Shown one piece after another: positions 1 through 64,000 of a stretch of DNA of 64,000 bases (positions are counted from its first letter, which is position 1; each line of letters starts with the position of its first letter). The notes below the pieces were generated by a model, which saw nothing but the letters and a program-made list of their open reading frames with translations, was not told the origin of the DNA and ran no database searches. The position numbers were made by a program, and so were the translations under genes. This stretch comes from Bradyrhizobium cenepequi (GTDB lineage Bacteria > Pseudomonadota > Alphaproteobacteria > Rhizobiales > Xanthobacteraceae), in the NCBI RefSeq assembly GCF_020329485.1, contig NZ_JAGKJI010000004.1:1-64000 (forward strand), read 5' to 3'.

Positions 1-1195
1 CCGAGGTCGAGGCGATCAGCGCGCCGTTCTGTTCGATCGTGCGGCCCGCCAGCGTGATGTCGCCCTGCGCGCTGGAAACCATGCCGTCATTGCGGACCAG
101 TCCCGCGAGACTCCCGGCACGAAACACTGGCGCGATCTCGTTGCCGCGGGTGGTCGATGCGACGTTCTGGTCGGTGCCATAGCCGCGCCGCAGCACGAAG
201 TCATCGCCTGCGGCAAACTGGGCCTGGCCGTTGGGCGTCGTGATCGCGCCGGCATTGACGACCTGCCCGCCCATCAGCAGCACGAACCCGCCGCCGGATG
301 TGACGGACGCCGGCGCATGGGTCTGGATCTGGGCGCCCGCTTCCACGCTGACGACACCACCCCCGGAACCATTGCCGAGCAGCGCGGCCGCATCGGTGAA
401 GCTTGGCGTCCAGGTCGAGCCGGTCTGGGTCGAATAGATGCCGCGCAGGAATTGGTCGTTCGAGATCTTCGCGGTCGAGGCGATCAGCGCGCCGACATTG
501 ACCTGGCTGCCGCCGCCAAAGATGATGCCGTTCGGATTGATCAGATAGACCTGCCCGTCCGCGTTGATCGCGCCCAGGATCTGGCTCGGCGCCCCGCTCG
601 CCGTGATCCGGTTCAGCGCCACCCAGTCGGCATTGCCCTGCTGGTTGAAGTTGACCGTGGTCTGCGCGCCGACGTTGAAGGTCTGCCAGTTCAGGATCGC
701 CTGCGGCGCGGTCTGCTGGATGCCGACCACCGTCTGTCCGCCGCCGGCAGCCTCCGTCGGCGCATTGGCCCCGCTCCAGCCCGCCGCCATGTCCGGCATC
801 AGGCCGCCCGGCCTAAGCCCGTTCGGAATATTGAGGTTCAACCGCGCGGAATGCGGCACACCCTGCGCCGCCGCACGCGCCGCATCCTGCAAGCTCCGCA
901 TCGCCTGCAACGCCTGCGTCGCGCGAGTGAGCGATTGCTGCGCCTGCCGCGCCGCCTGCGCCGCCTGCTGCGCATTCGCGACCGCATCGTTGACCGCCGT
1001 CAGCGGCGCACTCACCGAGTTGCCGCCGAGCGGACGCGCAGCGGCTCCCTCGATACCTCCCAGCGCAAGCGCCAACATGCTGGTTCCGGTCAACAGCGCC
1101 TTGCGCACGACGCGGCGCGACGTGACCAGCGGAGGGAGTTGCGGGTCCGGCAAAGAGATGCGGCGCGGGCGGCTGCCATTGCGATGAACCTGCAT
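1..1195 (-). CDS. Filamentous haemagglutinin-like exoprotein, N-terminal part (truncated by window edge)
   Basis: Reading from an ATG at 1195 (preceded by AAGGGGAG about 5 nt upstream), the frame is open to the window edge, about 398 residues. An N-terminal basic stretch and a hydrophobic segment form a long signal peptide. An Ala/Gln-rich linker follows, then a TPS (haemagglutination activity) domain marked by QAILNWQTFNVG, an N-Q-Q-G-N-A-DWVALNRI stretch and the hallmark INPNGIIFG. The end shows repeating beta-helix units such as GALIAST. The family is secreted by two-partner secretion through an Omp85-like TpsB, which would lie outside the window. It sits downstream of an ECF sigma/FecR pair on the same strand, so it is probably their target. 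The repeat region and full length cannot be seen. Confidence 0.88.
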   Translation of the reverse strand, partial: MQVHRNGSRPRRISLPDPQLPPLVTSRRVVRKALLTGTSMLALALGGIEGAAARPLGGNSVSAPLTAVNDAVANAQQAAQAARQAQQSLTRATQALQAMRSLQDAARAAAQGVPHSARLNLNIPNGLRPGGLMPDMAAGWSGANAPTEAAGGGQTVVGIQQTAPQAILNWQTFNVGAQTTVNFNQQGNADWVALNRITASGAPSQILGAINADGQVYLINPNGIIFGGGSQVNVGALIASTAKISNDQFLRGIYSTQTGSTWTPSFTDAAALLGNGSGGGVVSVEAGAQIQTHAPASVTSGGGFVLLMGGQVVNAGAITTPNGQAQFAAGDDFVLRRGYGTDQNVASTTRGNEIAPVFRAGSLAGLVRNDGMVSSAQGDITLAGRTIEQNGALIASTS

Positions 1196-1387
1196 TCTAG
1201 CTCCCCTTTCGCAAGACGTGCGCCGTTGCTGCGAGCGCGCAGCTCTGACCTTCGGCTAGCGACATGCAATTGACCCCGATGTCGCGGCTGCGACGATCTT
1301 GAGCTCGAAGAGCAAGCCGGACCGCGACGGCCGAACAGCTCCCTATTCGTTGACGACTGGGCAGGCCGCCATCAGAACCGGGGCGGA

Positions 1388-1416
1388 GAAATTTTTCGAA
1401 CCGGGGTGAAATTTCC
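1388..1416 (-). promoter_or_regulatory. Possible ECF-type promoter/inverted repeat upstream of the exoprotein gene
   Basis: In the 244-bp gap between fecR-like and exoprotein genes, the minus strand carries GGAAAT (1416-1411), identical to the -35 element recognised by FecI-type sigma factors. The same segment contains an inverted repeat GAAATTT (1388-1394) / AAATTTC (1409-1415). A matching FecI -10 is not clear, so this is only a candidate. Confidence 0.25.
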
Positions 1417-1439
1417 TGAGGCGGCTCTGGAAGGAGAGA

Positions 1440-2471
1440 TCATCCCACCAGAACGAGACCACCCGGCAACTGCCTGACAGCAACCGCAAAGGCCTGCTGA
1501 AGATAAACGAGCACGTTTTCGAGCCGATTCAGCTGAAAGCTCGCGTCGATCAGGCGCTCTCCGAGATGGCGGTTGACGAGAACGATCCGCCCGGACCGAT
1601 AGCGGTTGACTTCGGAAATGACATCCGACAAGGGTGCCTTGCGAAACACGAGCCGCCCTTCCTGCCAGGCAATGGCCGTTACGGGATCGACACGTTCCGT
1701 CGCGCCGATGCCGAAGCGGTCGTAGATGACTTTCTGGTTCGGCTCGAGAACGACAGCCTGCTCCTCACGTTCGACCTTGACGCGGCCATCCAGGCAAATC
1801 ACCGCCACGCGATCGCCGGCGTCGTGACGCACGTCGAACTTTGCGCGGGCGGCCACGATACGTCCTCCGCCTGCAACGACGGTGCAGGATTTGTCCGCTT
1901 TCGGCGCGGCTGCGATGATCGCCTCGCCTCTGATCAGTTCGATCCCCGCCTCGCTCCCAGCGGCCAGCGCCAAGCTGCTCCGCGTATTGAGGTCGACCGA
2001 GACGCCTTCGGCGACGTCGAGTCGGCGCCGCTCACCGGGCGCGGTGCGAACGTCCGCTCTCAGTTCGGCCAATGAAGGCCAGAGCCCTAGCGGGGGATGG
2101 ATGGCGACGTAGGCTGCGCATGCGGCTGATGCCGCGACGGCACCTGTCAGGAACGCCCGCCGCGCGAGAACCGGCGTTGAAGTTGCCGCAGGACGCGCAA
2201 TATGCGGCCGTTCCGCCTGCGCGGCGACTTCGCCAAGCCTGTCCCAGACCCGTGCCGCCCTGGCATAGGCCCTGGCGTGCGACGGATCCTGTCGGCACCA
2301 TGCCTTCAACGCCTCCGCGTCAGCCTGCGTCGCGGTCCCGGATGACAGCAGCGACAGCCAGGCCATGGCTTCCCGCTGCAGCCGCTCTGGATTGGCCGGC
2401 TGCGATTGTCGGTTGTTGTCTGGCGGATTCTCCACGTTTCCCATGACGCCTTGTGACATGCCTCTATTCAC
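1440..2471 (-). CDS. FecR-family anti-sigma/sigma regulator
   Basis: 343 residues. The N-terminus is a DUF4880-type domain (REAMAWLSLLSSG, CRQDPSHARAYARAARVW) that binds the sigma factor. A single membrane segment lies near residues 108-125, after ARRAFLTG. It is followed by the periplasmic FecR domain (TAPGERRRLDVAEGVSVDLNTRSSL) and a C-terminal DUF4974/STN-like end (LSDVISEVNRYRSGRIVL). The family relays a periplasmic signal to a cognate ECF sigma factor. The longest frame starts at GTG 2471, overlapping the sigma gene stop by 8 bp. Internal ATGs at 2459 or 2444 (after AAGGCGTC) are equally possible starts. Coupled translation with the sigma gene fits joint action. Confidence 0.88.
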   Translation of the reverse strand: MNRGMSQGVMGNVENPPDNNRQSQPANPERLQREAMAWLSLLSSGTATQADAEALKAWCRQDPSHARAYARAARVWDRLGEVAAQAERPHIARPAATSTPVLARRAFLTGAVAASAACAAYVAIHPPLGLWPSLAELRADVRTAPGERRRLDVAEGVSVDLNTRSSLALAAGSEAGIELIRGEAIIAAAPKADKSCTVVAGGGRIVAARAKFDVRHDAGDRVAVICLDGRVKVEREEQAVVLEPNQKVIYDRFGIGATERVDPVTAIAWQEGRLVFRKAPLSDVISEVNRYRSGRIVLVNRHLGERLIDASFQLNRLENVLVYLQQAFAVAVRQLPGGLVLVG

Positions 2472-3012
2472 TAGACGATTTGGGAGGATGCGAACCGAAC
2501 CGCGTAATCAGAGTTCTTTGAAGCTGATCGGCGCAATATTCCAGTGCTCGCCGCAGGTCCTTGTCGACCATCCGTTCCGAGATGCCAAAGCGCTTGGCGA
2601 GCTCGGCATGAGGTGTTCCATCGACGCGCACGCCGATCAGGATCGCGCGCTGGCGCGGTGTGAGCGCGTCAAAGGCGCGAACGAGCGCGGCGAATTCGGC
2701 GCGAGCCTCCATGTCCTGTTCAGCATCGATGGCCGCGTCGGCATAGTGGTATAACGCGTCGACTTCGGAATAACTCAAGCGACGATCTTCGGACCGGCGC
2801 TTGTCATGGGCAATGTTCAAGGCCACACGGACGATATAGTCATGTGGCCGCAAAAATAGCGTTCCGTCTCTCCCGTCCAGCCGCAGATAGGCCTCGTGCA
2901 ACGCCTCGCTTGCGAGTTCCTCCGAACCTAGACGACGCACGAGGCGACGCCTAAGCTCGGCGTAACCGGCGACCAGCAACTGCCGGAGCGAAGAACGGGA
3001 TGAGTTTGTCAT
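2464..3012 (-). CDS. ECF sigma-70 factor (FecI-like)
   Basis: 182 residues. Region 2 is visible as LGSEELASEALHEAYLRL and HDYIVRVALNIAHDKRR. Region 4 is visible as FDALTPRQRAILIGVRVDGT followed by the helix-turn-helix ELAKRFGISERMVDKDLRRALEYC. This is the FecI-type ECF layout. It lies directly upstream of, and overlaps, the FecR-like gene. An STN-TonB protein is encoded upstream on the same strand and the secreted exoprotein downstream. The inferred role is directing RNA polymerase to the exoprotein promoter when FecR is activated. Confidence 0.9.
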   Translation of the reverse strand: MTNSSRSSLRQLLVAGYAELRRRLVRRLGSEELASEALHEAYLRLDGRDGTLFLRPHDYIVRVALNIAHDKRRSEDRRLSYSEVDALYHYADAAIDAEQDMEARAEFAALVRAFDALTPRQRAILIGVRVDGTPHAELAKRFGISERMVDKDLRRALEYCADQLQRTLITRFGSHPPKSSSE

Positions 3013-3076
3013 TCGAAGCAGTCAGATGCAGCCGGACGTCTGGATTGCAGAGCCCCCATCGTCGGATCAGTTCGCC

Positions 3077-3808
3077 TCATTCTCTTGCCGCACCTTGCGA
3101 CTGGCAATCTCTTGTATGTTCAGGCGACCTCGGCAATATGACAAAGGTCACCGGTTGCTCGAGACCGGGTGGCGGAGCTTCTCCCACCGCGACGCGGCCG
3201 ATCCGTGCCGCGAGGTTCGATGCAGCCTGGTCCTCGGCATCCGCCCCGAGAACGCGAGCGTTCACGATATCACCGGCGGGCCCGATCCAGATCGCGATCG
3301 CGGCGCGGTATTGCCCGGGAGCTGTCTCAGGCGATCTACACAAGGCACGCTTCAGCGCGACCTGAAGCGCCGCGAAGAAGCGATTGCGAGCCGGATCGGC
3401 AGACCATACCGGCATCTGGCCGATTGGCGGCTCCTGAGCCGCGGGAGCAACCAGCGTATAGCCCTGATCGGCCGCACGACGGATGTACAGCCCGGTCGGC
3501 CGCAGCAACGCACGCAATGCCTCTTCGAAGGTGTACACGCCCTGCACGGGCGCCGATTTCTGGCCGGCCGCCAGGGCGTGATCGATAAACACTTCAACGC
3601 CGGTTATGGCCGCATAAGACATCAATGCGTCTTCGAGCGGCTGAGAGGGTATATCGAATTGCGCCGAATCGGCAGTCACCCCGACCTCACGTGCGAAGCG
3701 CTCTTCGGCGGCATGCACGGCGCTCAACGCGGGAAACAACATCCATGCTGCGATAACTGCAGGACGAACATTCGAGCTCGCAAACTTATCGCCTAACCAT
3801 TGCAGCAT
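3077..3808 (-). CDS. Periplasmic STN-domain / TonB C-terminal-domain protein
   Basis: The frame is open from 3955, but the ATG at 3808 starts directly before a convincing Sec signal peptide (hydrophobic core followed by a VHA-AE cleavage site), giving 243 residues. After the signal comes an STN domain (FDIPSQPLEDALMSYAAITG, then VYTFEEALRALLRPTGLYI). A TonB_C-like domain follows (YRAAIAIWIGPAGDIVNARV, LEQPVTFVILPR). STN domains are normally the signalling plug extensions of outer-membrane receptors that contact FecR. Here the domain is on a separate secreted protein joined to a TonB-type C-terminal domain, with no beta-barrel. It precedes the sigma/FecR pair by 64 bp on the same strand and is probably the signal-input partner. 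Confidence 0.75.
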   Translation of the reverse strand: MLQWLGDKFASSNVRPAVIAAWMLFPALSAVHAAEERFAREVGVTADSAQFDIPSQPLEDALMSYAAITGVEVFIDHALAAGQKSAPVQGVYTFEEALRALLRPTGLYIRRAADQGYTLVAPAAQEPPIGQMPVWSADPARNRFFAALQVALKRALCRSPETAPGQYRAAIAIWIGPAGDIVNARVLGADAEDQAASNLAARIGRVAVGEAPPPGLEQPVTFVILPRSPEHTRDCQSQGAARE

Positions 3809-4608
3809 CTGTTGTTCGTCACGCCGAACCAGTCGTCGGAAAAATCGGAAATCATAGGCAACTAGACGGCAAATATTACGATTTAACGACGCGTTGCACG
3901 TGAGCTTCTTCAACGCCCCGGATATTCGCCAAGCTCGAGGCTCAAATCCTCGCATTCCCTCGGCGCGTTGATTCCACTGATGTTTCTCGAAGATGAAGCG
4001 CGAAGTCCGCCTTGCCTCTGAAAGGGTCTGCCTATGGAGGAAGAGGGAAGGTCACTGGCCGGTTTTGAAATACCCTTGTGACCCTAAGATCCGCCCAGCA
4101 CAGTTGCGCGATGCGCTCGCAGCGCTGCGAGTTGTTGAGCGTAGGGTCGAGAAAGATGAGTGGCGCTCCCTAGGGAAGCGAAACAAAACAATGAATTCAG
4201 TGCCTTACGGAATTATTTGGGCAGGAAGTGTCTGATTGTTTTTCAAGGCGTTTCAGAATTGCGACCCAAACTTGAACAAGGAGAAAGTTCGCCCCTTACA
4301 GGAGCCGTCGAAATGACCGTTGCTCGAGAACAGCGACTCACACGCGATCTTTCCTGATGTTGCTTGAGAACCTTGCTTGTGGACCGTCGGGGTTCGAGTC
4401 GCTGGTCTGCTACATCGCTAAACCCACTATTTCGGAAGCCCTATTTTGCTACCGGCGAGCAGCGTAACTCGGCATTTCATATTTTGATAATCCGCCATAC
4501 ACCGCCGTTCGTGCGCGATTCATCGTTTCGTAAAGTGGCCCGCAGGTAGGTTCATATCCCGGACCTGCAACCATCTCAAATTGCTGTTTCAGGCGGTAGC
4601 CTGCCCCA

Positions 4609-4664
4609 TGAGCTTTGCCCTCCGAAGGCGAAGGCCACACGTTCGAATCGTGTCGGATGCGCCA
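4609..4664 (+). tRNA. 3' fragment of tRNA-Arg(CCG); probable attachment-site remnant
   Basis: The sequence reads as the anticodon arm TTGCC-CTCCGAA-GGCGA (anticodon CCG), a variable loop, a T-arm ACACG-TTCGAAT-CGTGT, the 3' acceptor strand CGGATGC, discriminator G and an encoded CCA at 4662-4664. It matches the 3' part of bacterial tRNA-Arg(CCG). No complementary 5' acceptor strand or D-arm lies upstream, so it is not a functional tRNA. Such 3' tRNA fragments are typical products of tyrosine-integrase insertion into tRNA genes. Confidence 0.75.
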
Positions 4665-4677
4665 ATATCATTGGCGC
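4659..4677. repeat. Perfect inverted repeat overlapping the tRNA 3' end
   Basis: GCGCCAAT (4659-4666), a 3-nt spacer and ATTGGCGC (4670-4677) form a perfect 8-bp inverted repeat that includes the tRNA CCA end. It could be part of a recombination site or a simple hairpin. Confidence 0.5.
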
Positions 4678-5575
4678 GCGGTGTCGATTGTCTAAAAATA
4701 CGAAGTATCGCGGACCCATCAAGCATCGCTGCCTCCATCTGGCAATCAGCATCGGCGGAGTAACCTCCCCAGCTGACCAAGCGCCGGCGGCAATATCCTA
4801 ACGAGTAAGGGGCGAGGGCAACTGCGTAGAAACCTGCTCCAGCCAGAACAACCTCGCGCATAACAAAACCGAGGTGTATTCTTGGATCAGGTTCGATTAC
4901 AACAAGGAGGACGCGGGATCGACGCACCGCCAAAAGAGGTACTAATGGCACCGCGCTATTGACCACGGCAGCGACCTGCGGAGGTTTGCCTTCACTCGAT
5001 GGTGAACGTTCCTAGTCAATGCGAAGAAACGCATCGGCCGGTGTGTTTCAGTTTTTGTCGCTACGAACCTTGCTGGCGCGATGTCCGGGGTCGGAGCCGA
5101 GGGTGAGGAACGGGCGTCCATCCCTTGCCAGATTCAACGACTCTATGCAGATCTGCAGCGGATGATCCTGGATCGTCAGGATGCTGTGGCCTCCCCGACC
5201 CGGACAATGCGCATGCTCGGGCCGGGACGGCGCGGAGAGCGGGAAATCGCCCGCCTTTCCATTCAATCTCTTGGCCGTCGACGATGCTGCGCCCGAAACC
5301 CTTGAAGTGATAATTTGTGGCGAGCTGTGCTCGTGGCCGCGGTGCGATTAGCCACTGGGCTTAAAGGCCCGGCACTCTCGCCGAGATCCTGAAGCGGGTA
5401 CTCCGACGGAATCTCAAGTACAATCCTGCCTGCATAGCGATCCGAAGAAAAATCGTCGCCGAGTGCCGATTTACCTTGGCGGCCGTCAAGCGCTAAACGG
5501 CGAGGACTTGCATGACGCGATAGCAACACCTCCGACTGCCGTCGGCAACGGCTGGGGCCGGTAGCCAGCCGGCGC

Positions 5576-5908
5576 CTATTCTGGGATCAGCACTTCGACG
5601 TGGTCACCAACAACCCTGGTCCGGAAGATTTCGAGGTCTACTTCGGCCGGGCTGGTCAGCACTTTGCCCGTTCGGACATCGAAACGCGCGTTGTGCAGCG
5701 GACACTCGATCTCGCAGCCGTCCATGAAGCCGTCGGTCAGCAATGCTGAAGCATGGGTGCAGATATTCGACGTCGCGTAGTAGCTACCGTCGACCAGGTA
5801 AATCGCAATTTCATGCGGCCCCAGGCTGCATGCAGCTGGCTCGTCGACCTTGACGTCCGTAACCGCCACCGCGGCCTGCCATGTACCATCCGCCCGATCG
5901 TCGGTCAT
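5576..5908 (-). CDS. Rieske [2Fe-2S] ferredoxin component of a ring-hydroxylating oxygenase
   Basis: 110 residues. The Rieske cluster motifs are clear: C-T-H (ICTHASALLTDG) and C-P-L-H (IECPLHNARFDVRTG), about 17 residues apart, as in NdoA/BphF-type ferredoxins. The length is normal for the family. It lies 8 bp downstream of the oxygenase beta subunit on the same strand, so it should pass electrons to the terminal oxygenase encoded by the next two genes. No ferredoxin reductase gene is present nearby. Confidence 0.9.
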   Translation of the reverse strand: MTDDRADGTWQAAVAVTDVKVDEPAACSLGPHEIAIYLVDGSYYATSNICTHASALLTDGFMDGCEIECPLHNARFDVRTGKVLTSPAEVDLEIFRTRVVGDHVEVLIPE

Positions 5909-5916
5909 ATCGCCCC

Positions 5917-6447
5917 CTAGATACTGTAGAAATCGACGACCGTTGGAATGCAGTCATTCATGATGACGATCTTCTTGCGCGCGATCCGATAGCTATCGGC
6001 GTTGCGCACCAGGCGATGCTCGTAGGTTCCGAAGTGCAGATGTTGCCGCCGTGTTCGCGGATCGAACACATGAGTGGTCCAGGACGACCGTGCATCGACA
6101 CTGAGTTCGTCGCGCTCCGTCAGCACGATGTTCGAGATCACATGCAGGGTGCGTGGCAGCGGCAGCGCGGTGATCGATTTACGTGACTGGATACGCCCGA
6201 TCCGCTCGCGCAGTTGCGCCCGGGAGGTGTGATAGATATAGGACACCTGGGTGTCGGGATCGGCCACCAGCTCATATTCATCGAGCCATGATGGCACCCA
6301 ATAGTGGGCATCATCCAGATAGAGATCGGCCCAAGTCTCCCAGGTCTTGTCGTCCAGGTGCTGCGCTTCGACGAACAGCAGCCTTTCCACATCCGCCAAA
6401 CAGTGCGACGCGGTCGACGGACGATCGGGTGATCCACGATCAAGCAT
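5917..6447 (-). CDS. Aromatic-ring-hydroxylating dioxygenase beta subunit
   Basis: 176 residues from the ATG at 6447, which overlaps the 3' end of the alpha-subunit gene. The longer upstream frame (to 6759) only shadows the alpha subunit. Typical features of the small NTF2-like subunit are visible: VERLLFVEAQHLDD, TWADLYLDDAHYWVP, SRAQLRERIGRI, RTLHVISNIVL and YRIARKKIVIMND near the end. The subunit is structural and assembles with alpha into a hexameric oxygenase. Translation is coupled to alpha by the overlap. Confidence 0.93.
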   Translation of the reverse strand: MLDRGSPDRPSTASHCLADVERLLFVEAQHLDDKTWETWADLYLDDAHYWVPSWLDEYELVADPDTQVSYIYHTSRAQLRERIGRIQSRKSITALPLPRTLHVISNIVLTERDELSVDARSSWTTHVFDPRTRRQHLHFGTYEHRLVRNADSYRIARKKIVIMNDCIPTVVDFYSI

Positions 6448-7789
6448 CTGCCGCCTCCATCGCGCCACCCTCCAGCAGCCGCCGCCATTCCCGGTAACCG
6501 GGGTGAAAGTTGGTTTCGCCGCCAAATCCGGACCCGCCGAACGCGTCATCGATCGGCGCGATGCCGAGCTCACGCGCATGATCGCCGCGCGTGCCCTGCC
6601 CCCGGTCGAGGCCCCGCAAATGCCCCAACGTGTGGCCGGCCCGCGCCGCATAGCCGGTCTGGCAGAATTCGTACATGACGTTGTCGTCGGAGGTGGCAAG
6701 ACCGCTGGGATTGAAGAAATCCTCATAGGCCCGAATCCGGAACCTGCGCGCCTCCGCACTCTCTCCGACCGGCGCCAGGCAGTGCGACGTCATCTCGGTC
6801 TTGTCCACTGCCAGCGGCCGCCAGGTGCGCAGCTGCGCCGAGCTGATATCGATGATCTGCAGATTGGGAAAGATCGTCAGGTTGCGCTGGCGCAACATCC
6901 ATTTCAACCTGATGTCGCCGACGCGCGACCTCACCTCGGCGAGCCCGGCCGGATCGGACGCCAGCGCGCGGCCGTAGCGCACCTGCTTCTTGATCGACCA
7001 GTTGACGGCGTGACCGTTCCTGAAATTGAAGCTGCCCTGGCCTTCGACCTCGTCCGCCAGCTCGGTCGTAAATCCGGTGGCATCGCCGGACCTGGCGCGC
7101 TGCGCCAGAATGTCGACGTAAGAGCTGTGTGTGGAGTTGAAGTGATAGTAATCGAGACCGTTCTCGAACTGCAGTTTCCAGTTGGCATCGAAGGTGTAGG
7201 TTATATCGCCCGGAACGAATTCGAGCTGTCCGACCGGGCTCTGGTCGGCGACCAGATCGATGAAGGTGCGGGCATCGTCGAGGTAGTCGTACAGCGACGG
7301 CACATCGGCCGATAGGCTCGCAAAGATCAGGCCGCGATAGCTCTCCAGCCGGGCAACGGGGAGCAGGTTGCGGTCGGCCTGATCGAAGCCCGCCGGGTAC
7401 TGACCATCCGCCTTGTCGGTGACGGCGGTGTTTCGGCCGGCACTGTCATAGGCCCAGCCGTGATAGCGGCAGACATGAAACTTCTGCCGGCCACGCTTGA
7501 ACGGACAGACCATGGTGGCGCGGTGGCGGCAGGTGTTGAGAAAGCAGCCGATCCGGCCCTCGCCGTCGCGCATCAACAGCACCGGCTGGCGGCCGATGAA
7601 GGTGGTGATGTAATCGTGCGGGCGTGGAATCTGGGTCTCAAGCCCAACGAACGACCACGTCGCCTCAAAGACGCGCGTCATCTCCAGCTCGAAGACGTCA
7701 GGGTCAGTGAACGCGTCGCGGGATACGTGAAAAGCCTTGTCAGACGGCCGGTCGTCGATCAGCCGTTCCCGAGGATGGTGGATGTTCAT
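6440..7789 (-). CDS. Aromatic-ring-hydroxylating dioxygenase alpha subunit
   Basis: 449 residues from the ATG at 7789, preceded by GAGAGGAGC; the longer open frame to 7855 lacks such a site. The N-terminal Rieske domain carries C-R-H (NTCRHRATMVCPF) and C-R-Y-H-G-W (VCRYHGWAYDSAG). The catalytic domain carries the mononuclear iron facial triad context NGLDYYHFNSTH, with two His, and a distal Asp in the FFNPSGLATSDD region. The family inserts both oxygen atoms of O2 into aromatic rings, forming cis-diols or hydroxylated products. With the downstream beta and ferredoxin genes it forms a three-component system lacking a local reductase. The substrate is unknown; the Bug binding protein upstream suggests an aromatic acid. 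Confidence 0.93.
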   Translation of the reverse strand: MNIHHPRERLIDDRPSDKAFHVSRDAFTDPDVFELEMTRVFEATWSFVGLETQIPRPHDYITTFIGRQPVLLMRDGEGRIGCFLNTCRHRATMVCPFKRGRQKFHVCRYHGWAYDSAGRNTAVTDKADGQYPAGFDQADRNLLPVARLESYRGLIFASLSADVPSLYDYLDDARTFIDLVADQSPVGQLEFVPGDITYTFDANWKLQFENGLDYYHFNSTHSSYVDILAQRARSGDATGFTTELADEVEGQGSFNFRNGHAVNWSIKKQVRYGRALASDPAGLAEVRSRVGDIRLKWMLRQRNLTIFPNLQIIDISSAQLRTWRPLAVDKTEMTSHCLAPVGESAEARRFRIRAYEDFFNPSGLATSDDNVMYEFCQTGYAARAGHTLGHLRGLDRGQGTRGDHARELGIAPIDDAFGGSGFGGETNFHPGYREWRRLLEGGAMEAADA

Positions 7790-7812
7790 AGGCCGCTCCT
7801 CTCCCGAATCTG

Positions 7813-8787
7813 TCAGTTCAGGTGAATATTGGCGCTGGAGGCGATCGTCCTCCATTTGCCGATTTCGCCGGCGACGAAGCGATCGAATTCCTCCGGCGTC
7901 GAGCCGACCGGCTGCATGCCGAAGGTTTCCGCCTTGGCGGCGAACACCGGTGACTTCACGAACGCGATCAGATCGTCGGACAACCTCTTGACCAACGTAT
8001 CGGGCGTTTTCGCCGTGACCACCAATCCGAACATCGAGTTTGCCTCGTAGCCCGGATAGGTCTCGCCGATGCAGGCGTATTGCGGCGCGTTCGGAATGCG
8101 CGTTGCGTTGGTGACGCCAAGCACCTTGATGGTCTTCTCCTGCACATGCTGTTGCACCGAGTGCCAGACGTCGAACATCAGAGGAACACGGTTGGCCAGC
8201 ACGTCGGTGAGTGCATTGGCACTGCCGTTGTAGGGTACATGCAGCATCTTGACGTCCGCTACCTTCTGCAAAAGCTCCGCCGCCATGTGCGTCGCAGTGG
8301 CGGCGCCCGGTGTGGCATAGGCCAGCGGCTCGGTCTGTGCGCGGGCGGTCCGCACCAAACCTGGAATATCATCGGCCGGGAACGAGGCATTGGCGACGAC
8401 CACCAAGTGCGCTTCGGCCAGCTGGGTGAGCCCGCGCAGATCGCGGAGCGTATCGAACGGCATCTGGTCGCGCACCGCCGGATTGATGACGTGGGCGGTG
8501 ATGACGACCCCGATGGTATGGCCGTCGGGCGCCGATTTGGCCACCAGGTCGGTCCCGATCAAGGTGCCGGCGCCGGGCTTGTTCTCGACAATCACCGGCA
8601 CCGACCATTTCGCCGCCATCGCATCGCTAATGACGCGGGCGACGACATCGGTCGGCCCTCCGGCCGTGAACGGGACGATGATGCGCACGTTGTGCGAGGG
8701 AAACTTGTCCTGCGCCAATGCCGTCGCGGCAGGGCGCATGACGGCAAACGCGGACGTTGCGGCGAGAAACCGCCGGCGGTCGATCAT
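7813..8787 (-). CDS. Bug/TctC-family periplasmic solute-binding protein
   Basis: 324 residues. The N-terminus has a Tat-like motif (RRRFLAA) and a signal ending at ALAQ. The mature protein starts with the Bug hallmark VRIIVPFTAGGPTDVVARVI. It continues with VENKPGAGTLIGTDLVAKSAPDGHT and the family C-terminus (SSTPEEFDRFVAGEIGKW-like). Bug proteins bind carboxylates in the periplasm and usually work with TctAB permeases, none of which is encoded here (orphan). It is 23 bp upstream of the dioxygenase alpha gene on the same strand, so it may capture the oxygenase substrate. Confidence 0.92.
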   Translation of the reverse strand: MIDRRRFLAATSAFAVMRPAATALAQDKFPSHNVRIIVPFTAGGPTDVVARVISDAMAAKWSVPVIVENKPGAGTLIGTDLVAKSAPDGHTIGVVITAHVINPAVRDQMPFDTLRDLRGLTQLAEAHLVVVANASFPADDIPGLVRTARAQTEPLAYATPGAATATHMAAELLQKVADVKMLHVPYNGSANALTDVLANRVPLMFDVWHSVQQHVQEKTIKVLGVTNATRIPNAPQYACIGETYPGYEANSMFGLVVTAKTPDTLVKRLSDDLIAFVKSPVFAAKAETFGMQPVGSTPEEFDRFVAGEIGKWRTIASSANIHLN

Positions 8788-8883
8788 GTTGTCCTCCCTC
8801 GGACCCTTCGTTGGCCTTGCAGCCTTTTTGATGCTTGCACGACGCGTGCGGGGAAACGCACTTTGCCGGACGCCCGATCGACT

Positions 8884-8903
8884 ATAGTTGTTTTTACACC
8901 TAT
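8884..8903. promoter_or_regulatory. Candidate MarR operator
   Basis: In the divergent gap between the Bug gene (start 8787) and the marR-like gene (start 8976) lies an inverted repeat ATAG-N-TGT-N4-ACA-N-CTAT, 20 bp long. MarR dimers bind such interrupted palindromes, and its place between divergent genes fits control of both. This is inferred from symmetry only. Confidence 0.45.
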
Positions 8904-8975
8904 TGCAATGACGGATACGGCGCCAAACCTGGGCGATCCGTGCTTAATGACGGCCGGATTCGCAAAGGGATCGGC

Positions 8976-9545
8976 ATGGCGCAAACCAAGAAGACGGAGA
9001 TCGCGGGCACCCCGCAGGGGCTGCGCGCCTCGGCATCGCAGGCCATCGACTTCGAACGCTACGTTCCGACAGTGGTGTCGCGGCTGTCGGTAAAGCTGCG
9101 GGCATCGGCCAAGATCTTTTTCCAGGAAAGCTACGGCATCACCCTGCTCGACTGGCGCATCATTTCATTTCTGGCCGCGGAGGGGCCGTCCAGCGCGTAC
9201 GACATCTGGACGCTTGGAAGCCTGGAAAAGGCCGCCGTGAGCCGGGCACTGAGAGGTCTCGTCGATCGCGGCATCATCGTTGTCCGCAACGATCGCAAAA
9301 GTGCCCGCCGTCGCTCCGTTGTGTCTCTGACAAAGGCCGGACGCAGACTTCATGATCGGACGTTTGATGAAATCATTGTTCGGCATCAGCGCCTGGTCGG
9401 CGACCTGACTCGAGATCAGATCGAGACGTTCATCTGGACGGCGCAGCACCTTGAAGGACGGATCGCCTTAATGGAACGAGAGATCGGCCCGCCATTATCG
9501 GACTACGATCCGACCAAGATCGTTAATTCTTTAGATCAGACGTAG
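8976..9545 (+). CDS. MarR-family transcriptional regulator
   Basis: 189 residues from the ATG at 8976, with AAAGGGA 5 nt upstream; the frame is open further up but without such a site. It has the winged-helix core of MarR: GITLLDWRIISFLAAEGPSSAYDI, the recognition helix LEKAAVSRALRGLVDRGIIVV and the wing region RRSVVSLTKAGRRLHD. It is divergent to the Bug/dioxygenase genes and so the likely regulator of that operon, with ligand probably an aromatic acid. The N-terminal 30 residues are an unusual polar extension. Confidence 0.9.
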   Translation: MAQTKKTEIAGTPQGLRASASQAIDFERYVPTVVSRLSVKLRASAKIFFQESYGITLLDWRIISFLAAEGPSSAYDIWTLGSLEKAAVSRALRGLVDRGIIVVRNDRKSARRRSVVSLTKAGRRLHDRTFDEIIVRHQRLVGDLTRDQIETFIWTAQHLEGRIALMEREIGPPLSDYDPTKIVNSLDQT

Positions 9546-9661
9546 CTGGACATCGCACGAAACAACGTGCGTAACCATTCGGTCGACTGAAGACGCTCCA
9601 AATCGAATACACGCAAGTCCCAGCACGCCGCGAATGCGAGCCGTATCCCTGCCCGAAAGCC

Positions 9662-10348
9662 ATGAACATGAGACGCGAACGATCGAGCAATCAAGGCACT
9701 CCCGCCCTCAAAAGGCGGCCCGCTCCCGGTGCCCGGGCGCGGACCGACGAACAGAAAAAAGATGTCAGGGAAAACCTTATTGCCGTCGGACGGCACTTGT
9801 TCGCTGTTGAGGATCCTTCGACAGTCTCTCTGCGCAAGATCGCCGTCAAAACGGGTTATTCGCCTGGGACAATCTACAAGTACTTCAGAGACCAGCACGA
9901 GCTATTCATCGCCATACGTGAGCAGGACATGTCTCGCGTCGTGGACAATCTGGAGAAGATGGCCGAACGGGTTGCTGATCCAAAAGAGCGTTTGAGAGGG
10001 GTCTTTGTCGCGGCCGTCCGGCACTGGCTAAAATATCCAGAGGAATTTAGAGTTCTGTTCTCAATTCGCCCGGAACAATCCAGCAAGCCCGATCGCCAAC
10101 CGTTCGGCAAGTCGGCGGTTGTGCTGCGTTCCTACTCGCTATATCGGCGGCTTGTCGACGATCTGTTCGCTACCTATCCCGTCCCACCATGTGCTCCACG
10201 GTTGGCAACCGACACCTTAATCGCCGCAACACATGGTATCATCGCTTTTACCTTGCATACACACACGCTCGAATGGTCGAACCCCATCAGGATGTCGGAG
10301 CAAGTCCTAGATGCGCTGCTGGTGACTTGGTCTAAATCCGATACGTGA
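9662..10348 (+). CDS. TetR/AcrR-family transcriptional regulator (paralog 1)
   Basis: 228 residues. The N-terminal helix-turn-helix is VSLRKIAVKTGYSPGTIYKYFRDQ, preceded by a basic Arg-rich tail. The C-terminal ligand domain is aligned over its whole length with the TetR protein encoded at 20729-21436 (shared motifs: GYSPGTIY-YF, AIRE-DM, SYSLY-R-V-DLFATY, a C-terminal EWSNP/DWSNP). The two paralogs bracket the LDI-like operon. This one is convergent with the operon's last gene, 21 bp apart. The start at 9662 has no strong ribosome site, so an internal start is possible. Confidence 0.9.
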   Translation: MNMRRERSSNQGTPALKRRPAPGARARTDEQKKDVRENLIAVGRHLFAVEDPSTVSLRKIAVKTGYSPGTIYKYFRDQHELFIAIREQDMSRVVDNLEKMAERVADPKERLRGVFVAAVRHWLKYPEEFRVLFSIRPEQSSKPDRQPFGKSAVVLRSYSLYRRLVDDLFATYPVPPCAPRLATDTLIAATHGIIAFTLHTHTLEWSNPIRMSEQVLDALLVTWSKSDT

Positions 10349-10369
10349 TGCGTATTGCCTGTCTTACAT

Positions 10370-10897
10370 TTAGACTAACCGCCTGATGATTTGGTCGACC
10401 AGCTCGTCCTCTCCGATCGCATCGGTAAAGTGCGCGACATAGCGGCCATCAGGACCGATCAGATAGGTGAACGCCGTATGAGGCATCTGATATCCGGTCG
10501 CATCATCCGGATCAGTAGTGCGCTTGACGAAGACCTTGTATAGCGCTTTGACCTGCTCGATATTCTCGCGTGAGCCGCTCAAGCCAATGAAATGCGGATA
10601 ATTTTCTTCCAGAAACGCCTTCATGACTTCGGGCGTGTCGCGATCGGGATCGATGGTGACGTAGAGTGGCTGGAGGCGCGAGGACAACGGCCCGAGCCGA
10701 TCGATGACCTTCGAAAGACGCGCCAGCGCACCCGGGCAGACAACGCGGCAATGAGTGAAGCCGAAAAACAGCAACATGAATTGTTCACGATAGCTGCAAT
10801 CGGATACGGAACGACCGTGATGATCGATCAGCTCGAAAGAGCCGCCGAGCCGAACTGCCTTTTTGCCGGATGTGCCGCCACAGAAGTCAGACATCAT
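10370..10897 (-). CDS. SCO1/SenC-like thioredoxin-fold protein lacking a membrane anchor
   Basis: 175 residues. It has the SCO fold core: LLFFGFTHCRVVCPGAL with the C-x3-C motif, ITIDPDRDTPEVMKAFL, and a downstream His in MPHTAFTYLIGPDG. C-x3-C plus His is the copper-binding/redox triad of SCO proteins. Canonical SCO proteins are anchored in the membrane facing the periplasm. Here the N-terminus (MMSDFCGGTSGKK) has no signal peptide or membrane helix, so it should be cytosolic. Its start overlaps the stop of the LDI-like gene by 11 bp, implying coupled expression. A role in keeping the partner enzyme's thiols in the right redox state is a guess; copper handling is the alternative. Confidence 0.82.
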   Translation of the reverse strand: MMSDFCGGTSGKKAVRLGGSFELIDHHGRSVSDCSYREQFMLLFFGFTHCRVVCPGALARLSKVIDRLGPLSSRLQPLYVTIDPDRDTPEVMKAFLEENYPHFIGLSGSRENIEQVKALYKVFVKRTTDPDDATGYQMPHTAFTYLIGPDGRYVAHFTDAIGEDELVDQIIRRLV

Positions 10898-12503
10898 CGA
10901 ACTCTATAACGAGCATTGTCGGCCTCTCCATTCGCAGGTCCACCGCAATAATCTGGTCGCATGCGAAAACGTGCACCGCGCCCGCGTTCGACAAGGCCCC
11001 GTCGCGACAGGCAGCAATCGCCACGCCATCCACGAAAAGCGCCCAGTCTGCCTCAACCCGTACAGGTCCTATTTCCAAGCGAACCTGCAAGGAGCGGCCG
11101 TCACGCGGCTGGAGCGTCAGAACCAAGAGCTTGGCTTTCTCGTCGTACACGGCACGCGCTACATCTACTCCACTCGTGGTTCGCTGCAACGCTGGGCTCG
11201 CGAAATGCTCGGCGCGCCAAGGCTTATTGTACATCGCCCACAATCCGTCGGGTACGTTGAGCCGGGAGTAGGCCAGCATCGCGTTGCCGGTTAGCCGGTC
11301 CATCCGGATGAGGTTGCCTCCCTGATCGTAGGCCTGATCGTTCCGCGGATAGTAGAGCCCGCCTTCGCTCCATGTCGGCGACATATAGCGGTCGGCATGC
11401 GCCAGCATGCGACCGAGATCGGTATCGCCCATTTCTGAGAGCAACATCGCGACATACCCGAAATCCGGCATTGGCCAAGGATAGGCGCGATCTTCGATGC
11501 CGTCGATCGAGAGACGGTTGACGAGTGCCTCGCGCACCCGCGGCACAACGGAATTCGGGTGGAGCGAGACTAGACCATCGTCGCCGTATTTGAGGACTCC
11601 ATGCAACTGATCGCGATAAATGCCGTGCACAAAATCGCGGTTCCAGGTGTTCATTATCGCGCCGCCCCACGCCGTCCAGCCGACGCTTTTCGGTGGCACG
11701 AAATCATCCTGCTCGACGCGCCACCAACCATGAAACCAGCCCTCGGCCGACAACATGCCTTTCTTGTCCCAAGCGGTACGGTAGCTTCGCGTCGCTTCTT
11801 CGGCCACCGATGTACCTTTTCGCAGATCGGCAAAGCGGAAGCCGAGCATCGGAAATTGATTGCAGACGATGAAGACGCAGTTCGGCTCGCAGGCGACGCC
11901 AAGCCAGCCGTTCTCCACCATCTGCCAGTAGATCACTTCGTTCAGCGAAGTGCGGGTGTATTCGTATCTTTCCGGGCCCATACCCCAAAAGATCGGATTG
12001 TGCAGAAATGTCAGAGCGCCCGGTTGGTCATGAACGTCGTCATTGAAGAGCATGGCGTACATGCCCACCATCGCTGACAGATGCCCGCTGTACATGATGT
12101 TTTCGCGCACCACCGGATCGGTCCACCCCTTGCGCAGTTCTTTGATGCCCGGGTTGACGTAGGGACCGGACTGGCTGGTGTCTTTCCAGTAGCTCCAGAC
12201 CTCGCGTCTGAGCATCTTGCGGATCAGGTTGCCGAAGGTTTCGCGGAATACGGCCGGCGCGGCCGGCAAGCGATGGTAATGCGCGAGGCCTAGAGCGTAG
12301 GCCATTTGCGCAAGTTGGTAACGGTAGGAATCGAGCCACTCTTGCCCCGGATCCGGGATACCCATCTTCGACCATTCGCCGTCCGGCTGCGCGGCAAGGT
12401 TTTCGATATGGCGTAGATGCCCGATCTGGATGGAATCCAGAATGGGAAACCTCGAGACGTCGACTGCTGCGGGAGTGGTGTCCCCGAGCTCGGATACGGC
12501 CAT
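10887..12503 (-). CDS. Linalool dehydratase/isomerase-like enzyme
   Basis: 538 residues; AAAGGAGG lies 7 nt before the ATG. The central part matches the linalool dehydratase/isomerase fold of Castellaniella defragrans. ENIMYSGHLSAMVGMY corresponds to the segment carrying its catalytic His (here H141). GVACEPNCVFIVCNQF corresponds to the segment carrying its two catalytic cysteines with identical 9-residue spacing (here C205 and C214). The Asp of the reference enzyme appears as Glu (E34), and the neighbouring catalytic Tyr is not found. Unlike the reference it has no signal peptide and has about 140 extra C-terminal residues (beta-rich, from about 440). The fold is an alpha/alpha barrel acting on allylic or tertiary alcohols. 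The substrate here is unknown. It sits last but one in a LIV-transporter/oxidoreductase operon. Confidence 0.82.
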   Translation of the reverse strand: MAVSELGDTTPAAVDVSRFPILDSIQIGHLRHIENLAAQPDGEWSKMGIPDPGQEWLDSYRYQLAQMAYALGLAHYHRLPAAPAVFRETFGNLIRKMLRREVWSYWKDTSQSGPYVNPGIKELRKGWTDPVVRENIMYSGHLSAMVGMYAMLFNDDVHDQPGALTFLHNPIFWGMGPERYEYTRTSLNEVIYWQMVENGWLGVACEPNCVFIVCNQFPMLGFRFADLRKGTSVAEEATRSYRTAWDKKGMLSAEGWFHGWWRVEQDDFVPPKSVGWTAWGGAIMNTWNRDFVHGIYRDQLHGVLKYGDDGLVSLHPNSVVPRVREALVNRLSIDGIEDRAYPWPMPDFGYVAMLLSEMGDTDLGRMLAHADRYMSPTWSEGGLYYPRNDQAYDQGGNLIRMDRLTGNAMLAYSRLNVPDGLWAMYNKPWRAEHFASPALQRTTSGVDVARAVYDEKAKLLVLTLQPRDGRSLQVRLEIGPVRVEADWALFVDGVAIAACRDGALSNAGAVHVFACDQIIAVDLRMERPTMLVIEFDDV

Positions 12504-12539
12504 CGCATTTCCTCCTTTGCCTAGAGAACCGGGACGGGA

Positions 12540-13295
12540 TCACATGCCGAGGTAGGCTCGCTTGACGTCTTCGCTCTGCAGGAGCTCGGGGCCCGTGCCT
12601 GCCTTGACGATCCGGCCAGTCTCCATCACGTAGCCGAAATCGGCGATCGCGAGAGCCGCGCGGGCATTCTGCTCGACCAACAGGATCGTGATGCCTTGCT
12701 GCCGTAACCGATCCACCACGCGCAGGATTTCCGCTGCCAGAAGCGGTGCGAGACCGAGCGAGGGCTCGTCGAGCAGCAGTAGCTTTGGTTCGCCCATCAG
12801 TGCACGCGCGATAGCCAACATCTGCTGCTGACCGCCGGATAGCGTTCCGGCCGAAAGCTTCCGCTTCTCTTTCAGCACGGGAAACAGAACATAAGCCTGA
12901 TCGATGCGCTCGTTCAAATCGGCGCTCTGGCGACGATACGCGCCAAGTCTGATGTTGTCCTCGACCGACATCGGGCCGAATACCTGCCGTCCCTCGGGGG
13001 CCTGGCAGATCCCAAGCGCGACCCGTCTGTGGGGAGCCAAACGAGAGATGTCCGTGCCGTCGAAACCGATCGTGCCTTCGCTCTGGCGATGAACTCCCGA
13101 CAGCACGCGCAAGAGCGTGGTCTTGCCGGCGCCGTTCGCGCCTACCAGCGCGACCAGTTGTCCCTTGGCGACGGCAAAATCAATTCCGTGCAGTGCTTCG
13201 ATGGGACCGTAGCGCACCTTGAGGCCTTTCACCTCCAGTAGCGCCCTCGCGTCGGGCGCGAGCGGCATAGGGGCAGCTTGTTCGGCCAACCTCAT
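12540..13295 (-). CDS. LIV-type ABC transporter ATP-binding protein (LivF-like)
   Basis: 251 residues. Walker [13 protein letters not shown], signature LSGGQQQMLAIARAL, Walker B LLLLDEPSLGL and the LivF-specific start LLEVKGLKVRYGPIEALHGIDF are all present. It energises uptake with the LivG/LivM/LivH/LivK-like products encoded just upstream. The ATG overlaps the preceding stop by 4 bp. In this operon the imported compound is probably the substrate of the LDI-like and ThDP enzymes rather than an amino acid. Confidence 0.93.
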   Translation of the reverse strand: MRLAEQAAPMPLAPDARALLEVKGLKVRYGPIEALHGIDFAVAKGQLVALVGANGAGKTTLLRVLSGVHRQSEGTIGFDGTDISRLAPHRRVALGICQAPEGRQVFGPMSVEDNIRLGAYRRQSADLNERIDQAYVLFPVLKEKRKLSAGTLSGGQQQMLAIARALMGEPKLLLLDEPSLGLAPLLAAEILRVVDRLRQQGITILLVEQNARAALAIADFGYVMETGRIVKAGTGPELLQSEDVKRAYLGM

Positions 13296-14053
13296 GCGGC
13301 GACCCCTAGATAGGCGGCGATCACCTGTGGGTCGGCACGGACGACCTCGGGCGTTCCTTCCGCAAGCTTCTTACCGTAGTCGAGTACAAGGATGCGTGTT
13401 GAGACCTGCATCACAAGTTTCATATCGTGCTCGACGAGCAGGACGGTCACGCCGGCCTTGGCAATGTGCTCGATGAGCTTACGGATTTCGTCGGTCTCGC
13501 TGTGATTCAGTCCAGCCGCGGGTTCGTCGAGCAGCAGGATCTTCGGTTTCGCCGCTAGGGCGCGTGCGATCTCGAGGCGTTTCAGAGCTCCGTAGGGCAT
13601 CTGGGATGCCTGCGCGGTCCTGTATTGCGACAGACCGACATAGGCCATCAACGCCGCGGCCTCTTCCCGCAATGCGGCGTCTGCCTTGCGAATATGCGGC
13701 AGGTGCAGCAGCCCCGCGAAAAATCCCGAATCTACCCGGGTTTGGCCACCCACCATGACGTTGGAGATGGCATCCATATTCATGCAGACTTGGATGTTCT
13801 GAAACGTCCGGCTGAGGCCCAGACGCGCCAACCGGTCGGGCGAAAATCCGGTGACTGTTTCGTCCATCATGGTGATTACGCCGGCGCTCGGTGCGTAGAT
13901 GCCGGATAACAAGTTTATCAGCGTGGTCTTGCCGGCGCCGTTCGGGCCGATGATGGCGTGAATCGATCCTGCCTCGACCGTGAACGAAAGGTCGTCGACC
14001 GCCGCTACGCCCCCGAAGTGCTTCGACAAGCGGCTTACTTCCAGCGCGCTCAT
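13292..14053 (-). CDS. LIV-type ABC transporter ATP-binding protein (LivG-like)
   Basis: 253 residues. It has Walker A GPNGAGKTTLINLLSG, the signature region MPYGALKRLEIARALA (a variant of LSGGQ usual for LivG), Walker B ILLLDEPAAGLNHSE and the switch His in LLVEHDMKLVM. The length is standard. It overlaps both neighbours by 4 bp (ATGA), so it is part of a tightly coupled transporter operon. Confidence 0.93.
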   Translation of the reverse strand: MSALEVSRLSKHFGGVAAVDDLSFTVEAGSIHAIIGPNGAGKTTLINLLSGIYAPSAGVITMMDETVTGFSPDRLARLGLSRTFQNIQVCMNMDAISNVMVGGQTRVDSGFFAGLLHLPHIRKADAALREEAAALMAYVGLSQYRTAQASQMPYGALKRLEIARALAAKPKILLLDEPAAGLNHSETDEIRKLIEHIAKAGVTVLLVEHDMKLVMQVSTRILVLDYGKKLAEGTPEVVRADPQVIAAYLGVAA

Positions 14054-14988
14054 GACCGTAGTCTCGTCAGTCGATTGGACAACGTCGGTACCAGGCCGTT
14101 TGGCATGAAGATCATGGTTACGATCAGAATGATGCCGAATACGATGGTTTCGCCGTCCTCGAATGTCGAGAGCACTTGAGGCAAGAGGGTGAGCAATGCG
14201 GCTCCGACCAGAGAGCCCGGAATGGACGCCATGCCTCCAACGATCACCATCGTCATCAAGATGATGGAGCGCACGAAGCCCGCGGTGTCGGGCGTGGCAA
14301 ATTCGAGATAATGCGCCTCCAAGCTACCCATGACGCTCGCGACGATCGCCGAGAGTACGAATACCTTCACTTTAACGCCGGCGACATCGACGCCTGCAAT
14401 GCGGGCGGCGACCTCGGATCCGTGGATGGCCTGTAGCGCCCGGCCCGCCGGCGAGTCGACCAGGTTGCTCGCCGTCCAGACCGCGGCTAGCAGCAGAATC
14501 GACAGCAGCGCATACCAGTTGCGGTCCCCGCTCAACGTCCAAGACCCGATTGTGAAAGCGGGCACGGACATGCCGTCCGAGCCGCCGGTGTAGTGCATCT
14601 CGTTGTTGAGGGCGATTGCAATGATGATGCCCATACCGAGCGTGGCCATCGCCAGATGGTGACCTTTCAGGGTCAGTATCGGTCGCGCGATCACGAACGC
14701 CAGAAGTCCGGTGCCGGCTGCGCCCGCGACGAGTGCGACGAGCGGCGGCCAGTTGAAGTGCGTCGTCAGGACCGCCGAAGCGTAGGTCCCGAGCCCAATG
14801 AAGCCCGCGTGTCCGAGGCTGATTTGACCGGTGTAGCCGAATAGCAGGTTGAGTCCGATCACCACGACCGCGTTGATGAGGACACGAACGGCGAGATCGT
14901 ACGCGAAAGCATTGGGCGACAGCAGAGGAAATGCCGCCAGACCGATGGCCAGCAGCACCAGACCGAGGGTTCGGGGTGCGATCGTCAT
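14050..14988 (-). CDS. LIV-type ABC transporter permease (LivM-like)
   Basis: 312 residues and strongly hydrophobic, with about ten membrane segments. Family motifs are LNLLFGYTGQISLGHAGFIGLGTY near residue 45, the cytoplasmic loop DSPAGRALQAIHGSEVAARIAGVDV, and the conserved IVGGMASIPGSLVGAALLTLLP. It pairs with the LivH-like permease encoded upstream, overlapping it by 4 bp. Confidence 0.93.
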   Translation of the reverse strand: MTIAPRTLGLVLLAIGLAAFPLLSPNAFAYDLAVRVLINAVVVIGLNLLFGYTGQISLGHAGFIGLGTYASAVLTTHFNWPPLVALVAGAAGTGLLAFVIARPILTLKGHHLAMATLGMGIIIAIALNNEMHYTGGSDGMSVPAFTIGSWTLSGDRNWYALLSILLLAAVWTASNLVDSPAGRALQAIHGSEVAARIAGVDVAGVKVKVFVLSAIVASVMGSLEAHYLEFATPDTAGFVRSIILMTMVIVGGMASIPGSLVGAALLTLLPQVLSTFEDGETIVFGIILIVTMIFMPNGLVPTLSNRLTRLRS

Positions 14989-15860
14989 ACTCGGTGCGAT
15001 GACTTGGCGCCGAACAGGCCGTGCGGAGCTACCACGAACAGAAGGATGATCAGGATGAAGGCGACCGCGTCCTTGTAGGCCGATGAAACATAGGCCGCCG
15101 TCATGGCTTCGATGATCCCCAGGACCAGTCCGCCGATCACGGCGCCTAGGGCACTACCCAGCCCGCCGAGCGCTGCGGCAACAAAGCCCTTAAGGCCAAG
15201 CATGGTACCAGCGTCGTAGCTCGTGAAGGTGATCGGTGCCAGCAGCACGCCGCCGATGGCTCCGAGCGCCGCCGATAATGCGAAAGAAAACGTCAGGATA
15301 CCCATGGTGTTGATGCCGACCAGTTGGGCAGCGAGACGATTATGCGAGGTCGCGACCAGCGCCTTGCCGTGCATGGTGGCATTGAAATACCAGAACAGCA
15401 CGAGCACGATGACGAGCGCCAGCCCCATGATCCAGATCGCTTGGGGGACCAACGCCGCGCCGAGAATGTGCAGGGGGCGCTCGTCCGAAAGACCCGGTAG
15501 CGCATGATTTCCCTTGCCGAGACTGATCTGAACCGCGCCGCGGATGACTTGGCCGGCACCGAGAGTAATGATGATCAATGAGGTCATCGACGTGGTCTTG
15601 GCCGGCTCGACGGCGAACTTAGCCATGGTCACGCCGACCAGGGTCGTGAAGGCGATGGCCAGTGCGAGAGCGAGCAGCAATGGCACGCCCGCGGCGACGA
15701 GCGCCGAGGCGGTCATCGCACCCAGCATGATGAATTCGCCCTGGGCGAAGTTGATCATGCCGCTCGCGCTGTAGACCAGCGTATAGCCGAGCGCGGCCAA
15801 CGCGTAGGTTGCACCTACCGTAAGTCCTGCAAACAGGAACTGTAGGAATTGCGACAGCAT
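14985..15860 (-). CDS. LIV-type ABC transporter permease (LivH-like)
   Basis: 291 residues, hydrophobic. Typical LivH features are GLTVGATYALAALGYTLVYSASG, MINFAQGEF, the NRLAAQLVGIN loop and FVAAALGGLGSALGAVIGGL. The ATG at 15860 follows AGAGGAAACG. It is the first permease after the binding-protein gene in the operon. Confidence 0.93.
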   Translation of the reverse strand: MLSQFLQFLFAGLTVGATYALAALGYTLVYSASGMINFAQGEFIMLGAMTASALVAAGVPLLLALALAIAFTTLVGVTMAKFAVEPAKTTSMTSLIIITLGAGQVIRGAVQISLGKGNHALPGLSDERPLHILGAALVPQAIWIMGLALVIVLVLFWYFNATMHGKALVATSHNRLAAQLVGINTMGILTFSFALSAALGAIGGVLLAPITFTSYDAGTMLGLKGFVAAALGGLGSALGAVIGGLVLGIIEAMTAAYVSSAYKDAVAFILIILLFVVAPHGLFGAKSSHRV

Positions 15861-15909
15861 CGTTTCCTCTCACTGCGCGTCCGGTTGACCCGAGCGTCAC
15901 ACGCTGCCC

Positions 15910-17061
15910 CTATTGGAGCGGAACGAACTTGTTGTTCTTCACCACGTACATCCGCAACGACTCGATTGCCAATCCCTGATGATCTGTCGGTGACATCGTA
16001 AACACGCCGTTGAGCCCTGGGAGATTCTTCGTCTCCTCGATCGCTTGCCGCATCTTGGCTTTATCCGTGGTCCCTGCGCGACGGATCGCATCCACCGCGA
16101 TGACCGCGGCGTCATAGGAGTTGCCGGCGAACGGGGAAGCCGTCTCATGGTACGCATCCCTGTAGCTGTTGTAGAAGTCGTCGATCACCTTTTTCTGCAG
16201 ATCGTTCGCTGGAACCATATCTGGGACGACGAAGATCGCGGTCGGCGTACGAACCCCTTCGGAGGCCGCGCCCGTCAATTTGAGGAACTCCTGATTGACG
16301 ACCGCGTGGGGCAGAAATAGCGGAAGCTTGATGTCGAGCCGGGCATAGTTTTTGACGGCCATCGAAGGGCTGGTCCCGGCTCCACAAAAGATCAGAATCG
16401 CCTGCACGCCGGGCGCATCCTTGATCGTTGTCAATTGCGGCGTGACGTCGGTGTCTTTTGGACCGTACTTCTCGTCGGCAACGATCGAGATACCGTACTC
16501 CGGCGCCGCCTCCATGATCTCCTTGCGCCCCGACTGGCCGAAACCGGCAGTTTCCGATAACAGGCCTATCCTGCTGTATCCCTGTTGCTTCATGTCCTGC
16601 AGGATTCGCTTCGCCACTTGGCGATCGGTATGCGGCGTCTTGAATACCCATTTCTTCACGGGAACGACGATCGCCAGGCCGCCGCCGACCGAAATGTAGG
16701 GTATCTCGGCCCGCTCCGCCAACGGTATCATCGCCATCGCCGATGGTGTGACCGTTCCCCCGATGATCAGATCGACGTGGTCCGATTCGATCAACCGCTT
16801 GGTCATGGTGCTTGCGCGTGCCGGTTCCGACGCATCGTCGTACGATACCAGTTCGATCCTCCGTCCGAGCACACCGCCGGCGTCATTGATCTTCCTGATG
16901 TAGAGTTCGACGGCTTTTTGCTCGGGATCGCCGATGAATCCGACCACGCCGGTGGTCGATAGCAGCAAGCCGATCTTGATCGGGTCTTCCGCTGCGGACG
17001 CCGGAAGCGGACTTGCGGCAATGACAGCTGCCACCAACAAGCTCTTCGCACCTAGATTCAT
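15910..17061 (-). CDS. LIV-type periplasmic substrate-binding protein (LivK-like)
   Basis: 383 residues from the ATG at 17061, which has GGGAG 7 nt upstream; a TTG two codons earlier is less likely. A signal peptide ends at PASAAE. The mature part is a type I periplasmic binding protein: PIKIGLLLSTTGVVGFIGDPEQ, the NDAGGVLGRRIELVSYDD segment usual for the family, and DLIIGGTVTPSAMAMIPLAE. It delivers a ligand to the LivHM permeases encoded downstream. The ligand is not deducible from the sequence; catabolic neighbours point to a hydroxylated or aromatic compound. Confidence 0.93.
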   Translation of the reverse strand: MNLGAKSLLVAAVIAASPLPASAAEDPIKIGLLLSTTGVVGFIGDPEQKAVELYIRKINDAGGVLGRRIELVSYDDASEPARASTMTKRLIESDHVDLIIGGTVTPSAMAMIPLAERAEIPYISVGGGLAIVVPVKKWVFKTPHTDRQVAKRILQDMKQQGYSRIGLLSETAGFGQSGRKEIMEAAPEYGISIVADEKYGPKDTDVTPQLTTIKDAPGVQAILIFCGAGTSPSMAVKNYARLDIKLPLFLPHAVVNQEFLKLTGAASEGVRTPTAIFVVPDMVPANDLQKKVIDDFYNSYRDAYHETASPFAGNSYDAAVIAVDAIRRAGTTDKAKMRQAIEETKNLPGLNGVFTMSPTDHQGLAIESLRMYVVKNNKFVPLQ

Positions 17062-17100
17062 TTTCAATCTCCCTAGACAACCGACCGGTCTGCGCCGGCT

Positions 17101-18048
17101 TCAGTTTGCGATGGCAAAGTGTATTTTGATGCGGCCGGGATCGGCATCGCCCGCGACAAGCTCCGAGAAGATCCGCGCGCATTGTTCAAACGGAAACTTC
17201 GCGATCCAGCGCGTGTCTAGGCTGACGGCAAGATCGATCGATTCGCGGAACTCGTCGGGCGTGTATGCGAAAGATCCGCGAATGGTTCGCTCGCCGGCGA
17301 CGACCGGACCTCCTGCGACGGCGAATTCGGGTGCATGCAGGCCGACGAGCACAGCCGTGCCGCCGACCCGCACGTTTTCGACGGCATTGCGTCGCGTTGC
17401 CACCGCGCCCACCGTATCGAACACGACCTCGTAGGTTGCGTTTGCCGTTTCCGCGACGCAGTCGGCGCCGCATGCCAGTGCCAGCATCCTGCGCTCGGGT
17501 GTGATGTCGGTTACCGTTATATTGCCGATGCCATTTGCCTTGAGGACATGGAGGAGCGACATGCCGATTGGCCCGGCCCCGAGGATGGCTACGTTCTCGC
17601 TGGGCATCGGCGACAGCCGCCACGCATGAAGGGCGGTTGCGATCGGTTCGACCATCGCCGCGCGCGTCAGATCGAGATTGTTTGCCTCCGAAAGATTGCG
17701 CTTCGGCACCGAGACGCGCTCGGCGAACGCGCCGGGCCTGTGAACCCCGAGAACTTGCCGTTTTTCACACAGATGCGGGTGCCCTTCGCAGCAGGCGCGA
17801 CACTCGCCACAGGACAGGATGGGATTGGCGACCACGAGCGCGCCGTCCCGTTCACGGCGGCCCACGAATTCATGGCCTATCGTCATGCCTACGGGGATCG
17901 GCGGCCGACCATTTCTCACGGCACCGAGATCGGTCCCGCAAATGCCGGCCGCGAGCACAGTTACGATGTCCTCGCCGTCCGAAGTCTGAGGCGCGGACAC
18001 GTCGGTCCACCGCACCGCCCGATCGCCCGCGTAGACAAGCGCTTTCAT
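17101..18048 (-). CDS. Zinc-dependent medium-chain alcohol dehydrogenase
   Basis: 315 residues, slightly short for the family. Catalytic zinc ligands are visible in AAGICGTDLGAV (Cys) and TIGHEFVGRR (His-Glu). The structural zinc loop is CGECRACCEGHPHLC. The nucleotide-binding motif is ILGAGPIGMSLL. It oxidises a secondary alcohol with NAD(P). It overlaps the SDR gene by 4 bp, so two alcohol dehydrogenases of different folds are co-translated in the same pathway. Confidence 0.9.
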   Translation of the reverse strand: MKALVYAGDRAVRWTDVSAPQTSDGEDIVTVLAAGICGTDLGAVRNGRPPIPVGMTIGHEFVGRRERDGALVVANPILSCGECRACCEGHPHLCEKRQVLGVHRPGAFAERVSVPKRNLSEANNLDLTRAAMVEPIATALHAWRLSPMPSENVAILGAGPIGMSLLHVLKANGIGNITVTDITPERRMLALACGADCVAETANATYEVVFDTVGAVATRRNAVENVRVGGTAVLVGLHAPEFAVAGGPVVAGERTIRGSFAYTPDEFRESIDLAVSLDTRWIAKFPFEQCARIFSELVAGDADPGRIKIHFAIAN

Positions 18049-18851
18049 GCCGCACCACGCGGTGCGACGGGTGCGGTACGCGACGCTAGGCTCGGATAGC
18101 GCCGGTTCAGCGCGCCTCCGTCCACGTAAATCGTGTCGCCGGTGATATAGCTTGCTTCGTCGGACACCAGAAACGCGACCAACGCGGCGACTTCTTCCGG
18201 CCGACCTGGCCGGCTAAGCAGAATGTTGTCGATGAATTCGGCGCGAGCATTGGGCATCGCCAGCAGCCGCTTGACCATTGGCGTCTCGGTCAGCCCAGGA
18301 CCGACGCCAACGACGCGAATATTATGTGCGGCGAACTCCATTGCTGCGACCCGCGTCAGCATCGCAGCCCCGGCCTTGGAAGCGCAATAGGCTGAAAGTC
18401 CCTCCCCCGGCTGCTCCGCGTTTGTCGAGATGAAATTGACGATCACCCCGCCGCGCTCCTTCATCCGCAGCGCCTGATGCTTGCAGCAGAGGAACAGCCC
18501 GGCGAGATTGATATTTTGGACGCGCTGCCACTGCTCGAGCGATTGATCGAGCAGCGGCACACTGATGCCGATCCCGGCAGCGTTGACACCGATGTCGGTC
18601 TTGCCGAAGAACTTCTCCACCGACTCGATTGCCTGGATGATATCCGGCTCGTTGACGACGTCGGCGGCAAGAGCGAGCGAAGGCCCCGGCAGCGTTGCAA
18701 CTGTAGCCTCAGCAGCGTGGAGATCGCGATCGACGACGGCGATCCGCGCGCCATCGCGGGATAAACGCTGCGCGACCGCCTGGCCCATGCCAGACCCTCC
18801 GCCAACCACGATTGCGACTCTGCCGTCGAGACTGCGCTTTAACTCTGGCAC
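18045..18851 (-). CDS. SDR-family NAD(P)-dependent oxidoreductase
   Basis: 268 residues from the GTG at 18851, which has GGAGG at a 7-nt spacing. A GTG at 18857 forming a GTGA overlap with the upstream stop is the alternative. The much longer open frame is a shadow of the ThDP gene. Features: cofactor motif VGGGSGMGQAVA, D-V near ALAADVV, NAAGIG, catalytic Ser in FIST, Y-x3-K in YCASKAGAA, and the GPGLTETPM and GDTIYVDGG ends of classical SDRs. It probably reduces or oxidises a keto/hydroxy group in the same pathway as its neighbours. Confidence 0.9.
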   Translation of the reverse strand: MPELKRSLDGRVAIVVGGGSGMGQAVAQRLSRDGARIAVVDRDLHAAEATVATLPGPSLALAADVVNEPDIIQAIESVEKFFGKTDIGVNAAGIGISVPLLDQSLEQWQRVQNINLAGLFLCCKHQALRMKERGGVIVNFISTNAEQPGEGLSAYCASKAGAAMLTRVAAMEFAAHNIRVVGVGPGLTETPMVKRLLAMPNARAEFIDNILLSRPGRPEEVAALVAFLVSDEASYITGDTIYVDGGALNRRYPSLASRTAPVAPRGAA

Positions 18852-18853
18852 GC

Positions 18854-20572
18854 TCACACCTCCAGCACGTCGGCGTAGGGCACCCGAGCCTTGCCCTCCG
18901 GGCTGCGCAAGCTCTCCGCCGCCAACCCCATGAAGCGCTGAGTAATCGGATTCATCACCGGCTTGGTCATGACGTTGACGCAGGCCGGACGGTTCGATTC
19001 TAGGGCACGCTTTAGCGCGGGTCCGAGTTCCTCGAAGGACGCGACGTATTCCGCGTGGGCGCCGAACCCGGAGGCTGCGACGTCGTAACGCGTCGCGGCG
19101 AGATCGGAGGCGACGCGCTTGCCGGGGCCGTAGATCAGGTCCTGACCATGGGCCGACATGCCCCATTGTTGGTCGTTGTTGACGACCACGACCACTGGAA
19201 GATTGTGGCGAACCATCGTATCGAATTCGGCGAAGTTGAAGCCGATGGCGCCGTCGCCGGAGAAGCAGATTACGCGCTTGTCTGGATGCGCGGTCTGCGC
19301 CCCGACAGCGAGCGGCAGGCCCTCACCCATGATCCCCATATAGCCGTGACCGAGCCAGCGATCCGGCTTGAGGCTTGCGGCGAAGCCATCGAACCATGCC
19401 GGTGTTTCGCCGCCGTCAAGCACCAAGATCGCGTCGGCCGGCACCGACGACGCCAGCGTCGAAGCAACCAGCCCCGGCGTCAGTCCATCGGCCGCGCTTG
19501 GCGCCGGTGGTTTCGGCGCATCGTCGCCGCGAAGACCGCTGACCCAGGCGCTGCGATCCGACCAAGGACCATTTCCCGCCTGTGCGATCAATGCCGCCAG
19601 CATTTCGCGGCAATCGGACACCACGCCGAGTTCAACATCGCGGACCCGGCCGATTTCCTCGGCAGATATATCGACCTGAATGATCTTCGCGTCCCTCGGG
19701 ATGACCGACTTCCGCCGTCCCCCGGTATAGAGCCCGAGCCGCGCACCGAGCAGCAACACCACGTCCGGCGCGCCCGCACCGCGGCCGACGGCTGAGCCCA
19801 GCGCACCGAACCCGCGCGCCCATAGCGGATGATCGGTCGGCAGCGAGCCGCGCGATTTGTTGTTGGTCATCACGGGAATACCGGACAGTTCGGCAAAGCG
19901 GTTCAGAAGGTCGGAGCCGGCGGAATAAGCCACTCCGCCTCCAGCAAGAATGACCGGGCGCTGCGCTCCGCGGAGAAGTTCGAGCGCAGCCGTAACAGCC
20001 GAAGGCGCCGGCGCTGGCGGCAACACGCGCATCGCGCTGGGATAGACGATATCGCCCTCTTCGAGGAGCGCGTAGAGCACGTCGCTTGGAAGATCGAGGT
20101 AGACCGGGCCGGGTCGCCCCTCTCTGGCAATGTGAAACGCTCGTCCGACGAGATCCGGTAGACGCTCGACATGGCTCACGCGATGTGCCCATTTGGTAAT
20201 GCCGCCCATCACCGAGAGCTGGTCATACCCGCTATTGACTGGCAATGCATCGTAGTCCCGCAGCGGTGGCCCGCCGCCGATGAATACGCTGCCGATACAA
20301 TCGGCATAGGCATTTGCGATCGCCGTAACCACGTTGGTGACCCCGCCACCGGCTGTGACTATGGCGACGCCGACTTTGCCGGTCGTGCGCGCGTAGCCGG
20401 TCGCGGCGATGCCCGCGGCCTGCTCGTGCCGGTGATCGATGATACGAAATCCTTCGGCGACGGCCGCCTGATAGATGCAGTCAAGATGACCGCCGTGTAG
20501 CGTGAAGATCGTGTCGACGCCAAACCGCTTCAGCGTCGCGACCAGCGCCTGGCCACCGTCGATGCGAGCCAC
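18854..20572 (-). CDS. ThDP-dependent lyase of the benzaldehyde lyase type
   Basis: 572 residues from GTG 20572, preceded by GGGAGG at 6 nt; the ATG-initiated extension to 20800 runs through the promoter and is rejected. It follows Pseudomonas benzaldehyde lyase closely at the N-terminus: LHGGHLDCIYQ (H26, H29), DHRHEQAAG with the catalytic Glu at the same number (E50), VTAGGGVTN and ITKWAHRV. The ThDP/Mg motif is GDGAIGFNFAEFDTMVRHN...NND near residues 445-475. The pocket Gln113 of the reference is Asn113 here. This family cleaves or forms acyloins (alpha-hydroxyketones). A generic acetolactate-synthase-like role is the alternative. It is the first gene of the operon. Confidence 0.83.
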   Translation of the reverse strand: MARIDGGQALVATLKRFGVDTIFTLHGGHLDCIYQAAVAEGFRIIDHRHEQAAGIAATGYARTTGKVGVAIVTAGGGVTNVVTAIANAYADCIGSVFIGGGPPLRDYDALPVNSGYDQLSVMGGITKWAHRVSHVERLPDLVGRAFHIAREGRPGPVYLDLPSDVLYALLEEGDIVYPSAMRVLPPAPAPSAVTAALELLRGAQRPVILAGGGVAYSAGSDLLNRFAELSGIPVMTNNKSRGSLPTDHPLWARGFGALGSAVGRGAGAPDVVLLLGARLGLYTGGRRKSVIPRDAKIIQVDISAEEIGRVRDVELGVVSDCREMLAALIAQAGNGPWSDRSAWVSGLRGDDAPKPPAPSAADGLTPGLVASTLASSVPADAILVLDGGETPAWFDGFAASLKPDRWLGHGYMGIMGEGLPLAVGAQTAHPDKRVICFSGDGAIGFNFAEFDTMVRHNLPVVVVVNNDQQWGMSAHGQDLIYGPGKRVASDLAATRYDVAASGFGAHAEYVASFEELGPALKRALESNRPACVNVMTKPVMNPITQRFMGLAAESLRSPEGKARVPYADVLEV

Positions 20573-20627
20573 AATAAGCCTCCCTGCCGCTTGTTGGACG
20601 ATCCGAACCGTCGTATTCGACCGTATG

Positions 20628-20639
20628 TGAACGCGTTCA
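20628..20639. promoter_or_regulatory. TetR-type operator, copy 1 (perfect palindrome)
   Basis: TGAACGCGTTCA is a perfect 12-bp palindrome between the divergent ThDP-lyase gene (start 20572) and tetR gene (start 20729). A near copy lies 30 bp away, about three helical turns. The position fits repression of both directions. Confidence 0.65.
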
Positions 20640-20657
20640 TTAATGCAAGCACTTTGA

Positions 20658-20669
20658 TGAACGCGTTTA
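20658..20669. promoter_or_regulatory. TetR-type operator, copy 2 (one mismatch)
   Basis: TGAACGCGTTTA repeats the first operator with one change, in the same helical phase (centre-to-centre 30 bp). Paired sites of this kind suit two TetR dimers, possibly one from each paralog. Confidence 0.55.
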
Positions 20670-20728
20670 TTTATCGCAGAAGATGTGTGAATTACACTGA
20701 GCGTCGCGTTGGATAGGCAGGAGATTGA

Positions 20729-21436
20729 ATGGCAAAGAGAGCGGCTCAGGTGCTTGCGCGAAAAGAGAAAACTGCCCGACCGGCGCGTGCCCGGGCGCAT
20801 TCCGTGCAGGCGAAAAGCGAAGTGCGAGCGGCCTTCATTGCGGCCGGACGACGACTGCTGGCCGCAAAAGGTTCAAAGCAAGCCTCGTTGCGTGGCATTG
20901 CCGCCGCTGCGGGATATTCCCCGGGTACGATCTACCAGTACTTTGGTGATCATCGCGCCCTGCTGCTCGCCATTCGAGAAGAGGACATGTTGACCGCAAT
21001 TATTGCTTTCGAGAAAATTGCCGAGAGCGAGCGTGATCCCGAGCAGCGCGTGCTTCATGTGTTCCTGGGCGTCGCGCAATACTGGATTGGTAATTTCGAC
21101 CACTATCAAACGCTATTCTCGCTGTCGCCTTATAAGCTCGCGGTCAAGGATGACGCCGGCATTCCCTTCGGCCGGTCTCCAATTGTCACCCGCTCCTACT
21201 CGCTCTACGATCGGATCGTCCGCGATCTGTTCGCGACCTACGAGCGTGAACCGGTAGACGCCAAACTTGCCGTCGATAGCCTGATCGCGGCCGTGCACGG
21301 CATGGTCTCATTTCCCATGTACACGCGCACGATGGACTGGAGCAATCCGAGGACGATGATCGAGGTGGTGATTAGATCTATGTTGTCCTCGTGGAGGACA
21401 CTCGGCAGTTCAAACGCTGAGACACCAATCGCGTGA
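20729..21436 (+). CDS. TetR/AcrR-family transcriptional regulator (paralog 2)
   Basis: 235 residues, preceded by GGCAGGAG. The basic N-terminal tail is followed by the helix-turn-helix ASLRGIAAAAGYSPGTIYQYFGDH. The ligand-binding half resembles the regulator at 9662-10348 throughout. It is divergent from the operon that begins with the ThDP lyase, and the intergenic gap holds two palindromic operators, so autoregulation and operon repression are likely. Confidence 0.92.
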   Translation: MAKRAAQVLARKEKTARPARARAHSVQAKSEVRAAFIAAGRRLLAAKGSKQASLRGIAAAAGYSPGTIYQYFGDHRALLLAIREEDMLTAIIAFEKIAESERDPEQRVLHVFLGVAQYWIGNFDHYQTLFSLSPYKLAVKDDAGIPFGRSPIVTRSYSLYDRIVRDLFATYEREPVDAKLAVDSLIAAVHGMVSFPMYTRTMDWSNPRTMIEVVIRSMLSSWRTLGSSNAETPIA

Positions 21437-21816
21437 AGAGCCCGAAAGGCGCTTAGTCTGGGAGGAAACGCACCAACGAACGACATCTTTCTGTTCTGTC
21501 GTCTCGGGCTGGGCGGCCAAGTATTGGACCACTACATCGGCCCAGCTGCATGTACACCAAGCCTTCAGGCCGAACGCATGAGATCAGCGAAAGCCAATAG
21601 TCATTTGCCGAAGAAAGTCGCGTGGAAAGCGGGAGCACATCCGAAGTGGCTGCGATGTGTATCTCGTCCATTCCCGGATCCCTGCTGCCGCCTTTCCCGC
21701 TGCGTAGCTGCAGCGCGGGCTCGGGCTAGTCTGTCGGCGGCGACCCCCCCGCGTCTGTTGACGGCCTGCCCCTCGTTCTATCGTCGCTGCCTGCTCACGT
21801 TGGCTGTGAAAAGATT

Positions 21817-21906
21817 TTTCTTGATCTCCCGGTGCACACGTCGTGCACACGCAGCCTTCTAACCGATTGAAAGACTTGAACTCTCGCAATCCATCATTGG
21901 GGCGAC
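21817..21906 (+). repeat. Diverged ~90-bp direct repeat, copy 1
   Basis: Starts TTTCTTGATCTC, contains the tandem GTGCACACG-TC-GTGCACACG and ends CATCATTGGGGCGAC. It aligns along its length with 50431-50523 in the same orientation (about 75-80 percent by eye). The function is unknown; it is non-coding in both places. Confidence 0.6.
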
Positions 21907-22190
21907 ATTAAATTTCCATTTCATATCAATGACTTAACTGCTTTTCCAGTTCAACCGACCAAGTTTTCATCAGCAGATTCAAAAGCATATCCGCTGGTGC
22001 GAATTTCAGACCGTTTTCGGTGAGCCAAAGGTGTGCCAGCGTCTACCATTTCCAATGCAGGCCCTCCATTTGGAGTATTGACCTTTCCTTGCTGTGACGT
22101 GCTTTTGCGTCACGTGTTGTTCTCCGAAAGCATGCCCTCAGGCTGGCCCGAGGGGGAGCCCGAACACCAGGAGATTCGAGCAGGCCTCGG

Positions 22191-22270
22191 CCAGCCCTCG
22201 ACGCCGCCTTCATCAACCGTACGAATGAAGACGGCAGGGCGGTTCAGCATCGCCCCGAAGGACGTACCAG
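22191..22270 (-). pseudogene. Short remnant resembling the N-terminus of an MR/MLE enolase-superfamily gene
   Basis: The minus-strand translation SFGAMLNRPAVFIRTVDEGG-VEGW parallels SFGRMSDRPAVFVRAEDIDG-NVGW of the intact enolase at 35706-36833. Homology then fades after a frame change. Only about 25 residues are recognisable, so this is a decayed fragment if real. Confidence 0.45.
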
Positions 22271-22314
22271 AGTACCAGAGGGGTCGATGGCGGGTGAATG
22301 TGTCTAGATATCTT

Positions 22315-22458
22315 TCCACATCCGCCGATCGCAGCCGAAACTTGCACCGTCAATAGGCGCGCGCGAAGTCGCCTTCCCGCTTGATATCGGTGAACACCGG
22401 AAAGCGCGCCTTCCATTTTGCTCCCTTCGCGGTGGTGAGGTCGTTGAGACGCTTGAGC
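22315..22458 (-). repeat. 144-bp segment duplicated at 49920-50063 (aldolase 3' end, parent copy)
   Basis: This stretch covers the last ~36 codons of the aldolase gene plus about 35 bp beyond its stop. It matches 49920-50063 base for base except for seven substitutions (about 95 percent), with no gaps and in the same orientation. Confidence 0.9.
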
Positions 22459-23387
22459 ACGGCAACGCCGTCTTTGCGCAGGCTCGCCGCCACTGCCGCA
22501 CGGTCCGGAAAATTCTTGAGCACGGCACTGAGCCAGATCGTGCGGCCGGCGAGGAAGCCGCCGGCGCCCGCCGCATAGGCAAACTCCAGCACGCGTTCGA
22601 ACTTTTCCGGCGCTGCACCACCCGACAGCAGCACCCAGGGAATGCCGCGTTCGCCGCAGATGTCGCCGATCGCGTCAAATTCCTTCTGCGCGGCCAGGGC
22701 GGCAGCACCGCCATCGCGGGCCGGCAGGCTGCTTGCGGCAAGCGGGCTTTCCAGCTTCAGGAGGTCGACGCCATATTCCGGCTTGGCAAACTCGCGCACG
22801 CTTTCGATCACGAGACCGGGAAGCTTGCCCGGCGACTCCACGTAATCGGCGGTGTGATTGGCGCTGCCGAGGAAAGGATAGATCAGGAGTTCCAGCACGT
22901 AGGGAATGTCGTAGCGCGCGCAGTCCTGCCCAATCTCGCGCACGAATCTCCTCTGATGTTCATTTACGGCAGGATCGGCATCAGGCCGATACCAGGCGAG
23001 CACCTTAACCGCGTCGCCACCCATGGCACGGATCTTCTCCACGCTCCAATTGGTGATCGCTCGCGACTTGCGGCCGCCCGGCGTCTCCTCGACACGATGC
23101 TCCTCCAGCGTCATGATCAGGCCACAGCGCGCCGGCAACAGGTCGATCGCCGCGGGCACCGCGAAATTCGGATCGAACAGCATCGAGCTACAGTGGGGTG
23201 CGAGATTCTCGACGAGCAGCCGCTTGGCCGCGGCTACGTCGGCGTATTCGACCTGATCCCGCGTGATGCCCCGTGCCTGCGCGATGGCGTCGAACAGCGG
23301 CGGCCGCTGATCCAGCGCCACCATCCGAAAGTGGCCATCGACATCCGCCAGGCGCGCAAGGCCGCGGTTCTTTCCAATCGTTCTCAT
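22350..23387 (-). CDS. Class I aldolase of the LacD/YihT family
   Basis: 345 residues from the ATG at 23387, which overlaps the kinase stop (ATGA); the longer frame is a shadow of the kinase. It has the LacD-type pattern: RMVALDQRPPLF near residue 22, SSMLFDPNFAVPA, GGDAVKVLAWY, the Schiff-base Lys in VDLLKLESPL, PWVLLSGGAAPEKF and the phosphate-binding GGFLAGRTIW. This family cleaves ketose-1-phosphates or -1,6-bisphosphates to DHAP and an aldehyde; the E. coli member YihT acts on sulfofructose-1-phosphate. With the YihV-like kinase upstream it should split the phosphorylated ketose. It is the last gene of the transport/catabolism operon. Confidence 0.85.
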   Translation of the reverse strand: MRTIGKNRGLARLADVDGHFRMVALDQRPPLFDAIAQARGITRDQVEYADVAAAKRLLVENLAPHCSSMLFDPNFAVPAAIDLLPARCGLIMTLEEHRVEETPGGRKSRAITNWSVEKIRAMGGDAVKVLAWYRPDADPAVNEHQRRFVREIGQDCARYDIPYVLELLIYPFLGSANHTADYVESPGKLPGLVIESVREFAKPEYGVDLLKLESPLAASSLPARDGGAAALAAQKEFDAIGDICGERGIPWVLLSGGAAPEKFERVLEFAYAAGAGGFLAGRTIWLSAVLKNFPDRAAVAASLRKDGVAVLKRLNDLTTAKGAKWKARFPVFTDIKREGDFARAY

Positions 23388-24343
23388 GGATGGTTCCTCA
23401 TGAATGCAAGACAATCGTTGATGGAGGGGATCCCGACGCGGCCGCCGGAGTGGCTGCATTTCAGCGCCGCTGCTGCTGCGGCAAATGCCATTGCGTCGTG
23501 CACCTCGAGCCCGGCGCCGATCGCAAACGCATAGGCGCCGTGGAAGACGTCGCCGGCACCGGTAGTGTCCACGATATCGACGGTATAAGCGGCCTGCCGA
23601 TGCAGGCGCCCGTTCTCCCACCAGCTCACTCCGTCGTGGCCCCGCGTAACCGCGATGATGCGGCACCCGAACCGCGCCAAGTCCGCCAGAGCCTCATCGT
23701 TCGCGGAACCTGCAAAGGACGCGAGAGCCGGCTCGGAGAAGACCGCATGATCGGTAAGCGGCAGCAACCGTTCGAAAACCTCGCGATCGGCGACGTCGCC
23801 ATCGAGCACGGTGGGGATGGCAAGCGTGCGCGCCTTGCCAAACAGGACCGCAGCTCCCTCCACCCAACGCGGATCGGCCAGCACCGAAGATGCGCGTGCC
23901 ACCTCATCCAGTGGAAGCCAATCGGCCGCCTCAGGATAGAGACCGCGAAAGTTCACGATCTGCCGCTCGCCGGTTTTGTCGACCAAGATGCCGGAGACGG
24001 ACGATCGCCCGTCGGCGAACAATCGGAAATCTTCGACCTCGACGCCTTCGGCGACAAACGCGGATCGCATCTCGTGCCCTGCGGCGTCGTCGCCTCCCCG
24101 TCCCCAGAAGGCGGCCGAACCGCCGAGCCGACTCACGGTCACCGCGGCGTTCGCCGCCATGCCGCCGCCGAGCTGCGTGTAGTCCAGGCTTCTGATCTTC
24201 TCGCTTTGACCGCTGAAGAGCCGGTCGACGCGCCAGATCTGGTCGAGCGCGGACAAGCCCAGGCATATGACCCGGACGCGTCCGGCCTCGGAGGCGATGT
24301 CGGAAAGCGCAGTGCGGTCTCCGATTTTGGCGGGCTGGTTCAC
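23384..24343 (-). CDS. PfkB-family sugar kinase resembling sulfofructose kinase YihV
   Basis: 319 residues. PfkB hallmarks are GGGMAANAAVTVSRLG and the C-terminal DTTGAGDVFHGA with catalytic Asp265. The whole chain tracks E. coli YihV: SVLADPRW, VLDGDV, LTDHAVFSEPAL, WWENGRLHRQAAYTVDIVDTTG and AALKCSHSGGRVGIP. By eye alignment the residues recalled to contact the sulfonate in YihV (Asn109, Arg138) are kept here as N131 and R159, and Lys27 as K49. It phosphorylates a ketose at O1, ahead of the aldolase. A non-sulfonated ketose such as tagatose is the alternative. It overlaps both neighbours by 4 bp. Confidence 0.85.
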   Translation of the reverse strand: MNQPAKIGDRTALSDIASEAGRVRVICLGLSALDQIWRVDRLFSGQSEKIRSLDYTQLGGGMAANAAVTVSRLGGSAAFWGRGGDDAAGHEMRSAFVAEGVEVEDFRLFADGRSSVSGILVDKTGERQIVNFRGLYPEAADWLPLDEVARASSVLADPRWVEGAAVLFGKARTLAIPTVLDGDVADREVFERLLPLTDHAVFSEPALASFAGSANDEALADLARFGCRIIAVTRGHDGVSWWENGRLHRQAAYTVDIVDTTGAGDVFHGAYAFAIGAGLEVHDAMAFAAAAAALKCSHSGGRVGIPSINDCLAFMRNHP

Positions 24344-25413
24344 CGCAGCACCTGCCCGTTGCGGCTATCGAACAAATGACTCTTCCCGGACTGCGGCCGA
24401 AGGCTTAGGCGATCGCCAACTTTCGGGCGCAGCGACGGATCGATCCGCGCAATTGCCGAGGCGCCGGCAAGATCAAAGTGAATCAGCGTATCCGAGCCGA
24501 GCGGTTCGACCAGCTTGACGCCAATTTCGATGCCATCAGCTGAATCCGGCACGACAGCGAAATGCTCAGGACGAATTCCGAGCAGGCCCTCGCCGGCCTG
24601 CCGCAACCGGTTAGTGCCCTCTCCGTCCAACGGCACCGCCGTACCGACCTCAGAAAGGACAACGCGATCCTCACGCCATGCGACGCGGAAGAAATTCATC
24701 GCAGGTGAACCAATGAACCCGGCCACGAATTGGTTGGCCGGCCGCTCGTACACTGTTTCCGGTGTATCGTACTGCTGCACCATGCCGCTTTGCAGCACCA
24801 CGATACGATCGGCCATGGTCATCGCCTCGATCTGATCATGGGTCACGAACACCATGGTGGTCTTGAGCTCCTGCGCCAGCGCCTTGATCTCGGCACGCAC
24901 CTGTCCGCGCAGCTTTGCATCGAGGTTGGAGAGCGGTTCGTCGAACAGGAAGGCCTTCGGATTGCGCACGATCGCGCGTCCCATCGCCACACGCTGGCGC
25001 TGGCCACCGGACAGTTCCTTCGGCTTTCGGTCGAGATAGTCTTCGATGTGCAGGAGAGCGGCCGCACGCTTCACCCGCGAATCGATTTCCGCCTTCGGCG
25101 TTCCCCGCAATTCCAGCGCAAACGACATATTGTCGTAGACGCGCATATGCGGATAGAGCGCATAGTCCTGAAACACCATGGCGATATCGCGCTGCGCCGC
25201 CTGCACACCGTTGACACGCTTGTCGCCAATATAGAGATCGCCCGCCGTGATCGGCTCAAGACCTGCGATGATCCGCAGCAAGGTCGACTTGCCGCAGCCG
25301 GAAGGACCGACGAACACGACGAACTCGTGATCCGCGATCTCCAGGTTCAAATCCGGAATCACCGTGAAATTGCCGTACCGCTTGACGAGGTTGCGGATCG
25401 AGATCGAAGCCAT
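24340..25413 (-). CDS. Sugar ABC transporter ATP-binding protein (UgpC/MsmK type)
   Basis: 357 residues. Walker A GPSGCGKSTLLRIIAG, signature LSGGQRQRVAMGRAIVR, Walker B AFLFDEPLSNLDAKLR and H-loop VFVTHDQIEAMTMAD are followed by a C-terminal TOBE/OB domain (LLGIRPEHFAV). This is the MalK-like class that powers carbohydrate importers and serves the two permeases encoded further upstream in the operon. Confidence 0.95.
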   Translation of the reverse strand: MASISIRNLVKRYGNFTVIPDLNLEIADHEFVVFVGPSGCGKSTLLRIIAGLEPITAGDLYIGDKRVNGVQAAQRDIAMVFQDYALYPHMRVYDNMSFALELRGTPKAEIDSRVKRAAALLHIEDYLDRKPKELSGGQRQRVAMGRAIVRNPKAFLFDEPLSNLDAKLRGQVRAEIKALAQELKTTMVFVTHDQIEAMTMADRIVVLQSGMVQQYDTPETVYERPANQFVAGFIGSPAMNFFRVAWREDRVVLSEVGTAVPLDGEGTNRLRQAGEGLLGIRPEHFAVVPDSADGIEIGVKLVEPLGSDTLIHFDLAGASAIARIDPSLRPKVGDRLSLRPQSGKSHLFDSRNGQVLR

Positions 25414-25418
25414 GATCG

Positions 25419-26423
25419 CTAGTCCAGCGCCAATACCGGCTTGATCAGCTCGCCCCTGGCGAAGCGCGCGAAATTCTCCGGCAGTGCGGAGAGGCCGAAT
25501 TCGTCATCGACGAGCAGGCGATACTCGTCCTTGTACTGGCGCAATAGCGCGATGTTCGGCTCGAAATCGCCGACTGGGAAATAGAACGTTCGGATCATGT
25601 AAAAGTCCTTACGGCGAAACACCTTGCCTTCCTCGATGGTCCAGGGCGCGGCGTTCTCGCCGACCAGCACCAGCGCGCCGCGCGGTAGAATCAGCTCGAT
25701 CCCGAGATTGCGAGCGGCATGCGCGCCCGAACACTCCATGATGAGCGAAAAGCGCCTTGATGCATCGCCGACCGGATGCGCCTTGGCACCGAAGGACTGC
25801 GCGATCTTCAAGCGGACCGCGTTGGGATCGGCGACATGAACATCCTCATAGCCAAGGCTGCGTAGCGCGAGCACCACGCCAAGCCCGACCGGCCCTGCCC
25901 CCATCACCAGCACCGGCCCCGCCTCACGAGGCGGCACGACGCGGCTGACAAATCGCACGGCATGGCCCGACGTGCCGATCACGTCGAGCAGGAGTGGCGC
26001 AAGACTGTCCTCAATGTCGTCGGGCACCGGCAGCAGGCAGTTCTGCGGCACCGGCACATATTCGGCATAGCCGCCCGGCCGGTTCCAGCCGATCAGGCTC
26101 GATACCTCCAGGCACATCTGGGTGTCGCCGCGCTTGCAGGCGGCGCAGCGGTCGCAATGCAGGGGAATATAGACGGCGCAGCGACGGCCATGCAGACGAT
26201 GGCCGGGCTGTTCGACCACGCCAAAGATCTCGTGGCCAGCGGTGAATTCGGCGCCCTTGTGCCAGAGCTTGAAATCCGAACCGCACAGCGCCGTGCGCAA
26301 GACCCGCACCAGAACCTCGTCTGCTCCGACCTCGGGCATCCGCATGGTTTCAATCGTGATGCGCTCGTGACCGTGGAAGACGGCGGCCTGCATGAGCGAA
26401 TTGGGACGTGGCGATACGTTCAT
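25419..26423 (-). CDS. Zinc-dependent polyol/alcohol dehydrogenase
   Basis: 334 residues. Catalytic zinc ligands are in TALCGSDFKLW and TAGHEIFGVV. The structural zinc loop is CDRCAACKRGDTQMC. The Rossmann motif is VMGAGPVGLGVVLAL. It is of the sorbitol/threonine dehydrogenase type. Lying between the permease genes and the ATPase/kinase/aldolase genes, it probably oxidises the imported polyol (or sugar) to the ketose that the kinase uses. Confidence 0.9.
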   Translation of the reverse strand: MNVSPRPNSLMQAAVFHGHERITIETMRMPEVGADEVLVRVLRTALCGSDFKLWHKGAEFTAGHEIFGVVEQPGHRLHGRRCAVYIPLHCDRCAACKRGDTQMCLEVSSLIGWNRPGGYAEYVPVPQNCLLPVPDDIEDSLAPLLLDVIGTSGHAVRFVSRVVPPREAGPVLVMGAGPVGLGVVLALRSLGYEDVHVADPNAVRLKIAQSFGAKAHPVGDASRRFSLIMECSGAHAARNLGIELILPRGALVLVGENAAPWTIEEGKVFRRKDFYMIRTFYFPVGDFEPNIALLRQYKDEYRLLVDDEFGLSALPENFARFARGELIKPVLALD

Positions 26424-26430
26424 CGAATAC

Positions 26431-27258
26431 CTAACCTTTCACCGCACCAAGCGTCAGCCCGGACACCAGCCAGCGTTGAACCAGCGCAGCGAGAATGAGT
26501 GGCGGCAGTGCAATCAGCGTTGCCGCAGCCATCAGCGCGCCCCATTGCGTCGATCCTTCGCCGATGAAGTTGAAGGCGGCTGCGATCAACGTCTTGGTGT
26601 CGCCATTCGACAGCACCAGCGCAAACAGGAAGTAGTTCCAGGAGAATACGAAAGCGAGGATCGCTGCGATCGCAACACCGGAGGCCACCAAAGGAAGCGC
26701 GATGCGCCAAAGGACCCGCGTGACACTGCAACCGTCGACCTGCGCGGCCTCGAAGACGCTGCGCGGGATGCTGTCGAAGGATGGCAACAGCACCCAGATG
26801 ACGATCGGCAGAGTGATGACGGCGTGGCTCAGAATGAGCGCCGTGTAGGAGCCGATCATGCCGATCTGCCGGAACATGACATACCACGGCAGCAGAAACA
26901 GCGTGCCCGGCGCCATGCGTGCGGCGAGCGTCAGAATGGCAGGCCAGGAAATCCGCGTCCAGGACACGGCAAAGGCGGCGGGGATGCCGAAGAGAAGCCC
27001 AAGGCCCGTCGAGCCGACCGTGACGATCAGGCTGTTGATGGCGTAGCTTACGAATGGCGTCGTCTTCGTGAGCTCAATGTAATTCTCCATCGTCGGCGTG
27101 AAGATCAGCGTCGGCGGATAAGCGGTGACCTCGAACGAAGGCTTGAATGAGGACAGCACCATCCAAACCGTCGGTGTCATGATGATGATGCCAGCCAGCA
27201 CGAGCTGCAGCAAATTGAGGCGGCGAATCCAGCGGTCGGTCGTCGGCGCATCCATCAT
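26431..27258 (-). CDS. Sugar ABC transporter permease (MalG-like)
   Basis: 275 residues, about six membrane helices. The EAA loop is clear: FEAAQVDGCSVTRVLWRIALPL near residue 190. Also typical are FTPTMENYIEL early and WGALMAAATLIALPPLILAAL near the end. It pairs with the MalF-like permease encoded just upstream (8-bp gap). Confidence 0.94.
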   Translation of the reverse strand: MMDAPTTDRWIRRLNLLQLVLAGIIIMTPTVWMVLSSFKPSFEVTAYPPTLIFTPTMENYIELTKTTPFVSYAINSLIVTVGSTGLGLLFGIPAAFAVSWTRISWPAILTLAARMAPGTLFLLPWYVMFRQIGMIGSYTALILSHAVITLPIVIWVLLPSFDSIPRSVFEAAQVDGCSVTRVLWRIALPLVASGVAIAAILAFVFSWNYFLFALVLSNGDTKTLIAAAFNFIGEGSTQWGALMAAATLIALPPLILAALVQRWLVSGLTLGAVKG

Positions 27259-27266
27259 GGCATTAC

Positions 27267-28175
27267 CTACCAGGCCACCGCGCCGCGCAGGCGGTTGAAG
27301 GCGAGCACCGCGCCGAATACGATCGCGGTCAGCGTCAGCATCAACGCGCTGGCATAGCCGATATTGAAGAATTCGAAGCCGACCCGGAAGCCGTAGATGT
27401 TGAGCGTGTTCGACGCATTGCCGGGGCCACCCTGGGTGGTGATATAAATGATGTCGAAGAAGCGCAGGAGGTCAACGCTTCGCAGGATCGCGGCGGTGAC
27501 GATCGTCGGCAGCAACAGCGGCAGCGTGATGCGCTGGAAAGTCTTGAACGGCGACGCACCGTCGATCTGCGCGGCCTCATAGACGCTCGGAGGCAGCGAC
27601 TGCAATCCGCCGAGAACAATCAGCGCCACATAGGGTGTCCACTGCCAGCTATCGATCAGCGCGACGGTCGGAATGACCCAGGTCGGCGACGCCAGCCACT
27701 CCGACGGCGGCAGCCCGAAGCATTGCAGGATGTAATTGGCCGCCCCCAGCGACGGATCGAGTATCACAAGCCACATCATGCCCGCCACCACCGGCGGCAT
27801 CATGAAAGGCGAAATGAACAGCGAGCGCACGATACCCGGCAGGCGCTTGGCATGGAACAGAACCAGCGCCAGCCAAATGCCGAAGACGAGCTGCAGCACC
27901 AGCGAGAGCACGTAGAGCGCGATCGTGACCCACAGCCCGTGCCAGAACTCGGTGTCGACAATCAGTTTGGAATAGTTGGCCAAACCCACAAAGGATTGCT
28001 TGCCGGTCGACGAGAAGCTCTGGAATCCGAGCCAAATCGTATAGACGACCGGAAACGCGATCATCGCGACCGTGAAGATCACAGCCGGCGCCGATAACGC
28101 CGACAGCTCCAGCCTCTGCCGGTCCTGCGTCAAGGTCGCAGCCGCGTCCAACATGCCCGCCTTTCCCTGATCCAA
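27267..28175 (-). CDS. Sugar ABC transporter permease (MalF-like)
   Basis: 302 residues with six predicted helices. The EAA loop is YEAAQIDGASPFKTFQRITLPLL, and ITTQGGPGNASNTLNIYGFR is the typical segment before the last helices. It forms the channel with the MalG-like protein. Confidence 0.94.
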   Translation of the reverse strand: MDQGKAGMLDAAATLTQDRQRLELSALSAPAVIFTVAMIAFPVVYTIWLGFQSFSSTGKQSFVGLANYSKLIVDTEFWHGLWVTIALYVLSLVLQLVFGIWLALVLFHAKRLPGIVRSLFISPFMMPPVVAGMMWLVILDPSLGAANYILQCFGLPPSEWLASPTWVIPTVALIDSWQWTPYVALIVLGGLQSLPPSVYEAAQIDGASPFKTFQRITLPLLLPTIVTAAILRSVDLLRFFDIIYITTQGGPGNASNTLNIYGFRVGFEFFNIGYASALMLTLTAIVFGAVLAFNRLRGAVAW

Positions 28176-28215
28176 TGGGACGCAACCGTGTGATCACGGC
28201 CTGCGCCTTGTGCCG

Positions 28216-29517
28216 TTACTTCTGGGCGATCAATGCGTCGAGGGCCCTGTCGGCATCGGCGCAAGCCTGGTCGACGCTCTTCTGTTTCAGGATCAAATCC
28301 TGCACCGCCTGGCCGATGAATTCGCGCGACTCGGGATTTGCGACGATGGGATAGCCGACTTCGGAGGATCCCTTCGTCGCGAGCACGTCGAGCGCAGCCT
28401 GCCATTGCTTTCGCACCGGTTCTTCGTCGATCCACTTGCGGTATTCCGGATCGTTTGCGACCGAAGGCCGCGGTGGTGCAATACCCTGCAGAGCCATTTT
28501 CTTCTGCACGTCCGGGCTCGTCGCCCATTGCACGAAATACCAGGCCACATCGGGCTGCTTGCTGTACGAGGAGACTGCCATGCCCCAGCCGATCACGGTC
28601 GGTACCTGTCCGGCCTCGCCGGCGGGGAACGGCATCAGCGCGGTATCCTTGAGGCGCGCGCCACCCTCCATCACAGTACGCAGTTCATTCGAGGATTCGA
28701 ACGACATAGCCGCACGACCGCCGCGATAGAGCGCCGAGATCTGCTGGAAGCTGTAGTTGACGACGCCGGGCGGCCCGAAGTCGCGCAAGAGCCGGCTATA
28801 GGTGTCGAGCGCCTCCTTACCTTTCGGTGAGCAGAGGTTCGATTTGCCATTGGCGATGTAAGTGCCGCCGATGTTGTGCAGCATGTTGCTGAAGGTGTAG
28901 GCGACCGCAGGCTTCAAGCCGCGCGATACGAATGGCGTGACCACGCTGTCGCACGCCTTGATCTTCGCTGCCGCCGCCTCAACATCCTTGATGCTCACCG
29001 GTTTCTCGATGCCGCACTTCTTGAAGATGTCGGTACGGTAGTAGAAGATTGGCCCTTCGATGTTCATGGGCATGCTGGTCAGTTTGCTGCCGAAGGTGGC
29101 GGCCTTGAGCAACGCCTGACTGAGACCGGACGGATCGTACTCCTTGGCCACATCATTCTTTGCCATTGCTGAGAGATCGGCATACCACCCCGCGGCAGCG
29201 AACTGCTCGCCTTCGCGCGACGGCAAGGTCATGAACACATCGACCTCGTCGCTGTGCGCGTTCATCACGGTGACCAGGCGCTGACGCATCTGCTGTTCCT
29301 GGTAGCCATCGACCTTGAGGGTCATGCCGGTCAGCTTCTCGAAATCACTCTTATAAGTGAGCAGCGCCTGGGCGACGGGATTGTTATTGGCGAGAAACGT
29401 GACGGTCTTGCCCTGAAACTTCTTCCAGTTGAAATCAGCCGCGCGCACCTCCGCGCTGACGACAGCGACGGCGAGAACCGACACGGCCGCGCGCACCGCA
29501 AACATCCTGGCGTTCAT
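28216..29517 (-). CDS. Sugar ABC transporter substrate-binding protein (MalE-type)
   Basis: 433 residues with a signal peptide ending at VRAAD. The fold is a type II sugar-binding protein: KTVTFLANNNPVAQALLTYKSDFEKLTG, TSMPMNIEGPIFYYRTDIFKKCG, RAAMSFESSNEL and VSSYSKQPDVAWYFVQWATS. It is the first gene of the operon, so the ligand is the primary pathway substrate; its chemistry cannot be read from sequence. Confidence 0.94.
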   Translation of the reverse strand: MNARMFAVRAAVSVLAVAVVSAEVRAADFNWKKFQGKTVTFLANNNPVAQALLTYKSDFEKLTGMTLKVDGYQEQQMRQRLVTVMNAHSDEVDVFMTLPSREGEQFAAAGWYADLSAMAKNDVAKEYDPSGLSQALLKAATFGSKLTSMPMNIEGPIFYYRTDIFKKCGIEKPVSIKDVEAAAAKIKACDSVVTPFVSRGLKPAVAYTFSNMLHNIGGTYIANGKSNLCSPKGKEALDTYSRLLRDFGPPGVVNYSFQQISALYRGGRAAMSFESSNELRTVMEGGARLKDTALMPFPAGEAGQVPTVIGWGMAVSSYSKQPDVAWYFVQWATSPDVQKKMALQGIAPPRPSVANDPEYRKWIDEEPVRKQWQAALDVLATKGSSEVGYPIVANPESREFIGQAVQDLILKQKSVDQACADADRALDALIAQK

Positions 29518-29569
29518 TGAACTCCCTCCCTGACTCGGCCCGGCCGCTCTTTCCCCGGCAGCGCTTTTC

Positions 29570-29583
29570 TGAAAACGGTTACA
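29570..29583. promoter_or_regulatory. Possible second LacI operator upstream of the binding-protein gene
   Basis: TGAAAACGGTTACA is a near-palindrome of the LacI type with a central CG, 53 bp upstream of the binding-protein start. Its half-sites differ in phase from the perfect site at 29681, so this is only a weak candidate. Confidence 0.35.
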
Positions 29584-29680
29584 TCCTATCCCTTAAGTCC
29601 GACCTGTCAAGCAATGGACAATTTGACCAAGTCGCGGCACATTGTCGGAACTGCTGCCACGCTAAAGCCACCCGCATATC

Positions 29681-29696
29681 AATGTAACGTTACATT
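29681..29696. promoter_or_regulatory. LacI-family operator (perfect 16-bp palindrome)
   Basis: AATGTAACGTTACATT is a perfect palindrome with the central CG typical of LacI-family operators. It ends one base before the likely ATG of the LacI gene at 29698, so the repressor would block its own transcription, and it lies in the divergent control region of the sugar operon. Confidence 0.8.
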
Positions 29697-29697
29697 C

Positions 29698-30738
29698 ATG
29701 GGACTGTTGACCGCCAGATCTGCCAAGCAAGGCATCCGCGCCGTCGCCAAGCGCGCCGGGGTCTCGACCGCATCCGTCTCGCGCGCGATCAACAATCCGG
29801 AATCCGTCAGCGCCTCCTTACGGGCGCGCATCGCACAAGCGATTGAAGCTGTCGGCTACATCCCACACGCGCCGGCCCGCATCCTGTCATCTCGCCGCTC
29901 GCGTACGCTGGGCGCGATCGTGCCGACCATAGACAATACCATGTTTGCCCGCGGCATCGCGTCGCTGCAAAAATATCTCTCCTCCGTCGGCTACATGCTG
30001 TTCTTGACGACCAGCGGCTATGACCTTGATATTGAACTGCAGCAGGCGCGCAATCTCGTCAGCCGCGGCGTGGACGGCCTGGTGCTGCGCGGCGACTGCC
30101 ATCACGATGCGTTGCGGAAAATGCTTGCGGACAATGCCGTGCCTTTCATCAATGTCGGCATCTATCAGCCTGATCGCCCCTACCCTTGCGTCGGGACGGA
30201 CAATGAGGCGGCAGCCCATCGCGCGGCAGCGCACGTCATCGAGCTCGGCCATCGCCGCATCGGAATTGTCTCTGCGCTCCAGCGCAACAATGATCGTGCA
30301 AGCGCCCGCGTCGCCGGCTTTCGTCGCGCGCTTGCCGAAGCTGACATTGAGTTGCCGTCGAAATGGCATGTCGAGGTTCCCTACACGCTGGACGATGCGC
30401 GTGAAGCGGCCCGTTATCTGCTCAGTCTTGGTGAGCGACCGACGGCGGTGGTTTGCGGCAACGACGTCATCGCATATGGCGTGCTGCTGGAGGCCGAGCG
30501 TAGCGGATATTCGGTGCCGCGCGAGCTATCCGTCGTTGGCTTTGATGATCTCGACTGGAGCCGGCACTTGCGGCCGAGCCTGACCACCATCCACGTTCCG
30601 ACAGCGGAAACCTGGCAGCGGGCCGGCGAATATCTGGTCCGGCATCTCGCCGGAGAGCAGACGATCATGCATCATGAAGTCGACTACTCGCTGGTTGTTC
30701 GCGAATCGACCGCTCTGCCATCACGATCTCCGAAATGA
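29698..30738 (+). CDS. LacI-family transcriptional regulator
   Basis: 346 residues from the ATG at 29698; the frame is open to 29614 but the upstream part is not LacI-like and would span the operator. The helix-turn-helix and hinge are [20 protein letters not shown] and [22 protein letters not shown]. The effector domain shows GRP-type periplasmic-binding-protein folds ending at [20 protein letters not shown]. There is no Shine-Dalgarno sequence because the palindrome occupies that place, suggesting a leaderless message. It probably represses the divergent sugar operon and itself. Confidence 0.92.
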
Positions 30739-31487
30739 CACAGGTGACATCAATGAATGCTTCCTTCTCGCTGGCACCCGGATTTCATGCAGTTGTGATC
30801 GGCGGCGCCGGTGATATCGGCGCGGCGATAGCCAATCTTTTCTGCGATCTCGGCGCGACGGTCAAGGCAACCGGCGTTGATGACAACGACATCGCGCGAA
30901 CAGTGCTCAAGCCACGGCCCGGACTGCAGATTGCGGCGCTCGACGTCACCAGCGACGAAGCGGTCGCGTCCTTTGCGTTTCGCCACGAGCGGGTCGATGC
31001 GCTGATCAACTGCGCCGGCATCCTGGCGCGCGACAAGGAGTACGAGATCGACACCTTCACGAAGGTACTCGATGTCAATCTTGTCGGCACGTTCCGTACC
31101 TGCATGGCGTTTCGTTCTGCGCTGGCCAAGAGCAAAGGCGCGATCGTCAACATCGCGTCGATGAATGCGACGCTGGCGCTGCCACGCATACCGGCCTATT
31201 GCGCGAGCAAAGGTGGCGTCGTGATGCTGACTAAGGCATTGGCACTCGCCTGGGCGGAAGAAGGCATTCGGGTCAATGCCGTCGCTCCGGGCTACATCGA
31301 GACAGCGATCAATGCCGCAGGCCGATCGGATCTCGCTCACTATCAACGCATCGCCGACCGCACTGCCTTCAAGCGATGGGGAAGGCCGGAGGATGTCGCC
31401 GGGGCCGTCGCCTTCCTCTGCATGCCAGCCTCGCAATATGCGACCGGCACCGTGGTCGCCGTGGACGGCGGTTTTCTTGCGGGATGA
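30735..31487 (+). CDS. SDR-family oxidoreductase
   Basis: 250 residues; its ATG overlaps the LacI stop by 4 bp. The cofactor motif is [19 protein letters not shown], the Ser of NIASMNA, Y-x3-K in [11 protein letters not shown] and [10 protein letters not shown] complete a classical SDR. Co-translation with the regulator suggests it acts on a pathway sugar or polyol, like gluconate 5-dehydrogenase or sorbitol dehydrogenases of this family. Confidence 0.92.
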
Positions 31488-31551
31488 GTCATCGCGCAAC
31501 GTCCTTCACACACAGGCCCTGCGTTCGCATGGGCGTGATGCAGAGGTCGGC

Positions 31552-33348
31552 ATGACGATCGCCCCCACGCCAAAGCCCACCAAGCAGCCCCAAGCCCCCG
31601 GAAACTACCTGCTCCCAGCCGGGCTGCGCAATTTCGTGCGCCACCGCGAAACCGGCCTGGTCCTGGTCGCCATTATGGTCGGGCTGCTCAGCGGAACGCT
31701 GGTTGCCTCGATCTCGCACCTGAGCCAGGTCTCCCATTCAATTCTGTTCGACATTCCGCTTGACGCGCATCTGAGCGCCACGGGCGTGATTTCCTGGCAA
31801 CGCACGTTGCTGATCCCGACACTCGGCGGCGTAATCCTGGCATTGATCGGGCTGTTCTTTGCCGGCCGCATCAAGGGACCGCAACTCGCCGACGCTATCG
31901 AGGCCAACGCGCTCTACGGAGGACATGTCTCATTTCGTGGCAGCCTCCTTATCTCGCTGCAGACATTGCTCTCCAACGGCTTCGGCGGATCGGTGGGGCT
32001 TGAGGCGGGATATACGCAGATATGTTCGACGTTTGGCTCGCATATCGGCCGACGCCTGGCAGCCCGTCGCAACGACATGCGGCTGCTGGTCGCTTGCGGT
32101 GCAGCCGGCGCGATCAGCGCGGCATTTTCAGCGCCGCTAGCCGGGGCCTTCTATGCTTTTGAAGTGGTGCTCGGCGCCTATACGTCCGCAGGACTCGTAC
32201 CCGTCATCGCGAGCGCGGTCACCTCTTGGCTGGTTGCGCGGCAGTTGACACATCAGTCGTTTCTGATGGTACCGGGCTTCCCCTCTCCGGTTTCCGTGGA
32301 GATGATCGCGCAGACCCTCCTGATCGGGGTCATCTGCGCCTTTGCCAGCATCCTGGTCATGCTGGCAGTCGCGTTTTCCGAACGCTGCTTTCAACGTCTG
32401 TCAATCTTCAGGGGATTTCTGCGGCCGATTGTCGGCGGAGCGATTCTCGGCTGCCTCGCATTGCTGACGCCCTCCGTGCTGGGCGCCGGTCACGGCGCGA
32501 TGCAGATCCTGCTGGTCAGCAATCCAACCTGGCTTTTGCTCACCACGACGATCGTGCTCAAGATGCTGGCATCGGCGATATCACTCGGCTCCGGCTTCCG
32601 CGGCGGACTTTTCTTTGCATCGCTGCTGCTTGGTGCGCTCATCGGACAGCTCTACAGCATCGTTCTGAGTGGGCCATTCCCGACGCTTGCGCTTCAACCC
32701 GGCACGGCAGCAATCGCAGCGCTGGCGGCATTCGGCACCGGCGTGCTCGGAGCCCCCTTCAGCATGGTCTGTCTCGCGCTCGAGATCACCGGCGATTTCT
32801 CAGTCACCGTTGGTGCGGTGGTCGCTTCATCGGTATGCGCATTGATCGTGCGCGAACTGTTCGGCTACAGCTTCGCGACCTGGCGGTTCCATCTTCGCGG
32901 CGAGTTTATTCGCGGGCCGCAGGATATCGGCTGGGTGCGGGACATGAGTGCCGCATCCCTGATGCGCACCGATTTCGAGCAGGCGCCAACCACGATGCCG
33001 ATTGCCGAGGCCCAAAAGCTGTTCTCTCCTGTGCAGGTGGGGCAAATCGTGCTGCGCGATCCCAACGGGATGTATGCAGGCATTGTTTCCGCTGCGTCCC
33101 TGCATTCGATCGCGACAAAGGATGATCTTCCGCTCGGATCGCTGGCCCAGCAACAAGATGAGTATCTGCTACCGAATGCCTCGATCCGCGACATCCTGAG
33201 CACATTTGAGCGCAGCGAGGCCGACGTGCTGGCCGTCATCGATCGGCCCGACCATCGCACGCCAATCGGTACTTTGAGCGAAACCCGTGTCTTGCGCACG
33301 TATGGAGAAGAACTGGAGCGCCGGAACCAGGAGCTGTTTTTTCGCTGA
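31552..33348 (+). CDS. ClC-family chloride channel/transporter with C-terminal CBS region
   Basis: 598 residues from the ATG at 31552; the longer frame shadows the SDR gene. It has ten or more membrane segments of ClC type: GSVGLEAGYTQICSTFGS, AAFSAPLAGAFYAFEVVLG, GSGFRGGLFFASLLLGAL and FGTGVLGAPFSMVCLALEITGDF. The last ~130 residues form a degenerate CBS pair. In canonical antiporters the first motifs read GSGIP and GREGP with the gating Glu; here they read about K-G-P-Q and G-S-V-G-L, so the proton-coupling Glu is not at its usual place. It may be a passive channel. Confidence 0.9.
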   Translation: MTIAPTPKPTKQPQAPGNYLLPAGLRNFVRHRETGLVLVAIMVGLLSGTLVASISHLSQVSHSILFDIPLDAHLSATGVISWQRTLLIPTLGGVILALIGLFFAGRIKGPQLADAIEANALYGGHVSFRGSLLISLQTLLSNGFGGSVGLEAGYTQICSTFGSHIGRRLAARRNDMRLLVACGAAGAISAAFSAPLAGAFYAFEVVLGAYTSAGLVPVIASAVTSWLVARQLTHQSFLMVPGFPSPVSVEMIAQTLLIGVICAFASILVMLAVAFSERCFQRLSIFRGFLRPIVGGAILGCLALLTPSVLGAGHGAMQILLVSNPTWLLLTTTIVLKMLASAISLGSGFRGGLFFASLLLGALIGQLYSIVLSGPFPTLALQPGTAAIAALAAFGTGVLGAPFSMVCLALEITGDFSVTVGAVVASSVCALIVRELFGYSFATWRFHLRGEFIRGPQDIGWVRDMSAASLMRTDFEQAPTTMPIAEAQKLFSPVQVGQIVLRDPNGMYAGIVSAASLHSIATKDDLPLGSLAQQQDEYLLPNASIRDILSTFERSEADVLAVIDRPDHRTPIGTLSETRVLRTYGEELERRNQELFFR

Positions 33349-33358
33349 GCAGTTCGTC

Positions 33359-34081
33359 CTATGGCCGAAGATCCATCTCGATCCGGACAAAATCACCGCG
33401 GTAAGTGACCTCCCCAAGGTAGATCACGGTGCGATCCGCAGTTGTGAACACGCGGCGAACCTCGGCGACAGGCGAATTCAAGGGTATTCCAAGCAGCTTA
33501 GCCGCTTCGATATCCGCCGTTCCGATTGTCAAAGTCTGACGCGCGCTGCTGATCGCGGGGTCGCGGAGATCGCTGAGGATCGGGATCACCGTTTCGTTGC
33601 GAAAACGTTTCGGATATCTGCGGAAAATCCTCTCGTCGAGATAGATGGAAATGACGCAGTACGGCTTCTTGTTGCGAGAATGAACACGACGCATGAAGAC
33701 GTATTTTGTGGCCGGCTTGCCGTCCTCGGGAAACAAAGGCGCATCGGTCCGGCTTTCCGAGATGTTGATGATCTCGGGAGACGTGTCGCGATACATCTCG
33801 GCGAGATCGGACAACGTCGTCTCGACCTTGAGCCAGCGGTCCTGTTTAAGCGTCCCGGTGACGAACGTCCCGCGCCCCTGCTGCGCCTCGAGGACACCGG
33901 CGCGCGAAAGCAGCTCGACCGCTTGCCTGATCGTAACCCGCGAAACTCCGAATTCAGCCGCCAATTCCTCGTTGGCCGGCAATCGAAACCCCTTCGTCCA
34001 GATGCCGCGCGCGATCCGCTGCCGGAAAATATCAGCGATCTGCGCATATTTTGGGACGTGACTGTCGGAACTCAAATCCAT
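33359..34081 (-). CDS. GntR-family regulator with UTRA ligand domain (HutC type)
   Basis: 240 residues. The winged helix is IARGIWTKGFRLPANEELAAEFGVSRVTIRQAVELLSRAGVL plus QQGRGTFV, split here for clarity of domains. The UTRA domain follows (residues 90-235, including YVFMRRVHSRNKKPYCVISIYL). It is the last gene of an enolase-GMC oxidoreductase-regulator unit and may control it and the divergent ABC transporter. Confidence 0.92.
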   Translation of the reverse strand: MDLSSDSHVPKYAQIADIFRQRIARGIWTKGFRLPANEELAAEFGVSRVTIRQAVELLSRAGVLEAQQGRGTFVTGTLKQDRWLKVETTLSDLAEMYRDTSPEIINISESRTDAPLFPEDGKPATKYVFMRRVHSRNKKPYCVISIYLDERIFRRYPKRFRNETVIPILSDLRDPAISSARQTLTIGTADIEAAKLLGIPLNSPVAEVRRVFTTADRTVIYLGEVTYRGDFVRIEMDLRP

Positions 34082-34108
34082 CTCGTCCTCCGGAATCAGG
34101 GGACCGGA

Positions 34109-35704
34109 TCACGATAAGACAAGGGACGCGCCGCGTTCACCGATCATCAAGCTGGTCGCATTGGTATTAGCCGACGTGATCTGCGGCATCACCGAAGCAT
34201 CGATCACGCGCAATCTTTCGACCCCGCGCACCCGCAATTGTGGGTCCAGCACCGATAGGTCGTCGTCGCCCATCCGGCAAGTCCCGACACAATGGAAGAC
34301 CGTACCGCCGGTGTGGCGCGCGAAATCCCAAAGCGCGGCATCGCTGTTGGCGACGTCGCCGGGCACCATTTCGACGTCCCAGAGTGAGCGGAAGGATTTC
34401 TGCTGATAGATCTCCCGCAGGATTTTCAGCCCTGCGACGATGGTCTTGCGGTCAAGCTCTTCGGCAAAGTAGTTCGGCTCGATCCGCGGCTGATCGAATG
34501 GATCGGTGGAATGAATCGCAAGCCTTCCGCGCGACCGCCCGTGACACTGCCAGACCGAGGCAGTGAAGCCGGAATAGCCGTGTAGAGGATCGCCCGGCTT
34601 GTCGACCGACAGCGGCATCACATTGAACTGCACGTCGGGGCGTCCGCCGACCGCATATCTCGTGCAGGCGGCGCCGCCAACTTGGCCCGCTCCGACCGTG
34701 AGCGGACCTCTGCCCGCCAATGCCCATTGCAATCCCATCCTCGCAAGCTCAACCGGATTACGGACATGATCGTTGAGCGAAATACGATCCTTGAGCCGCA
34801 CGATCAGGCGGGCCTGATAGTGATCCTGTAGGTTGCTACCGACCTCGGGCGCATCAGCGACGACGGGGATACCAAGCCTGTGAAGCAAATCGGCTGGGCC
34901 GATGCCAGAAAGCTGCAGGATTTGCGGTGATTGCAGCGCGCCGGCAGACAAGATCACCTCGCGCTCGGCGACGGCGCTGTGCGTCTGCCCACCGGTGATC
35001 CATTCAACTCCGGTCGCGACACGGCCATCGAACGTCACCTTGCTGACCTGTGCGCGCGTGACGATGGTGAGGTTGCGGCGGTGCGCGATTGGCCGAAGAA
35101 ACGCCGAAGCCGAACTTGTGCGCCAGTGCCGGCCGATGCCGAGTTGATAGGTACCGACGCCAAGGGTCGTCTCGGCGTTGAAGTCCGGATTGCGCGGCAG
35201 CCCGAACTCCACGCCGGCCTCCACCCAGGCGGCCGATGCGCGGTTGTCATTGCGCAGGTCGGAGACCTCGAACTCGCCGAAACCGCCATGATATTGGCTT
35301 TCGCCGCCCCGGTAGCGCTCGTAGCGCCGGAAATAAGGCAGCACCTCGCGATAGCTCCAGCCTTTCGCGCCGAGGCGGTGCCAGTCGTCGAAATCTTCGT
35401 GCTGCCCCCGGATAAAGATCAGTCCGTTGATCGATGAGGACCCGCCGAGCACGCGGCCGCGTGGCCATATGATCGAGCGGCCGCCGCTGCCTTCGCTCGG
35501 TTCGGTCTTGAACAGACGGGAGAAGCGTTCGTTATAGATGGTGCGATAATATCCGACAGGAAGCTTGAGCCAGAAATTCCTGTCCGGTCCGCCGGCCTCC
35601 AGTAGCAGCACCCGACAGGAGGGATCGGACGACAGTCGATTTGCAACAACGCATCCGGCCGAGCCCGCGCCGACGATGATATAGTCGTAGCTTCGTCTCG
35701 GCAT
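34109..35704 (-). CDS. GMC-family FAD-dependent oxidoreductase (choline dehydrogenase-like)
   Basis: 531 residues from the ATG at 35704 (M-P-R-R-S-YDYIIVGAGSAG), 1 bp after the enolase stop; the first 25 residues of the longer frame are discarded. The FAD motif is GAGSAGCVVANRL. GMC signatures are GRVLGGSSSINGLIFIRG and GALQSPQILQLSGIGP. The catalytic His region FHCVGTCRMG and the end VIDASVMPQITSANTNATSLMIGERGA are present, each within 20-residue stretches. It oxidises a primary alcohol. Operon context with the enolase suggests a sugar or sugar-acid derivative. Confidence 0.93.
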   Translation of the reverse strand: MPRRSYDYIIVGAGSAGCVVANRLSSDPSCRVLLLEAGGPDRNFWLKLPVGYYRTIYNERFSRLFKTEPSEGSGGRSIIWPRGRVLGGSSSINGLIFIRGQHEDFDDWHRLGAKGWSYREVLPYFRRYERYRGGESQYHGGFGEFEVSDLRNDNRASAAWVEAGVEFGLPRNPDFNAETTLGVGTYQLGIGRHWRTSSASAFLRPIAHRRNLTIVTRAQVSKVTFDGRVATGVEWITGGQTHSAVAEREVILSAGALQSPQILQLSGIGPADLLHRLGIPVVADAPEVGSNLQDHYQARLIVRLKDRISLNDHVRNPVELARMGLQWALAGRGPLTVGAGQVGGAACTRYAVGGRPDVQFNVMPLSVDKPGDPLHGYSGFTASVWQCHGRSRGRLAIHSTDPFDQPRIEPNYFAEELDRKTIVAGLKILREIYQQKSFRSLWDVEMVPGDVANSDAALWDFARHTGGTVFHCVGTCRMGDDDLSVLDPQLRVRGVERLRVIDASVMPQITSANTNATSLMIGERGASLVLS

Positions 35705-35705
35705 G

Positions 35706-36833
35706 TCAGAGGGTCCGATATTGTTCAATGGCTGCCAGATCCGGTTCGACACCAAGACCCGGTGCTTCGCCGAGTTCAATCATTCCGTCGACTACATCAG
35801 CAACGGGACCGCAGAATCGGTCACGAAGCGGATTGTCGTTGCAGTCGACCTCGAGCAGGCCCTCTCCACCCACGCCGGCAAGAAGGTGCGCCGATGCGAG
35901 CAGGCCGATCCCCCCGCCGAGATAATGCGGACAGAAGGTCTTCCCTGATCTCAGAATGTCTCGGGCGAGCCCGATGCAAACTGAGAGGCCGCCCCATTTG
36001 GCAATGTCGGGCTGTATTACTCTCAAGACGTCATCGCTCAGGGCTTCGGCAAAGCCTGCCTTACTGGCAATATTCTCGCCTGCTGCGAGCGGAAGCCGAG
36101 TGTTGTCGCGCAAGAGCTTCCACTCCTGCCGCGGCCGGTCGGCGCGGATAGGTTCCTCAAGCCAGGCTAGCCCAAATTGCTCAAGCTGCGGCGCAAATTC
36201 GATCGCGCTTTCGATCGACCAGCCCTGATTGACATCCGCAGCAAGCGTGCCGTTGCCAATCAGCTGGCGAAGCGCGGCAAGGTTGGCCCGATCGCTCGCG
36301 GGATCAAACCCGATCTTGAGTTTCAGTGCCCGATGTCCGCGACTTAGCGCGACTTCGGCCATCTGCGCCGAGCCAATCGGATTGATGCCGCTAGCGTAGA
36401 CTTTGATTCTGCTGCGCGCGCCGCCAAGCAATTTCCAGAGCGCGATCTTCTGGCGACGCGCAAAAAGATCCCCGACAGCCAGATCAATTCCGGCAATCGA
36501 TTGCGCGAACGGACCGGCTTCTCCTGACTGCAGCGCCAGCACCGAAGTGCCCACCACCAGCCGATCGAAAATCACCGAAGGGGCACTTGCGGTAAAGCCC
36601 GAAATTGCCGGCGCCAGAATTTCATTGACGAGGCGAACACGATGCTCGGCGCCGGGTGCCGGAAAATTGCACCAGACCTCGCCCCAGCCCACATTCCCAT
36701 CGATGTCCTCGGCGCGAACGAACACCGCAGGCCGGTCGGACATCCGGCCGAACGAAGTGATGACCGGCGTTGCCAGAGGGTACCGGTACCCGAAGGCCTG
36801 GATGCTCCGGATCGTGGTTGGCGACGATGTCAT
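35706..36833 (-). CDS. Mandelate racemase/muconate lactonizing enzyme-family protein
   Basis: 375 residues. The capping domain runs to about residue 130 and the barrel carries K-x-K (ALKLKIGFD), metal ligands Asp in LAADVNQGW, Glu in WLEEPI and Glu in AAGENI, and a late His in FCPHYLGGGIGL. The superfamily abstracts a proton alpha to a carboxylate, for racemisation or sugar-acid dehydration. It starts the minus-strand unit enolase-GMC-GntR and is divergent from an ABC transporter. The exact reaction is unknown. Confidence 0.92.
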   Translation of the reverse strand: MTSSPTTIRSIQAFGYRYPLATPVITSFGRMSDRPAVFVRAEDIDGNVGWGEVWCNFPAPGAEHRVRLVNEILAPAISGFTASAPSVIFDRLVVGTSVLALQSGEAGPFAQSIAGIDLAVGDLFARRQKIALWKLLGGARSRIKVYASGINPIGSAQMAEVALSRGHRALKLKIGFDPASDRANLAALRQLIGNGTLAADVNQGWSIESAIEFAPQLEQFGLAWLEEPIRADRPRQEWKLLRDNTRLPLAAGENIASKAGFAEALSDDVLRVIQPDIAKWGGLSVCIGLARDILRSGKTFCPHYLGGGIGLLASAHLLAGVGGEGLLEVDCNDNPLRDRFCGPVADVVDGMIELGEAPGLGVEPDLAAIEQYRTL

Positions 36834-36875
36834 GCGAATCCCGCGGCGCCGAATGTGAGAGCGCCCTCTTGTATG

Positions 36876-36897
36876 GTCATCCTATTTATAATATGAC
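36876..36897. promoter_or_regulatory. Divergent promoter region with inverted repeat around a -10 box
   Basis: GTCAT (36876-36880) and ATGAC (36893-36897) form an inverted repeat enclosing TATAAT (36887-36892), which reads as a -10 box for the plus-strand transporter genes. The repeat could be an operator for the GntR-type regulator at 33359-34081; inferred from position and symmetry. Confidence 0.4.
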
Positions 36898-36938
36898 TAA
36901 CCGAAACATCAACTGCAATCTAGGGCGGAAGGCGTCTG

Positions 36939-37709
36939 ATGGACGGAGCTGGCGTGAGACGCTTTCTGCTTGGACTTGCGCCGTGGGTCGGCGCGGTACT
37001 GCTCTGGTACGGTGTCCGCTGGAGCGGGTTCGTCAACGCCTCCCTAATACCCGCCCCGCATCAAGTCGCCGCGAAATTTTTCGAACTGCTGACGCGCGAA
37101 AATCTGCTGCTGGACGTCTTCGTCTCGACGCGACGCGTTTTCCTCGGCGTATTATTGGGGATCCTCGCTGCGGTACCCGTCGGATTCCTGCTGGGATGGT
37201 ATCGACCTGCGCGAACATTTGCTGATCCGATGATCAACTTCTTTCGAGCGCTTCCGCCGATCGCATTGATCCCGCTGGTGATCGTCTATTTCGGCGTCGA
37301 TGAGGTAGCCAAGCTCGTCATCCTGTTCTACGCCGCGTTCTTTTCCGGCGTGATCGTGATGTATGAGGGCGTATCGCAGATTACGCCGCTCTACATCCGC
37401 GTTGCGCAAACACTCGGCGCGAGCCAGATCGAAATCTTCCGCAAGGTCATCATTCCCCTCACCGTGCCGCATATCCTCACCGCGCTCCGTGTGGCGCTCG
37501 GCGTTGCCTGGGCGACGCTGGTGGCATCCGAACTGATTGCTGCCCAGCGCGGTCTGGGCGCGATGATCCAGAATGCCTCGACATACTTTCTGCTCGACGT
37601 CATCTATGTCGGTATCATCTGTATCGGCCTGATCGCGCTGATCATGGATATGATCCTGCGCAAGATCAGCGCACGACTCCTCGTCTGGCAGGAACGAGCG
37701 GTCGCATGA
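36939..37709 (+). CDS. ABC transporter permease (SsuC/TauC type)
   Basis: 256 residues, six membrane helices. GGAAGG lies 7 nt before the ATG. The BPD-type permease loop is AQTLGASQIEIFRKVIIPL, and FFRALPPIALIPLVIVYFG is the family's typical segment. It serves the nitrate/sulfonate/taurine-like importer encoded with the next two genes. Confidence 0.93.
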   Translation: MDGAGVRRFLLGLAPWVGAVLLWYGVRWSGFVNASLIPAPHQVAAKFFELLTRENLLLDVFVSTRRVFLGVLLGILAAVPVGFLLGWYRPARTFADPMINFFRALPPIALIPLVIVYFGVDEVAKLVILFYAAFFSGVIVMYEGVSQITPLYIRVAQTLGASQIEIFRKVIIPLTVPHILTALRVALGVAWATLVASELIAAQRGLGAMIQNASTYFLLDVIYVGIICIGLIALIMDMILRKISARLLVWQERAVA

Positions 37710-38515
37710 GGAAACGCGCGCAGTTCGACCACGTCTCGCTGGCCTTCGACACACTGAAAGGCCGGCTCAACGTCGTCGAGGACGTCAGCTACGACATCCA
37801 TGACGGCGATTTCATCGCGGTGATCGGTCCATCCGGTTGCGGCAAGACGACGATGATGAGCATGTTGGCCGGATTCCAGAAGCCAACGACCGGCAAGGTG
37901 CTCTTCGACGGCCGTCCCGTCGAGGGGCCAGGTCCGGAGCGAGGTGTCATCTTTCAGGAATATGGCGTGTTCCCGTGGCTGACGGTGAGGCAGAACATCG
38001 GTTTTGGCCTTACGCTCAAGGCCAACCACGTTCCGGCTGCGGAGCGTGACGCAATATGCGATCACTATCTGGAGCTCATGGGACTGGCGGATTTCGCCAA
38101 TTCCTATCCCAAGCATCTGTCCGGCGGCATGCGGCAGCGCCTTGCCATTGCAAGGGCTTACGCCGTCAAACCGCAATTCCTCCTGATGGATGAGCCGTTC
38201 GGCGCGCTTGATGCCCAGACCCGCGCAAACATGCAGAACCTCCTGCTTCGCGTGCTGGCAACCGAGGGCAAGACGGTCATGCTGATCACCCACTCCGTGG
38301 AGGAAGCGATCTATCTCGCTTCGCGCATAGTGGTGGTGACCGCGCGTCCGGCGCGGATCAAAGAGATCATCGAGGTCCCCTTCCCCTATCCGCGAGACGA
38401 AACGATCCAGGAAAGGCCGGAGTTCGGGGAGCTGCGCAGCCACATACGCCAGCTTGTGATGGACGAATATCGTGCGCAGCAGGCGCAGATGCGTCCGGTC
38501 TCATTTTCAGAATAA
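37706..38515 (+). CDS. ABC transporter ATP-binding protein (SsuB/TauB type)
   Basis: 269 residues. Walker A GPSGCGKTTMMSMLAG, Q-loop FQEYGVFPW, signature LSGGMRQRLAIARAY, Walker B FLLMDEPFGALDAQTR and H-loop LITHSVEEAIYLA are present. The ATG overlaps the permease stop by 4 bp. Confidence 0.94.
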   Translation: MRKRAQFDHVSLAFDTLKGRLNVVEDVSYDIHDGDFIAVIGPSGCGKTTMMSMLAGFQKPTTGKVLFDGRPVEGPGPERGVIFQEYGVFPWLTVRQNIGFGLTLKANHVPAAERDAICDHYLELMGLADFANSYPKHLSGGMRQRLAIARAYAVKPQFLLMDEPFGALDAQTRANMQNLLLRVLATEGKTVMLITHSVEEAIYLASRIVVVTARPARIKEIIEVPFPYPRDETIQERPEFGELRSHIRQLVMDEYRAQQAQMRPVSFSE

Positions 38516-38531
38516 CGAGGAGGATGACGCC

Positions 38532-39527
38532 ATGGATCGACGACAATTCCTGACCACGACGACCGGGCTGGTCTTCGGCAGCTTCACCGCGGCCGCCCCC
38601 GCAATAGCGCAAGCCAAGACCAAGGTTCGCGTCGGCTATCTGCATACTGTCGCCGTCGATGGCCAGATCTGGACCGGCATGGATCTCGGAAGTTTTGAAA
38701 AGCAGGGACTGGATCTGGAGCTTCGGCAGTTCAACACCGGGCTCGAAATCTTTCAGGCACTGATTGGCGGCAGCCTGGACGTCCTCGCGACTGGAGCTGT
38801 GCTTTCGAATTTTCCGGCCCGAGGCCAGGGCAAGGTCTTCCTGATCAATGACATCGAGGTCGCGACCGCGCAACTATGGGTCCGTCCGGATCAGGGCATC
38901 AAGACCTTCGCAGACCTCAAAGGAAAGCGCATCGCAACGGCGACCGGCACCACCGCTCATGTGTTCCTGGATCGTGCCTTGCGTGCCAACAAGATCGAGC
39001 CCAAGGAGGTCGAACTCATCAATCAGACCATGCCCGCAGCGGTCACAGCGTTCGTTTCGGGCGCAGTGCCGGCAGTGGCGCTCTGGGTCCCATTCAACGT
39101 GACGGTTCGCGACAAGGTTCCCGGCGCGGTCAAGCTGGCCGACGCTTCCGCCTACTATCCACAAGCCGCAATCATTGGCGGCTGGGCGGCTGCCAATGAC
39201 TACTACGAGCCGAACAAAGAAACGCTTTCGAAGCTGATCAAAGGCTGGGCTGAAGCTAACGACTACATTGTCGCCAATAGCGCCGAGGCAATGGAAAAGC
39301 TGCAAAGAGCTCACTACAGTCAGACGCCGCTCGCCGACATCAACGAGTCATTCAAGGCTCAGAAGATGTTCACGTCGCGGGACTGGAAACGTCTTTACTC
39401 GGACGGCACGGTCACTAACTGGCTCCAGCAGTCAACCGACTTCTTCATGGCCAACGCCGGCATCAAGGATTTCACACCGGCATCGAAGTATTTTGATCCG
39501 AGTCTTTACCTTAAGACAATCGCCTGA
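38532..39527 (+). CDS. ABC transporter substrate-binding protein (SsuA/NMT1 type)
   Basis: 331 residues from the ATG at 38532 (GAGGAGGATG upstream). The signal has a Tat-like start (DRRQFLTTTTG) and ends at AIAQA. The mature chain has the type II fold of aliphatic sulfonate/taurine/pyrimidine-precursor binders: DLGSFEKQGLDLELRQFNTG, FADLKGKRIATATGTTAH and ANKIEPKEVELINQ. The ligand is unknown; it shares a promoter region with the enolase/GMC genes. Confidence 0.92.
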   Translation: MDRRQFLTTTTGLVFGSFTAAAPAIAQAKTKVRVGYLHTVAVDGQIWTGMDLGSFEKQGLDLELRQFNTGLEIFQALIGGSLDVLATGAVLSNFPARGQGKVFLINDIEVATAQLWVRPDQGIKTFADLKGKRIATATGTTAHVFLDRALRANKIEPKEVELINQTMPAAVTAFVSGAVPAVALWVPFNVTVRDKVPGAVKLADASAYYPQAAIIGGWAAANDYYEPNKETLSKLIKGWAEANDYIVANSAEAMEKLQRAHYSQTPLADINESFKAQKMFTSRDWKRLYSDGTVTNWLQQSTDFFMANAGIKDFTPASKYFDPSLYLKTIA

Positions 39528-39739
39528 GCCATTCCGTGCGCGACCCAGCTTGCCGAGGCAGTTTCAAGCCCCGCGATTCGCAGCACACGATTATTGCGAT
39601 AGGGTGATCGGAAAACTCCTGGGCACGCTGCATGAGCCGATCCAAAGCTTCGGGAGGTCCACCCCACAAGCTGAAACCACCACAAACGGCTGCCACTGTT
39701 CAGCAGTAGAAGCTCCAGAAAGACACCGATAATCCGGCT

Positions 39740-39927
39740 GCTGACGATTCAAGTTGAACGCCAGCGGCATTGACCACACGCGCGATCACTTCCTGGGCCT
39801 CGTGAAAGCCGATCCCGCTCTCGCGCACCAGGGCATCGTCCAGGTCGGTCATCGTCGAGAAATTCTGCGCGGCATAGCGCAGCATCCGGGGCTCGTTGGG
39901 TTGGAGCGTCCGCACCACACCCGTCAT
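39740..39927 (-). pseudogene. C-terminal fragment of an argininosuccinate lyase-like gene
   Basis: The minus-strand translation NFSTMTDLDDALVRESGIGF followed by HEAQEVIARVV matches the C-terminal domain of argininosuccinate lyases (usual pattern TDLADALVR-GI-FREAH-IV). No upstream domain of the enzyme is present, so it is a leftover fragment. Confidence 0.6.
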
Positions 39928-39995
39928 CGCGTCCGGCCGGGCTTAAAGCTCGGCCTGATCAGCTGGGGTAGCATGAACCTTGGGTGCGATTCCGC

Positions 39996-40392
39996 TTTTC
40001 ATCCGAGGCGGCTGCAGTCGGCTGCCTGCTGGCGATGATCCTGGCGGCGTGCTGCGGGGAGTTCAATTTCGCCATTTTCAATGGAGCCCTGCAGACGACG
40101 ATCCAGGTTTGCGGCAACATCCTCTTTATCGTCTACACGGCCTGTGCGTTTTCCTATGCGATCAGCTATGCCGGCGTCGGCGAACAGATCACGCAATTCC
40201 TGGTCAGCCTGAAATTATCGAAGTTGGAATTCTTCCTGACCCTGTTCGTGCTGTACACGGTCCCGGGTTGCTTGGTGGAGAGCCTTGGCATGATCGTCGT
40301 CACGGTACCCTTGCTCTACCCGGTTCTCGTTCAATACGGATCGACCCGATCTGGTTCGGCGTGATCCTGGTGCTGTTCATCGAGATGGGACG
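39996..40392 (+). pseudogene. Fragment of a TRAP transporter large permease (DctM-like), frameshifted
   Basis: The plus-strand translation contains SSEAAAVGCLLAMILA, the DctM motif TEAAAVG, then ILFIVYTACAFSYAIS and VPGCLVESLGMIVVTVPLLY in the order found in DctM. A frame change near 40335 leads to DPIWFGVILVLFIEMG, the next DctM segment. Both ends of the gene are missing and the fragment abuts a gluconolactonase fragment. Confidence 0.75.
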
Positions 40393-40397
40393 GCCTT

Positions 40398-40664
40398 GGC
40401 GGTCCTGATGGATTGGCGATGGATGCGGAGGATAACCTCGCAATCGCCCATGCGGCGCTTGGAACAGTTTGGCTGTTCAGCCGGGTCGGCGAACCGCTCT
40501 ATCGTATCCGGTCCTGCGAAGGCCTCGCGACCACCAACGTAGCTTATGGGGGCCCCGACAACAGGAACCTCTACATTACCGAATCCGAAAGCGGTTGCGT
40601 GCTGATCGCGAAACTTCCAACGCCCGGCCGCGGGATGTACTCGCACGCGTCGCCGGTAAGATGA
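40398..40664 (+). pseudogene. C-terminal fragment of an SMP-30/gluconolactonase-like gene
   Basis: GGPDGLAMDAEDNLAIAHA, then TTNVAYGGPDNRNLYITESE and the ending PGRGMYSH follow the last blades of SMP-30/gluconolactonase beta-propellers. The N-terminal two thirds are absent. It is joined directly to the DctM fragment, so it is a deletion or rearrangement scar. Confidence 0.75.
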
Positions 40665-40792
40665 TTCTCATGCGGCTCGCAGAAGACCTCAACCCAGTGC
40701 CGAATTCCATTGACGAGTTTCCCGGCCGGCCTCTCCCGCACTTATGTCTGGGATCAGTTGCCTCGACGTTAGATCGGTAGCCGTCGACCCGA

Positions 40793-43700
40793 TTACTCGT
40801 CCAGAAGGTCGAGGAAGTCTTCGACCTTTCTAAGCGGCCCTTCGCGCCCTTTGCTGATGTAGACTACCCGATCGCCATCGCGCTGCAACGATCGCCCCCT
40901 GGATTTCCGAAGTCGTCCCGGCAAGAATGTCGCGGCTACAGCATCCGGTCCGACATCGAGCCTTACGATTCCTCTTCGCCTGCAGTCGATCCTGAGCCTT
41001 GCCGCGGCAAAGAAATCGCGCGCCGCCGGAGGCAATCGACCGAAACGACGGGACGTCTCCTCCTCAAGGTCGTCCAGCTCATCTTCGCTTCGGCATCTCG
41101 CGCCGCGGCCGTAGATCTCCAGCCGAACCGCCTCCGATTGCACGTAGCTTGCCGGCAACATGTCTCCGACCGGTAGATTCAGGTCAGGCACCCAGAGGTC
41201 GGCCGTTCTATCGTCGGCTTTCTCCGAGGCCAATTTCAGAAGGTGGCTGTAGAGCACGGGTCCGAACACCTGCACATGACCCGACTGCCGTTCGGACAGC
41301 AGATCTCCCGCTCCCCTGAGGTCCAGATCCCGTGCACTGATCGCAAAACCCGCACCCGGTCTGTTGAACTCCTCCAGAACGGCCAATCGCTTCTCGGATC
41401 GTTCCGAGTCCGAATCGGTCAGCAAATGCGCAAACGCGCGTATCCCGCTGCGGCCCACCCTTCCTCTGAGTTGATGAAGCTGCGCAAGACCGAACTTTTC
41501 GGGCCAGCAAACCACGATCGTGTTTGCACGCGGGATATCGAGACCGCTCTCCACGATGTTCGTCGCCAGCAGCACGTCCGCCGCGCCATCGACGAAGCTC
41601 ATCATTCGATCGTCTATTTCGTCGGCGGGTAACTTGCCATGGAGACAGACGATGCGGAGATCCGGCGCCACCGATTGAACGCGCGCCAGCATCGGATCGA
41701 GATCCTGAATTCGCGGACAGATCAAGAAGCTTTGCCCGTGGCGCCTTTGCTCGCGCAGCAATGCCCCGGCAATGGCAGCATCGGAAAGCGGAGCGATCCT
41801 GGTAACGACCGGGAGCCGGTGAACGGGCGGAGAGGCAATGACGCTGAGATCCCTGAAGCCGGCGAGACCCGCCGCGAGAGTGCGCGGAATTGGCGTAGCA
41901 CTCATCCAAAGAGCATGAACATTCTTGGCCAGCCCGGAAAGTCTCGCCTTCTCAGCCGCCCCAAAATGCTGTTCCTCGTCGACCACAACCAGGCCGAGGC
42001 CGGCGAACTTGACATCCTTCGAGGCGAGAGCCTGCGTTCCGACCACGACCCTCAATTTTCCACTCTTCAGCCCCTCCTTCACCTCTCTCGTCTCCGCGCC
42101 CGAATCGGTCCGCGACAAACTTCCCACTTCGATGCCAAACGGAGCGAAGCGTTTGCGGAAGGTCGCGACATGCTGTCGTGCCAGGACTGTCGTCGGTACC
42201 GCGATCGCCACCTGCTTCCCTGACAAGACGACGGCGGCCGCGGCTCGCAACGCCACCTCGGTCTTGCCGAACCCGACATCGCCGCAAATGACCCTGTCCA
42301 TGGGGTGCCCCGACGCAAGATCATCCAAAACGTTCCGAATCGCTTTCGCTTGATCGACCGTTGTGAAATACGGAAACCGCGCGACGAATTTCTCATAGAT
42401 GGGACCTGGAGGTACAAGCTTCGGAGCTCGCCGGCGGCGTCGCTGGCTGATATGTTTGGCGAGCTGCTTGCCGGCGACTTGGATTTCGCGCTCCGCCTCG
42501 GTACGCCGGGTCCACCAGGTGCTTCCATCCGCTTTGTCGAGGCTCAGCTCGCCGAGTTCCGACGCATATGGCCAGATCATGGCCAAGTCGGCGGGCGGAA
42601 CGAGAACCGCGTCGTCTCCCGCAAATACAAGCCTGATCATTTCGCGCGACGAGCCGCTCCCCGTCGGCACAGTCTGCAAGCCGTCGAGCAAGGCCAGGCC
42701 TCGCTGCAGATGAACGACCACTGTACCCTGCTCCGGTACATCTGCATGTTCGAAAGCCGCACTCCAGCTTCTAGCCATGGGCTGTGGATGATGAGCCCTG
42801 CTGCCGAGAACATCGGAAGCCGTCACGACGACAAGGGATTTCCGGCCAGGCAGAACAAACCCTCTATCGAAGTCGGCCAGGATCGCCGCCTCACGGTGGC
42901 GTCCCGCCGTCGCTTCGCTCCAGTCAGGAAAGCGCTCCGCCTTGACCCCGCTCATCCGCTCCATCACCCGCAGGTCGTCCTCCTGCGCTGCGACGAAGAC
43001 CAGTCGCGAACCGGCGCGTCGTGTCTCGTCGACGAACGCGCGGAGCGCCTTCCTGGGTGATGCGACCTGCGAAAAGTCCGGTGTGGGAGCGAATGATGCC
43101 TTTTGGGACAATACGCTCATACGCCTAGTCGCCTGCTTCCATTCGCGCCTCCCAAGGTATTCGCGCTCTCTGTCCGTGCGGCCGGCCGCGTCCTCAATCG
43201 TGCTAAGCCAGCCATCAGCGTGCGCTGAAACCCCGGCATCCGCGATACACTTGGACCGACCACAATAGTCGAACAGGGTCGAGCGCTTTTTGCGGATACT
43301 TCCGAACGCCAGCCGCTCCGACATCGGGTCGATGAGGAGCTCTTTCGTCTCAAAAACGACGCCATGTTCTATCGGATCGAACGCCACGATCCGACGTATC
43401 ACCCCGCCGGAATGTTCCAGTCTGAACGGGCCAAGCGCGCCGGCAGGAAAAATCTCGAATGTCTTGCCGTGAAATAGCGCGCCGCCGGGATAGTCCGCCT
43501 CCTCGCCAAGGTCGTATCCGAGGGCGTCAAGCCGCGCGCGGAGATCTTGTTCAGAGAATGCGGCGCCCACCTTCAAACGCAGGGTGATGCGGGACCAACT
43601 CGCTGCCGTAGGCAGGCGCTCCATCACGGCCTCTGCCGTGGACACGAGCAGGATCGGCTTCTCAGGCTTGGCAAGGCGCCTCAAGACCGAGCTTCGTCTA

Positions 43701-43993
43701 CCCGCGATTTCGTGCGACGGCTCCAGCTGATCAAACGGCAGTGTATTCAGTCTTGGAAACACAAGCACATCGCACGACGGATCGAGGGCATGAATGACAG
43801 CACCCAGCCGCTCGGCCCTGTTCTCGTTTTCCGAAAGAAAGACAACACCATTGCGGCCAGACTTCCTCCACTGCGCGAGCAGATGGAGGGCCACCATGCC
43901 GAGGGGCGATGAAGAAGAGATCGCGGTTCGGGATGAAGGCGTCTTTCGCTTCGTTGCCCTGCCGGCAACGCGCGCTTTGCTGGAACGGCCCAC
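40793..43993 (-). CDS. Mfd-like transcription-repair coupling factor/helicase (second-copy type)
   Basis: 1066 residues, somewhat shorter than housekeeping Mfd. The N-terminal third is a UvrB-like module (FLSENENRAERLGAVIHAL, VFPRLNTLPFDQLEPS). A short RID-like stretch follows (WPYASELGELSLDKADGSTW near residue 500). The translocase has Walker A GDVGFGKTEVA (about residue 570), DEEQHFG (about 670), SATPIPRTLAAGL and NIVESGLDIPRANT with QLRGRVGRSG. A TRCF D7-like C-terminus ends the protein. RecG-type helicases share the motor but not the flanks. Divergence from typical Mfd and its place among decayed DNA suggest a paralog beside the chromosomal mfd. Its role may be in DNA repair or clearing stalled polymerase. 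Confidence 0.85.
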   Translation of the reverse strand: MGRSSKARVAGRATKRKTPSSRTAISSSSPLGMVALHLLAQWRKSGRNGVVFLSENENRAERLGAVIHALDPSCDVLVFPRLNTLPFDQLEPSHEIAGRRSSVLRRLAKPEKPILLVSTAEAVMERLPTAASWSRITLRLKVGAAFSEQDLRARLDALGYDLGEEADYPGGALFHGKTFEIFPAGALGPFRLEHSGGVIRRIVAFDPIEHGVVFETKELLIDPMSERLAFGSIRKKRSTLFDYCGRSKCIADAGVSAHADGWLSTIEDAAGRTDREREYLGRREWKQATRRMSVLSQKASFAPTPDFSQVASPRKALRAFVDETRRAGSRLVFVAAQEDDLRVMERMSGVKAERFPDWSEATAGRHREAAILADFDRGFVLPGRKSLVVVTASDVLGSRAHHPQPMARSWSAAFEHADVPEQGTVVVHLQRGLALLDGLQTVPTGSGSSREMIRLVFAGDDAVLVPPADLAMIWPYASELGELSLDKADGSTWWTRRTEAEREIQVAGKQLAKHISQRRRRRAPKLVPPGPIYEKFVARFPYFTTVDQAKAIRNVLDDLASGHPMDRVICGDVGFGKTEVALRAAAAVVLSGKQVAIAVPTTVLARQHVATFRKRFAPFGIEVGSLSRTDSGAETREVKEGLKSGKLRVVVGTQALASKDVKFAGLGLVVVDEEQHFGAAEKARLSGLAKNVHALWMSATPIPRTLAAGLAGFRDLSVIASPPVHRLPVVTRIAPLSDAAIAGALLREQRRHGQSFLICPRIQDLDPMLARVQSVAPDLRIVCLHGKLPADEIDDRMMSFVDGAADVLLATNIVESGLDIPRANTIVVCWPEKFGLAQLHQLRGRVGRSGIRAFAHLLTDSDSERSEKRLAVLEEFNRPGAGFAISARDLDLRGAGDLLSERQSGHVQVFGPVLYSHLLKLASEKADDRTADLWVPDLNLPVGDMLPASYVQSEAVRLEIYGRGARCRSEDELDDLEEETSRRFGRLPPAARDFFAAARLRIDCRRRGIVRLDVGPDAVAATFLPGRLRKSRGRSLQRDGDRVVYISKGREGPLRKVEDFLDLLDE

Positions 43994-44409
43994 GTTGAAT
44001 CCGTCGTTGATTCGCGATCAGCTGAGGCTGATGGCGACTGTTGCTTCGACCAGGCCCGCTCCGATGTAGGAACTATGCCCAGGGCTGCGTACATATGCGA
44101 ATTTCGTCGCGGACGCACGTTTCCAATCTGCGCAGAGATACCGACTTGAATGTTACGCCCAGTGCGGCCGCTTTGCGCGCCAACGGCGGGCGTTGTTCGA
44201 GGCGGCTGTACCTGGCGAAGCCTGGGCGCAAGAGTCTTGCGAGCTCAGTCCCTCACGCCAGCGATCTCTCGCATATTGTCAGCGCGGCATAAATTGCAGC
44301 ACAGTTGGTGGCGTGCTTACGTGCCCCTAAGCCAGGCGTCAAGCGCCGAGATAGGCGCGGAGAGATCAGGATCGTCAGGGATATCGGCGGCGCTGTTTTC
44401 GGCAACAAT
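43994..44409. other. Gap with no recognisable gene
   Basis: About 0.4 kb between the Mfd-like gene and a LivF fragment. I see no domain, repeat or clear promoter in it. Confidence 0.5.
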
Positions 44410-44557
44410 GCGTCCGGAGGCCGGAGATCGCTCGCAAGGCGGTGGTCTTGCCCGCGCCGTTGGCGCCGAGCAAGGCGACGATTTCGCCTTCGTGAACCTG
44501 CAAGTTGATCGCGTTCAGCGCGCGCAGCTTGCCGTAGCAGACCTCGAGGTTGCGCGG
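44410..44557 (-). pseudogene. N-terminal fragment of a LivF-like ABC ATPase gene
   Basis: The minus-strand translation [36 protein letters not shown] and LRAISGL matches the start of LivF up to just past Walker A, then stops matching. It is in a different frame from the overlapping 3' end of the VOC gene. It is distinct from the intact LivF-like gene at 12540-13295. Confidence 0.75.
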
Positions 44558-45360
44558 TGCGTTGACGCTTGGGATGAAAGCTCGATTGTTTGCCCGAAAG
44601 CCGTGAGCTGATTTGCTTGACCCATGTCGCGGTGGGGATTCAGTGTTTGCGCCACATGATTTTCGTGGAGCCCTGTTACGCGATATCCCGCGATACGGAC
44701 CGGCCAGGTCGCTGCGGCGTCATCGTGGTGGACATCTATCGTCACACCACTATGCGCGACGACACCGCCGGTCGCTGTTGCACCGAGAATTTTCGCCAAA
44801 CGAGACGCGGCAGCTTGCGGATCCGCAGCGGCGCAATAGACGCGGTCGAACGCACGGGCGCCGTTGGGATGCGTGGTCCAGGCGGGGCGACGATAGAGCT
44901 CCACATTGTGATATCGGCAGCCATTGAAGGTGACGACGTCATTGACCGGCAGCAGCACGTCGAATTCCGGCCAGACGGACTCAGTGGCGGAGAGCTTCCA
45001 TTCGCGCCGGACATGAAGCGGCGGGCCGAACGGACAACCGAGCGCGCCGAAATGTGCGTGGGCCCTCTGGACATCACCGAGCGAGAGAACCATCGACTTG
45101 ATTCCCTCGTCGCCGGACAGCAGCGCCGCCATGGCCGGTGGCAACCGGGCCGCATCGAATACGCTCATCAACTCGATGAAGTTGGCCGAGCCGTCGCTCG
45201 CGTCGGGAAACAGGATCAGCCGGTTGACGATGCCCATGGCCTCAATTCGGCTCTCGGGCGTTAGCGTGAAGCCGAGCCGATCGTAAAAGCGGGCAGCCTC
45301 GTCGAGATCGCGGACATAGGTGAGCAGATGGTCGATGGCTTTGACGGGGTTTTCGGTCAT
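44515..45360 (-). CDS. VOC/glyoxalase-family protein with a replaced C-terminus
   Basis: 281 residues as read. The first ~245 form a Glyoxalase_3-type VOC protein: [24 protein letters not shown] with the metal His, [10 protein letters not shown] with the Glu, and a second module with [20 protein letters not shown]. The last ~30 residues (from about ANQLTAFGQ, rich in Ser/Thr/Arg) run out of frame through a LivF gene fragment, so the native end has been lost by a deletion junction. It may still fold. Its start overlaps the racemase stop by 4 bp. Confidence 0.75.
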
Positions 45361-46067
45361 GGCGTCCCTCCATGGGTTAGAAGCGCATCAACGTGCAGGG
45401 TGACGGCATCGACAACGTCGTTCGGCATGTCGCCGTCCGGGTAGAGCAATGGCAGCTCCGTGCAGGCCAGAAGGAGTGCCTCGGCACCGCGACGGCGTAG
45501 ACCGTCGGCAATATCGTCGATCGTGCGGCGTGCGGCGGGTCTAATCACGCCGCGCGCAAGCTGATGCTCGATAATCGCATCGACCACGCCCTGGTCGGCA
45601 GCATCGGGCCGCAAGACACCGGTCACTCCGGCCTGCCCGAGCCGCGCGTCGATGAAGTCCTGGCTGGTGGTGAACCGCGTCGCCAGTACGCCGATGCGTC
45701 TGATCCCGCGTCGTTGCAGAAGCATTCCGGCCGGATCGAGGACGTGAATACAGGGAAGGCTCGTACTGGCAGCGACGGATGCAAACACCCGGTGCGCCGT
45801 CACGGCTGTGAGCGCCACCAGGCCCGCACCGCCAGCCGCAAGTGTCACGACAGCGCCCATGAGCCGGTCTGCAATCGCCGGCCATTCGTCTTTCAAGGCC
45901 ATCTGAAACAACGGCGCAAAATCGAGCGTCATGATGAGACTTTCCGGAGTAGAGCGCGGTCCCCGCAAGGCCTCGCTGCGCTCATTCAGCAGACGGTAAT
46001 ATCGCGCGGTTGAATGCCACGTCATTCCGCCGACAAGGCCGATCAGATCGGCGCGACGGGCCCTCAT
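45357..46067 (-). CDS. Aspartate/glutamate racemase-family protein
   Basis: 236 residues from the ATG at 46067, which overlaps the PrpD-like stop (ATGA); the longer frame shadows that gene. Family features are LIGLVGGMTWHSTARYYRLLN, HVLDPAGMLLQRRGIRRIGVLATRFT (split at Gly) and the second active-site Cys in LLLACTELPLL. The first active-site position, usually the Cys of C-N-T-x-H, reads A-V-T-A-H here, so the two-base mechanism is not intact. Related enzymes include hydantoin racemases and maleate isomerases. Confidence 0.82.
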   Translation of the reverse strand: MRARRADLIGLVGGMTWHSTARYYRLLNERSEALRGPRSTPESLIMTLDFAPLFQMALKDEWPAIADRLMGAVVTLAAGGAGLVALTAVTAHRVFASVAASTSLPCIHVLDPAGMLLQRRGIRRIGVLATRFTTSQDFIDARLGQAGVTGVLRPDAADQGVVDAIIEHQLARGVIRPAARRTIDDIADGLRRRGAEALLLACTELPLLYPDGDMPNDVVDAVTLHVDALLTHGGTP

Positions 46068-47428
46068 GCGGCAAAGAGCGCGATCACCGGTTCGACCGAC
46101 GGTGCCGAACGCAGAGCCTTGATCGCCACAATGAGGGCGTCGGCGTCGCGCCAGCTCGACCTTCCGGAAAAGGCGGCACACTGGCGAAACTTCGCGATGA
46201 GATCGTCTTGCGTTGGCGGGTTCTCAGGCCAGCCTCGTCCGAACCGCGCCGGGATGATGCGCCTGGTGCCGTCCTTGCCGGAGACCATTGCTTCGCACTG
46301 ATCGAAATGACCGAACGCAGGTTCTTCCGCGACATCGATACGCTGCGCGAAGCTGACAATGTCTGGCGCAGTCGCAGCACTTGCGGTGAACTCGTCCAGG
46401 GTTGCGCGGCCGCGCATGATTGCATTGGCGGCGACGTAGCGGACGTTGAACTGCGCGTCGACTTCGGGTGTCTCCGCGGGCGCGTAGGGACCGCCGCAGA
46501 TGACGTTCATGGTCGGGGAGATGCGCAGCGCTACATCGGCGATCTGGTCGAATGCAATGTCGCCGCGCGCACGTGCGGCGAGCAATGCTTCGGTCAGCGC
46601 CAAGGTCACTCCACAACTTGGGTAGAGCTTGATGCAGGTGGCCTCCTCACCGAGGAAGCGCTCTCCGAGGTTTTCGCCGAGAACCGTCAGATCCGGCTCT
46701 GCGGGCCCATAGAGCCGAAAGAAGCCGCATTCACCCGCAAGAGCCCGCTTCGGTCCGGTGATCCCCGATCGAGCCAGGAACACGGCCTCGAGAGCGTGGC
46801 GGGCCACGAGCCCCTGACTGATCCTTACGGCAAGCACCTTGTCTTGATAGTGCTGGAAGGTGCCGATACCGAAATCGAAGGCAAGCCCGACGGCGTCGCC
46901 CATCTGCGTGCGTGTGAGCCCAAGGAGCCGGCCCGCGATGATGGCGCCCGAAAACAACCCAAGCACGTTGCTGTCGAAGCCTCGATAAAAGAAGCCGTTT
47001 GCCTGCGCCGCCCGATTGATCCTCTGGCCCACATCCTGTCCAACGGCCAGGGCGGCAAGTACTGCGTCGCCGCCGGCACCGGACAGTTCGGCCGCAGCGA
47101 GAGCGACCGGCACATCCGACGAACTCGGATGCCATCCGGGCGACAGCACATCACAAAAATCGAGGGCTCGCGCTCTCACCGCATTGACGAAAGCCGCTTG
47201 CGGCGCTGCAAGTTTTTCGGTTGATCCAATCACCGTCGCCTCGCGCGCGCCGCTCCAGCGCCGTGCAAGCGACAGCGCCACAGGCGTCCCGGCTTGATCA
47301 TGGCCAGCGACGAGACAGCCAAGATTGTCGAGAACACGGCGCAGTTGGAAATTCATCGTCTCCGTCGGGATTTTTGCTGTCTCGACGGAAAAGGCATGAT
47401 CCAGAAGTGCATCGAGCGGATCGCTCAT
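46064..47428 (-). CDS. MmgE/PrpD-family protein
   Basis: 454 residues. Typical landmarks are LDNLGCLVAGHDQ, VNAVRARALDFCDV, GFYRGFDSN-like FFYRGFDSNVLGLF, QGLVARHALEAVFLARSG and the late KLYPSCGVTLALTEALL. The family includes 2-methylcitrate dehydratase and related hydro-lyases of tricarboxylic or itaconate-like acids. It is co-translated with a racemase-family protein and a Bug binding protein, suggesting uptake and conversion of a carboxylic acid. Confidence 0.9.
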   Translation of the reverse strand: MSDPLDALLDHAFSVETAKIPTETMNFQLRRVLDNLGCLVAGHDQAGTPVALSLARRWSGAREATVIGSTEKLAAPQAAFVNAVRARALDFCDVLSPGWHPSSSDVPVALAAAELSGAGGDAVLAALAVGQDVGQRINRAAQANGFFYRGFDSNVLGLFSGAIIAGRLLGLTRTQMGDAVGLAFDFGIGTFQHYQDKVLAVRISQGLVARHALEAVFLARSGITGPKRALAGECGFFRLYGPAEPDLTVLGENLGERFLGEEATCIKLYPSCGVTLALTEALLAARARGDIAFDQIADVALRISPTMNVICGGPYAPAETPEVDAQFNVRYVAANAIMRGRATLDEFTASAATAPDIVSFAQRIDVAEEPAFGHFDQCEAMVSGKDGTRRIIPARFGRGWPENPPTQDDLIAKFRQCAAFSGRSSWRDADALIVAIKALRSAPSVEPVIALFAA

Positions 47429-48399
47429 TGCTGTTCAATCCCGAGGTCGCGGAAGACGGCCTTGATGGTGGCAATCTCGGTCTCCAGACTGCTGGCAAAT
47501 TTCTCCGGCGTCGACGCGACAGGCTCGAAGCCGAGCCGTACCATCCTGTCCGAGACTTCCGGACTGCGCACGACCGCCCGCATCTCCTGAGACAACCGGT
47601 CGACGATCGGTGGCGGCGTTTGTCCGGGGGCAAATGCGCCGAGCCAGACACCGATCTTGAACACCGGATCGGCGAAGCCAAGCTCGGTCAGGGTCGGCAA
47701 GTCGGGCAGCGCCGACGATCTCTTGGTACCGGAGATGGCGAGCGCCTTCAGTGCGCCAGTCTCGATATGCTGCCGCGTATTGGCGATGGATGCGAACGAC
47801 ACCGGAATCTGGCTGCTGAGCAGATCGTTGACGATTGGCGCCTCGCCCCGATAGGGAATGTGCGTCATCCCAAGCTTAAAGTGCCGATTCCATAACGCTT
47901 CGCCGGCGAGATGGGCCGATCCGCCGATGCCCCACGAACCGTAAGCGAGCGGGTGGCCGCCGATCTTGACCTGTTCGGCGAATTCCTGCGGCGTGTGGGC
48001 CGTGAACTTTCCGCCTGTCACCAGAATCATCGGCGCCAGGAAAGCCTGGGTTATCGGCGCAAAATCCTTTACAGGATCATAGGCGATGGTCTTGAACAGC
48101 GCGACATTGTTGACTTGCGTGTCGATGACCGTGAACAGGAGCGTGTAGCCGTCGGGCTGCGCTTTGGCGACCGCGTTCGCGCCAAGCATGCCGCTCGCAC
48201 CGGTCCGGTTCTCCACGACCACGGGCTGTCCCACACGTCGGGACACCCCCTCGCCAATCAGACGCGCGGTCGCGTCCAGCGGTCCGCCCGCGGCATAGGG
48301 CACAATGAAGGTGATGGGGCGGGCCGGATAGGCCTGGCCACGCGCCGGCCCTGCGGCAACCATGCCGACCATCGCGGCGACGAACTGACGACGATCCAT
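47425..48399 (-). CDS. Bug/TctC-family periplasmic solute-binding protein
   Basis: 324 residues; signal MDRRQFVAAMVGMVAAGPARGQ, then the Bug pattern YPARPITFIVPYAAGGPLDATARLIGEGV and VENRTGASGMLGANAVAKAQPDGYT. It is the first gene of the unit Bug-PrpD-racemase-VOC and an orphan without TctAB. Its stop overlaps the PrpD-like start by 4 bp. Confidence 0.92.
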   Translation of the reverse strand: MDRRQFVAAMVGMVAAGPARGQAYPARPITFIVPYAAGGPLDATARLIGEGVSRRVGQPVVVENRTGASGMLGANAVAKAQPDGYTLLFTVIDTQVNNVALFKTIAYDPVKDFAPITQAFLAPMILVTGGKFTAHTPQEFAEQVKIGGHPLAYGSWGIGGSAHLAGEALWNRHFKLGMTHIPYRGEAPIVNDLLSSQIPVSFASIANTRQHIETGALKALAISGTKRSSALPDLPTLTELGFADPVFKIGVWLGAFAPGQTPPPIVDRLSQEMRAVVRSPEVSDRMVRLGFEPVASTPEKFASSLETEIATIKAVFRDLGIEQQ

Positions 48400-48470
48400 C
48401 GAGCTCTCCTTGCGGCAAGGGAAAGCTTAGTGGGTTCCGAAAGCGGCGCAGTGCCGAATGTTGCGCAGGT

Positions 48471-49469
48471 TCAGGCCTTTTGTTGCACGGCTGCGGCCCG
48501 TCGAGCCTCGCTCGGCGATTGCCCAAAGCGCCGGCGGAAGGCGGCGGCGAACTTGGACGGGCAAACCCATCCGGCATCGAGTGCGATGTCGGTAACGGTG
48601 CGATCGGTCGATCTCAGGGCCAGGAGGGCTTGCTCGAGCCGCTGGTGACGCATGATCCGCGCAGGCGGTTCACCATGTCGCGCCTTGCTGGTTCGCCACA
48701 AGGTTGACCGCGCCTGACCCGTCATGTTCTCCACGGCCTTCAGACGGGTGGGGATGGCACACGCGGATCGCCCCGCGAGCATGTGCTCGAACCCCTCCTC
48801 GCGGCTCGTGCGCGTCTCGGCCGCCACGCTGCGGAAAACGTGGCTCACGAAGGCACAGGTGAGTTCGGCGCCACGGCCGGCAAGCGCATGCAACATCATC
48901 CGTTCACTGGCTTCCCATGGCGCAAAGCCCTCCAGGATCGACTGCTCGCGCCCCGACCACGGCGCATTGACGATTACGCTCCCATCATGGGCGTCGAGGG
49001 CCGGCGCCTTTTCATTGTCGAGGTCGAGCTGCAGGTCACGGGCAACACGCATCAAGGCGCCCGGCGTCAACCTGACCTGAAAAAATGAGGCCGGCCCCGC
49101 CGGTAAGCCGACGAGGAACCCGCCTCGTTCATTGGACGCGCGCAGGTGAGCGTACCCTGTCCTGAGGTCCAGCGGCATTGAGCGTCGACCGATCGTCTCG
49201 CCGGCGATGTTGCCGGCCAGATAGAATGTGAGAAGGAAGCGTGAGCCGGGCTGAAGATGGACGATCGCCGGCCGATCGAGTTTGAACCTTCCAAACACCG
49301 CCGAGATTTCGTCATCGATGGCGGTGCGCAGAAAGATGTTCTGCCGGTCTGCCGAACGGTAGATGAAGTCGTCCGTCACGAGCGGCAACGACGGTGCATG
49401 AGCCGCCCACCGACCGGACAGGCGCTGGACGAAGGTCGCTTCGCCGACCGCTTGCTTCGACAACTGCAT
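48471..49469 (-). CDS. AraC-family transcriptional regulator
   Basis: 332 residues from the ATG at 49469 (TTAGAGGTCGCG upstream). The C-terminal AraC domain shows RHQRLEQALLALRSTDRTVTDIALDAGW and PSKFAAAFRRRFGQSPSEARR as its two helix-turn-helix units. The N-terminal part is an AraC-type ligand-binding region. It precedes the Bug/PrpD genes on the same strand (72-bp gap) and probably regulates them. Confidence 0.9.
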   Translation of the reverse strand: MQLSKQAVGEATFVQRLSGRWAAHAPSLPLVTDDFIYRSADRQNIFLRTAIDDEISAVFGRFKLDRPAIVHLQPGSRFLLTFYLAGNIAGETIGRRSMPLDLRTGYAHLRASNERGGFLVGLPAGPASFFQVRLTPGALMRVARDLQLDLDNEKAPALDAHDGSVIVNAPWSGREQSILEGFAPWEASERMMLHALAGRGAELTCAFVSHVFRSVAAETRTSREEGFEHMLAGRSACAIPTRLKAVENMTGQARSTLWRTSKARHGEPPARIMRHQRLEQALLALRSTDRTVTDIALDAGWVCPSKFAAAFRRRFGQSPSEARRAAAVQQKA

Positions 49470-49649
49470 CGCGACCTCTAATAAGGCGGTTGTGCCGTGG
49501 CTACCGGACCGCAGCATGGGACTTCGCGGGCATCAGCCTAGCAGGTTCCTACTGCTCCCGGTACCGATCCCGAACAGCAGTGGCAGTCCATTGCTTGGCG
49601 CGGGACGTCTGCTTGGTCCGACACCTACGGAAGTAGCTATCCGCCAGCC

Positions 49650-49896
49650 CATCGCGCTGCCGGGACGAAGGGCCGGCATCGCTACCGCCATTCTGCCTTC
49701 GGCTGCGCGGATGTCGGCTTCGGTCCGCGCCAGGCGTAGATCCCGCACGGCGCCTTTGCCGACCGGTGGGGACTGGCGTTCTGTGCTGAAGCCGCATCGG
49801 GACTGGCTCCTGGAGCTGCGGCGCAAGGAGAACGATTTGACGCTCGATGCGATCGCCGAGCGCTTGCTTGGCACGTACGGCGTCGAGGCCGAGCAG
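49650..49896 (+). pseudogene. IS630-family transposase N-terminal remnant
   Basis: GIATAI early and then GGDWRSVLKPHRDWLLEL and NDLTLDAIAERL follow the helix-turn-helix linker of IS630 transposases (usual M-GGHR...LEPHR-wl-er...dlTL-el). The first part needs a frame change and the DDE core is absent, so it is a decayed insertion element. Confidence 0.6.
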
Positions 49897-49919
49897 CGGG
49901 GACGTGTCAGATGTCATTC

Positions 49920-50063
49920 TCCACATCCGCCGATCGCGGCCGAACCTTGCACCGTCAATAGGCGCGCGCGAAGTCGCCTTCCCGCTTGATATTGGCGAAC
50001 ACCAGAAAGCGCGCCTTCCATTTTGCTCCCTTCGCCGTGGTGAGGTCGTTGAAACGCTTGAGC
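49920..50063 (-). pseudogene. Duplicated 3' end of the class I aldolase gene
   Basis: The minus strand reads LKRFNDLTTAKGAKWKARF-LVFANIKREGDFARAY-stop, matching the last residues of the aldolase encoded at 22350-23387, with the same stop and about 35 bp of 3' flank. There are seven substitutions in 144 bp. It is the mate of the segment at 22315-22458, 27.6 kb away in the same orientation. Confidence 0.88.
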
Positions 50064-50178
50064 GAACACAGAACTCTACTCCTAACAAGCACAATCAGCT
50101 CGTAAGTCGTACGCAACCTCCCCTGCTCTCGCAGGGGAATCGCATATGAATTAGAATTTGGTGGGCGGTCCCTTCGCG

Positions 50179-50297
50179 GCCCATCTTCGAGACGCCGCTG
50201 CGCGGCTCCTCAGGATGAGGTCGGATTTCGCGGCGGAATCTTAGACCCTCATGGTGAGGAGCGCCGCTTGCGGCGCGTCTCGAACCATGAGGCTCGC
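50179..50297. repeat. Bradyrhizobium/Rhodopseudomonas-type intergenic palindromic repeat
   Basis: Two arms face each other: TTCGAGACGCCGCTGCGCGG with CTCCTCAGGATGAGG, and CCTCATGGTGAGGAGCGCCG with GCGTCTCGAACCATGAGG. Elements with these CCTCATGGTGAGGAGC and CGTCTCGAACCATGAGG arms are dispersed widely in these genera (from memory). Confidence 0.75.
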
Positions 50298-50430
50298 CTC
50301 GTTCACAGCCACCAAACAGCTATATGCGATAGCCCTGCCTGCTCTCGCAACCCAAATCATTGGGTTGTCCAAAGCACGGTGGACCTCACATCAGTCCAAA
50401 GAACGACCGCGACACCGTCCTCGCTAGATG

Positions 50431-50523
50431 TTTCTTGATCTCGCAGTGCACATATCGTGCACACGCCGCCTACTATCCCATCGAGAGAGTTGTACTTTCA
50501 TTTCAGTCCATCATCGGGGCGAC
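50431..50523 (+). repeat. Diverged ~90-bp direct repeat, copy 2
   Basis: TTTCTTGATCTC, GTGCACATATCGTGCACACG and CCATCATCGGGGCGAC align with copy 1 at 21817-21906. It is non-coding here too. Confidence 0.6.
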
Positions 50524-50730
50524 GGAAAACAGCCAGGCGCTTGATCTTCCGTATTTTGCTTCTACTTCAACCGTTTAGCAGTTTTTCACCTGCATCTCGC
50601 TCTCTGGTGCCACAATCATGCACGTCGTCGGCGCCGATGTTGCTGACGAACTTGATGATGGCGAATTTGCGCATGCGCAAAAGGGATGCAGGAGCGCGGA
50701 ACTGCACATAGCTTTGCTTGTTGGATGTTA

Positions 50731-50767
50731 ATGGCCCTGTTCGTTCGCATCCCGGGAACAGGGCCAT
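50731..50767. promoter_or_regulatory. Perfect 12-bp inverted repeat upstream of the MHS transporter
   Basis: ATGGCCCTGTTC (50731-50742) and GAACAGGGCCAT (50756-50767) are perfectly complementary with a 13-nt spacer. It can form a strong hairpin in the leader of the transporter mRNA or serve as a protein-binding operator. Confidence 0.55.
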
Positions 50768-50831
50768 GTTCATGAGTTCCGCATACGGCGTCGGCCCAGC
50801 GCTTGGCGTCCAACCCTTCGTTGGGATCCCG

Positions 50832-52235
50832 ATGATCGATGCACGTCAGAAGACCGCCGCTTCGTCCACGGCACCTCTGGTTATACACGAGGACGACGTC
50901 AAGCGCGCCGTAAGTGCCACCGCCATCGGAAACATGATGGAGTGGTTCGATTTCGGCATTTACAGTTACCTTGCCGTCGTACTCGGCAAAGTGTTCTTTC
51001 CTGAAAGCGGCAGCAAGGGATTGATTTACAGTCTAGCTGCGTTTGCGTTGGCATTTCTGGTCCGGCCGATCGGCGGCTTCTTCTTCGGAATGCTCGGCGA
51101 CCAGATCGGTCGCAGGGGAGTCCTCGCCACGACGATTATAATGATGGCGACCGCCACCTTCTCGATTGGCTTGATCCCGAACTATACCTCGATCGGCATC
51201 TGGGCGGCGATCCTGCTCTACGTCGCTCGCCTCGTGCAGGGCTTTTCCACCGGCGGCGAATACAGCGGCGCCTCAACGTTCATTACCGAGTTCGCACCCG
51301 ACCGACAACGCGGCTTCCTGGCATCGTTCCTTGAATTCGGAACGATCACCGGATTTGTCTCTGGTGCGGCGCTGGTCACCGGCCTGACAGTGGCACTCGG
51401 TGATGCCGCAATGGTGGCGTGGGGCTGGCGGATTCCGTTCCTTGTTGCCGGCCCGCTTGGCGTCATCGGGCTGTTCCTCCGCTTCCGCCTTTCAGAGACC
51501 CCGGCCTTCGCCGAGATCGAAGAGCAGGCGCATGCGCGCTCAGTCGAGAGCAGGCTGCATGAGATCGTCTTTGAGCACAGCCGCGCACTCCTCCTCTGCA
51601 TGGCCCTCGTGCTCGCTCTCAACGTTACCAACTATCTCGTGCTCACCTATATGCCAAATTACCTGACAGGGACGCTCGGTTACGACAACGCGCATAGCCT
51701 CTTTCTCAACGTCCTGACCATGCTGGCGATGCTGGCGGCGATCCCCCTCGTTGGGCGACTCGGGGACCGAGTCGGACGGCGCCCCGTGCTGCTAGCAGCT
51801 TGCGGGGGATACTTGGTGCTGTCCTGGCCGGCATTGTGGCTCGTGCAACAGGGCCAGATGGCAACCATCCTGGCAGGACTTCTCATTCTGGGGCTGTGTC
51901 AGACACTGTTCATCGGAACAACACCATCGACACTGCCGGCCATGTTCCCGACCTCAATCAGGTACGGCGGAATGTCCATTGCGTACAACGTGTCGGCGAG
52001 CCTGTTCGGCGGCACTGCGCCATTGATGGCCGAGACATTGGTCCGCGTCACCGGCAACGACTACATGCCCGCTTACTACGCGATGCTGGCGGCGTTGGTC
52101 GGTCTGGTCGCCGTGCTGATGATGCGCGAGACGGCGCAGCAACCATTGGAGGGCTCGGCGCCAACCATTAGTGCCCACGATGCGGAGAAGCAGAAGCATG
52201 GCCTGGAACCGGTCAGAGCCGCGGCGAACAGGTGA
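50832..52235 (+). CDS. MFS transporter of the MHS (ProP-like) family
   Basis: 467 residues from the ATG at 50832. The frame is open from 50718 but the upstream part crosses the hairpin and has no family similarity. Twelve membrane segments are visible. MHS signatures are NMMEWFDFGIYSYLAV, RPIGGFFFGMLGDQIGRRGV and ARLVQGFSTGGEYSGASTF. MHS members import osmolytes (ProP: proline, betaine, ectoine) or carboxylates with protons. The gene converges on the ectABCD operon, so an osmolyte such as ectoine is a plausible substrate. Confidence 0.9.
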   Translation: MIDARQKTAASSTAPLVIHEDDVKRAVSATAIGNMMEWFDFGIYSYLAVVLGKVFFPESGSKGLIYSLAAFALAFLVRPIGGFFFGMLGDQIGRRGVLATTIIMMATATFSIGLIPNYTSIGIWAAILLYVARLVQGFSTGGEYSGASTFITEFAPDRQRGFLASFLEFGTITGFVSGAALVTGLTVALGDAAMVAWGWRIPFLVAGPLGVIGLFLRFRLSETPAFAEIEEQAHARSVESRLHEIVFEHSRALLLCMALVLALNVTNYLVLTYMPNYLTGTLGYDNAHSLFLNVLTMLAMLAAIPLVGRLGDRVGRRPVLLAACGGYLVLSWPALWLVQQGQMATILAGLLILGLCQTLFIGTTPSTLPAMFPTSIRYGGMSIAYNVSASLFGGTAPLMAETLVRVTGNDYMPAYYAMLAALVGLVAVLMMRETAQQPLEGSAPTISAHDAEKQKHGLEPVRAAANR

Positions 52236-52389
52236 CCTTTTCAGCGGTGCTGTGGCGGTTCGCTCTGATTGCCTTCTCGTAAGCTCTCGTTAGCCGAGAT
52301 GATAAACACCGCATCTCTATTCGGACGCCGCCCGCAGATCTTTTCGACGACGAGCGGCCGTCCGTATTTCGAGATCGCGTCGTCGTCCC

Positions 52390-53307
52390 TTACGCTGCAT
52401 CCTGGAACAGCGGGCCCGAAATCGGTCTAATCGTCTCGACGTCGTTTCGAGCTGCGATGATTTCCGGCCGCGGCTTAGCCGGCCCGAATGGGGCCTGGAG
52501 CTTGTTCGATACCGCATTGAAGACAAAGAACGCATTCCAGCGCGGATATGGCGTGATGTTGGTGTTCGACCCGTGGATCGTATTGCAGTCGAAAATGACG
52601 ACAGTTCCAGCAGGCCCCGTTGGCATAGCTATTCCTCCTTCCGCGAACCTGGACAGGCTCGCCTGGTCGGGCACGCCATATTCCTGCTTCTTGAGCGAGT
52701 GCTTGTAGTGATCGCCCGGCGTCTCGCCAACGCAGCTGACAAACGTCTTGTGCGAGCCCGGCATGAACATTGTGGGGCCGTTGACCGGCGTATTTTCCAT
52801 CAGGAGAACCGACATAGAAAGGGCCCTCATGCGAGGCATGCCGTCCTCCACATGCCAGGTTTCGAAATCGGAGTGCCAATAGAAGTCTTCGCCGTGGAAG
52901 CCTTGCTTGAGATTGAGGCGTGACTGATGGATATAGACATCGTCTCCCAGCAGGAATTGCGCGATTGCCGCCAATCGAGCGTCCGTTGCAAGGCGCTGAA
53001 AAACATTGCTCTGCTTATGGATTTTGAAAACGGAGCGAACGGTGTCGCCGCCGGGCTCCGTGATGATCGTTTCACCTTCCAATTTATCCGCACCGGTCTG
53101 GAGCCGGACCGCTTCAGCCTGAAGCCCTTTAACTTCGGCTGCGGTGAACAGATCCTCTAAAGCAAGGAAGCCGTCCCGTTCATAGGCCATTGCCTGCTCT
53201 CGCGTGAGCGGAGAGCGCGGGCTCCACGCGCTGTATACGACCGGGTCCTGCCGGACTATGGCCGCAGGCGTTGTGGATCGACGAGATACATAGAAATCGT
53301 TAGTCAT
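52390..53307 (-). CDS. ectD: Ectoine hydroxylase
   Basis: 305 residues. Ectoine hydroxylase is an Fe(II)/2-oxoglutarate dioxygenase that makes 5-hydroxyectoine. The iron ligands lie in [17 protein letters not shown] (His, Asp) and [13 protein letters not shown] (His). The N-terminal [21 protein letters not shown] and [19 protein letters not shown] are typical of EctD within the phytanoyl-CoA dioxygenase superfamily. The ATG overlaps the ectC stop by 4 bp, making it the last gene of ectABCD. Confidence 0.95.
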
Positions 53308-53711
53308 GGCTCCACGCTCGATGCTGGTTTCTCTGCAAGTGGATATGCGCCGTTTTCATCGTGCACTTCACGGCCTGTCACAGGTGGATTGAATATGCAG
53401 GCCGTTATCATCTCGGTATTGGCGCGCAGCAGATGATCATCGTGTTGGTCGAGCGCGTACATTACGCCCGGCCTAATCTCGAAAATATCGCCAGTTGCGA
53501 GATTCTCGATGCTGCCGTCACCGGAGATGCAATAAACGCACTCCACGTGGTTCGTGTAGTGCATCTTGAGCTCGCTGCCCTTGTGAATGGTTGTGATATG
53601 GAATGAGAACCCCATCCCGTCGTCCTTCAAGAGAAGGCGTACGCTGTGCCATCCCTCGGAATCGACGCGACGTTCAGTGTCTTTGGCCTCATGGTAACTA
53701 CGGACGATCAC
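53304..53711 (-). CDS. ectC: Ectoine synthase
   Basis: 135 residues, the normal length for EctC. It is a cupin that cyclises N-gamma-acetyl-2,4-diaminobutyrate to ectoine. [40 protein letters not shown]-type cupin strand (in shorter pieces) and [17 protein letters not shown] are diagnostic. It lies 15 bp downstream of ectB. Confidence 0.96.
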
Positions 53712-53726
53712 GATCGACTCCTCTCT

Positions 53727-55043
53727 CTAGGCAGCGACTTCGGCCTTGGTCCTGTCGGCAAGTGCAGCGTGCGCAGCGTCGGCCAGAATATCGAGGCCTT
53801 TTTCCAGATCACGCTCGCCAATCGTCAGTGGCGCCAGACATTTGACCACCTCGTTATCGGCACCGCTGGTCTCGACGATGAGACCGTTGTCAAAGCACCG
53901 GCGTACGATCTTGTCTGCTACCGCGCCCGACTTCACGTCAAGGCCTCGCATCATGCTGCGGCCCTTTACCCGCGCAATCTTGCCGTTGTACTGGCCAGCA
54001 ACGGCTTGAAGCCGATCCTTCAGAATCTGGCCTTTGCGGCGCACGGACTTCTCGAATGCATCATCGCGCCAGAACCTCTCAAGTGCGGCCTTCGCAGTCA
54101 CAAACGCGTGGCAATTGCCGCGGAAGGTCCCGCTGTGTTCGCCGCGCTTCCAGATGTCCAGGTCGCGGCGGAGAAGAGTCAGGGCCATGGGCAGACCATA
54201 CCCGGACACGGATTTTGCCAGGACGACGATGTCGGGTTTGACCCCGGCGGGCTCGAAACTGAAGAACGTACCCGTCCGGCCGATTCCGGCTTGAACATCG
54301 TCAATAATGAAGCACGCACCATGTTTTCGGGCAATTCGCTCAATCTCACGCAGCCATTCGAATGAGGCCGCATTCAGGCCGCCTTCACCCTGGACTGTCT
54401 CCACGATAAACGCCGCTGGCGCATCAACGCCGCCCGATGGGTCCGTCAGCATCTTGTCGAGATAGGTCGAGGTGTCGACGTCCCCGCCAAAATATTGGTC
54501 GAACGGCATCCGTGTGACATTGTCGAGGCCGACGCCAGATCCGCAGCGATGAAGCGCGTTACCTGTCAGAGCAAGCGCGCCGAGACTGCAGCCATGAAAG
54601 CTGTTGGTAAAGGCGATGACGTTACTGCGCCCCGTCGCTTTCCGCGCGATCTTGAGCGCCGCCTCGACTGCGTTGGCGCCCGTTGGACCTGGGAACTGGA
54701 CAACATAATCAAGGTCACGTCGGTGCAGAATCGTCGTCTCGAACTCTTCAAGAAACGCTTCCTTGCTATCGGTCTCCATATCAAGGCTGTGGGCAAGCCC
54801 ATCGCGCGCGATGTAGCTCATCAGCGCATCCTTCAAAATTGGATGGTTGTGTCCGTAATTGAGCGATGAGCACCCCGACAGGAAATCCAGATACTCTCTG
54901 TTGTCTGAGCCATAGAGATAAGCGCCAGAGGCCCGCACGAATTTTGTCGGAAAACTGAGAGCGTAGCTGCGCACTCTCGATTCTCGCCGCTCAAAGACGG
55001 TTGATCGTCGGGTCTTCACATGGCTAGCCGGGTCAAACGACAT
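53727..55043 (-). CDS. ectB: Diaminobutyrate-2-oxoglutarate transaminase
   Basis: 438 residues. EctB converts aspartate-semialdehyde to 2,4-diaminobutyrate using glutamate. It is a class III PLP aminotransferase: FLSGCSSLNYGHNHP near residue 50, FIIDDVQAGIGRTGTFFSFE with the Asp that contacts PLP, the PLP lysine in LAKSVSGYGLPMA, and GTFRGNCHAFVTAKAAL. It is second in the ectABCD operon. Confidence 0.96.
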   Translation of the reverse strand: MSFDPASHVKTRRSTVFERRESRVRSYALSFPTKFVRASGAYLYGSDNREYLDFLSGCSSLNYGHNHPILKDALMSYIARDGLAHSLDMETDSKEAFLEEFETTILHRRDLDYVVQFPGPTGANAVEAALKIARKATGRSNVIAFTNSFHGCSLGALALTGNALHRCGSGVGLDNVTRMPFDQYFGGDVDTSTYLDKMLTDPSGGVDAPAAFIVETVQGEGGLNAASFEWLREIERIARKHGACFIIDDVQAGIGRTGTFFSFEPAGVKPDIVVLAKSVSGYGLPMALTLLRRDLDIWKRGEHSGTFRGNCHAFVTAKAALERFWRDDAFEKSVRRKGQILKDRLQAVAGQYNGKIARVKGRSMMRGLDVKSGAVADKIVRRCFDNGLIVETSGADNEVVKCLAPLTIGERDLEKGLDILADAAHAALADRTKAEVAA

Positions 55044-55076
55044 CGATGCCTTCCTCTCTTCTCTATGTGATTGAGT

Positions 55077-55643
55077 TTATGCGATTGAACTGGAACCGGG
55101 ACCACACTCGGTTGCGTCCAACGCGATCCAGGGTCCGATGGTCAGCATGTGCTCAGTCTCGTGTCGTCCGCCAAAATGCGCCTTGCGTCTGAAATACTCC
55201 TCGCTTGTCATTGGAACACGCAAAGAGTCGGCGATAGAGCGAAACAATGCCCACGAAGCCTGGTTGTCTGATGTCACGGTGGCCTTTAGTTGCCGTACGC
55301 CGCTGGCCGCGTTGCGCGCCAGAAGGACTCTGATCAATGACCTCGCCAAACCGCATTTCCTGGCATCTGGGTGAACAGCTACTTGCCAGATGAATAGCGT
55401 TTGGGGTTCCGTGGGCAGGCGATAGCCGGAGATCCACCCATGGACGCGCTCTTCCTCCTCCGCGACGACGCAAGTGTCAGCAAAGTGGGTGCATTGAAGC
55501 AGATTGCAATATAGCGAATTGGTATCCAGCGGCGGACAATCGGCGATCAGTTCCCACACCGGGCGCCCATCAACAGCCGTGGGTTTCCGAAATAAGTACC
55601 CCCCACTGGCACGATCTTCTCGCAGAGCATCGATAGTTTCCAT
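55077..55643 (-). CDS. ectA: Diaminobutyrate acetyltransferase
   Basis: 188 residues. This GNAT acetyltransferase makes N-gamma-acetyldiaminobutyrate. FRKPTAVDGRPVWELIADC, LDTNSLYCNLLQCTHFADTC, the acetyl-CoA loop WQVAVHPDARKCGLARSLI and the TSDNQASWALFRSIA segment are characteristic of EctA. It is the first gene of ectABCD. The start at 55643 has only a weak ribosome site. Confidence 0.95.
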   Translation of the reverse strand: METIDALREDRASGGYLFRKPTAVDGRPVWELIADCPPLDTNSLYCNLLQCTHFADTCVVAEEEERVHGWISGYRLPTEPQTLFIWQVAVHPDARKCGLARSLIRVLLARNAASGVRQLKATVTSDNQASWALFRSIADSLRVPMTSEEYFRRKAHFGGRHETEHMLTIGPWIALDATECGPGSSSIA

Positions 55644-55853
55644 GAGGTACTAATGAGCTTAGCGCGGTAACGTTTCCTTTCTTCATATGTAAATTGATGA
55701 TCACACGAACGACACGATGGACGAGTTCAATCCCGCCACTGGTTAGCACTTTCGTCCATCCGGCCGACAAGCCCGTTTCGGCAACTCTCAGTTTCGCGTT
55801 TCGCGTCAACAAGGGCGGGAACACGCGCTGGCGCCACCAGCGTTCATTTTAAG

Positions 55854-55884
55854 TTGAAGCGGTGGAAATAATTGAAGCGGTGGA
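55854..55884. repeat. Tandem direct repeat in the ect/methyltransferase divergent region
   Basis: TTGAAGCGGTGGA occurs at 55854-55866 and again at 55872-55884, 18 bp apart, in the 336-bp gap between ectA and the divergent methyltransferase gene. It might be an activator site. Confidence 0.4.
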
Positions 55885-55979
55885 GCTTGGCCATCCAGCA
55901 CAACGAACGAGACGCAGAGATGCATTGCGTTTTTGGAACACGGACCGCGATCGGTCGCGGCAAGAGGGAATAAAACGGT

Positions 55980-56765
55980 ATGGAAAATCCTTTGGTCCAG
56001 GAGCGTCGAGACGGCAACGACATAAGGCGCGTTCTCGATACTCACTACGTCAGGCTGGCGAATGACTACGATAACTTTCTGTACTACTCGCCGAGGTTCG
56101 TACGTGTCCTGAGCTCGAAAATGATCGAGCAATTGCGGCTCAACGAAGACGATACGTTGGTGGATCTTGGGTGCGGCACCTGCATCTATAGTCTCGATAT
56201 CTTAAAGCAAGTCGCATTAAAGAGACCGGTGATTGGGGTGGATCCCTATGCCGAGATGTTAGCCAAGGTTCCTGACGACGCGCCTATCCGACCGATCGTC
56301 ATGGACGGCTTTGAATTCTCCAAAGAGGAGGGAATTTACGACAAGATATTGATCAAGGAGACCATTCATCACATCGCTGATCGCAGCAAATTGTTCGCTA
56401 ATCTCCATGCTCGGCTTGCGCCAGGCGGCGTTCTGCTACTCGTACACGTTCCACCTGACGTGCAATACCCGCTGTTCCAAAAGGCGCTGGAGCGCTGCCG
56501 TAGCTGGCATGCCGATCCACATGAGCTCTTTGAGCAACTGCAGCGCGCCGGGTTCCGCGTTCAGTGGAACTCTGTTGACTTTCCGCATGCCATTCCCAAA
56601 GAGCGTTACTTCAAGATGGTCGAAGGCTGCTATATGTCCGCACTCACAACACTGAATGAACACGAACTCCACGACGGTCTCGTTGAGATGAAGCTCAAAT
56701 ACAAAGACGTCGAGATCCTCGAGTTCATCGATCATTTTGATTATCTCGCCGCCATCCGAGATTGA
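55980..56765 (+). CDS. Class I SAM-dependent methyltransferase
   Basis: 261 residues. Motif I is LVDLGCGTCIYSLDIL and motif II is around VIGVDPYAEML. IRPIVMDGFEFS, ILIKETIHHIAD and LAPGGVLLLVHVP complete the Methyltransf_11/25 fold. The substrate is unknown. The gene is divergent from ectA and followed by a small basic protein whose reading frame nearly abuts it. A link to osmolyte metabolism is possible only from position. Confidence 0.88.
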   Translation: MENPLVQERRDGNDIRRVLDTHYVRLANDYDNFLYYSPRFVRVLSSKMIEQLRLNEDDTLVDLGCGTCIYSLDILKQVALKRPVIGVDPYAEMLAKVPDDAPIRPIVMDGFEFSKEEGIYDKILIKETIHHIADRSKLFANLHARLAPGGVLLLVHVPPDVQYPLFQKALERCRSWHADPHELFEQLQRAGFRVQWNSVDFPHAIPKERYFKMVEGCYMSALTTLNEHELHDGLVEMKLKYKDVEILEFIDHFDYLAAIRD

Positions 56766-56803
56766 GCGGGTACCAAGCACGCCGTGCAATGGAGGGAAAG
56801 AAA

Positions 56804-57331
56804 ATGTCGGCCCCATGCAAGTTCGAACGCAGCCTCCTTGACCACGACGAATACGAAACGATCCGCCCCACGCATCATCCCGCTATCTATGACCTCGAGC
56901 CGGCTGATCTTGCAGCCATGCGATCCCGCCTGCGCGAGATGCGCGACAAGGAGCGAACGCTCAGCCGACAAAAGCGACGAGAGATGCGAGGAAAAGGCGA
57001 AGCTCGCGGCGCGAACTTCCCCGGAATTGCCGAGCGTCCATCACAACGCAAACAGGTCTTTGCCGCAGCGTTGAAACGGGTGAACAGGGAGCTCGAGCGC
57101 CTTAACCACCTGGCAGCTCGAACGGCCCATGTCGAAGCGGCTCGAAAGGCGCTCGCGCTGCGTCGAGCCGCTAATTTCATTCCCTATCCCTCTGCCGGAT
57201 CTACCGCCCACGAAGGCATGGTCCCGCGCTTGAGCACGCGCCGAAGAAGGATCGTCACGGGCACGAGAATCGGACGGGTATCGCAGGCGACGAAGGTGGC
57301 TCAGGCAATCCGCGATACGCGAGGTGCATGA
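56804..57331 (+). CDS. Small basic protein of unknown function
   Basis: 175 residues from the ATG at 56804 with GGAGGG 7 nt before it; the frame extends 14 codons upstream to a TTG that overlaps the methyltransferase stop. I do not recognise a family. It is rich in Arg/Lys/Ala and strongly helical in the middle (AAMRSRLREMRDKERTLSRQ, ALKRVNRELERLNHLAART), consistent with a coiled coil or nucleic-acid binding. The C-terminus is very basic (STRRRRIVTGTRIGR). It is co-directional with the methyltransferase. Confidence 0.72.
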   Translation: MSAPCKFERSLLDHDEYETIRPTHHPAIYDLEPADLAAMRSRLREMRDKERTLSRQKRREMRGKGEARGANFPGIAERPSQRKQVFAAALKRVNRELERLNHLAARTAHVEAARKALALRRAANFIPYPSAGSTAHEGMVPRLSTRRRRIVTGTRIGRVSQATKVAQAIRDTRGA

Positions 57332-57397
57332 ATCCGCACGGGCAAGAGCTCGCTGTCATTGGCTGCTTGTGGCTGGTGTTGGAGCAGCGGTGGCGGA

Positions 57398-59044
57398 CTA
57401 TGGTTTGGAGAGGCGTCGCTTTAGCCGCATGATCTCCTCCGGGGACCAGTCGCGGGCATCCGTCACCTCGATCCAGGCGTCGATGTAGTGCGCCGGAGCG
57501 TAGACATGGCCGAACCCGATCGGCGCGTCGGTGGCCCTCAGCATGTCCAACGTCAGTTGAAGAAAGCTTACGATCGGGTACCAGCGCACTTGCGGCGATA
57601 CGTCCGGGCCGCGCGGCGGCAGCATCCAATCCGGCTGGCGATGGAGGCTGCGATAGTCGAAAAACATCGCCGGGTCGCTCGCATATTGGAGGTAGACGAC
57701 CCGCATCGGTCCCCACGCGGCATTCGGACCTGAAGCGGGGTCGGCAGCCTCTCCATGCTGGTTCATGAACCGCACGAACGATCCGTCGCGGAAGCGGGGA
57801 AGCCAAAAGGGCGATCCCAGATTGCGATGGTCAGTGAACCAGCGCCAGAGCCTGCTCGAATAGGGCGGCCCACTCCAGAGTGCGCCGGCGAACGGGTCGC
57901 CCATGACTTCGATCAGGTCCGTCGACTGTTGAGAATTCATGGCGCCAAGACTGATCCCGTGCAGATAGAGCTTTGGCCTTCGATCCTTGGGAAGCGTGAT
58001 CCAGTATCCGTAGATCTCCCTGAAGAGCGCACGGGCAACATCGGCGCTATAGCCGGGGTCCAGAAGCAGGTATAGCCAACTGGCGAGATAGGAGTATTGT
58101 AGGGTGACGCTCGCGACGTCACCGTCATGCAAATATTCGACGCTGTCCATCGCCGCCGGGTCGACCCAACCGGTGCCGGTCGGCGTCACCACGATAAGCA
58201 CGGATCGCTCGAACCCGCCGACCCGCTTTAGTTCTTCCAGTGCAAGCTTGGCACGCAGTTCCGTTGTCTCAGCCGATCGTAGTCCGACATAGACACGAAT
58301 TGGCGCTAGCGCTCCCCGGCCAGAGAATGTGCGTATGTCTTCGCGGGTCGGTCCCGAGGAGATGAACTCCCGCCCTGCCCGTCCGAGCTTGTCCCAGGCG
58401 AGCAGGGAAGCGCTGCTGCCGGTCTTCAGAGGATCCGTCGGCGGCTCAGTCTCCGGCTCGATCAGCGCATCGTATTCCAGGAAGGACGCGTCGGCGACCT
58501 GCAGGGCGGCTCGAACGAGAACTCCATTGATGACCAACCAGAACAGCGCAACCGTAGCAATGATGCCGATGACGTTGGACATCCTCCTTGGCAGGAAGCG
58601 GTTGGCTCTTGTCGCCACGAAGTCCAGCGTCAGTCGGAAGACCCCCGCGAGCGCGATGAGGGTTGCGAAAACTGCCAGGGCAATTATGCAGACCTTGAGT
58701 GGATGCACCGAATCGACCGGCTCAAGCCCCATCAGCTCACGGATCGAATTCTGCCATCGCGCCGCCTGCCAGAGGGAGATGATCGCAACGATCACGCAAC
58801 CGATCGCGGCGGCGAGTCTAGCGACGCTCACGACGCGGCCGTTGAGCCGCGCGAGTTCCATGTAAGCCGAAAGCCAACCGCCGAACACGCCGATGGCATA
58901 TCCAGCCGCCAGAGAAAACCCCGAAAGCACGCCCTGTGTCGAAGAATTCCGCGGCAACAGCGTCGGCGTCAGAGAGGCGGCAAAAAAGAGCAGCCCGAGG
59001 AGAACGCCGCCAGCAGAGAATGAATGCCATGACCCTCTCCTCAT
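57398..59044 (-). CDS. Membrane-anchored alpha/beta hydrolase (DUF2319-like)
   Basis: 548 residues. The N-terminal ~180 residues hold four or five membrane helices (LLGLLFFAASLTPTLLPRNS, LAAGYAIGVFGGWLSAY, ICIVAIISLWQAA-like segments). The C-terminal soluble part is an alpha/beta hydrolase with the nucleophile elbow in YLHGISLGAMNS and GFGHVYAPAHYIDAW near the end, carrying a likely catalytic His. It matches the Abhydrolase_9 family with its own N-terminal membrane domain. The substrate is unknown. A single gene, with no obvious operon partners. Confidence 0.87.
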   Translation of the reverse strand: MRRGSWHSFSAGGVLLGLLFFAASLTPTLLPRNSSTQGVLSGFSLAAGYAIGVFGGWLSAYMELARLNGRVVSVARLAAAIGCVIVAIISLWQAARWQNSIRELMGLEPVDSVHPLKVCIIALAVFATLIALAGVFRLTLDFVATRANRFLPRRMSNVIGIIATVALFWLVINGVLVRAALQVADASFLEYDALIEPETEPPTDPLKTGSSASLLAWDKLGRAGREFISSGPTREDIRTFSGRGALAPIRVYVGLRSAETTELRAKLALEELKRVGGFERSVLIVVTPTGTGWVDPAAMDSVEYLHDGDVASVTLQYSYLASWLYLLLDPGYSADVARALFREIYGYWITLPKDRRPKLYLHGISLGAMNSQQSTDLIEVMGDPFAGALWSGPPYSSRLWRWFTDHRNLGSPFWLPRFRDGSFVRFMNQHGEAADPASGPNAAWGPMRVVYLQYASDPAMFFDYRSLHRQPDWMLPPRGPDVSPQVRWYPIVSFLQLTLDMLRATDAPIGFGHVYAPAHYIDAWIEVTDARDWSPEEIMRLKRRLSKP

Positions 59045-59200
59045 ACGGCCGGACCTCTCGATTCCGGATGAACGTCATCATTGTCCGCAAAGTTCGCGCT
59101 TGGGACTCTTGCCAAGCTCGTCCCGGGGAAGCCCGTATTTTCAGGCGGGTCCTGCCGCGACACTATAAGATCTCCTCAAGGCGATGGACGAGGTGATTTC

Positions 59201-59449
59201 ATGCGCTACCTGATGGCAGTTTTATCGGCGGCGAGCTTGATTTGGATTGCCGAAGCTGTTCCCGCAGCGGCAAGGGACTATCGCTATTGCTTGCAGTCCC
59301 GATCTACCGGAATTCCGGGTAATTGTTCCTTCCGCACGCGCGCGGCATGTATGGCGGCGGCGTCGGGACGAATGGCCACATGCGCAGTCAATCCACGCGT
59401 GGCATTCGGGCGATATCACCGGCGGGGCCGTGTGAACTCCGGCCAATAG
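59201..59449 (+). CDS. Small secreted DUF3551-like protein
   Basis: 82 residues from the ATG at 59201. It has a signal peptide (LMAVLSAASLIWIAEAVPAAA), then RDYRYCLQSRS and CSFRTRAACMAAASGRMATC with evenly placed Cys, the pattern of DUF3551 proteins that are abundant in Bradyrhizobium. The function is unknown. Confidence 0.75.
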   Translation: MRYLMAVLSAASLIWIAEAVPAAARDYRYCLQSRSTGIPGNCSFRTRAACMAAASGRMATCAVNPRVAFGRYHRRGRVNSGQ

Positions 59450-60058
59450 TCCCGGCGCATAGTCACGCTCGCGTCATCAGCAGGCAGTCGTAGGCCAGCG
59501 AGTTCGAGGCGCGCGGTCGAGCTGTGAGAGGGCCGAACGTTGCGACCGCTGGGCGACCTGGCAGCGTCACCGCTTATGCATCGGCTACGCGAGGTGCTGT
59601 GTTGAAGGGCCGAAAGTCGGAGCACTCAAGTTGCGTCAGATTGACATCAACGCCGCAACAGGCACCATCATAAAACAAAATCGTGGCACCCGGAGCGGAA
59701 GAACATAGCATCGCGGCGCTGGTCGACAGCGAGAGATCATTCGATTTCGTGCACGCGTTAGAGTTCGTTCGAATCCATCCGTTCGACCCATCACTGCCAA
59801 GACACTGCATTCGAGGCGACGCAGCGATGATCCCCCTTCGCCTCGATGATGCCGGACCAGCTCACGGACACGCACATGTTGAGCGCGCATCCGAATCCGG
59901 CGAGCGTATCGAGCGCGGAGTCACGGGCCTCTGCCGCTGGCATCCACGACTTCGGCGGCAGCAACGGGACGGCCGACAATTGCTAAAGCGGTGCGAACGG
60001 TGCTGTAGCCTGAGCGGCTACGGGAAAGCGACCGCGCGCCGCTCTTCTCTGATCACCA
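59450..60058. other. Stretch without a convincing gene
   Basis: About 0.6 kb. The short open frames on both strands lack domains, signals or good starts. Nothing recognisable. Confidence 0.5.
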
Positions 60059-60398
60059 CTACCAGCGACGCCAACCCCAGGGTCGCGGGCCCCATGGTCG
60101 TGGGCCCCAGCCGGGACGCGGACCCCAGACGGGACGCGCGCCCCAGGCATAGGCGCCGCGCCATCGCGGCCCCCATCCCAGGCGAGGACCCCACACCGGG
60201 CGCGGACCCCAGACGGGGCGCCGCCACCAGCAGCGGCCCCATGCGTCGCAGACCCAGCGGACCTGCTCGGCATTGGCCGTTGGGCCCGGCGATCCGGGCG
60301 GCCTCTCGAAGGCCGTTCGGCATCGCGGAGGCCGAGCCGGCGGTGAGCGAAAGGCAGCCGAGCGCGGCCAACCCAACAACAGCAGCTTTCAGTTTCAT
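60059..60398 (-). pseudogene. Frameshifted small secreted WGPR-repeat protein gene
   Basis: From the ATG at 60398 (AAGGAGACAGCC upstream) a clear signal peptide is read: MKLKAAVVGLAALGCLSLTA and then SASAMPNGLREAARIAG. The expected mature part (TANAEQVRWVCDAWGRCWWR followed by repeated PVWGPR/GWGPR units to a W-R-R-W end at 60059) is in another frame that takes over near 60283-60295. A one-base change separates signal and mature domain. It could be a true pseudogene or a sequencing error. Confidence 0.65.
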
Positions 60399-60561
60399 GG
60401 CTGTCTCCTTGGTTGGAGACTCCAAAGAACTTTTACAACACCCTTTGGTTGCAGCGTCTGCGTAGGAGCTTACGATTTGATTTCACTTGGATTTGCTGAA
60501 TATCGGTCCACAAGGCTCGCTGCCCCCGGGGCGATTGCCGCCCGTTGAACTGCTTGGGCCG

Positions 60562-61197
60562 TCAGGGCGCAACCAGCTTCTTGCGAATTGCATAGCGAAC
60601 CAGCTCGGCCGTGGATGACATGCCTAGCTTGCGCATGGCCGACGCCCGGTGGGTCTCGACGGTTTTCACACTAAGCTTCAATATGGAACTGATGGCCTTG
60701 TTGGTATGTCCCTCCGCAATCAACTGAACTACGTTCTGCTCCCGCGACGTGAGGAGTGTGCCGGACTTGTTTTGCTTGTTAAGCTGGTAATCGGTCAGCA
60801 ATTTCTCCAACACGACGCTGGTAAAGTAAGGTCGGCCCTCGAGCAGGGCCTCGATTGCTGAAATGAGATGTTTCCTGGCATCCGATTTGAGCAGGAAGCC
60901 ACGTATCCCGATCAGAAGGGCCTCGGTCAGGATCTCCTCGTTTTCGTGCATGGTGAGGATCAATACTTCCGAACGCAGGCGAAGCGTCTTGACGCGGCGG
61001 CTGACTTCCAGTCCGTTCACGAGAGGCATGGAATAGTCGGCAATGATGATGTCCGGTCTCGTTTCCAACGCCAATGCGATTGCCTGCTCGCCGTCGGGCG
61101 CTTCTGCAGCTACAATCCAGTTGGAGCGCGTCTCAACGATCGCACGAAGTCCGGAACGTACGACTTCATGGTCATCCGCAATCAGGATGCGTTTCAC
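60562..61197 (-). CDS. NarL/FixJ-type response regulator
   Basis: 211 residues from GTG 61197 (AGGAACG upstream), chosen because VKRILIADDHEVVRSGLRA aligns with the ATG start of the paralog at 62032. The receiver has Asp-Asp, the phospho-Asp in IIIADYSMP and a Lys in LLKSDAR. The LuxR helix-turn-helix is LTSREQNVVQLIAEGHTNKA with VKTVETHRASAMRKLG. It is likely the output of the histidine kinase encoded upstream at 62104. Confidence 0.92.
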   Translation of the reverse strand: MKRILIADDHEVVRSGLRAIVETRSNWIVAAEAPDGEQAIALALETRPDIIIADYSMPLVNGLEVSRRVKTLRLRSEVLILTMHENEEILTEALLIGIRGFLLKSDARKHLISAIEALLEGRPYFTSVVLEKLLTDYQLNKQNKSGTLLTSREQNVVQLIAEGHTNKAISSILKLSVKTVETHRASAMRKLGMSSTAELVRYAIRKKLVAP

Positions 61198-61411
61198 AGC
61201 GTCGTTCCTATACGCTGGGCGCCAGGGCTGTCGGACAGTCAACAGCGATAGCCGACAGCGAGTTCAGAATCATACTGGTTGGCGTTCCAGCGGTTATCCC
61301 GCGAAACCCTGGGATTTCGTGGGCAATGTACTGAGGTCAGCTACCCCTGGGTCCACGGCAAAGGCTGAACGACAGAACGATCAGGCGCCGGATCGCCAGC
61401 GCCCTGATGCA

Positions 61412-62032
61412 TCATGCTTCCAGCAGCCGGGCACGAACCGCGTAGCGAACCAGGTCTGCCGTCGAGTGGATGTCCAGCTTGCGCATCGCGGCCGCCCGGT
61501 GCGCTTCGGCGGTCTTGACGCTAAGGTTCAGAATGGCGCCAATGCCCTTGTTGCTGTAGCCCTCTGCAATGAGCTTGACCACCAATCGCTCCCGCGGCGA
61601 GAGCCTGTCTCTATCTCCGGTCGAGCCCTCGTTCGACTCGGACGAACAGCTATCGGTACAAAATGGCTTGTGGACCAAAAGCGACTCGACCGCCGCCAAC
61701 AGGAGCCTGTTGGCATCCGATTTCAACACGAATCCCCGGGCGCCCGCCTCGAATGCCTGCTGCGCCAGAAGGTCGGAGTTGTGCACCGTGAAGATCAGTA
61801 CCTCCGTCGGCAGACGATATTCCCTGATCCGCCGCGCGACCTCCACTCCCGTCATGCGCGGCATGGAGAAGTCGACGATCGCGATATGGGGCTGGTTCGC
61901 TATCGCCGCGGCAAGGGCCTTGCTGCCGTCGTTGACCTCAGCAACGACTTCCCAGTCGGCACGTTGTTCCAGAACCGCTCGCAGTCCCGACCGTACCGCT
62001 TCATGATCATCCGCGATAAGAAAGCGCTTCAT
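61412..62032 (-). CDS. NarL/FixJ-type response regulator (paralog)
   Basis: 206 residues. Receiver: FLIADDHEAVRSGLRAVLEQ, phospho-Asp in IAIVDFSMPRMTG, Lys in VLKSDANR. LuxR output: LSPRERLVVKLIAEGYSNKG and VKTAEAHRAAAMRKLD. It resembles the regulator at 60562-61197 over its length, a tandem duplication. It lies 71 bp downstream of the histidine kinase gene. Confidence 0.93.
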   Translation of the reverse strand: MKRFLIADDHEAVRSGLRAVLEQRADWEVVAEVNDGSKALAAAIANQPHIAIVDFSMPRMTGVEVARRIREYRLPTEVLIFTVHNSDLLAQQAFEAGARGFVLKSDANRLLLAAVESLLVHKPFCTDSCSSESNEGSTGDRDRLSPRERLVVKLIAEGYSNKGIGAILNLSVKTAEAHRAAAMRKLDIHSTADLVRYAVRARLLEA

Positions 62033-62103
62033 GGCAGGAGAGCTCCGACTCCTGTGGCATCGCCTAGCTCAGCCGGCACCGGCGAGCCGAGTTCGACTGC
62101 AGA

Positions 62104-63312
62104 CTAGTGGACCCGTTTGCGCGGATCATGATGACGTGGACGGCCTTTGGCCGACTGCGTTTTTCCAGTCGCCGGCCCGCGCGGGAACACTGCGGATAAT
62201 GTCGTGCCGGGCCGTCCCGTTCCCGGCCCGGAGCGGATCTCGAGGGTGCCTCCGATTTGCTGAAGTCTAACCCTCATCGCTGGGATTCCGACGCCGGGCG
62301 GCTCTGCCATCGCTTCGTCGCGGGCTTGGCCGGGTGGCATGCCGCGCCCATCGTCGCTGACCCTTAGTTGGAAGTGGTTGTCGGTTGACTCGATCGCGAT
62401 CTTGACTTCCGTCGCTCTTGCGTGACGAAAGACATTCGTCAGCGCCTCCTGAACCACCCGCAGCAGTGAACGCTGCGTTTCGTAAGGTAGTCGATCGATC
62501 TCGGACGAGATGCTGGCATCGACTCTCAATGATGTGCGCACCGCGAACCCTTCTGCATATCTCTCCAACGCCGCCTTCAACCCGGCAACCGTCAGATTTT
62601 GCGGGTGCAGCAGGTAGGCAAAGGCCCGGATTTCTTTGATCGCCTGATCAATCGACGCATCGATATCGTCGCAAAGTCCCTCGGCTTTCGCCGGCTCACT
62701 CAAGCTGCTCCGCATCCGCATCACCCCGAGGCTCGCGGCAATCAAATGCTGGCAGGTCGAATCGTGGAGATCGGAGGCAATCCGCTGCTGCATGTCTTCC
62801 TGAATGGATACCAGCGTGGCATTCTTGCTTGCATTGCTGTCGGAGAGCGTTCCGAAGTCTTGGGATGACGCTCCTTCCACGACCCGATGGCTACCGATCA
62901 ACGTGACAATGCTGCCGGTCAGGGAATCGCAAATCGGCGCAACGATCGTCTCGACGATTCGTGGCAATCCTCCAAGAGCGAGCCGATGTCGGATCCGGAC
63001 CTCGGCGATTCTGGCACGACAAATATCGAGCACCTCATGGACGGACCTTGCATCCTGTTGCCCCATACAGTCGGAAACGGCCATCCCCCGGATGTCTTCC
63101 GACGCGATCCCAACAAGAGATTCGAATGCTGGGTTTATGTCCTCATAAACAAAGCGCCCTCCGCATGAAGGGCGCATCACAAAGAGAAGGTCAGAAGCGA
63201 CCTTCCAATACAGCCGATCGCGCGCGCTCGATGCACCAATGCTTGGCCATCCCTGTGCATTGGTTCGATCCGACCCGCACGTGGGAGCACTATGTTGCTT
63301 CACGGTACGCAC
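62104..63312 (-). CDS. Cytosolic PAS-domain sensor histidine kinase (HisKA_3/NarX type)
   Basis: 402 residues without membrane segments. A PAS domain covers about residues 35-145 (DLLFVMRPSCGGRFVYEDINPAFESLVGI read in parts). The phospho-acceptor His is in RIASDLHDSTCQHL, typical of HisKA_3. The ATPase domain shows the N box VVQEALTNVFRHARA, VSDDGRGMPP and a GVGIPAMRVRLQQIGG lid. It pairs with the two NarL-type regulators encoded downstream. The signal is intracellular and unknown. Confidence 0.92.
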   Translation of the reverse strand: MRTVKQHSAPTCGSDRTNAQGWPSIGASSARDRLYWKVASDLLFVMRPSCGGRFVYEDINPAFESLVGIASEDIRGMAVSDCMGQQDARSVHEVLDICRARIAEVRIRHRLALGGLPRIVETIVAPICDSLTGSIVTLIGSHRVVEGASSQDFGTLSDSNASKNATLVSIQEDMQQRIASDLHDSTCQHLIAASLGVMRMRSSLSEPAKAEGLCDDIDASIDQAIKEIRAFAYLLHPQNLTVAGLKAALERYAEGFAVRTSLRVDASISSEIDRLPYETQRSLLRVVQEALTNVFRHARATEVKIAIESTDNHFQLRVSDDGRGMPPGQARDEAMAEPPGVGIPAMRVRLQQIGGTLEIRSGPGTGRPGTTLSAVFPRGPATGKTQSAKGRPRHHDPRKRVH

Positions 63313-63637
63313 TCGCCTTCCACGCAGCTCTCGATGCTGAGAGCCGCCCCTTACCTAGGCCAACCTCCCCTACCCGATCGGATATGTAGCCGCATTCTAC
63401 ACCGTCAGGTAGAAAAGCGCCATCGACGTGGAGCAATCTTAGCCTGGAACTCGCGAATTCGTGCTCTAAGCACCGGTTGTGAATGGACGGCAGCGAATAG
63501 GTACAACAATGATAAAAATGCGGAGGAGCCATCCGCGAGTTGCACGAGGCCAAGGCTTTTCATAACCGCCATTCATGACCTGCTAACAATTGGCACTAAG
63601 TGCATATTCCACACCGGCATGGAAATCGGGTCTTCCT

Positions 63638-63836
63638 TCAGATCCGCGGGGTGCCGTAGGCAGTCAAGCCGGCGAAGACGCCGACGCCAACTATCGAGAT
63701 CAACCAGTCAAGTCGAGCCGAGCGCAGCAAGAGGTTGATCAAGCTTGCGACGATGATTCTAATCAATCCCATGAACAAGAAGGTGCCCAGCCCGGATAGG
63801 TCACGCCTAGTCGTGTACCCAAGAATGTTGAGCGCC
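63638..63836 (-). pseudogene. Fragment of a Bax inhibitor-1 (YccA/BI-1) family membrane protein gene
   Basis: The minus-strand translation ALNILGYTTRRDLSGLGTFL, FMGLIRIIVASLINLLL and ISIVGVGVFAGLTAYGTPRI-stop follows the middle of BI-1 proteins (usual GYTT-RDLSG-G-FL-MGL and VFAGLTA-DTQRIKEMY). It lacks a start and is cut at the DTQRIK site by a stop, so it is a remnant. The rest of the DNA from 63313 to the window end shows no other supported gene. Confidence 0.7.
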
Positions 63837-64000
63837 CCGACCTCCTGGGACCTGGTGCCACGCGGGATGCCCGCGATGCGCAGTTTCTGCGGTCAGTTCC
63901 TACATAGAATCCCCGATGGGCGAGCGGCAAAGGCACCGATAAGGTCGTAGTCATCGGCCAGCCGGCTTCCGCATTCTCTGCCGCCCTTAGTCAGCGCTAT

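Follow-up and report, generated by a model that had tools for sequence, protein, structure and literature searches.

To our knowledge, work on SCO proteins has dealt almost exclusively with anchored, extracytoplasmic forms that assist respiration, and the debate on whether SCO proteins act as copper carriers or as thiol oxidoreductases is an old one. The Sco1/SenC/PrrC copper chaperones of cytochrome oxidase are characterized as membrane- or lipid-anchored (PMC9145763). Another setting is provided by the mtoX - SCO1/senC - mauG operon, where SCO1/senC neighbors mtoX, which encodes a methanethiol oxidase that depends on Cu (PMC5739008).

The second family of interest here, PF18566, includes linalool dehydratase-isomerase (LDI) of Castellaniella defragrans, a protein with an (alpha/alpha)6 barrel. 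According to published work, LDI needs Cys170/179 in the reduced state and a reductant (DTT) in vitro for full activity, has a structural cysteine pair (Cys48/Cys101), and is not active if E. coli produces it, stripped of its signal peptide, in the cytosol (PMC6600392). There is interest in LDI for alkene production (PMC6013536). Linalool isomerase (LIS) of Thauera linaloolentis has a cytosolic catalytic domain and requires a reductant, and its gene is described as isolated from its neighbors (PMC4791888). In the open-licence PMC literature we found no description of PF18566 or of a pairing of Ldi with SCO; the parts of the system reported below are known in themselves, and it is their coupling, their compartment and a third cysteine that are new to us.

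In this study, a window of 64,000 nucleotides (the whole stretch of DNA that was analyzed, from Bradyrhizobium cenepequi) was found to carry two overlapping genes on the minus strand. The first (10887..12503) encodes an Ldi-family (PF18566) enzyme of 538 aa, with an (alpha/alpha)6 barrel and a C-terminal beta-rich part and without a signal peptide or membrane domain. The second (10370..10897), the final gene of a same-strand run, encodes a SCO1/SenC-family protein of 175 aa without a signal peptide or anchor. An earlier note on this DNA had placed the SCO reading frame exactly, strand included, and its 11-bp overlap, within which Ldi terminates and SCO begins (10887..10897, minus strand), agrees with the ORF coordinates; the overlap shrinks to 8 bp if the second ATG of SCO starts translation, and most relatives have one of 4 to 14 bp. 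We tentatively propose, at close to an even chance, that the pair is a conserved unit in which the SCO protein serves as the dedicated thiol-disulfide partner of a three-cysteine site in the Ldi enzyme. Pairing in both directions, missing anchors, common clades and a third enzyme cysteine that tracks the SCO are observed directly.

The smaller protein is a member of the SCO1/SenC domain family and falls outside the anchored factors of oxidase assembly that PMC9145763 describes. It matched PF02630 (SCO1-SenC) with 142.5 bits over all 134 model positions (gathering cut-off 22.8), and its AlphaFold model (mean pLDDT 89.0) resembled Cu-bound Arabidopsis Sco1 (Z 25.4) and human SCO1 (Z 25.3), with non-SCO chains at 15.3 or below. 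The thioredoxin-type SCO fold with a C-x3-C motif and a distal histidine fits the family and is the same as in copper chaperones of the Sco1/SenC/PrrC type, e.g., B. japonicum ScoI. Cys50 (10748..10750) and Cys54 (10736..10738), the first and second cysteines of C-x3-C, and His140 (10478..10480; all minus strand), which occupies the metal-ligand position of SCO proteins, are present in all 38 SCOs of the subtype. The loop between the cysteines differs: the window protein has CRVVCP where the canonical sequence is CPDxCP. Pro51 and Asp52 were found in 31/31 of the unlinked SCOs compared, which share a C-P-D-x-C-P loop, whereas position 51 is Arg or Lys in 36 of 38 subtype members and Asp52 occurs in none of the 38 motifs listed. 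Three further subtype SCOs have Lys, Gln and Gly at position 51 (Arg or Lys in one of three) and Pro-Asp in none. Other markers of the subtype include Tyr79 and Phe123 (38/38), His156 (36/38) and Asp159 (37/38). The last two form an HxxD motif near the C-terminus (window 10428-10432 region) and are not the usual residues in other SCOs; a docking or ligand feature is possible. Relative to Sco1/SenC/PrrC as described there, the subtype lacks both the anchor and CPDxC, and has a linked enzyme in place of an oxidase.

A missed upstream start with a signal peptide was considered for the window SCO and is ruled out by an in-frame stop: just two codons lie between this stop and the first ATG, with no in-frame start upstream, so no signal peptide has been overlooked. 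No hydrophobic N-terminus was detected in any of 38 distinct subtype SCOs, in keeping with the description of the protein as unanchored in the earlier note. Hydrophobic N-terminal stretches were likewise absent from the 31 linked Ldi proteins checked, the window protein included, whereas such a region was seen in all nine unlinked Ldi checked (of 22). The latter resemble the N-termini published for linalool isomerase. Because neither subtype SCOs nor linked Ldi have hydrophobic N-termini, both partners are most likely cytosolic, as judged from their sequences.

The assignment of the larger protein rests on a PF18566 match of 413.5 bits and on a model (pTM 0.84) that matched LDI structures with Z of about 24, the next entries being at 13. 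Structural comparison with LDI gave Z 24.1 over 324 aligned residues, with an rmsd of 3.4 and approximately 20% identity. Anchoring, cysteines and architecture set the window enzyme, a PF18566 member, apart from both LDI and linalool isomerase. In contrast to LDI it has no signal peptide, a third active-site cysteine, an added C-terminal beta-rich part and a linked SCO. LIS and the membrane-type Ldi found here are members of the same family; LIS differs from the window enzyme in having N-terminal membrane helices, and the membrane-type Ldi in having hydrophobic N-termini and no nearby SCO. The beta-rich part, residues ~436-535 (window ~10899-11198), lies outside the structural match to LDI. 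A weak Foldseek match of the model to a GH127 glycosidase was also recorded (4qjy, E 1.3e-3); GH127 glycosidases have a cysteine-zinc site.

The active-site pair C-x8-C with its Glu, Pro and Asn is present in the window enzyme as Cys205 (11889..11891) and Cys214 (11862..11864) within CEPNCVFIVCN. Cys205 aligns with Cys170/171 and Cys214 with Cys179/180 of the LDI active site, which agrees with their earlier designation as catalytic cysteines. Cys209 (11877..11879; all minus strand), which lies between them, had been overlooked. Since no cysteine precedes Cys205, the enzyme has no counterpart of the LDI structural pair Cys48/Cys101. The motif of linked enzymes is CEPNCxFxxCN, with CEPFC in one lineage. 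Wherever the motif could be read, the middle cysteine was present in SCO-linked Ldi (83/83 locus records, among which genomes are repeated) and missing from unlinked Ldi (0/22); these counts exclude Ldi with no readable motif, i.e., the weak matches L130, L131 and L145 and fragments in L032 and L090. Cys205, Cys209 and Cys214 are the sole cysteines conserved in all 53 linked rows (the column that comes next has 30/53), and the third-cysteine position is Trp in 17 of 21 unlinked rows. A further motif, H75-x-H77 (window ~12273-12281), is invariant in SCO-linked rows, present in the Rhodococcus erythropolis plasmid protein described below (L025) and rare in unlinked Ldi. Helix 184-199 of the enzyme is a candidate surface for docking of the SCO: its residues Tyr192, Trp193, Val196 and Gly199 do not vary among linked Ldi and differ in L025, the exported relative that lacks an SCO on its plasmid.

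The association was examined in both directions. For the SCO subtype, a profile (A1) of 24 SCOs with a linked Ldi was run on four genome samples, in which the subtype scored at least 213 bits and the other SCOs listed 185 or less. Matches of at least 213 bits were obtained in 7/265 genomes of the genus, 19/249 Pseudonocardiaceae, 2/398 genomes of the phylum (one being the genome of the window itself) and 3/293 genomes of the order of Streptomyces genome G265. These represent 30 distinct genomes, and an Ldi sequence was adjacent in all 30, whole or nearly so in 27 and as a remnant in three. Thirteen of the 30 genomes contribute a row to the profile, which makes the test partly circular; the 17 that do not all have an adjacent Ldi sequence as well (15 whole or nearly so, two remnants), although in two of these 15 (G1051 and G1434) the fetched stretch stops ~33 to 39 residues into the enzyme and does not cover the start of Ldi. 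In a plasmid collection, SCO matches were obtained in 383 records, and nine records had a match covering 80% or more of the Ldi protein; eight of these nine are also the eight top-ranked SCO records (169 to 193 bits; the ninth-ranked at 135). Seven of the eight plasmids belong to the Agrobacterium vitis/Allorhizobium ampelinum group and one to Variovorax. By match positions, SCO is directly downstream of Ldi on the A. vitis/ampelinum plasmids, two of which were read in detail.

For the enzyme, three surveys were carried out (265 + 249 + 249 = 763 genomes). Soluble Ldi scored at least 353.9 bits against PF18566, one truncated copy apart, and other Ldi at most 291.4. The genus (265 genomes) yielded Ldi in eight genomes, seven soluble and one membrane-type. 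In Pseudonocardiaceae (249 genomes), the family of G267 with the Pseudonocardia locus L014, Ldi was found in 29 genomes, 18 with a soluble form (one truncated) and 11 with membrane-type or weak matches only. The family of G266 (Aurantiacibacter; 249 genomes) gave 13, of which three were soluble. A subtype SCO adjoins the soluble Ldi in 28/28 genomes. Within the genus it occurs in exactly the seven of 265 genomes with soluble Ldi, a match with a probability of 6e-14 under random placement when relatedness is ignored. The absence of SCO was assessed genome-wide in the Pseudonocardiaceae set, where 10 of the 11 genomes without soluble Ldi had no SCO match at E 1e-15 and the eleventh is a remnant case (G319, below); absence of the subtype was assessed in G148, the membrane-type case of the genus, whose genome has no subtype SCO. 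None of the 22 unlinked Ldi examined has an SCO within ~1.5 kb of the domain (L028 was examined further). These proteins (L010, L028, L120-L128, L132, L136-L144 and L146) form a second Ldi group without SCO and without the third cysteine.

The earlier note had asked whether this SCO subtype co-occurs with LDI-like genes or is routinely found without them. The counts in both directions, 28/28 soluble-Ldi genomes with SCO and 30/30 SCO genomes with an adjacent Ldi sequence (three of them remnants), show co-occurrence and no routine occurrence of the SCO by itself. With no orphan SCO subtype and no signal-peptide start, and with 30/30 adjacency and no anchors, the suggested role of the SCO as a partner dedicated to the LDI-like enzyme is well supported by genomics.

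One enzyme with three cysteines was found without an SCO. The ninth plasmid record with Ldi, R. erythropolis pRSLBG43 (L025), encodes a three-cysteine Ldi and no SCO in a search that covered the plasmid alone. By eye, the N-terminus of this Ldi (L025:13359-15059) looks like a twin-arginine lipoprotein signal, with a cysteine after the signal. The plasmid also encodes Rieske dioxygenase, AMP-binding and P450 genes.

On the SCO side, the apparent orphan of G319 (L081/L147) lies beside an Ldi remnant (L147:9240-9608), recognized as such because the SCO start is overlapped by a frame whose last 61 residues are an Ldi C-terminus (67% identity to L021). The Ldi match begins only at residue 267 in G1317 (L171) and at residue 197 in G277 (L024). 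In these three actinobacterial genomes (L147, L171 and L024) the enzyme is eroded and the SCO frame intact, and the incomplete partner is always the enzyme. The SCO may thus have some independent value, or the losses may be recent. The first option would suit an SCO that works by itself in the pathway, in a peroxidase-like or redox-sensing role, and is merely co-transcribed with the enzyme. The fold is also similar to that of peroxiredoxin-type proteins, at lower Z (~14 to 15). We consider an independent role improbable, however: the third cysteine of the enzyme tracks the SCO, and the pair is kept where nothing else is common with the window operon (23 of 35 loci compared).

In phylogenetic analyses the subtype SCOs formed one clade (SH-aLRT 99) relative to 31 other SCOs, mostly of the genus; 36 rows of this clade come from stretches that also contain Ldi, and the others are the L019 genome's SCO and L081, which is linked to a remnant. 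Linked Ldi also formed one clade (support 100), which holds the exported R. erythropolis protein near its base. Both trees were built by a quick method and gave long-branch warnings, and the placement of L025 at the base of linked Ldi is not firm. Distances of Ldi and SCO were correlated (r 0.77, 35 pairs; none of 10,000 permutations was as high), a correlation that is partly due to the common descent of the genomes.

These data bear on the conventional role of SCO. The Pfam family and fold are those of oxidase SCOs, and an ordinary cytochrome-oxidase assembly factor could in principle have come to lie here by chance. We regard this as very improbable indeed. None of the 38 subtype members has an anchor; the subtype is in its own clade (support 99) among the SCOs sampled; in 8 of 13 relatives' genomes searched the only SCO is the one adjoining Ldi; and at E 1e-15 no SCO was matched in 226 of the 249 Pseudonocardiaceae. 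The oxidase-assembly role is thus already contradicted by location and phylogeny. The absence of an oxidase gene, on which the earlier note had drawn, is correct as far as it goes, no COX1-family gene being present on the 267-kb contig of the window. It carries little weight, as contig C1, which holds the ordinary SCO of the same genome, has no COX1 gene either and the absence therefore does not discriminate. Oxidase context was dropped as evidence.

In the mechanism that we favor, the soluble Ldi enzyme, with Cys205, Cys209 and Cys214, and the soluble SCO made from the overlapping frame would form one functional unit in which the SCO acts on the cysteine cluster of the enzyme. The dithiol Cys50/Cys54 would exchange with a disulfide or other oxidized form of Cys205/Cys209/Cys214, and the enzyme would thereby stay in, or be switched to, the reduced and active form that characterized family members require. 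A dithiol partner of the three-cysteine site, in our view the most likely mechanism, accounts for the genomic facts with the fewest new assumptions. Several points stand against a redox role. Disulfides in the cytosol should already be open to reduction by general thioredoxin systems, and LIS, with its cytosolic catalytic domain and isolated gene, indicates that cytosolic reduction is manageable without a linked SCO. His140 is kept in 38/38 subtype members and is not required by a pure thiol role. The three-cysteine Ldi of pRSLBG43 has no SCO on its plasmid, and three actinobacterial genomes combine an intact SCO frame with an eroded enzyme. The pair may explain how a cytosolic relative of LDI stays active. 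It also ties a soluble SCO to one small enzyme that is separable from respiration and has a marker residue, Cys209, so that the copper-or-thiol question becomes testable on a purified pair.

Retention of the complete CxxxC and His set in 38/38 subtype SCOs would suit a metallochaperone, one that supplies the three-cysteine Ldi site with copper or some other thiophilic metal and so gives a metalloenzyme unlike the cofactor-free LDI. We consider metal delivery doubtful, though a serious possibility and the main rival of the redox reading. SCO proteins elsewhere carry copper, the third cysteine of the enzyme tracks the SCO, and the clade-marking H75-x-H77 is invariant in linked rows. MerR-type regulators, some of which sense metals, were identified among neighboring genes (3/89 ORFs). 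On the other hand, both partners are apparently cytosolic, and bacteria rarely use copper enzymes in the cytosol; the 25 of 126 neighbor families listed include none for copper transporters or chaperones; the SCO cysteines no longer enclose the canonical Pro-Asp; and His75/His77 may, from their helix position, lie at the end of the barrel opposite the cysteines, a placement that does not support a single metal site formed by both. A precedent is offered by SCO1/senC beside the Cu-dependent mtoX (PMC5739008). Like the pair studied here, that operon has an SCO gene that its context assigns to a non-oxidase enzyme; the mtoX enzyme is a periplasmic SBP56 protein with His-ligated Cu, while the enzyme here is a PF18566 protein and apparently cytosolic. 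The stronger claim, that the linked Ldi clade is a new metalloenzyme family binding a cytoplasmic metal on Cys205/Cys209/Cys214, with the SCO as the first cytosolic, enzyme-dedicated loader of the SCO type, appears unlikely. If it were true, a fold described as cofactor-free would become that of a metal-dependent dehydratase or isomerase.

The run of minus-strand genes that ends with SCO begins with a Zn-type alcohol dehydrogenase, a short-chain dehydrogenase and a thiamine-diphosphate enzyme (17101..20800), followed by the genes of a branched-chain-type ABC importer upstream of Ldi (12540..17067, in the order livF, G, M, H, K). Pfam identified the first ATPase and the binding protein, and the other three importer genes were named by homology and order relative to an annotated Variovorax plasmid. 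The substrate of the enzyme is probably a tertiary or allylic alcohol processed by this surrounding catabolic operon. The pair occurs with an ABC importer and dehydrogenases in the window, B. tropiciagri (L011), G098 (L153) and Variovorax (L027), and SCO and Ldi are the only genes in common with the window operon in 23/35 loci compared. Searches with 89 of 138 neighbor ORFs (crude script calls from 18 loci) gave mixed catabolic families, TetR being the commonest (5/89); no substrate could be named from these 89 ORFs and the 25 of 126 families listed.

In the window, a TetR-family regulator gene (9662..10348, plus strand) is tail to tail with SCO, and a TetR homolog adjoins the pair in L011 and L153 as well. 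A divergent TetR gene faces the pair on both A. vitis-type plasmids that were read, and a gap of ~440 bases comes after the pair. Some pairs are rearranged: SCO comes first in G296 (L149), one binding-protein gene lies in between in L019, and on the Variovorax plasmid SCO is 10 kb from Ldi in the same run of same-strand genes. In G352, a second, very divergent Ldi-like ORF was detected on the same strand downstream of SCO (L151:7073-8473). In the window, separate Rieske-type dioxygenase genes, a TctC-type binding protein and a MarR regulator (5576-9545) adjoin the TetR gene and the Ldi-SCO run.
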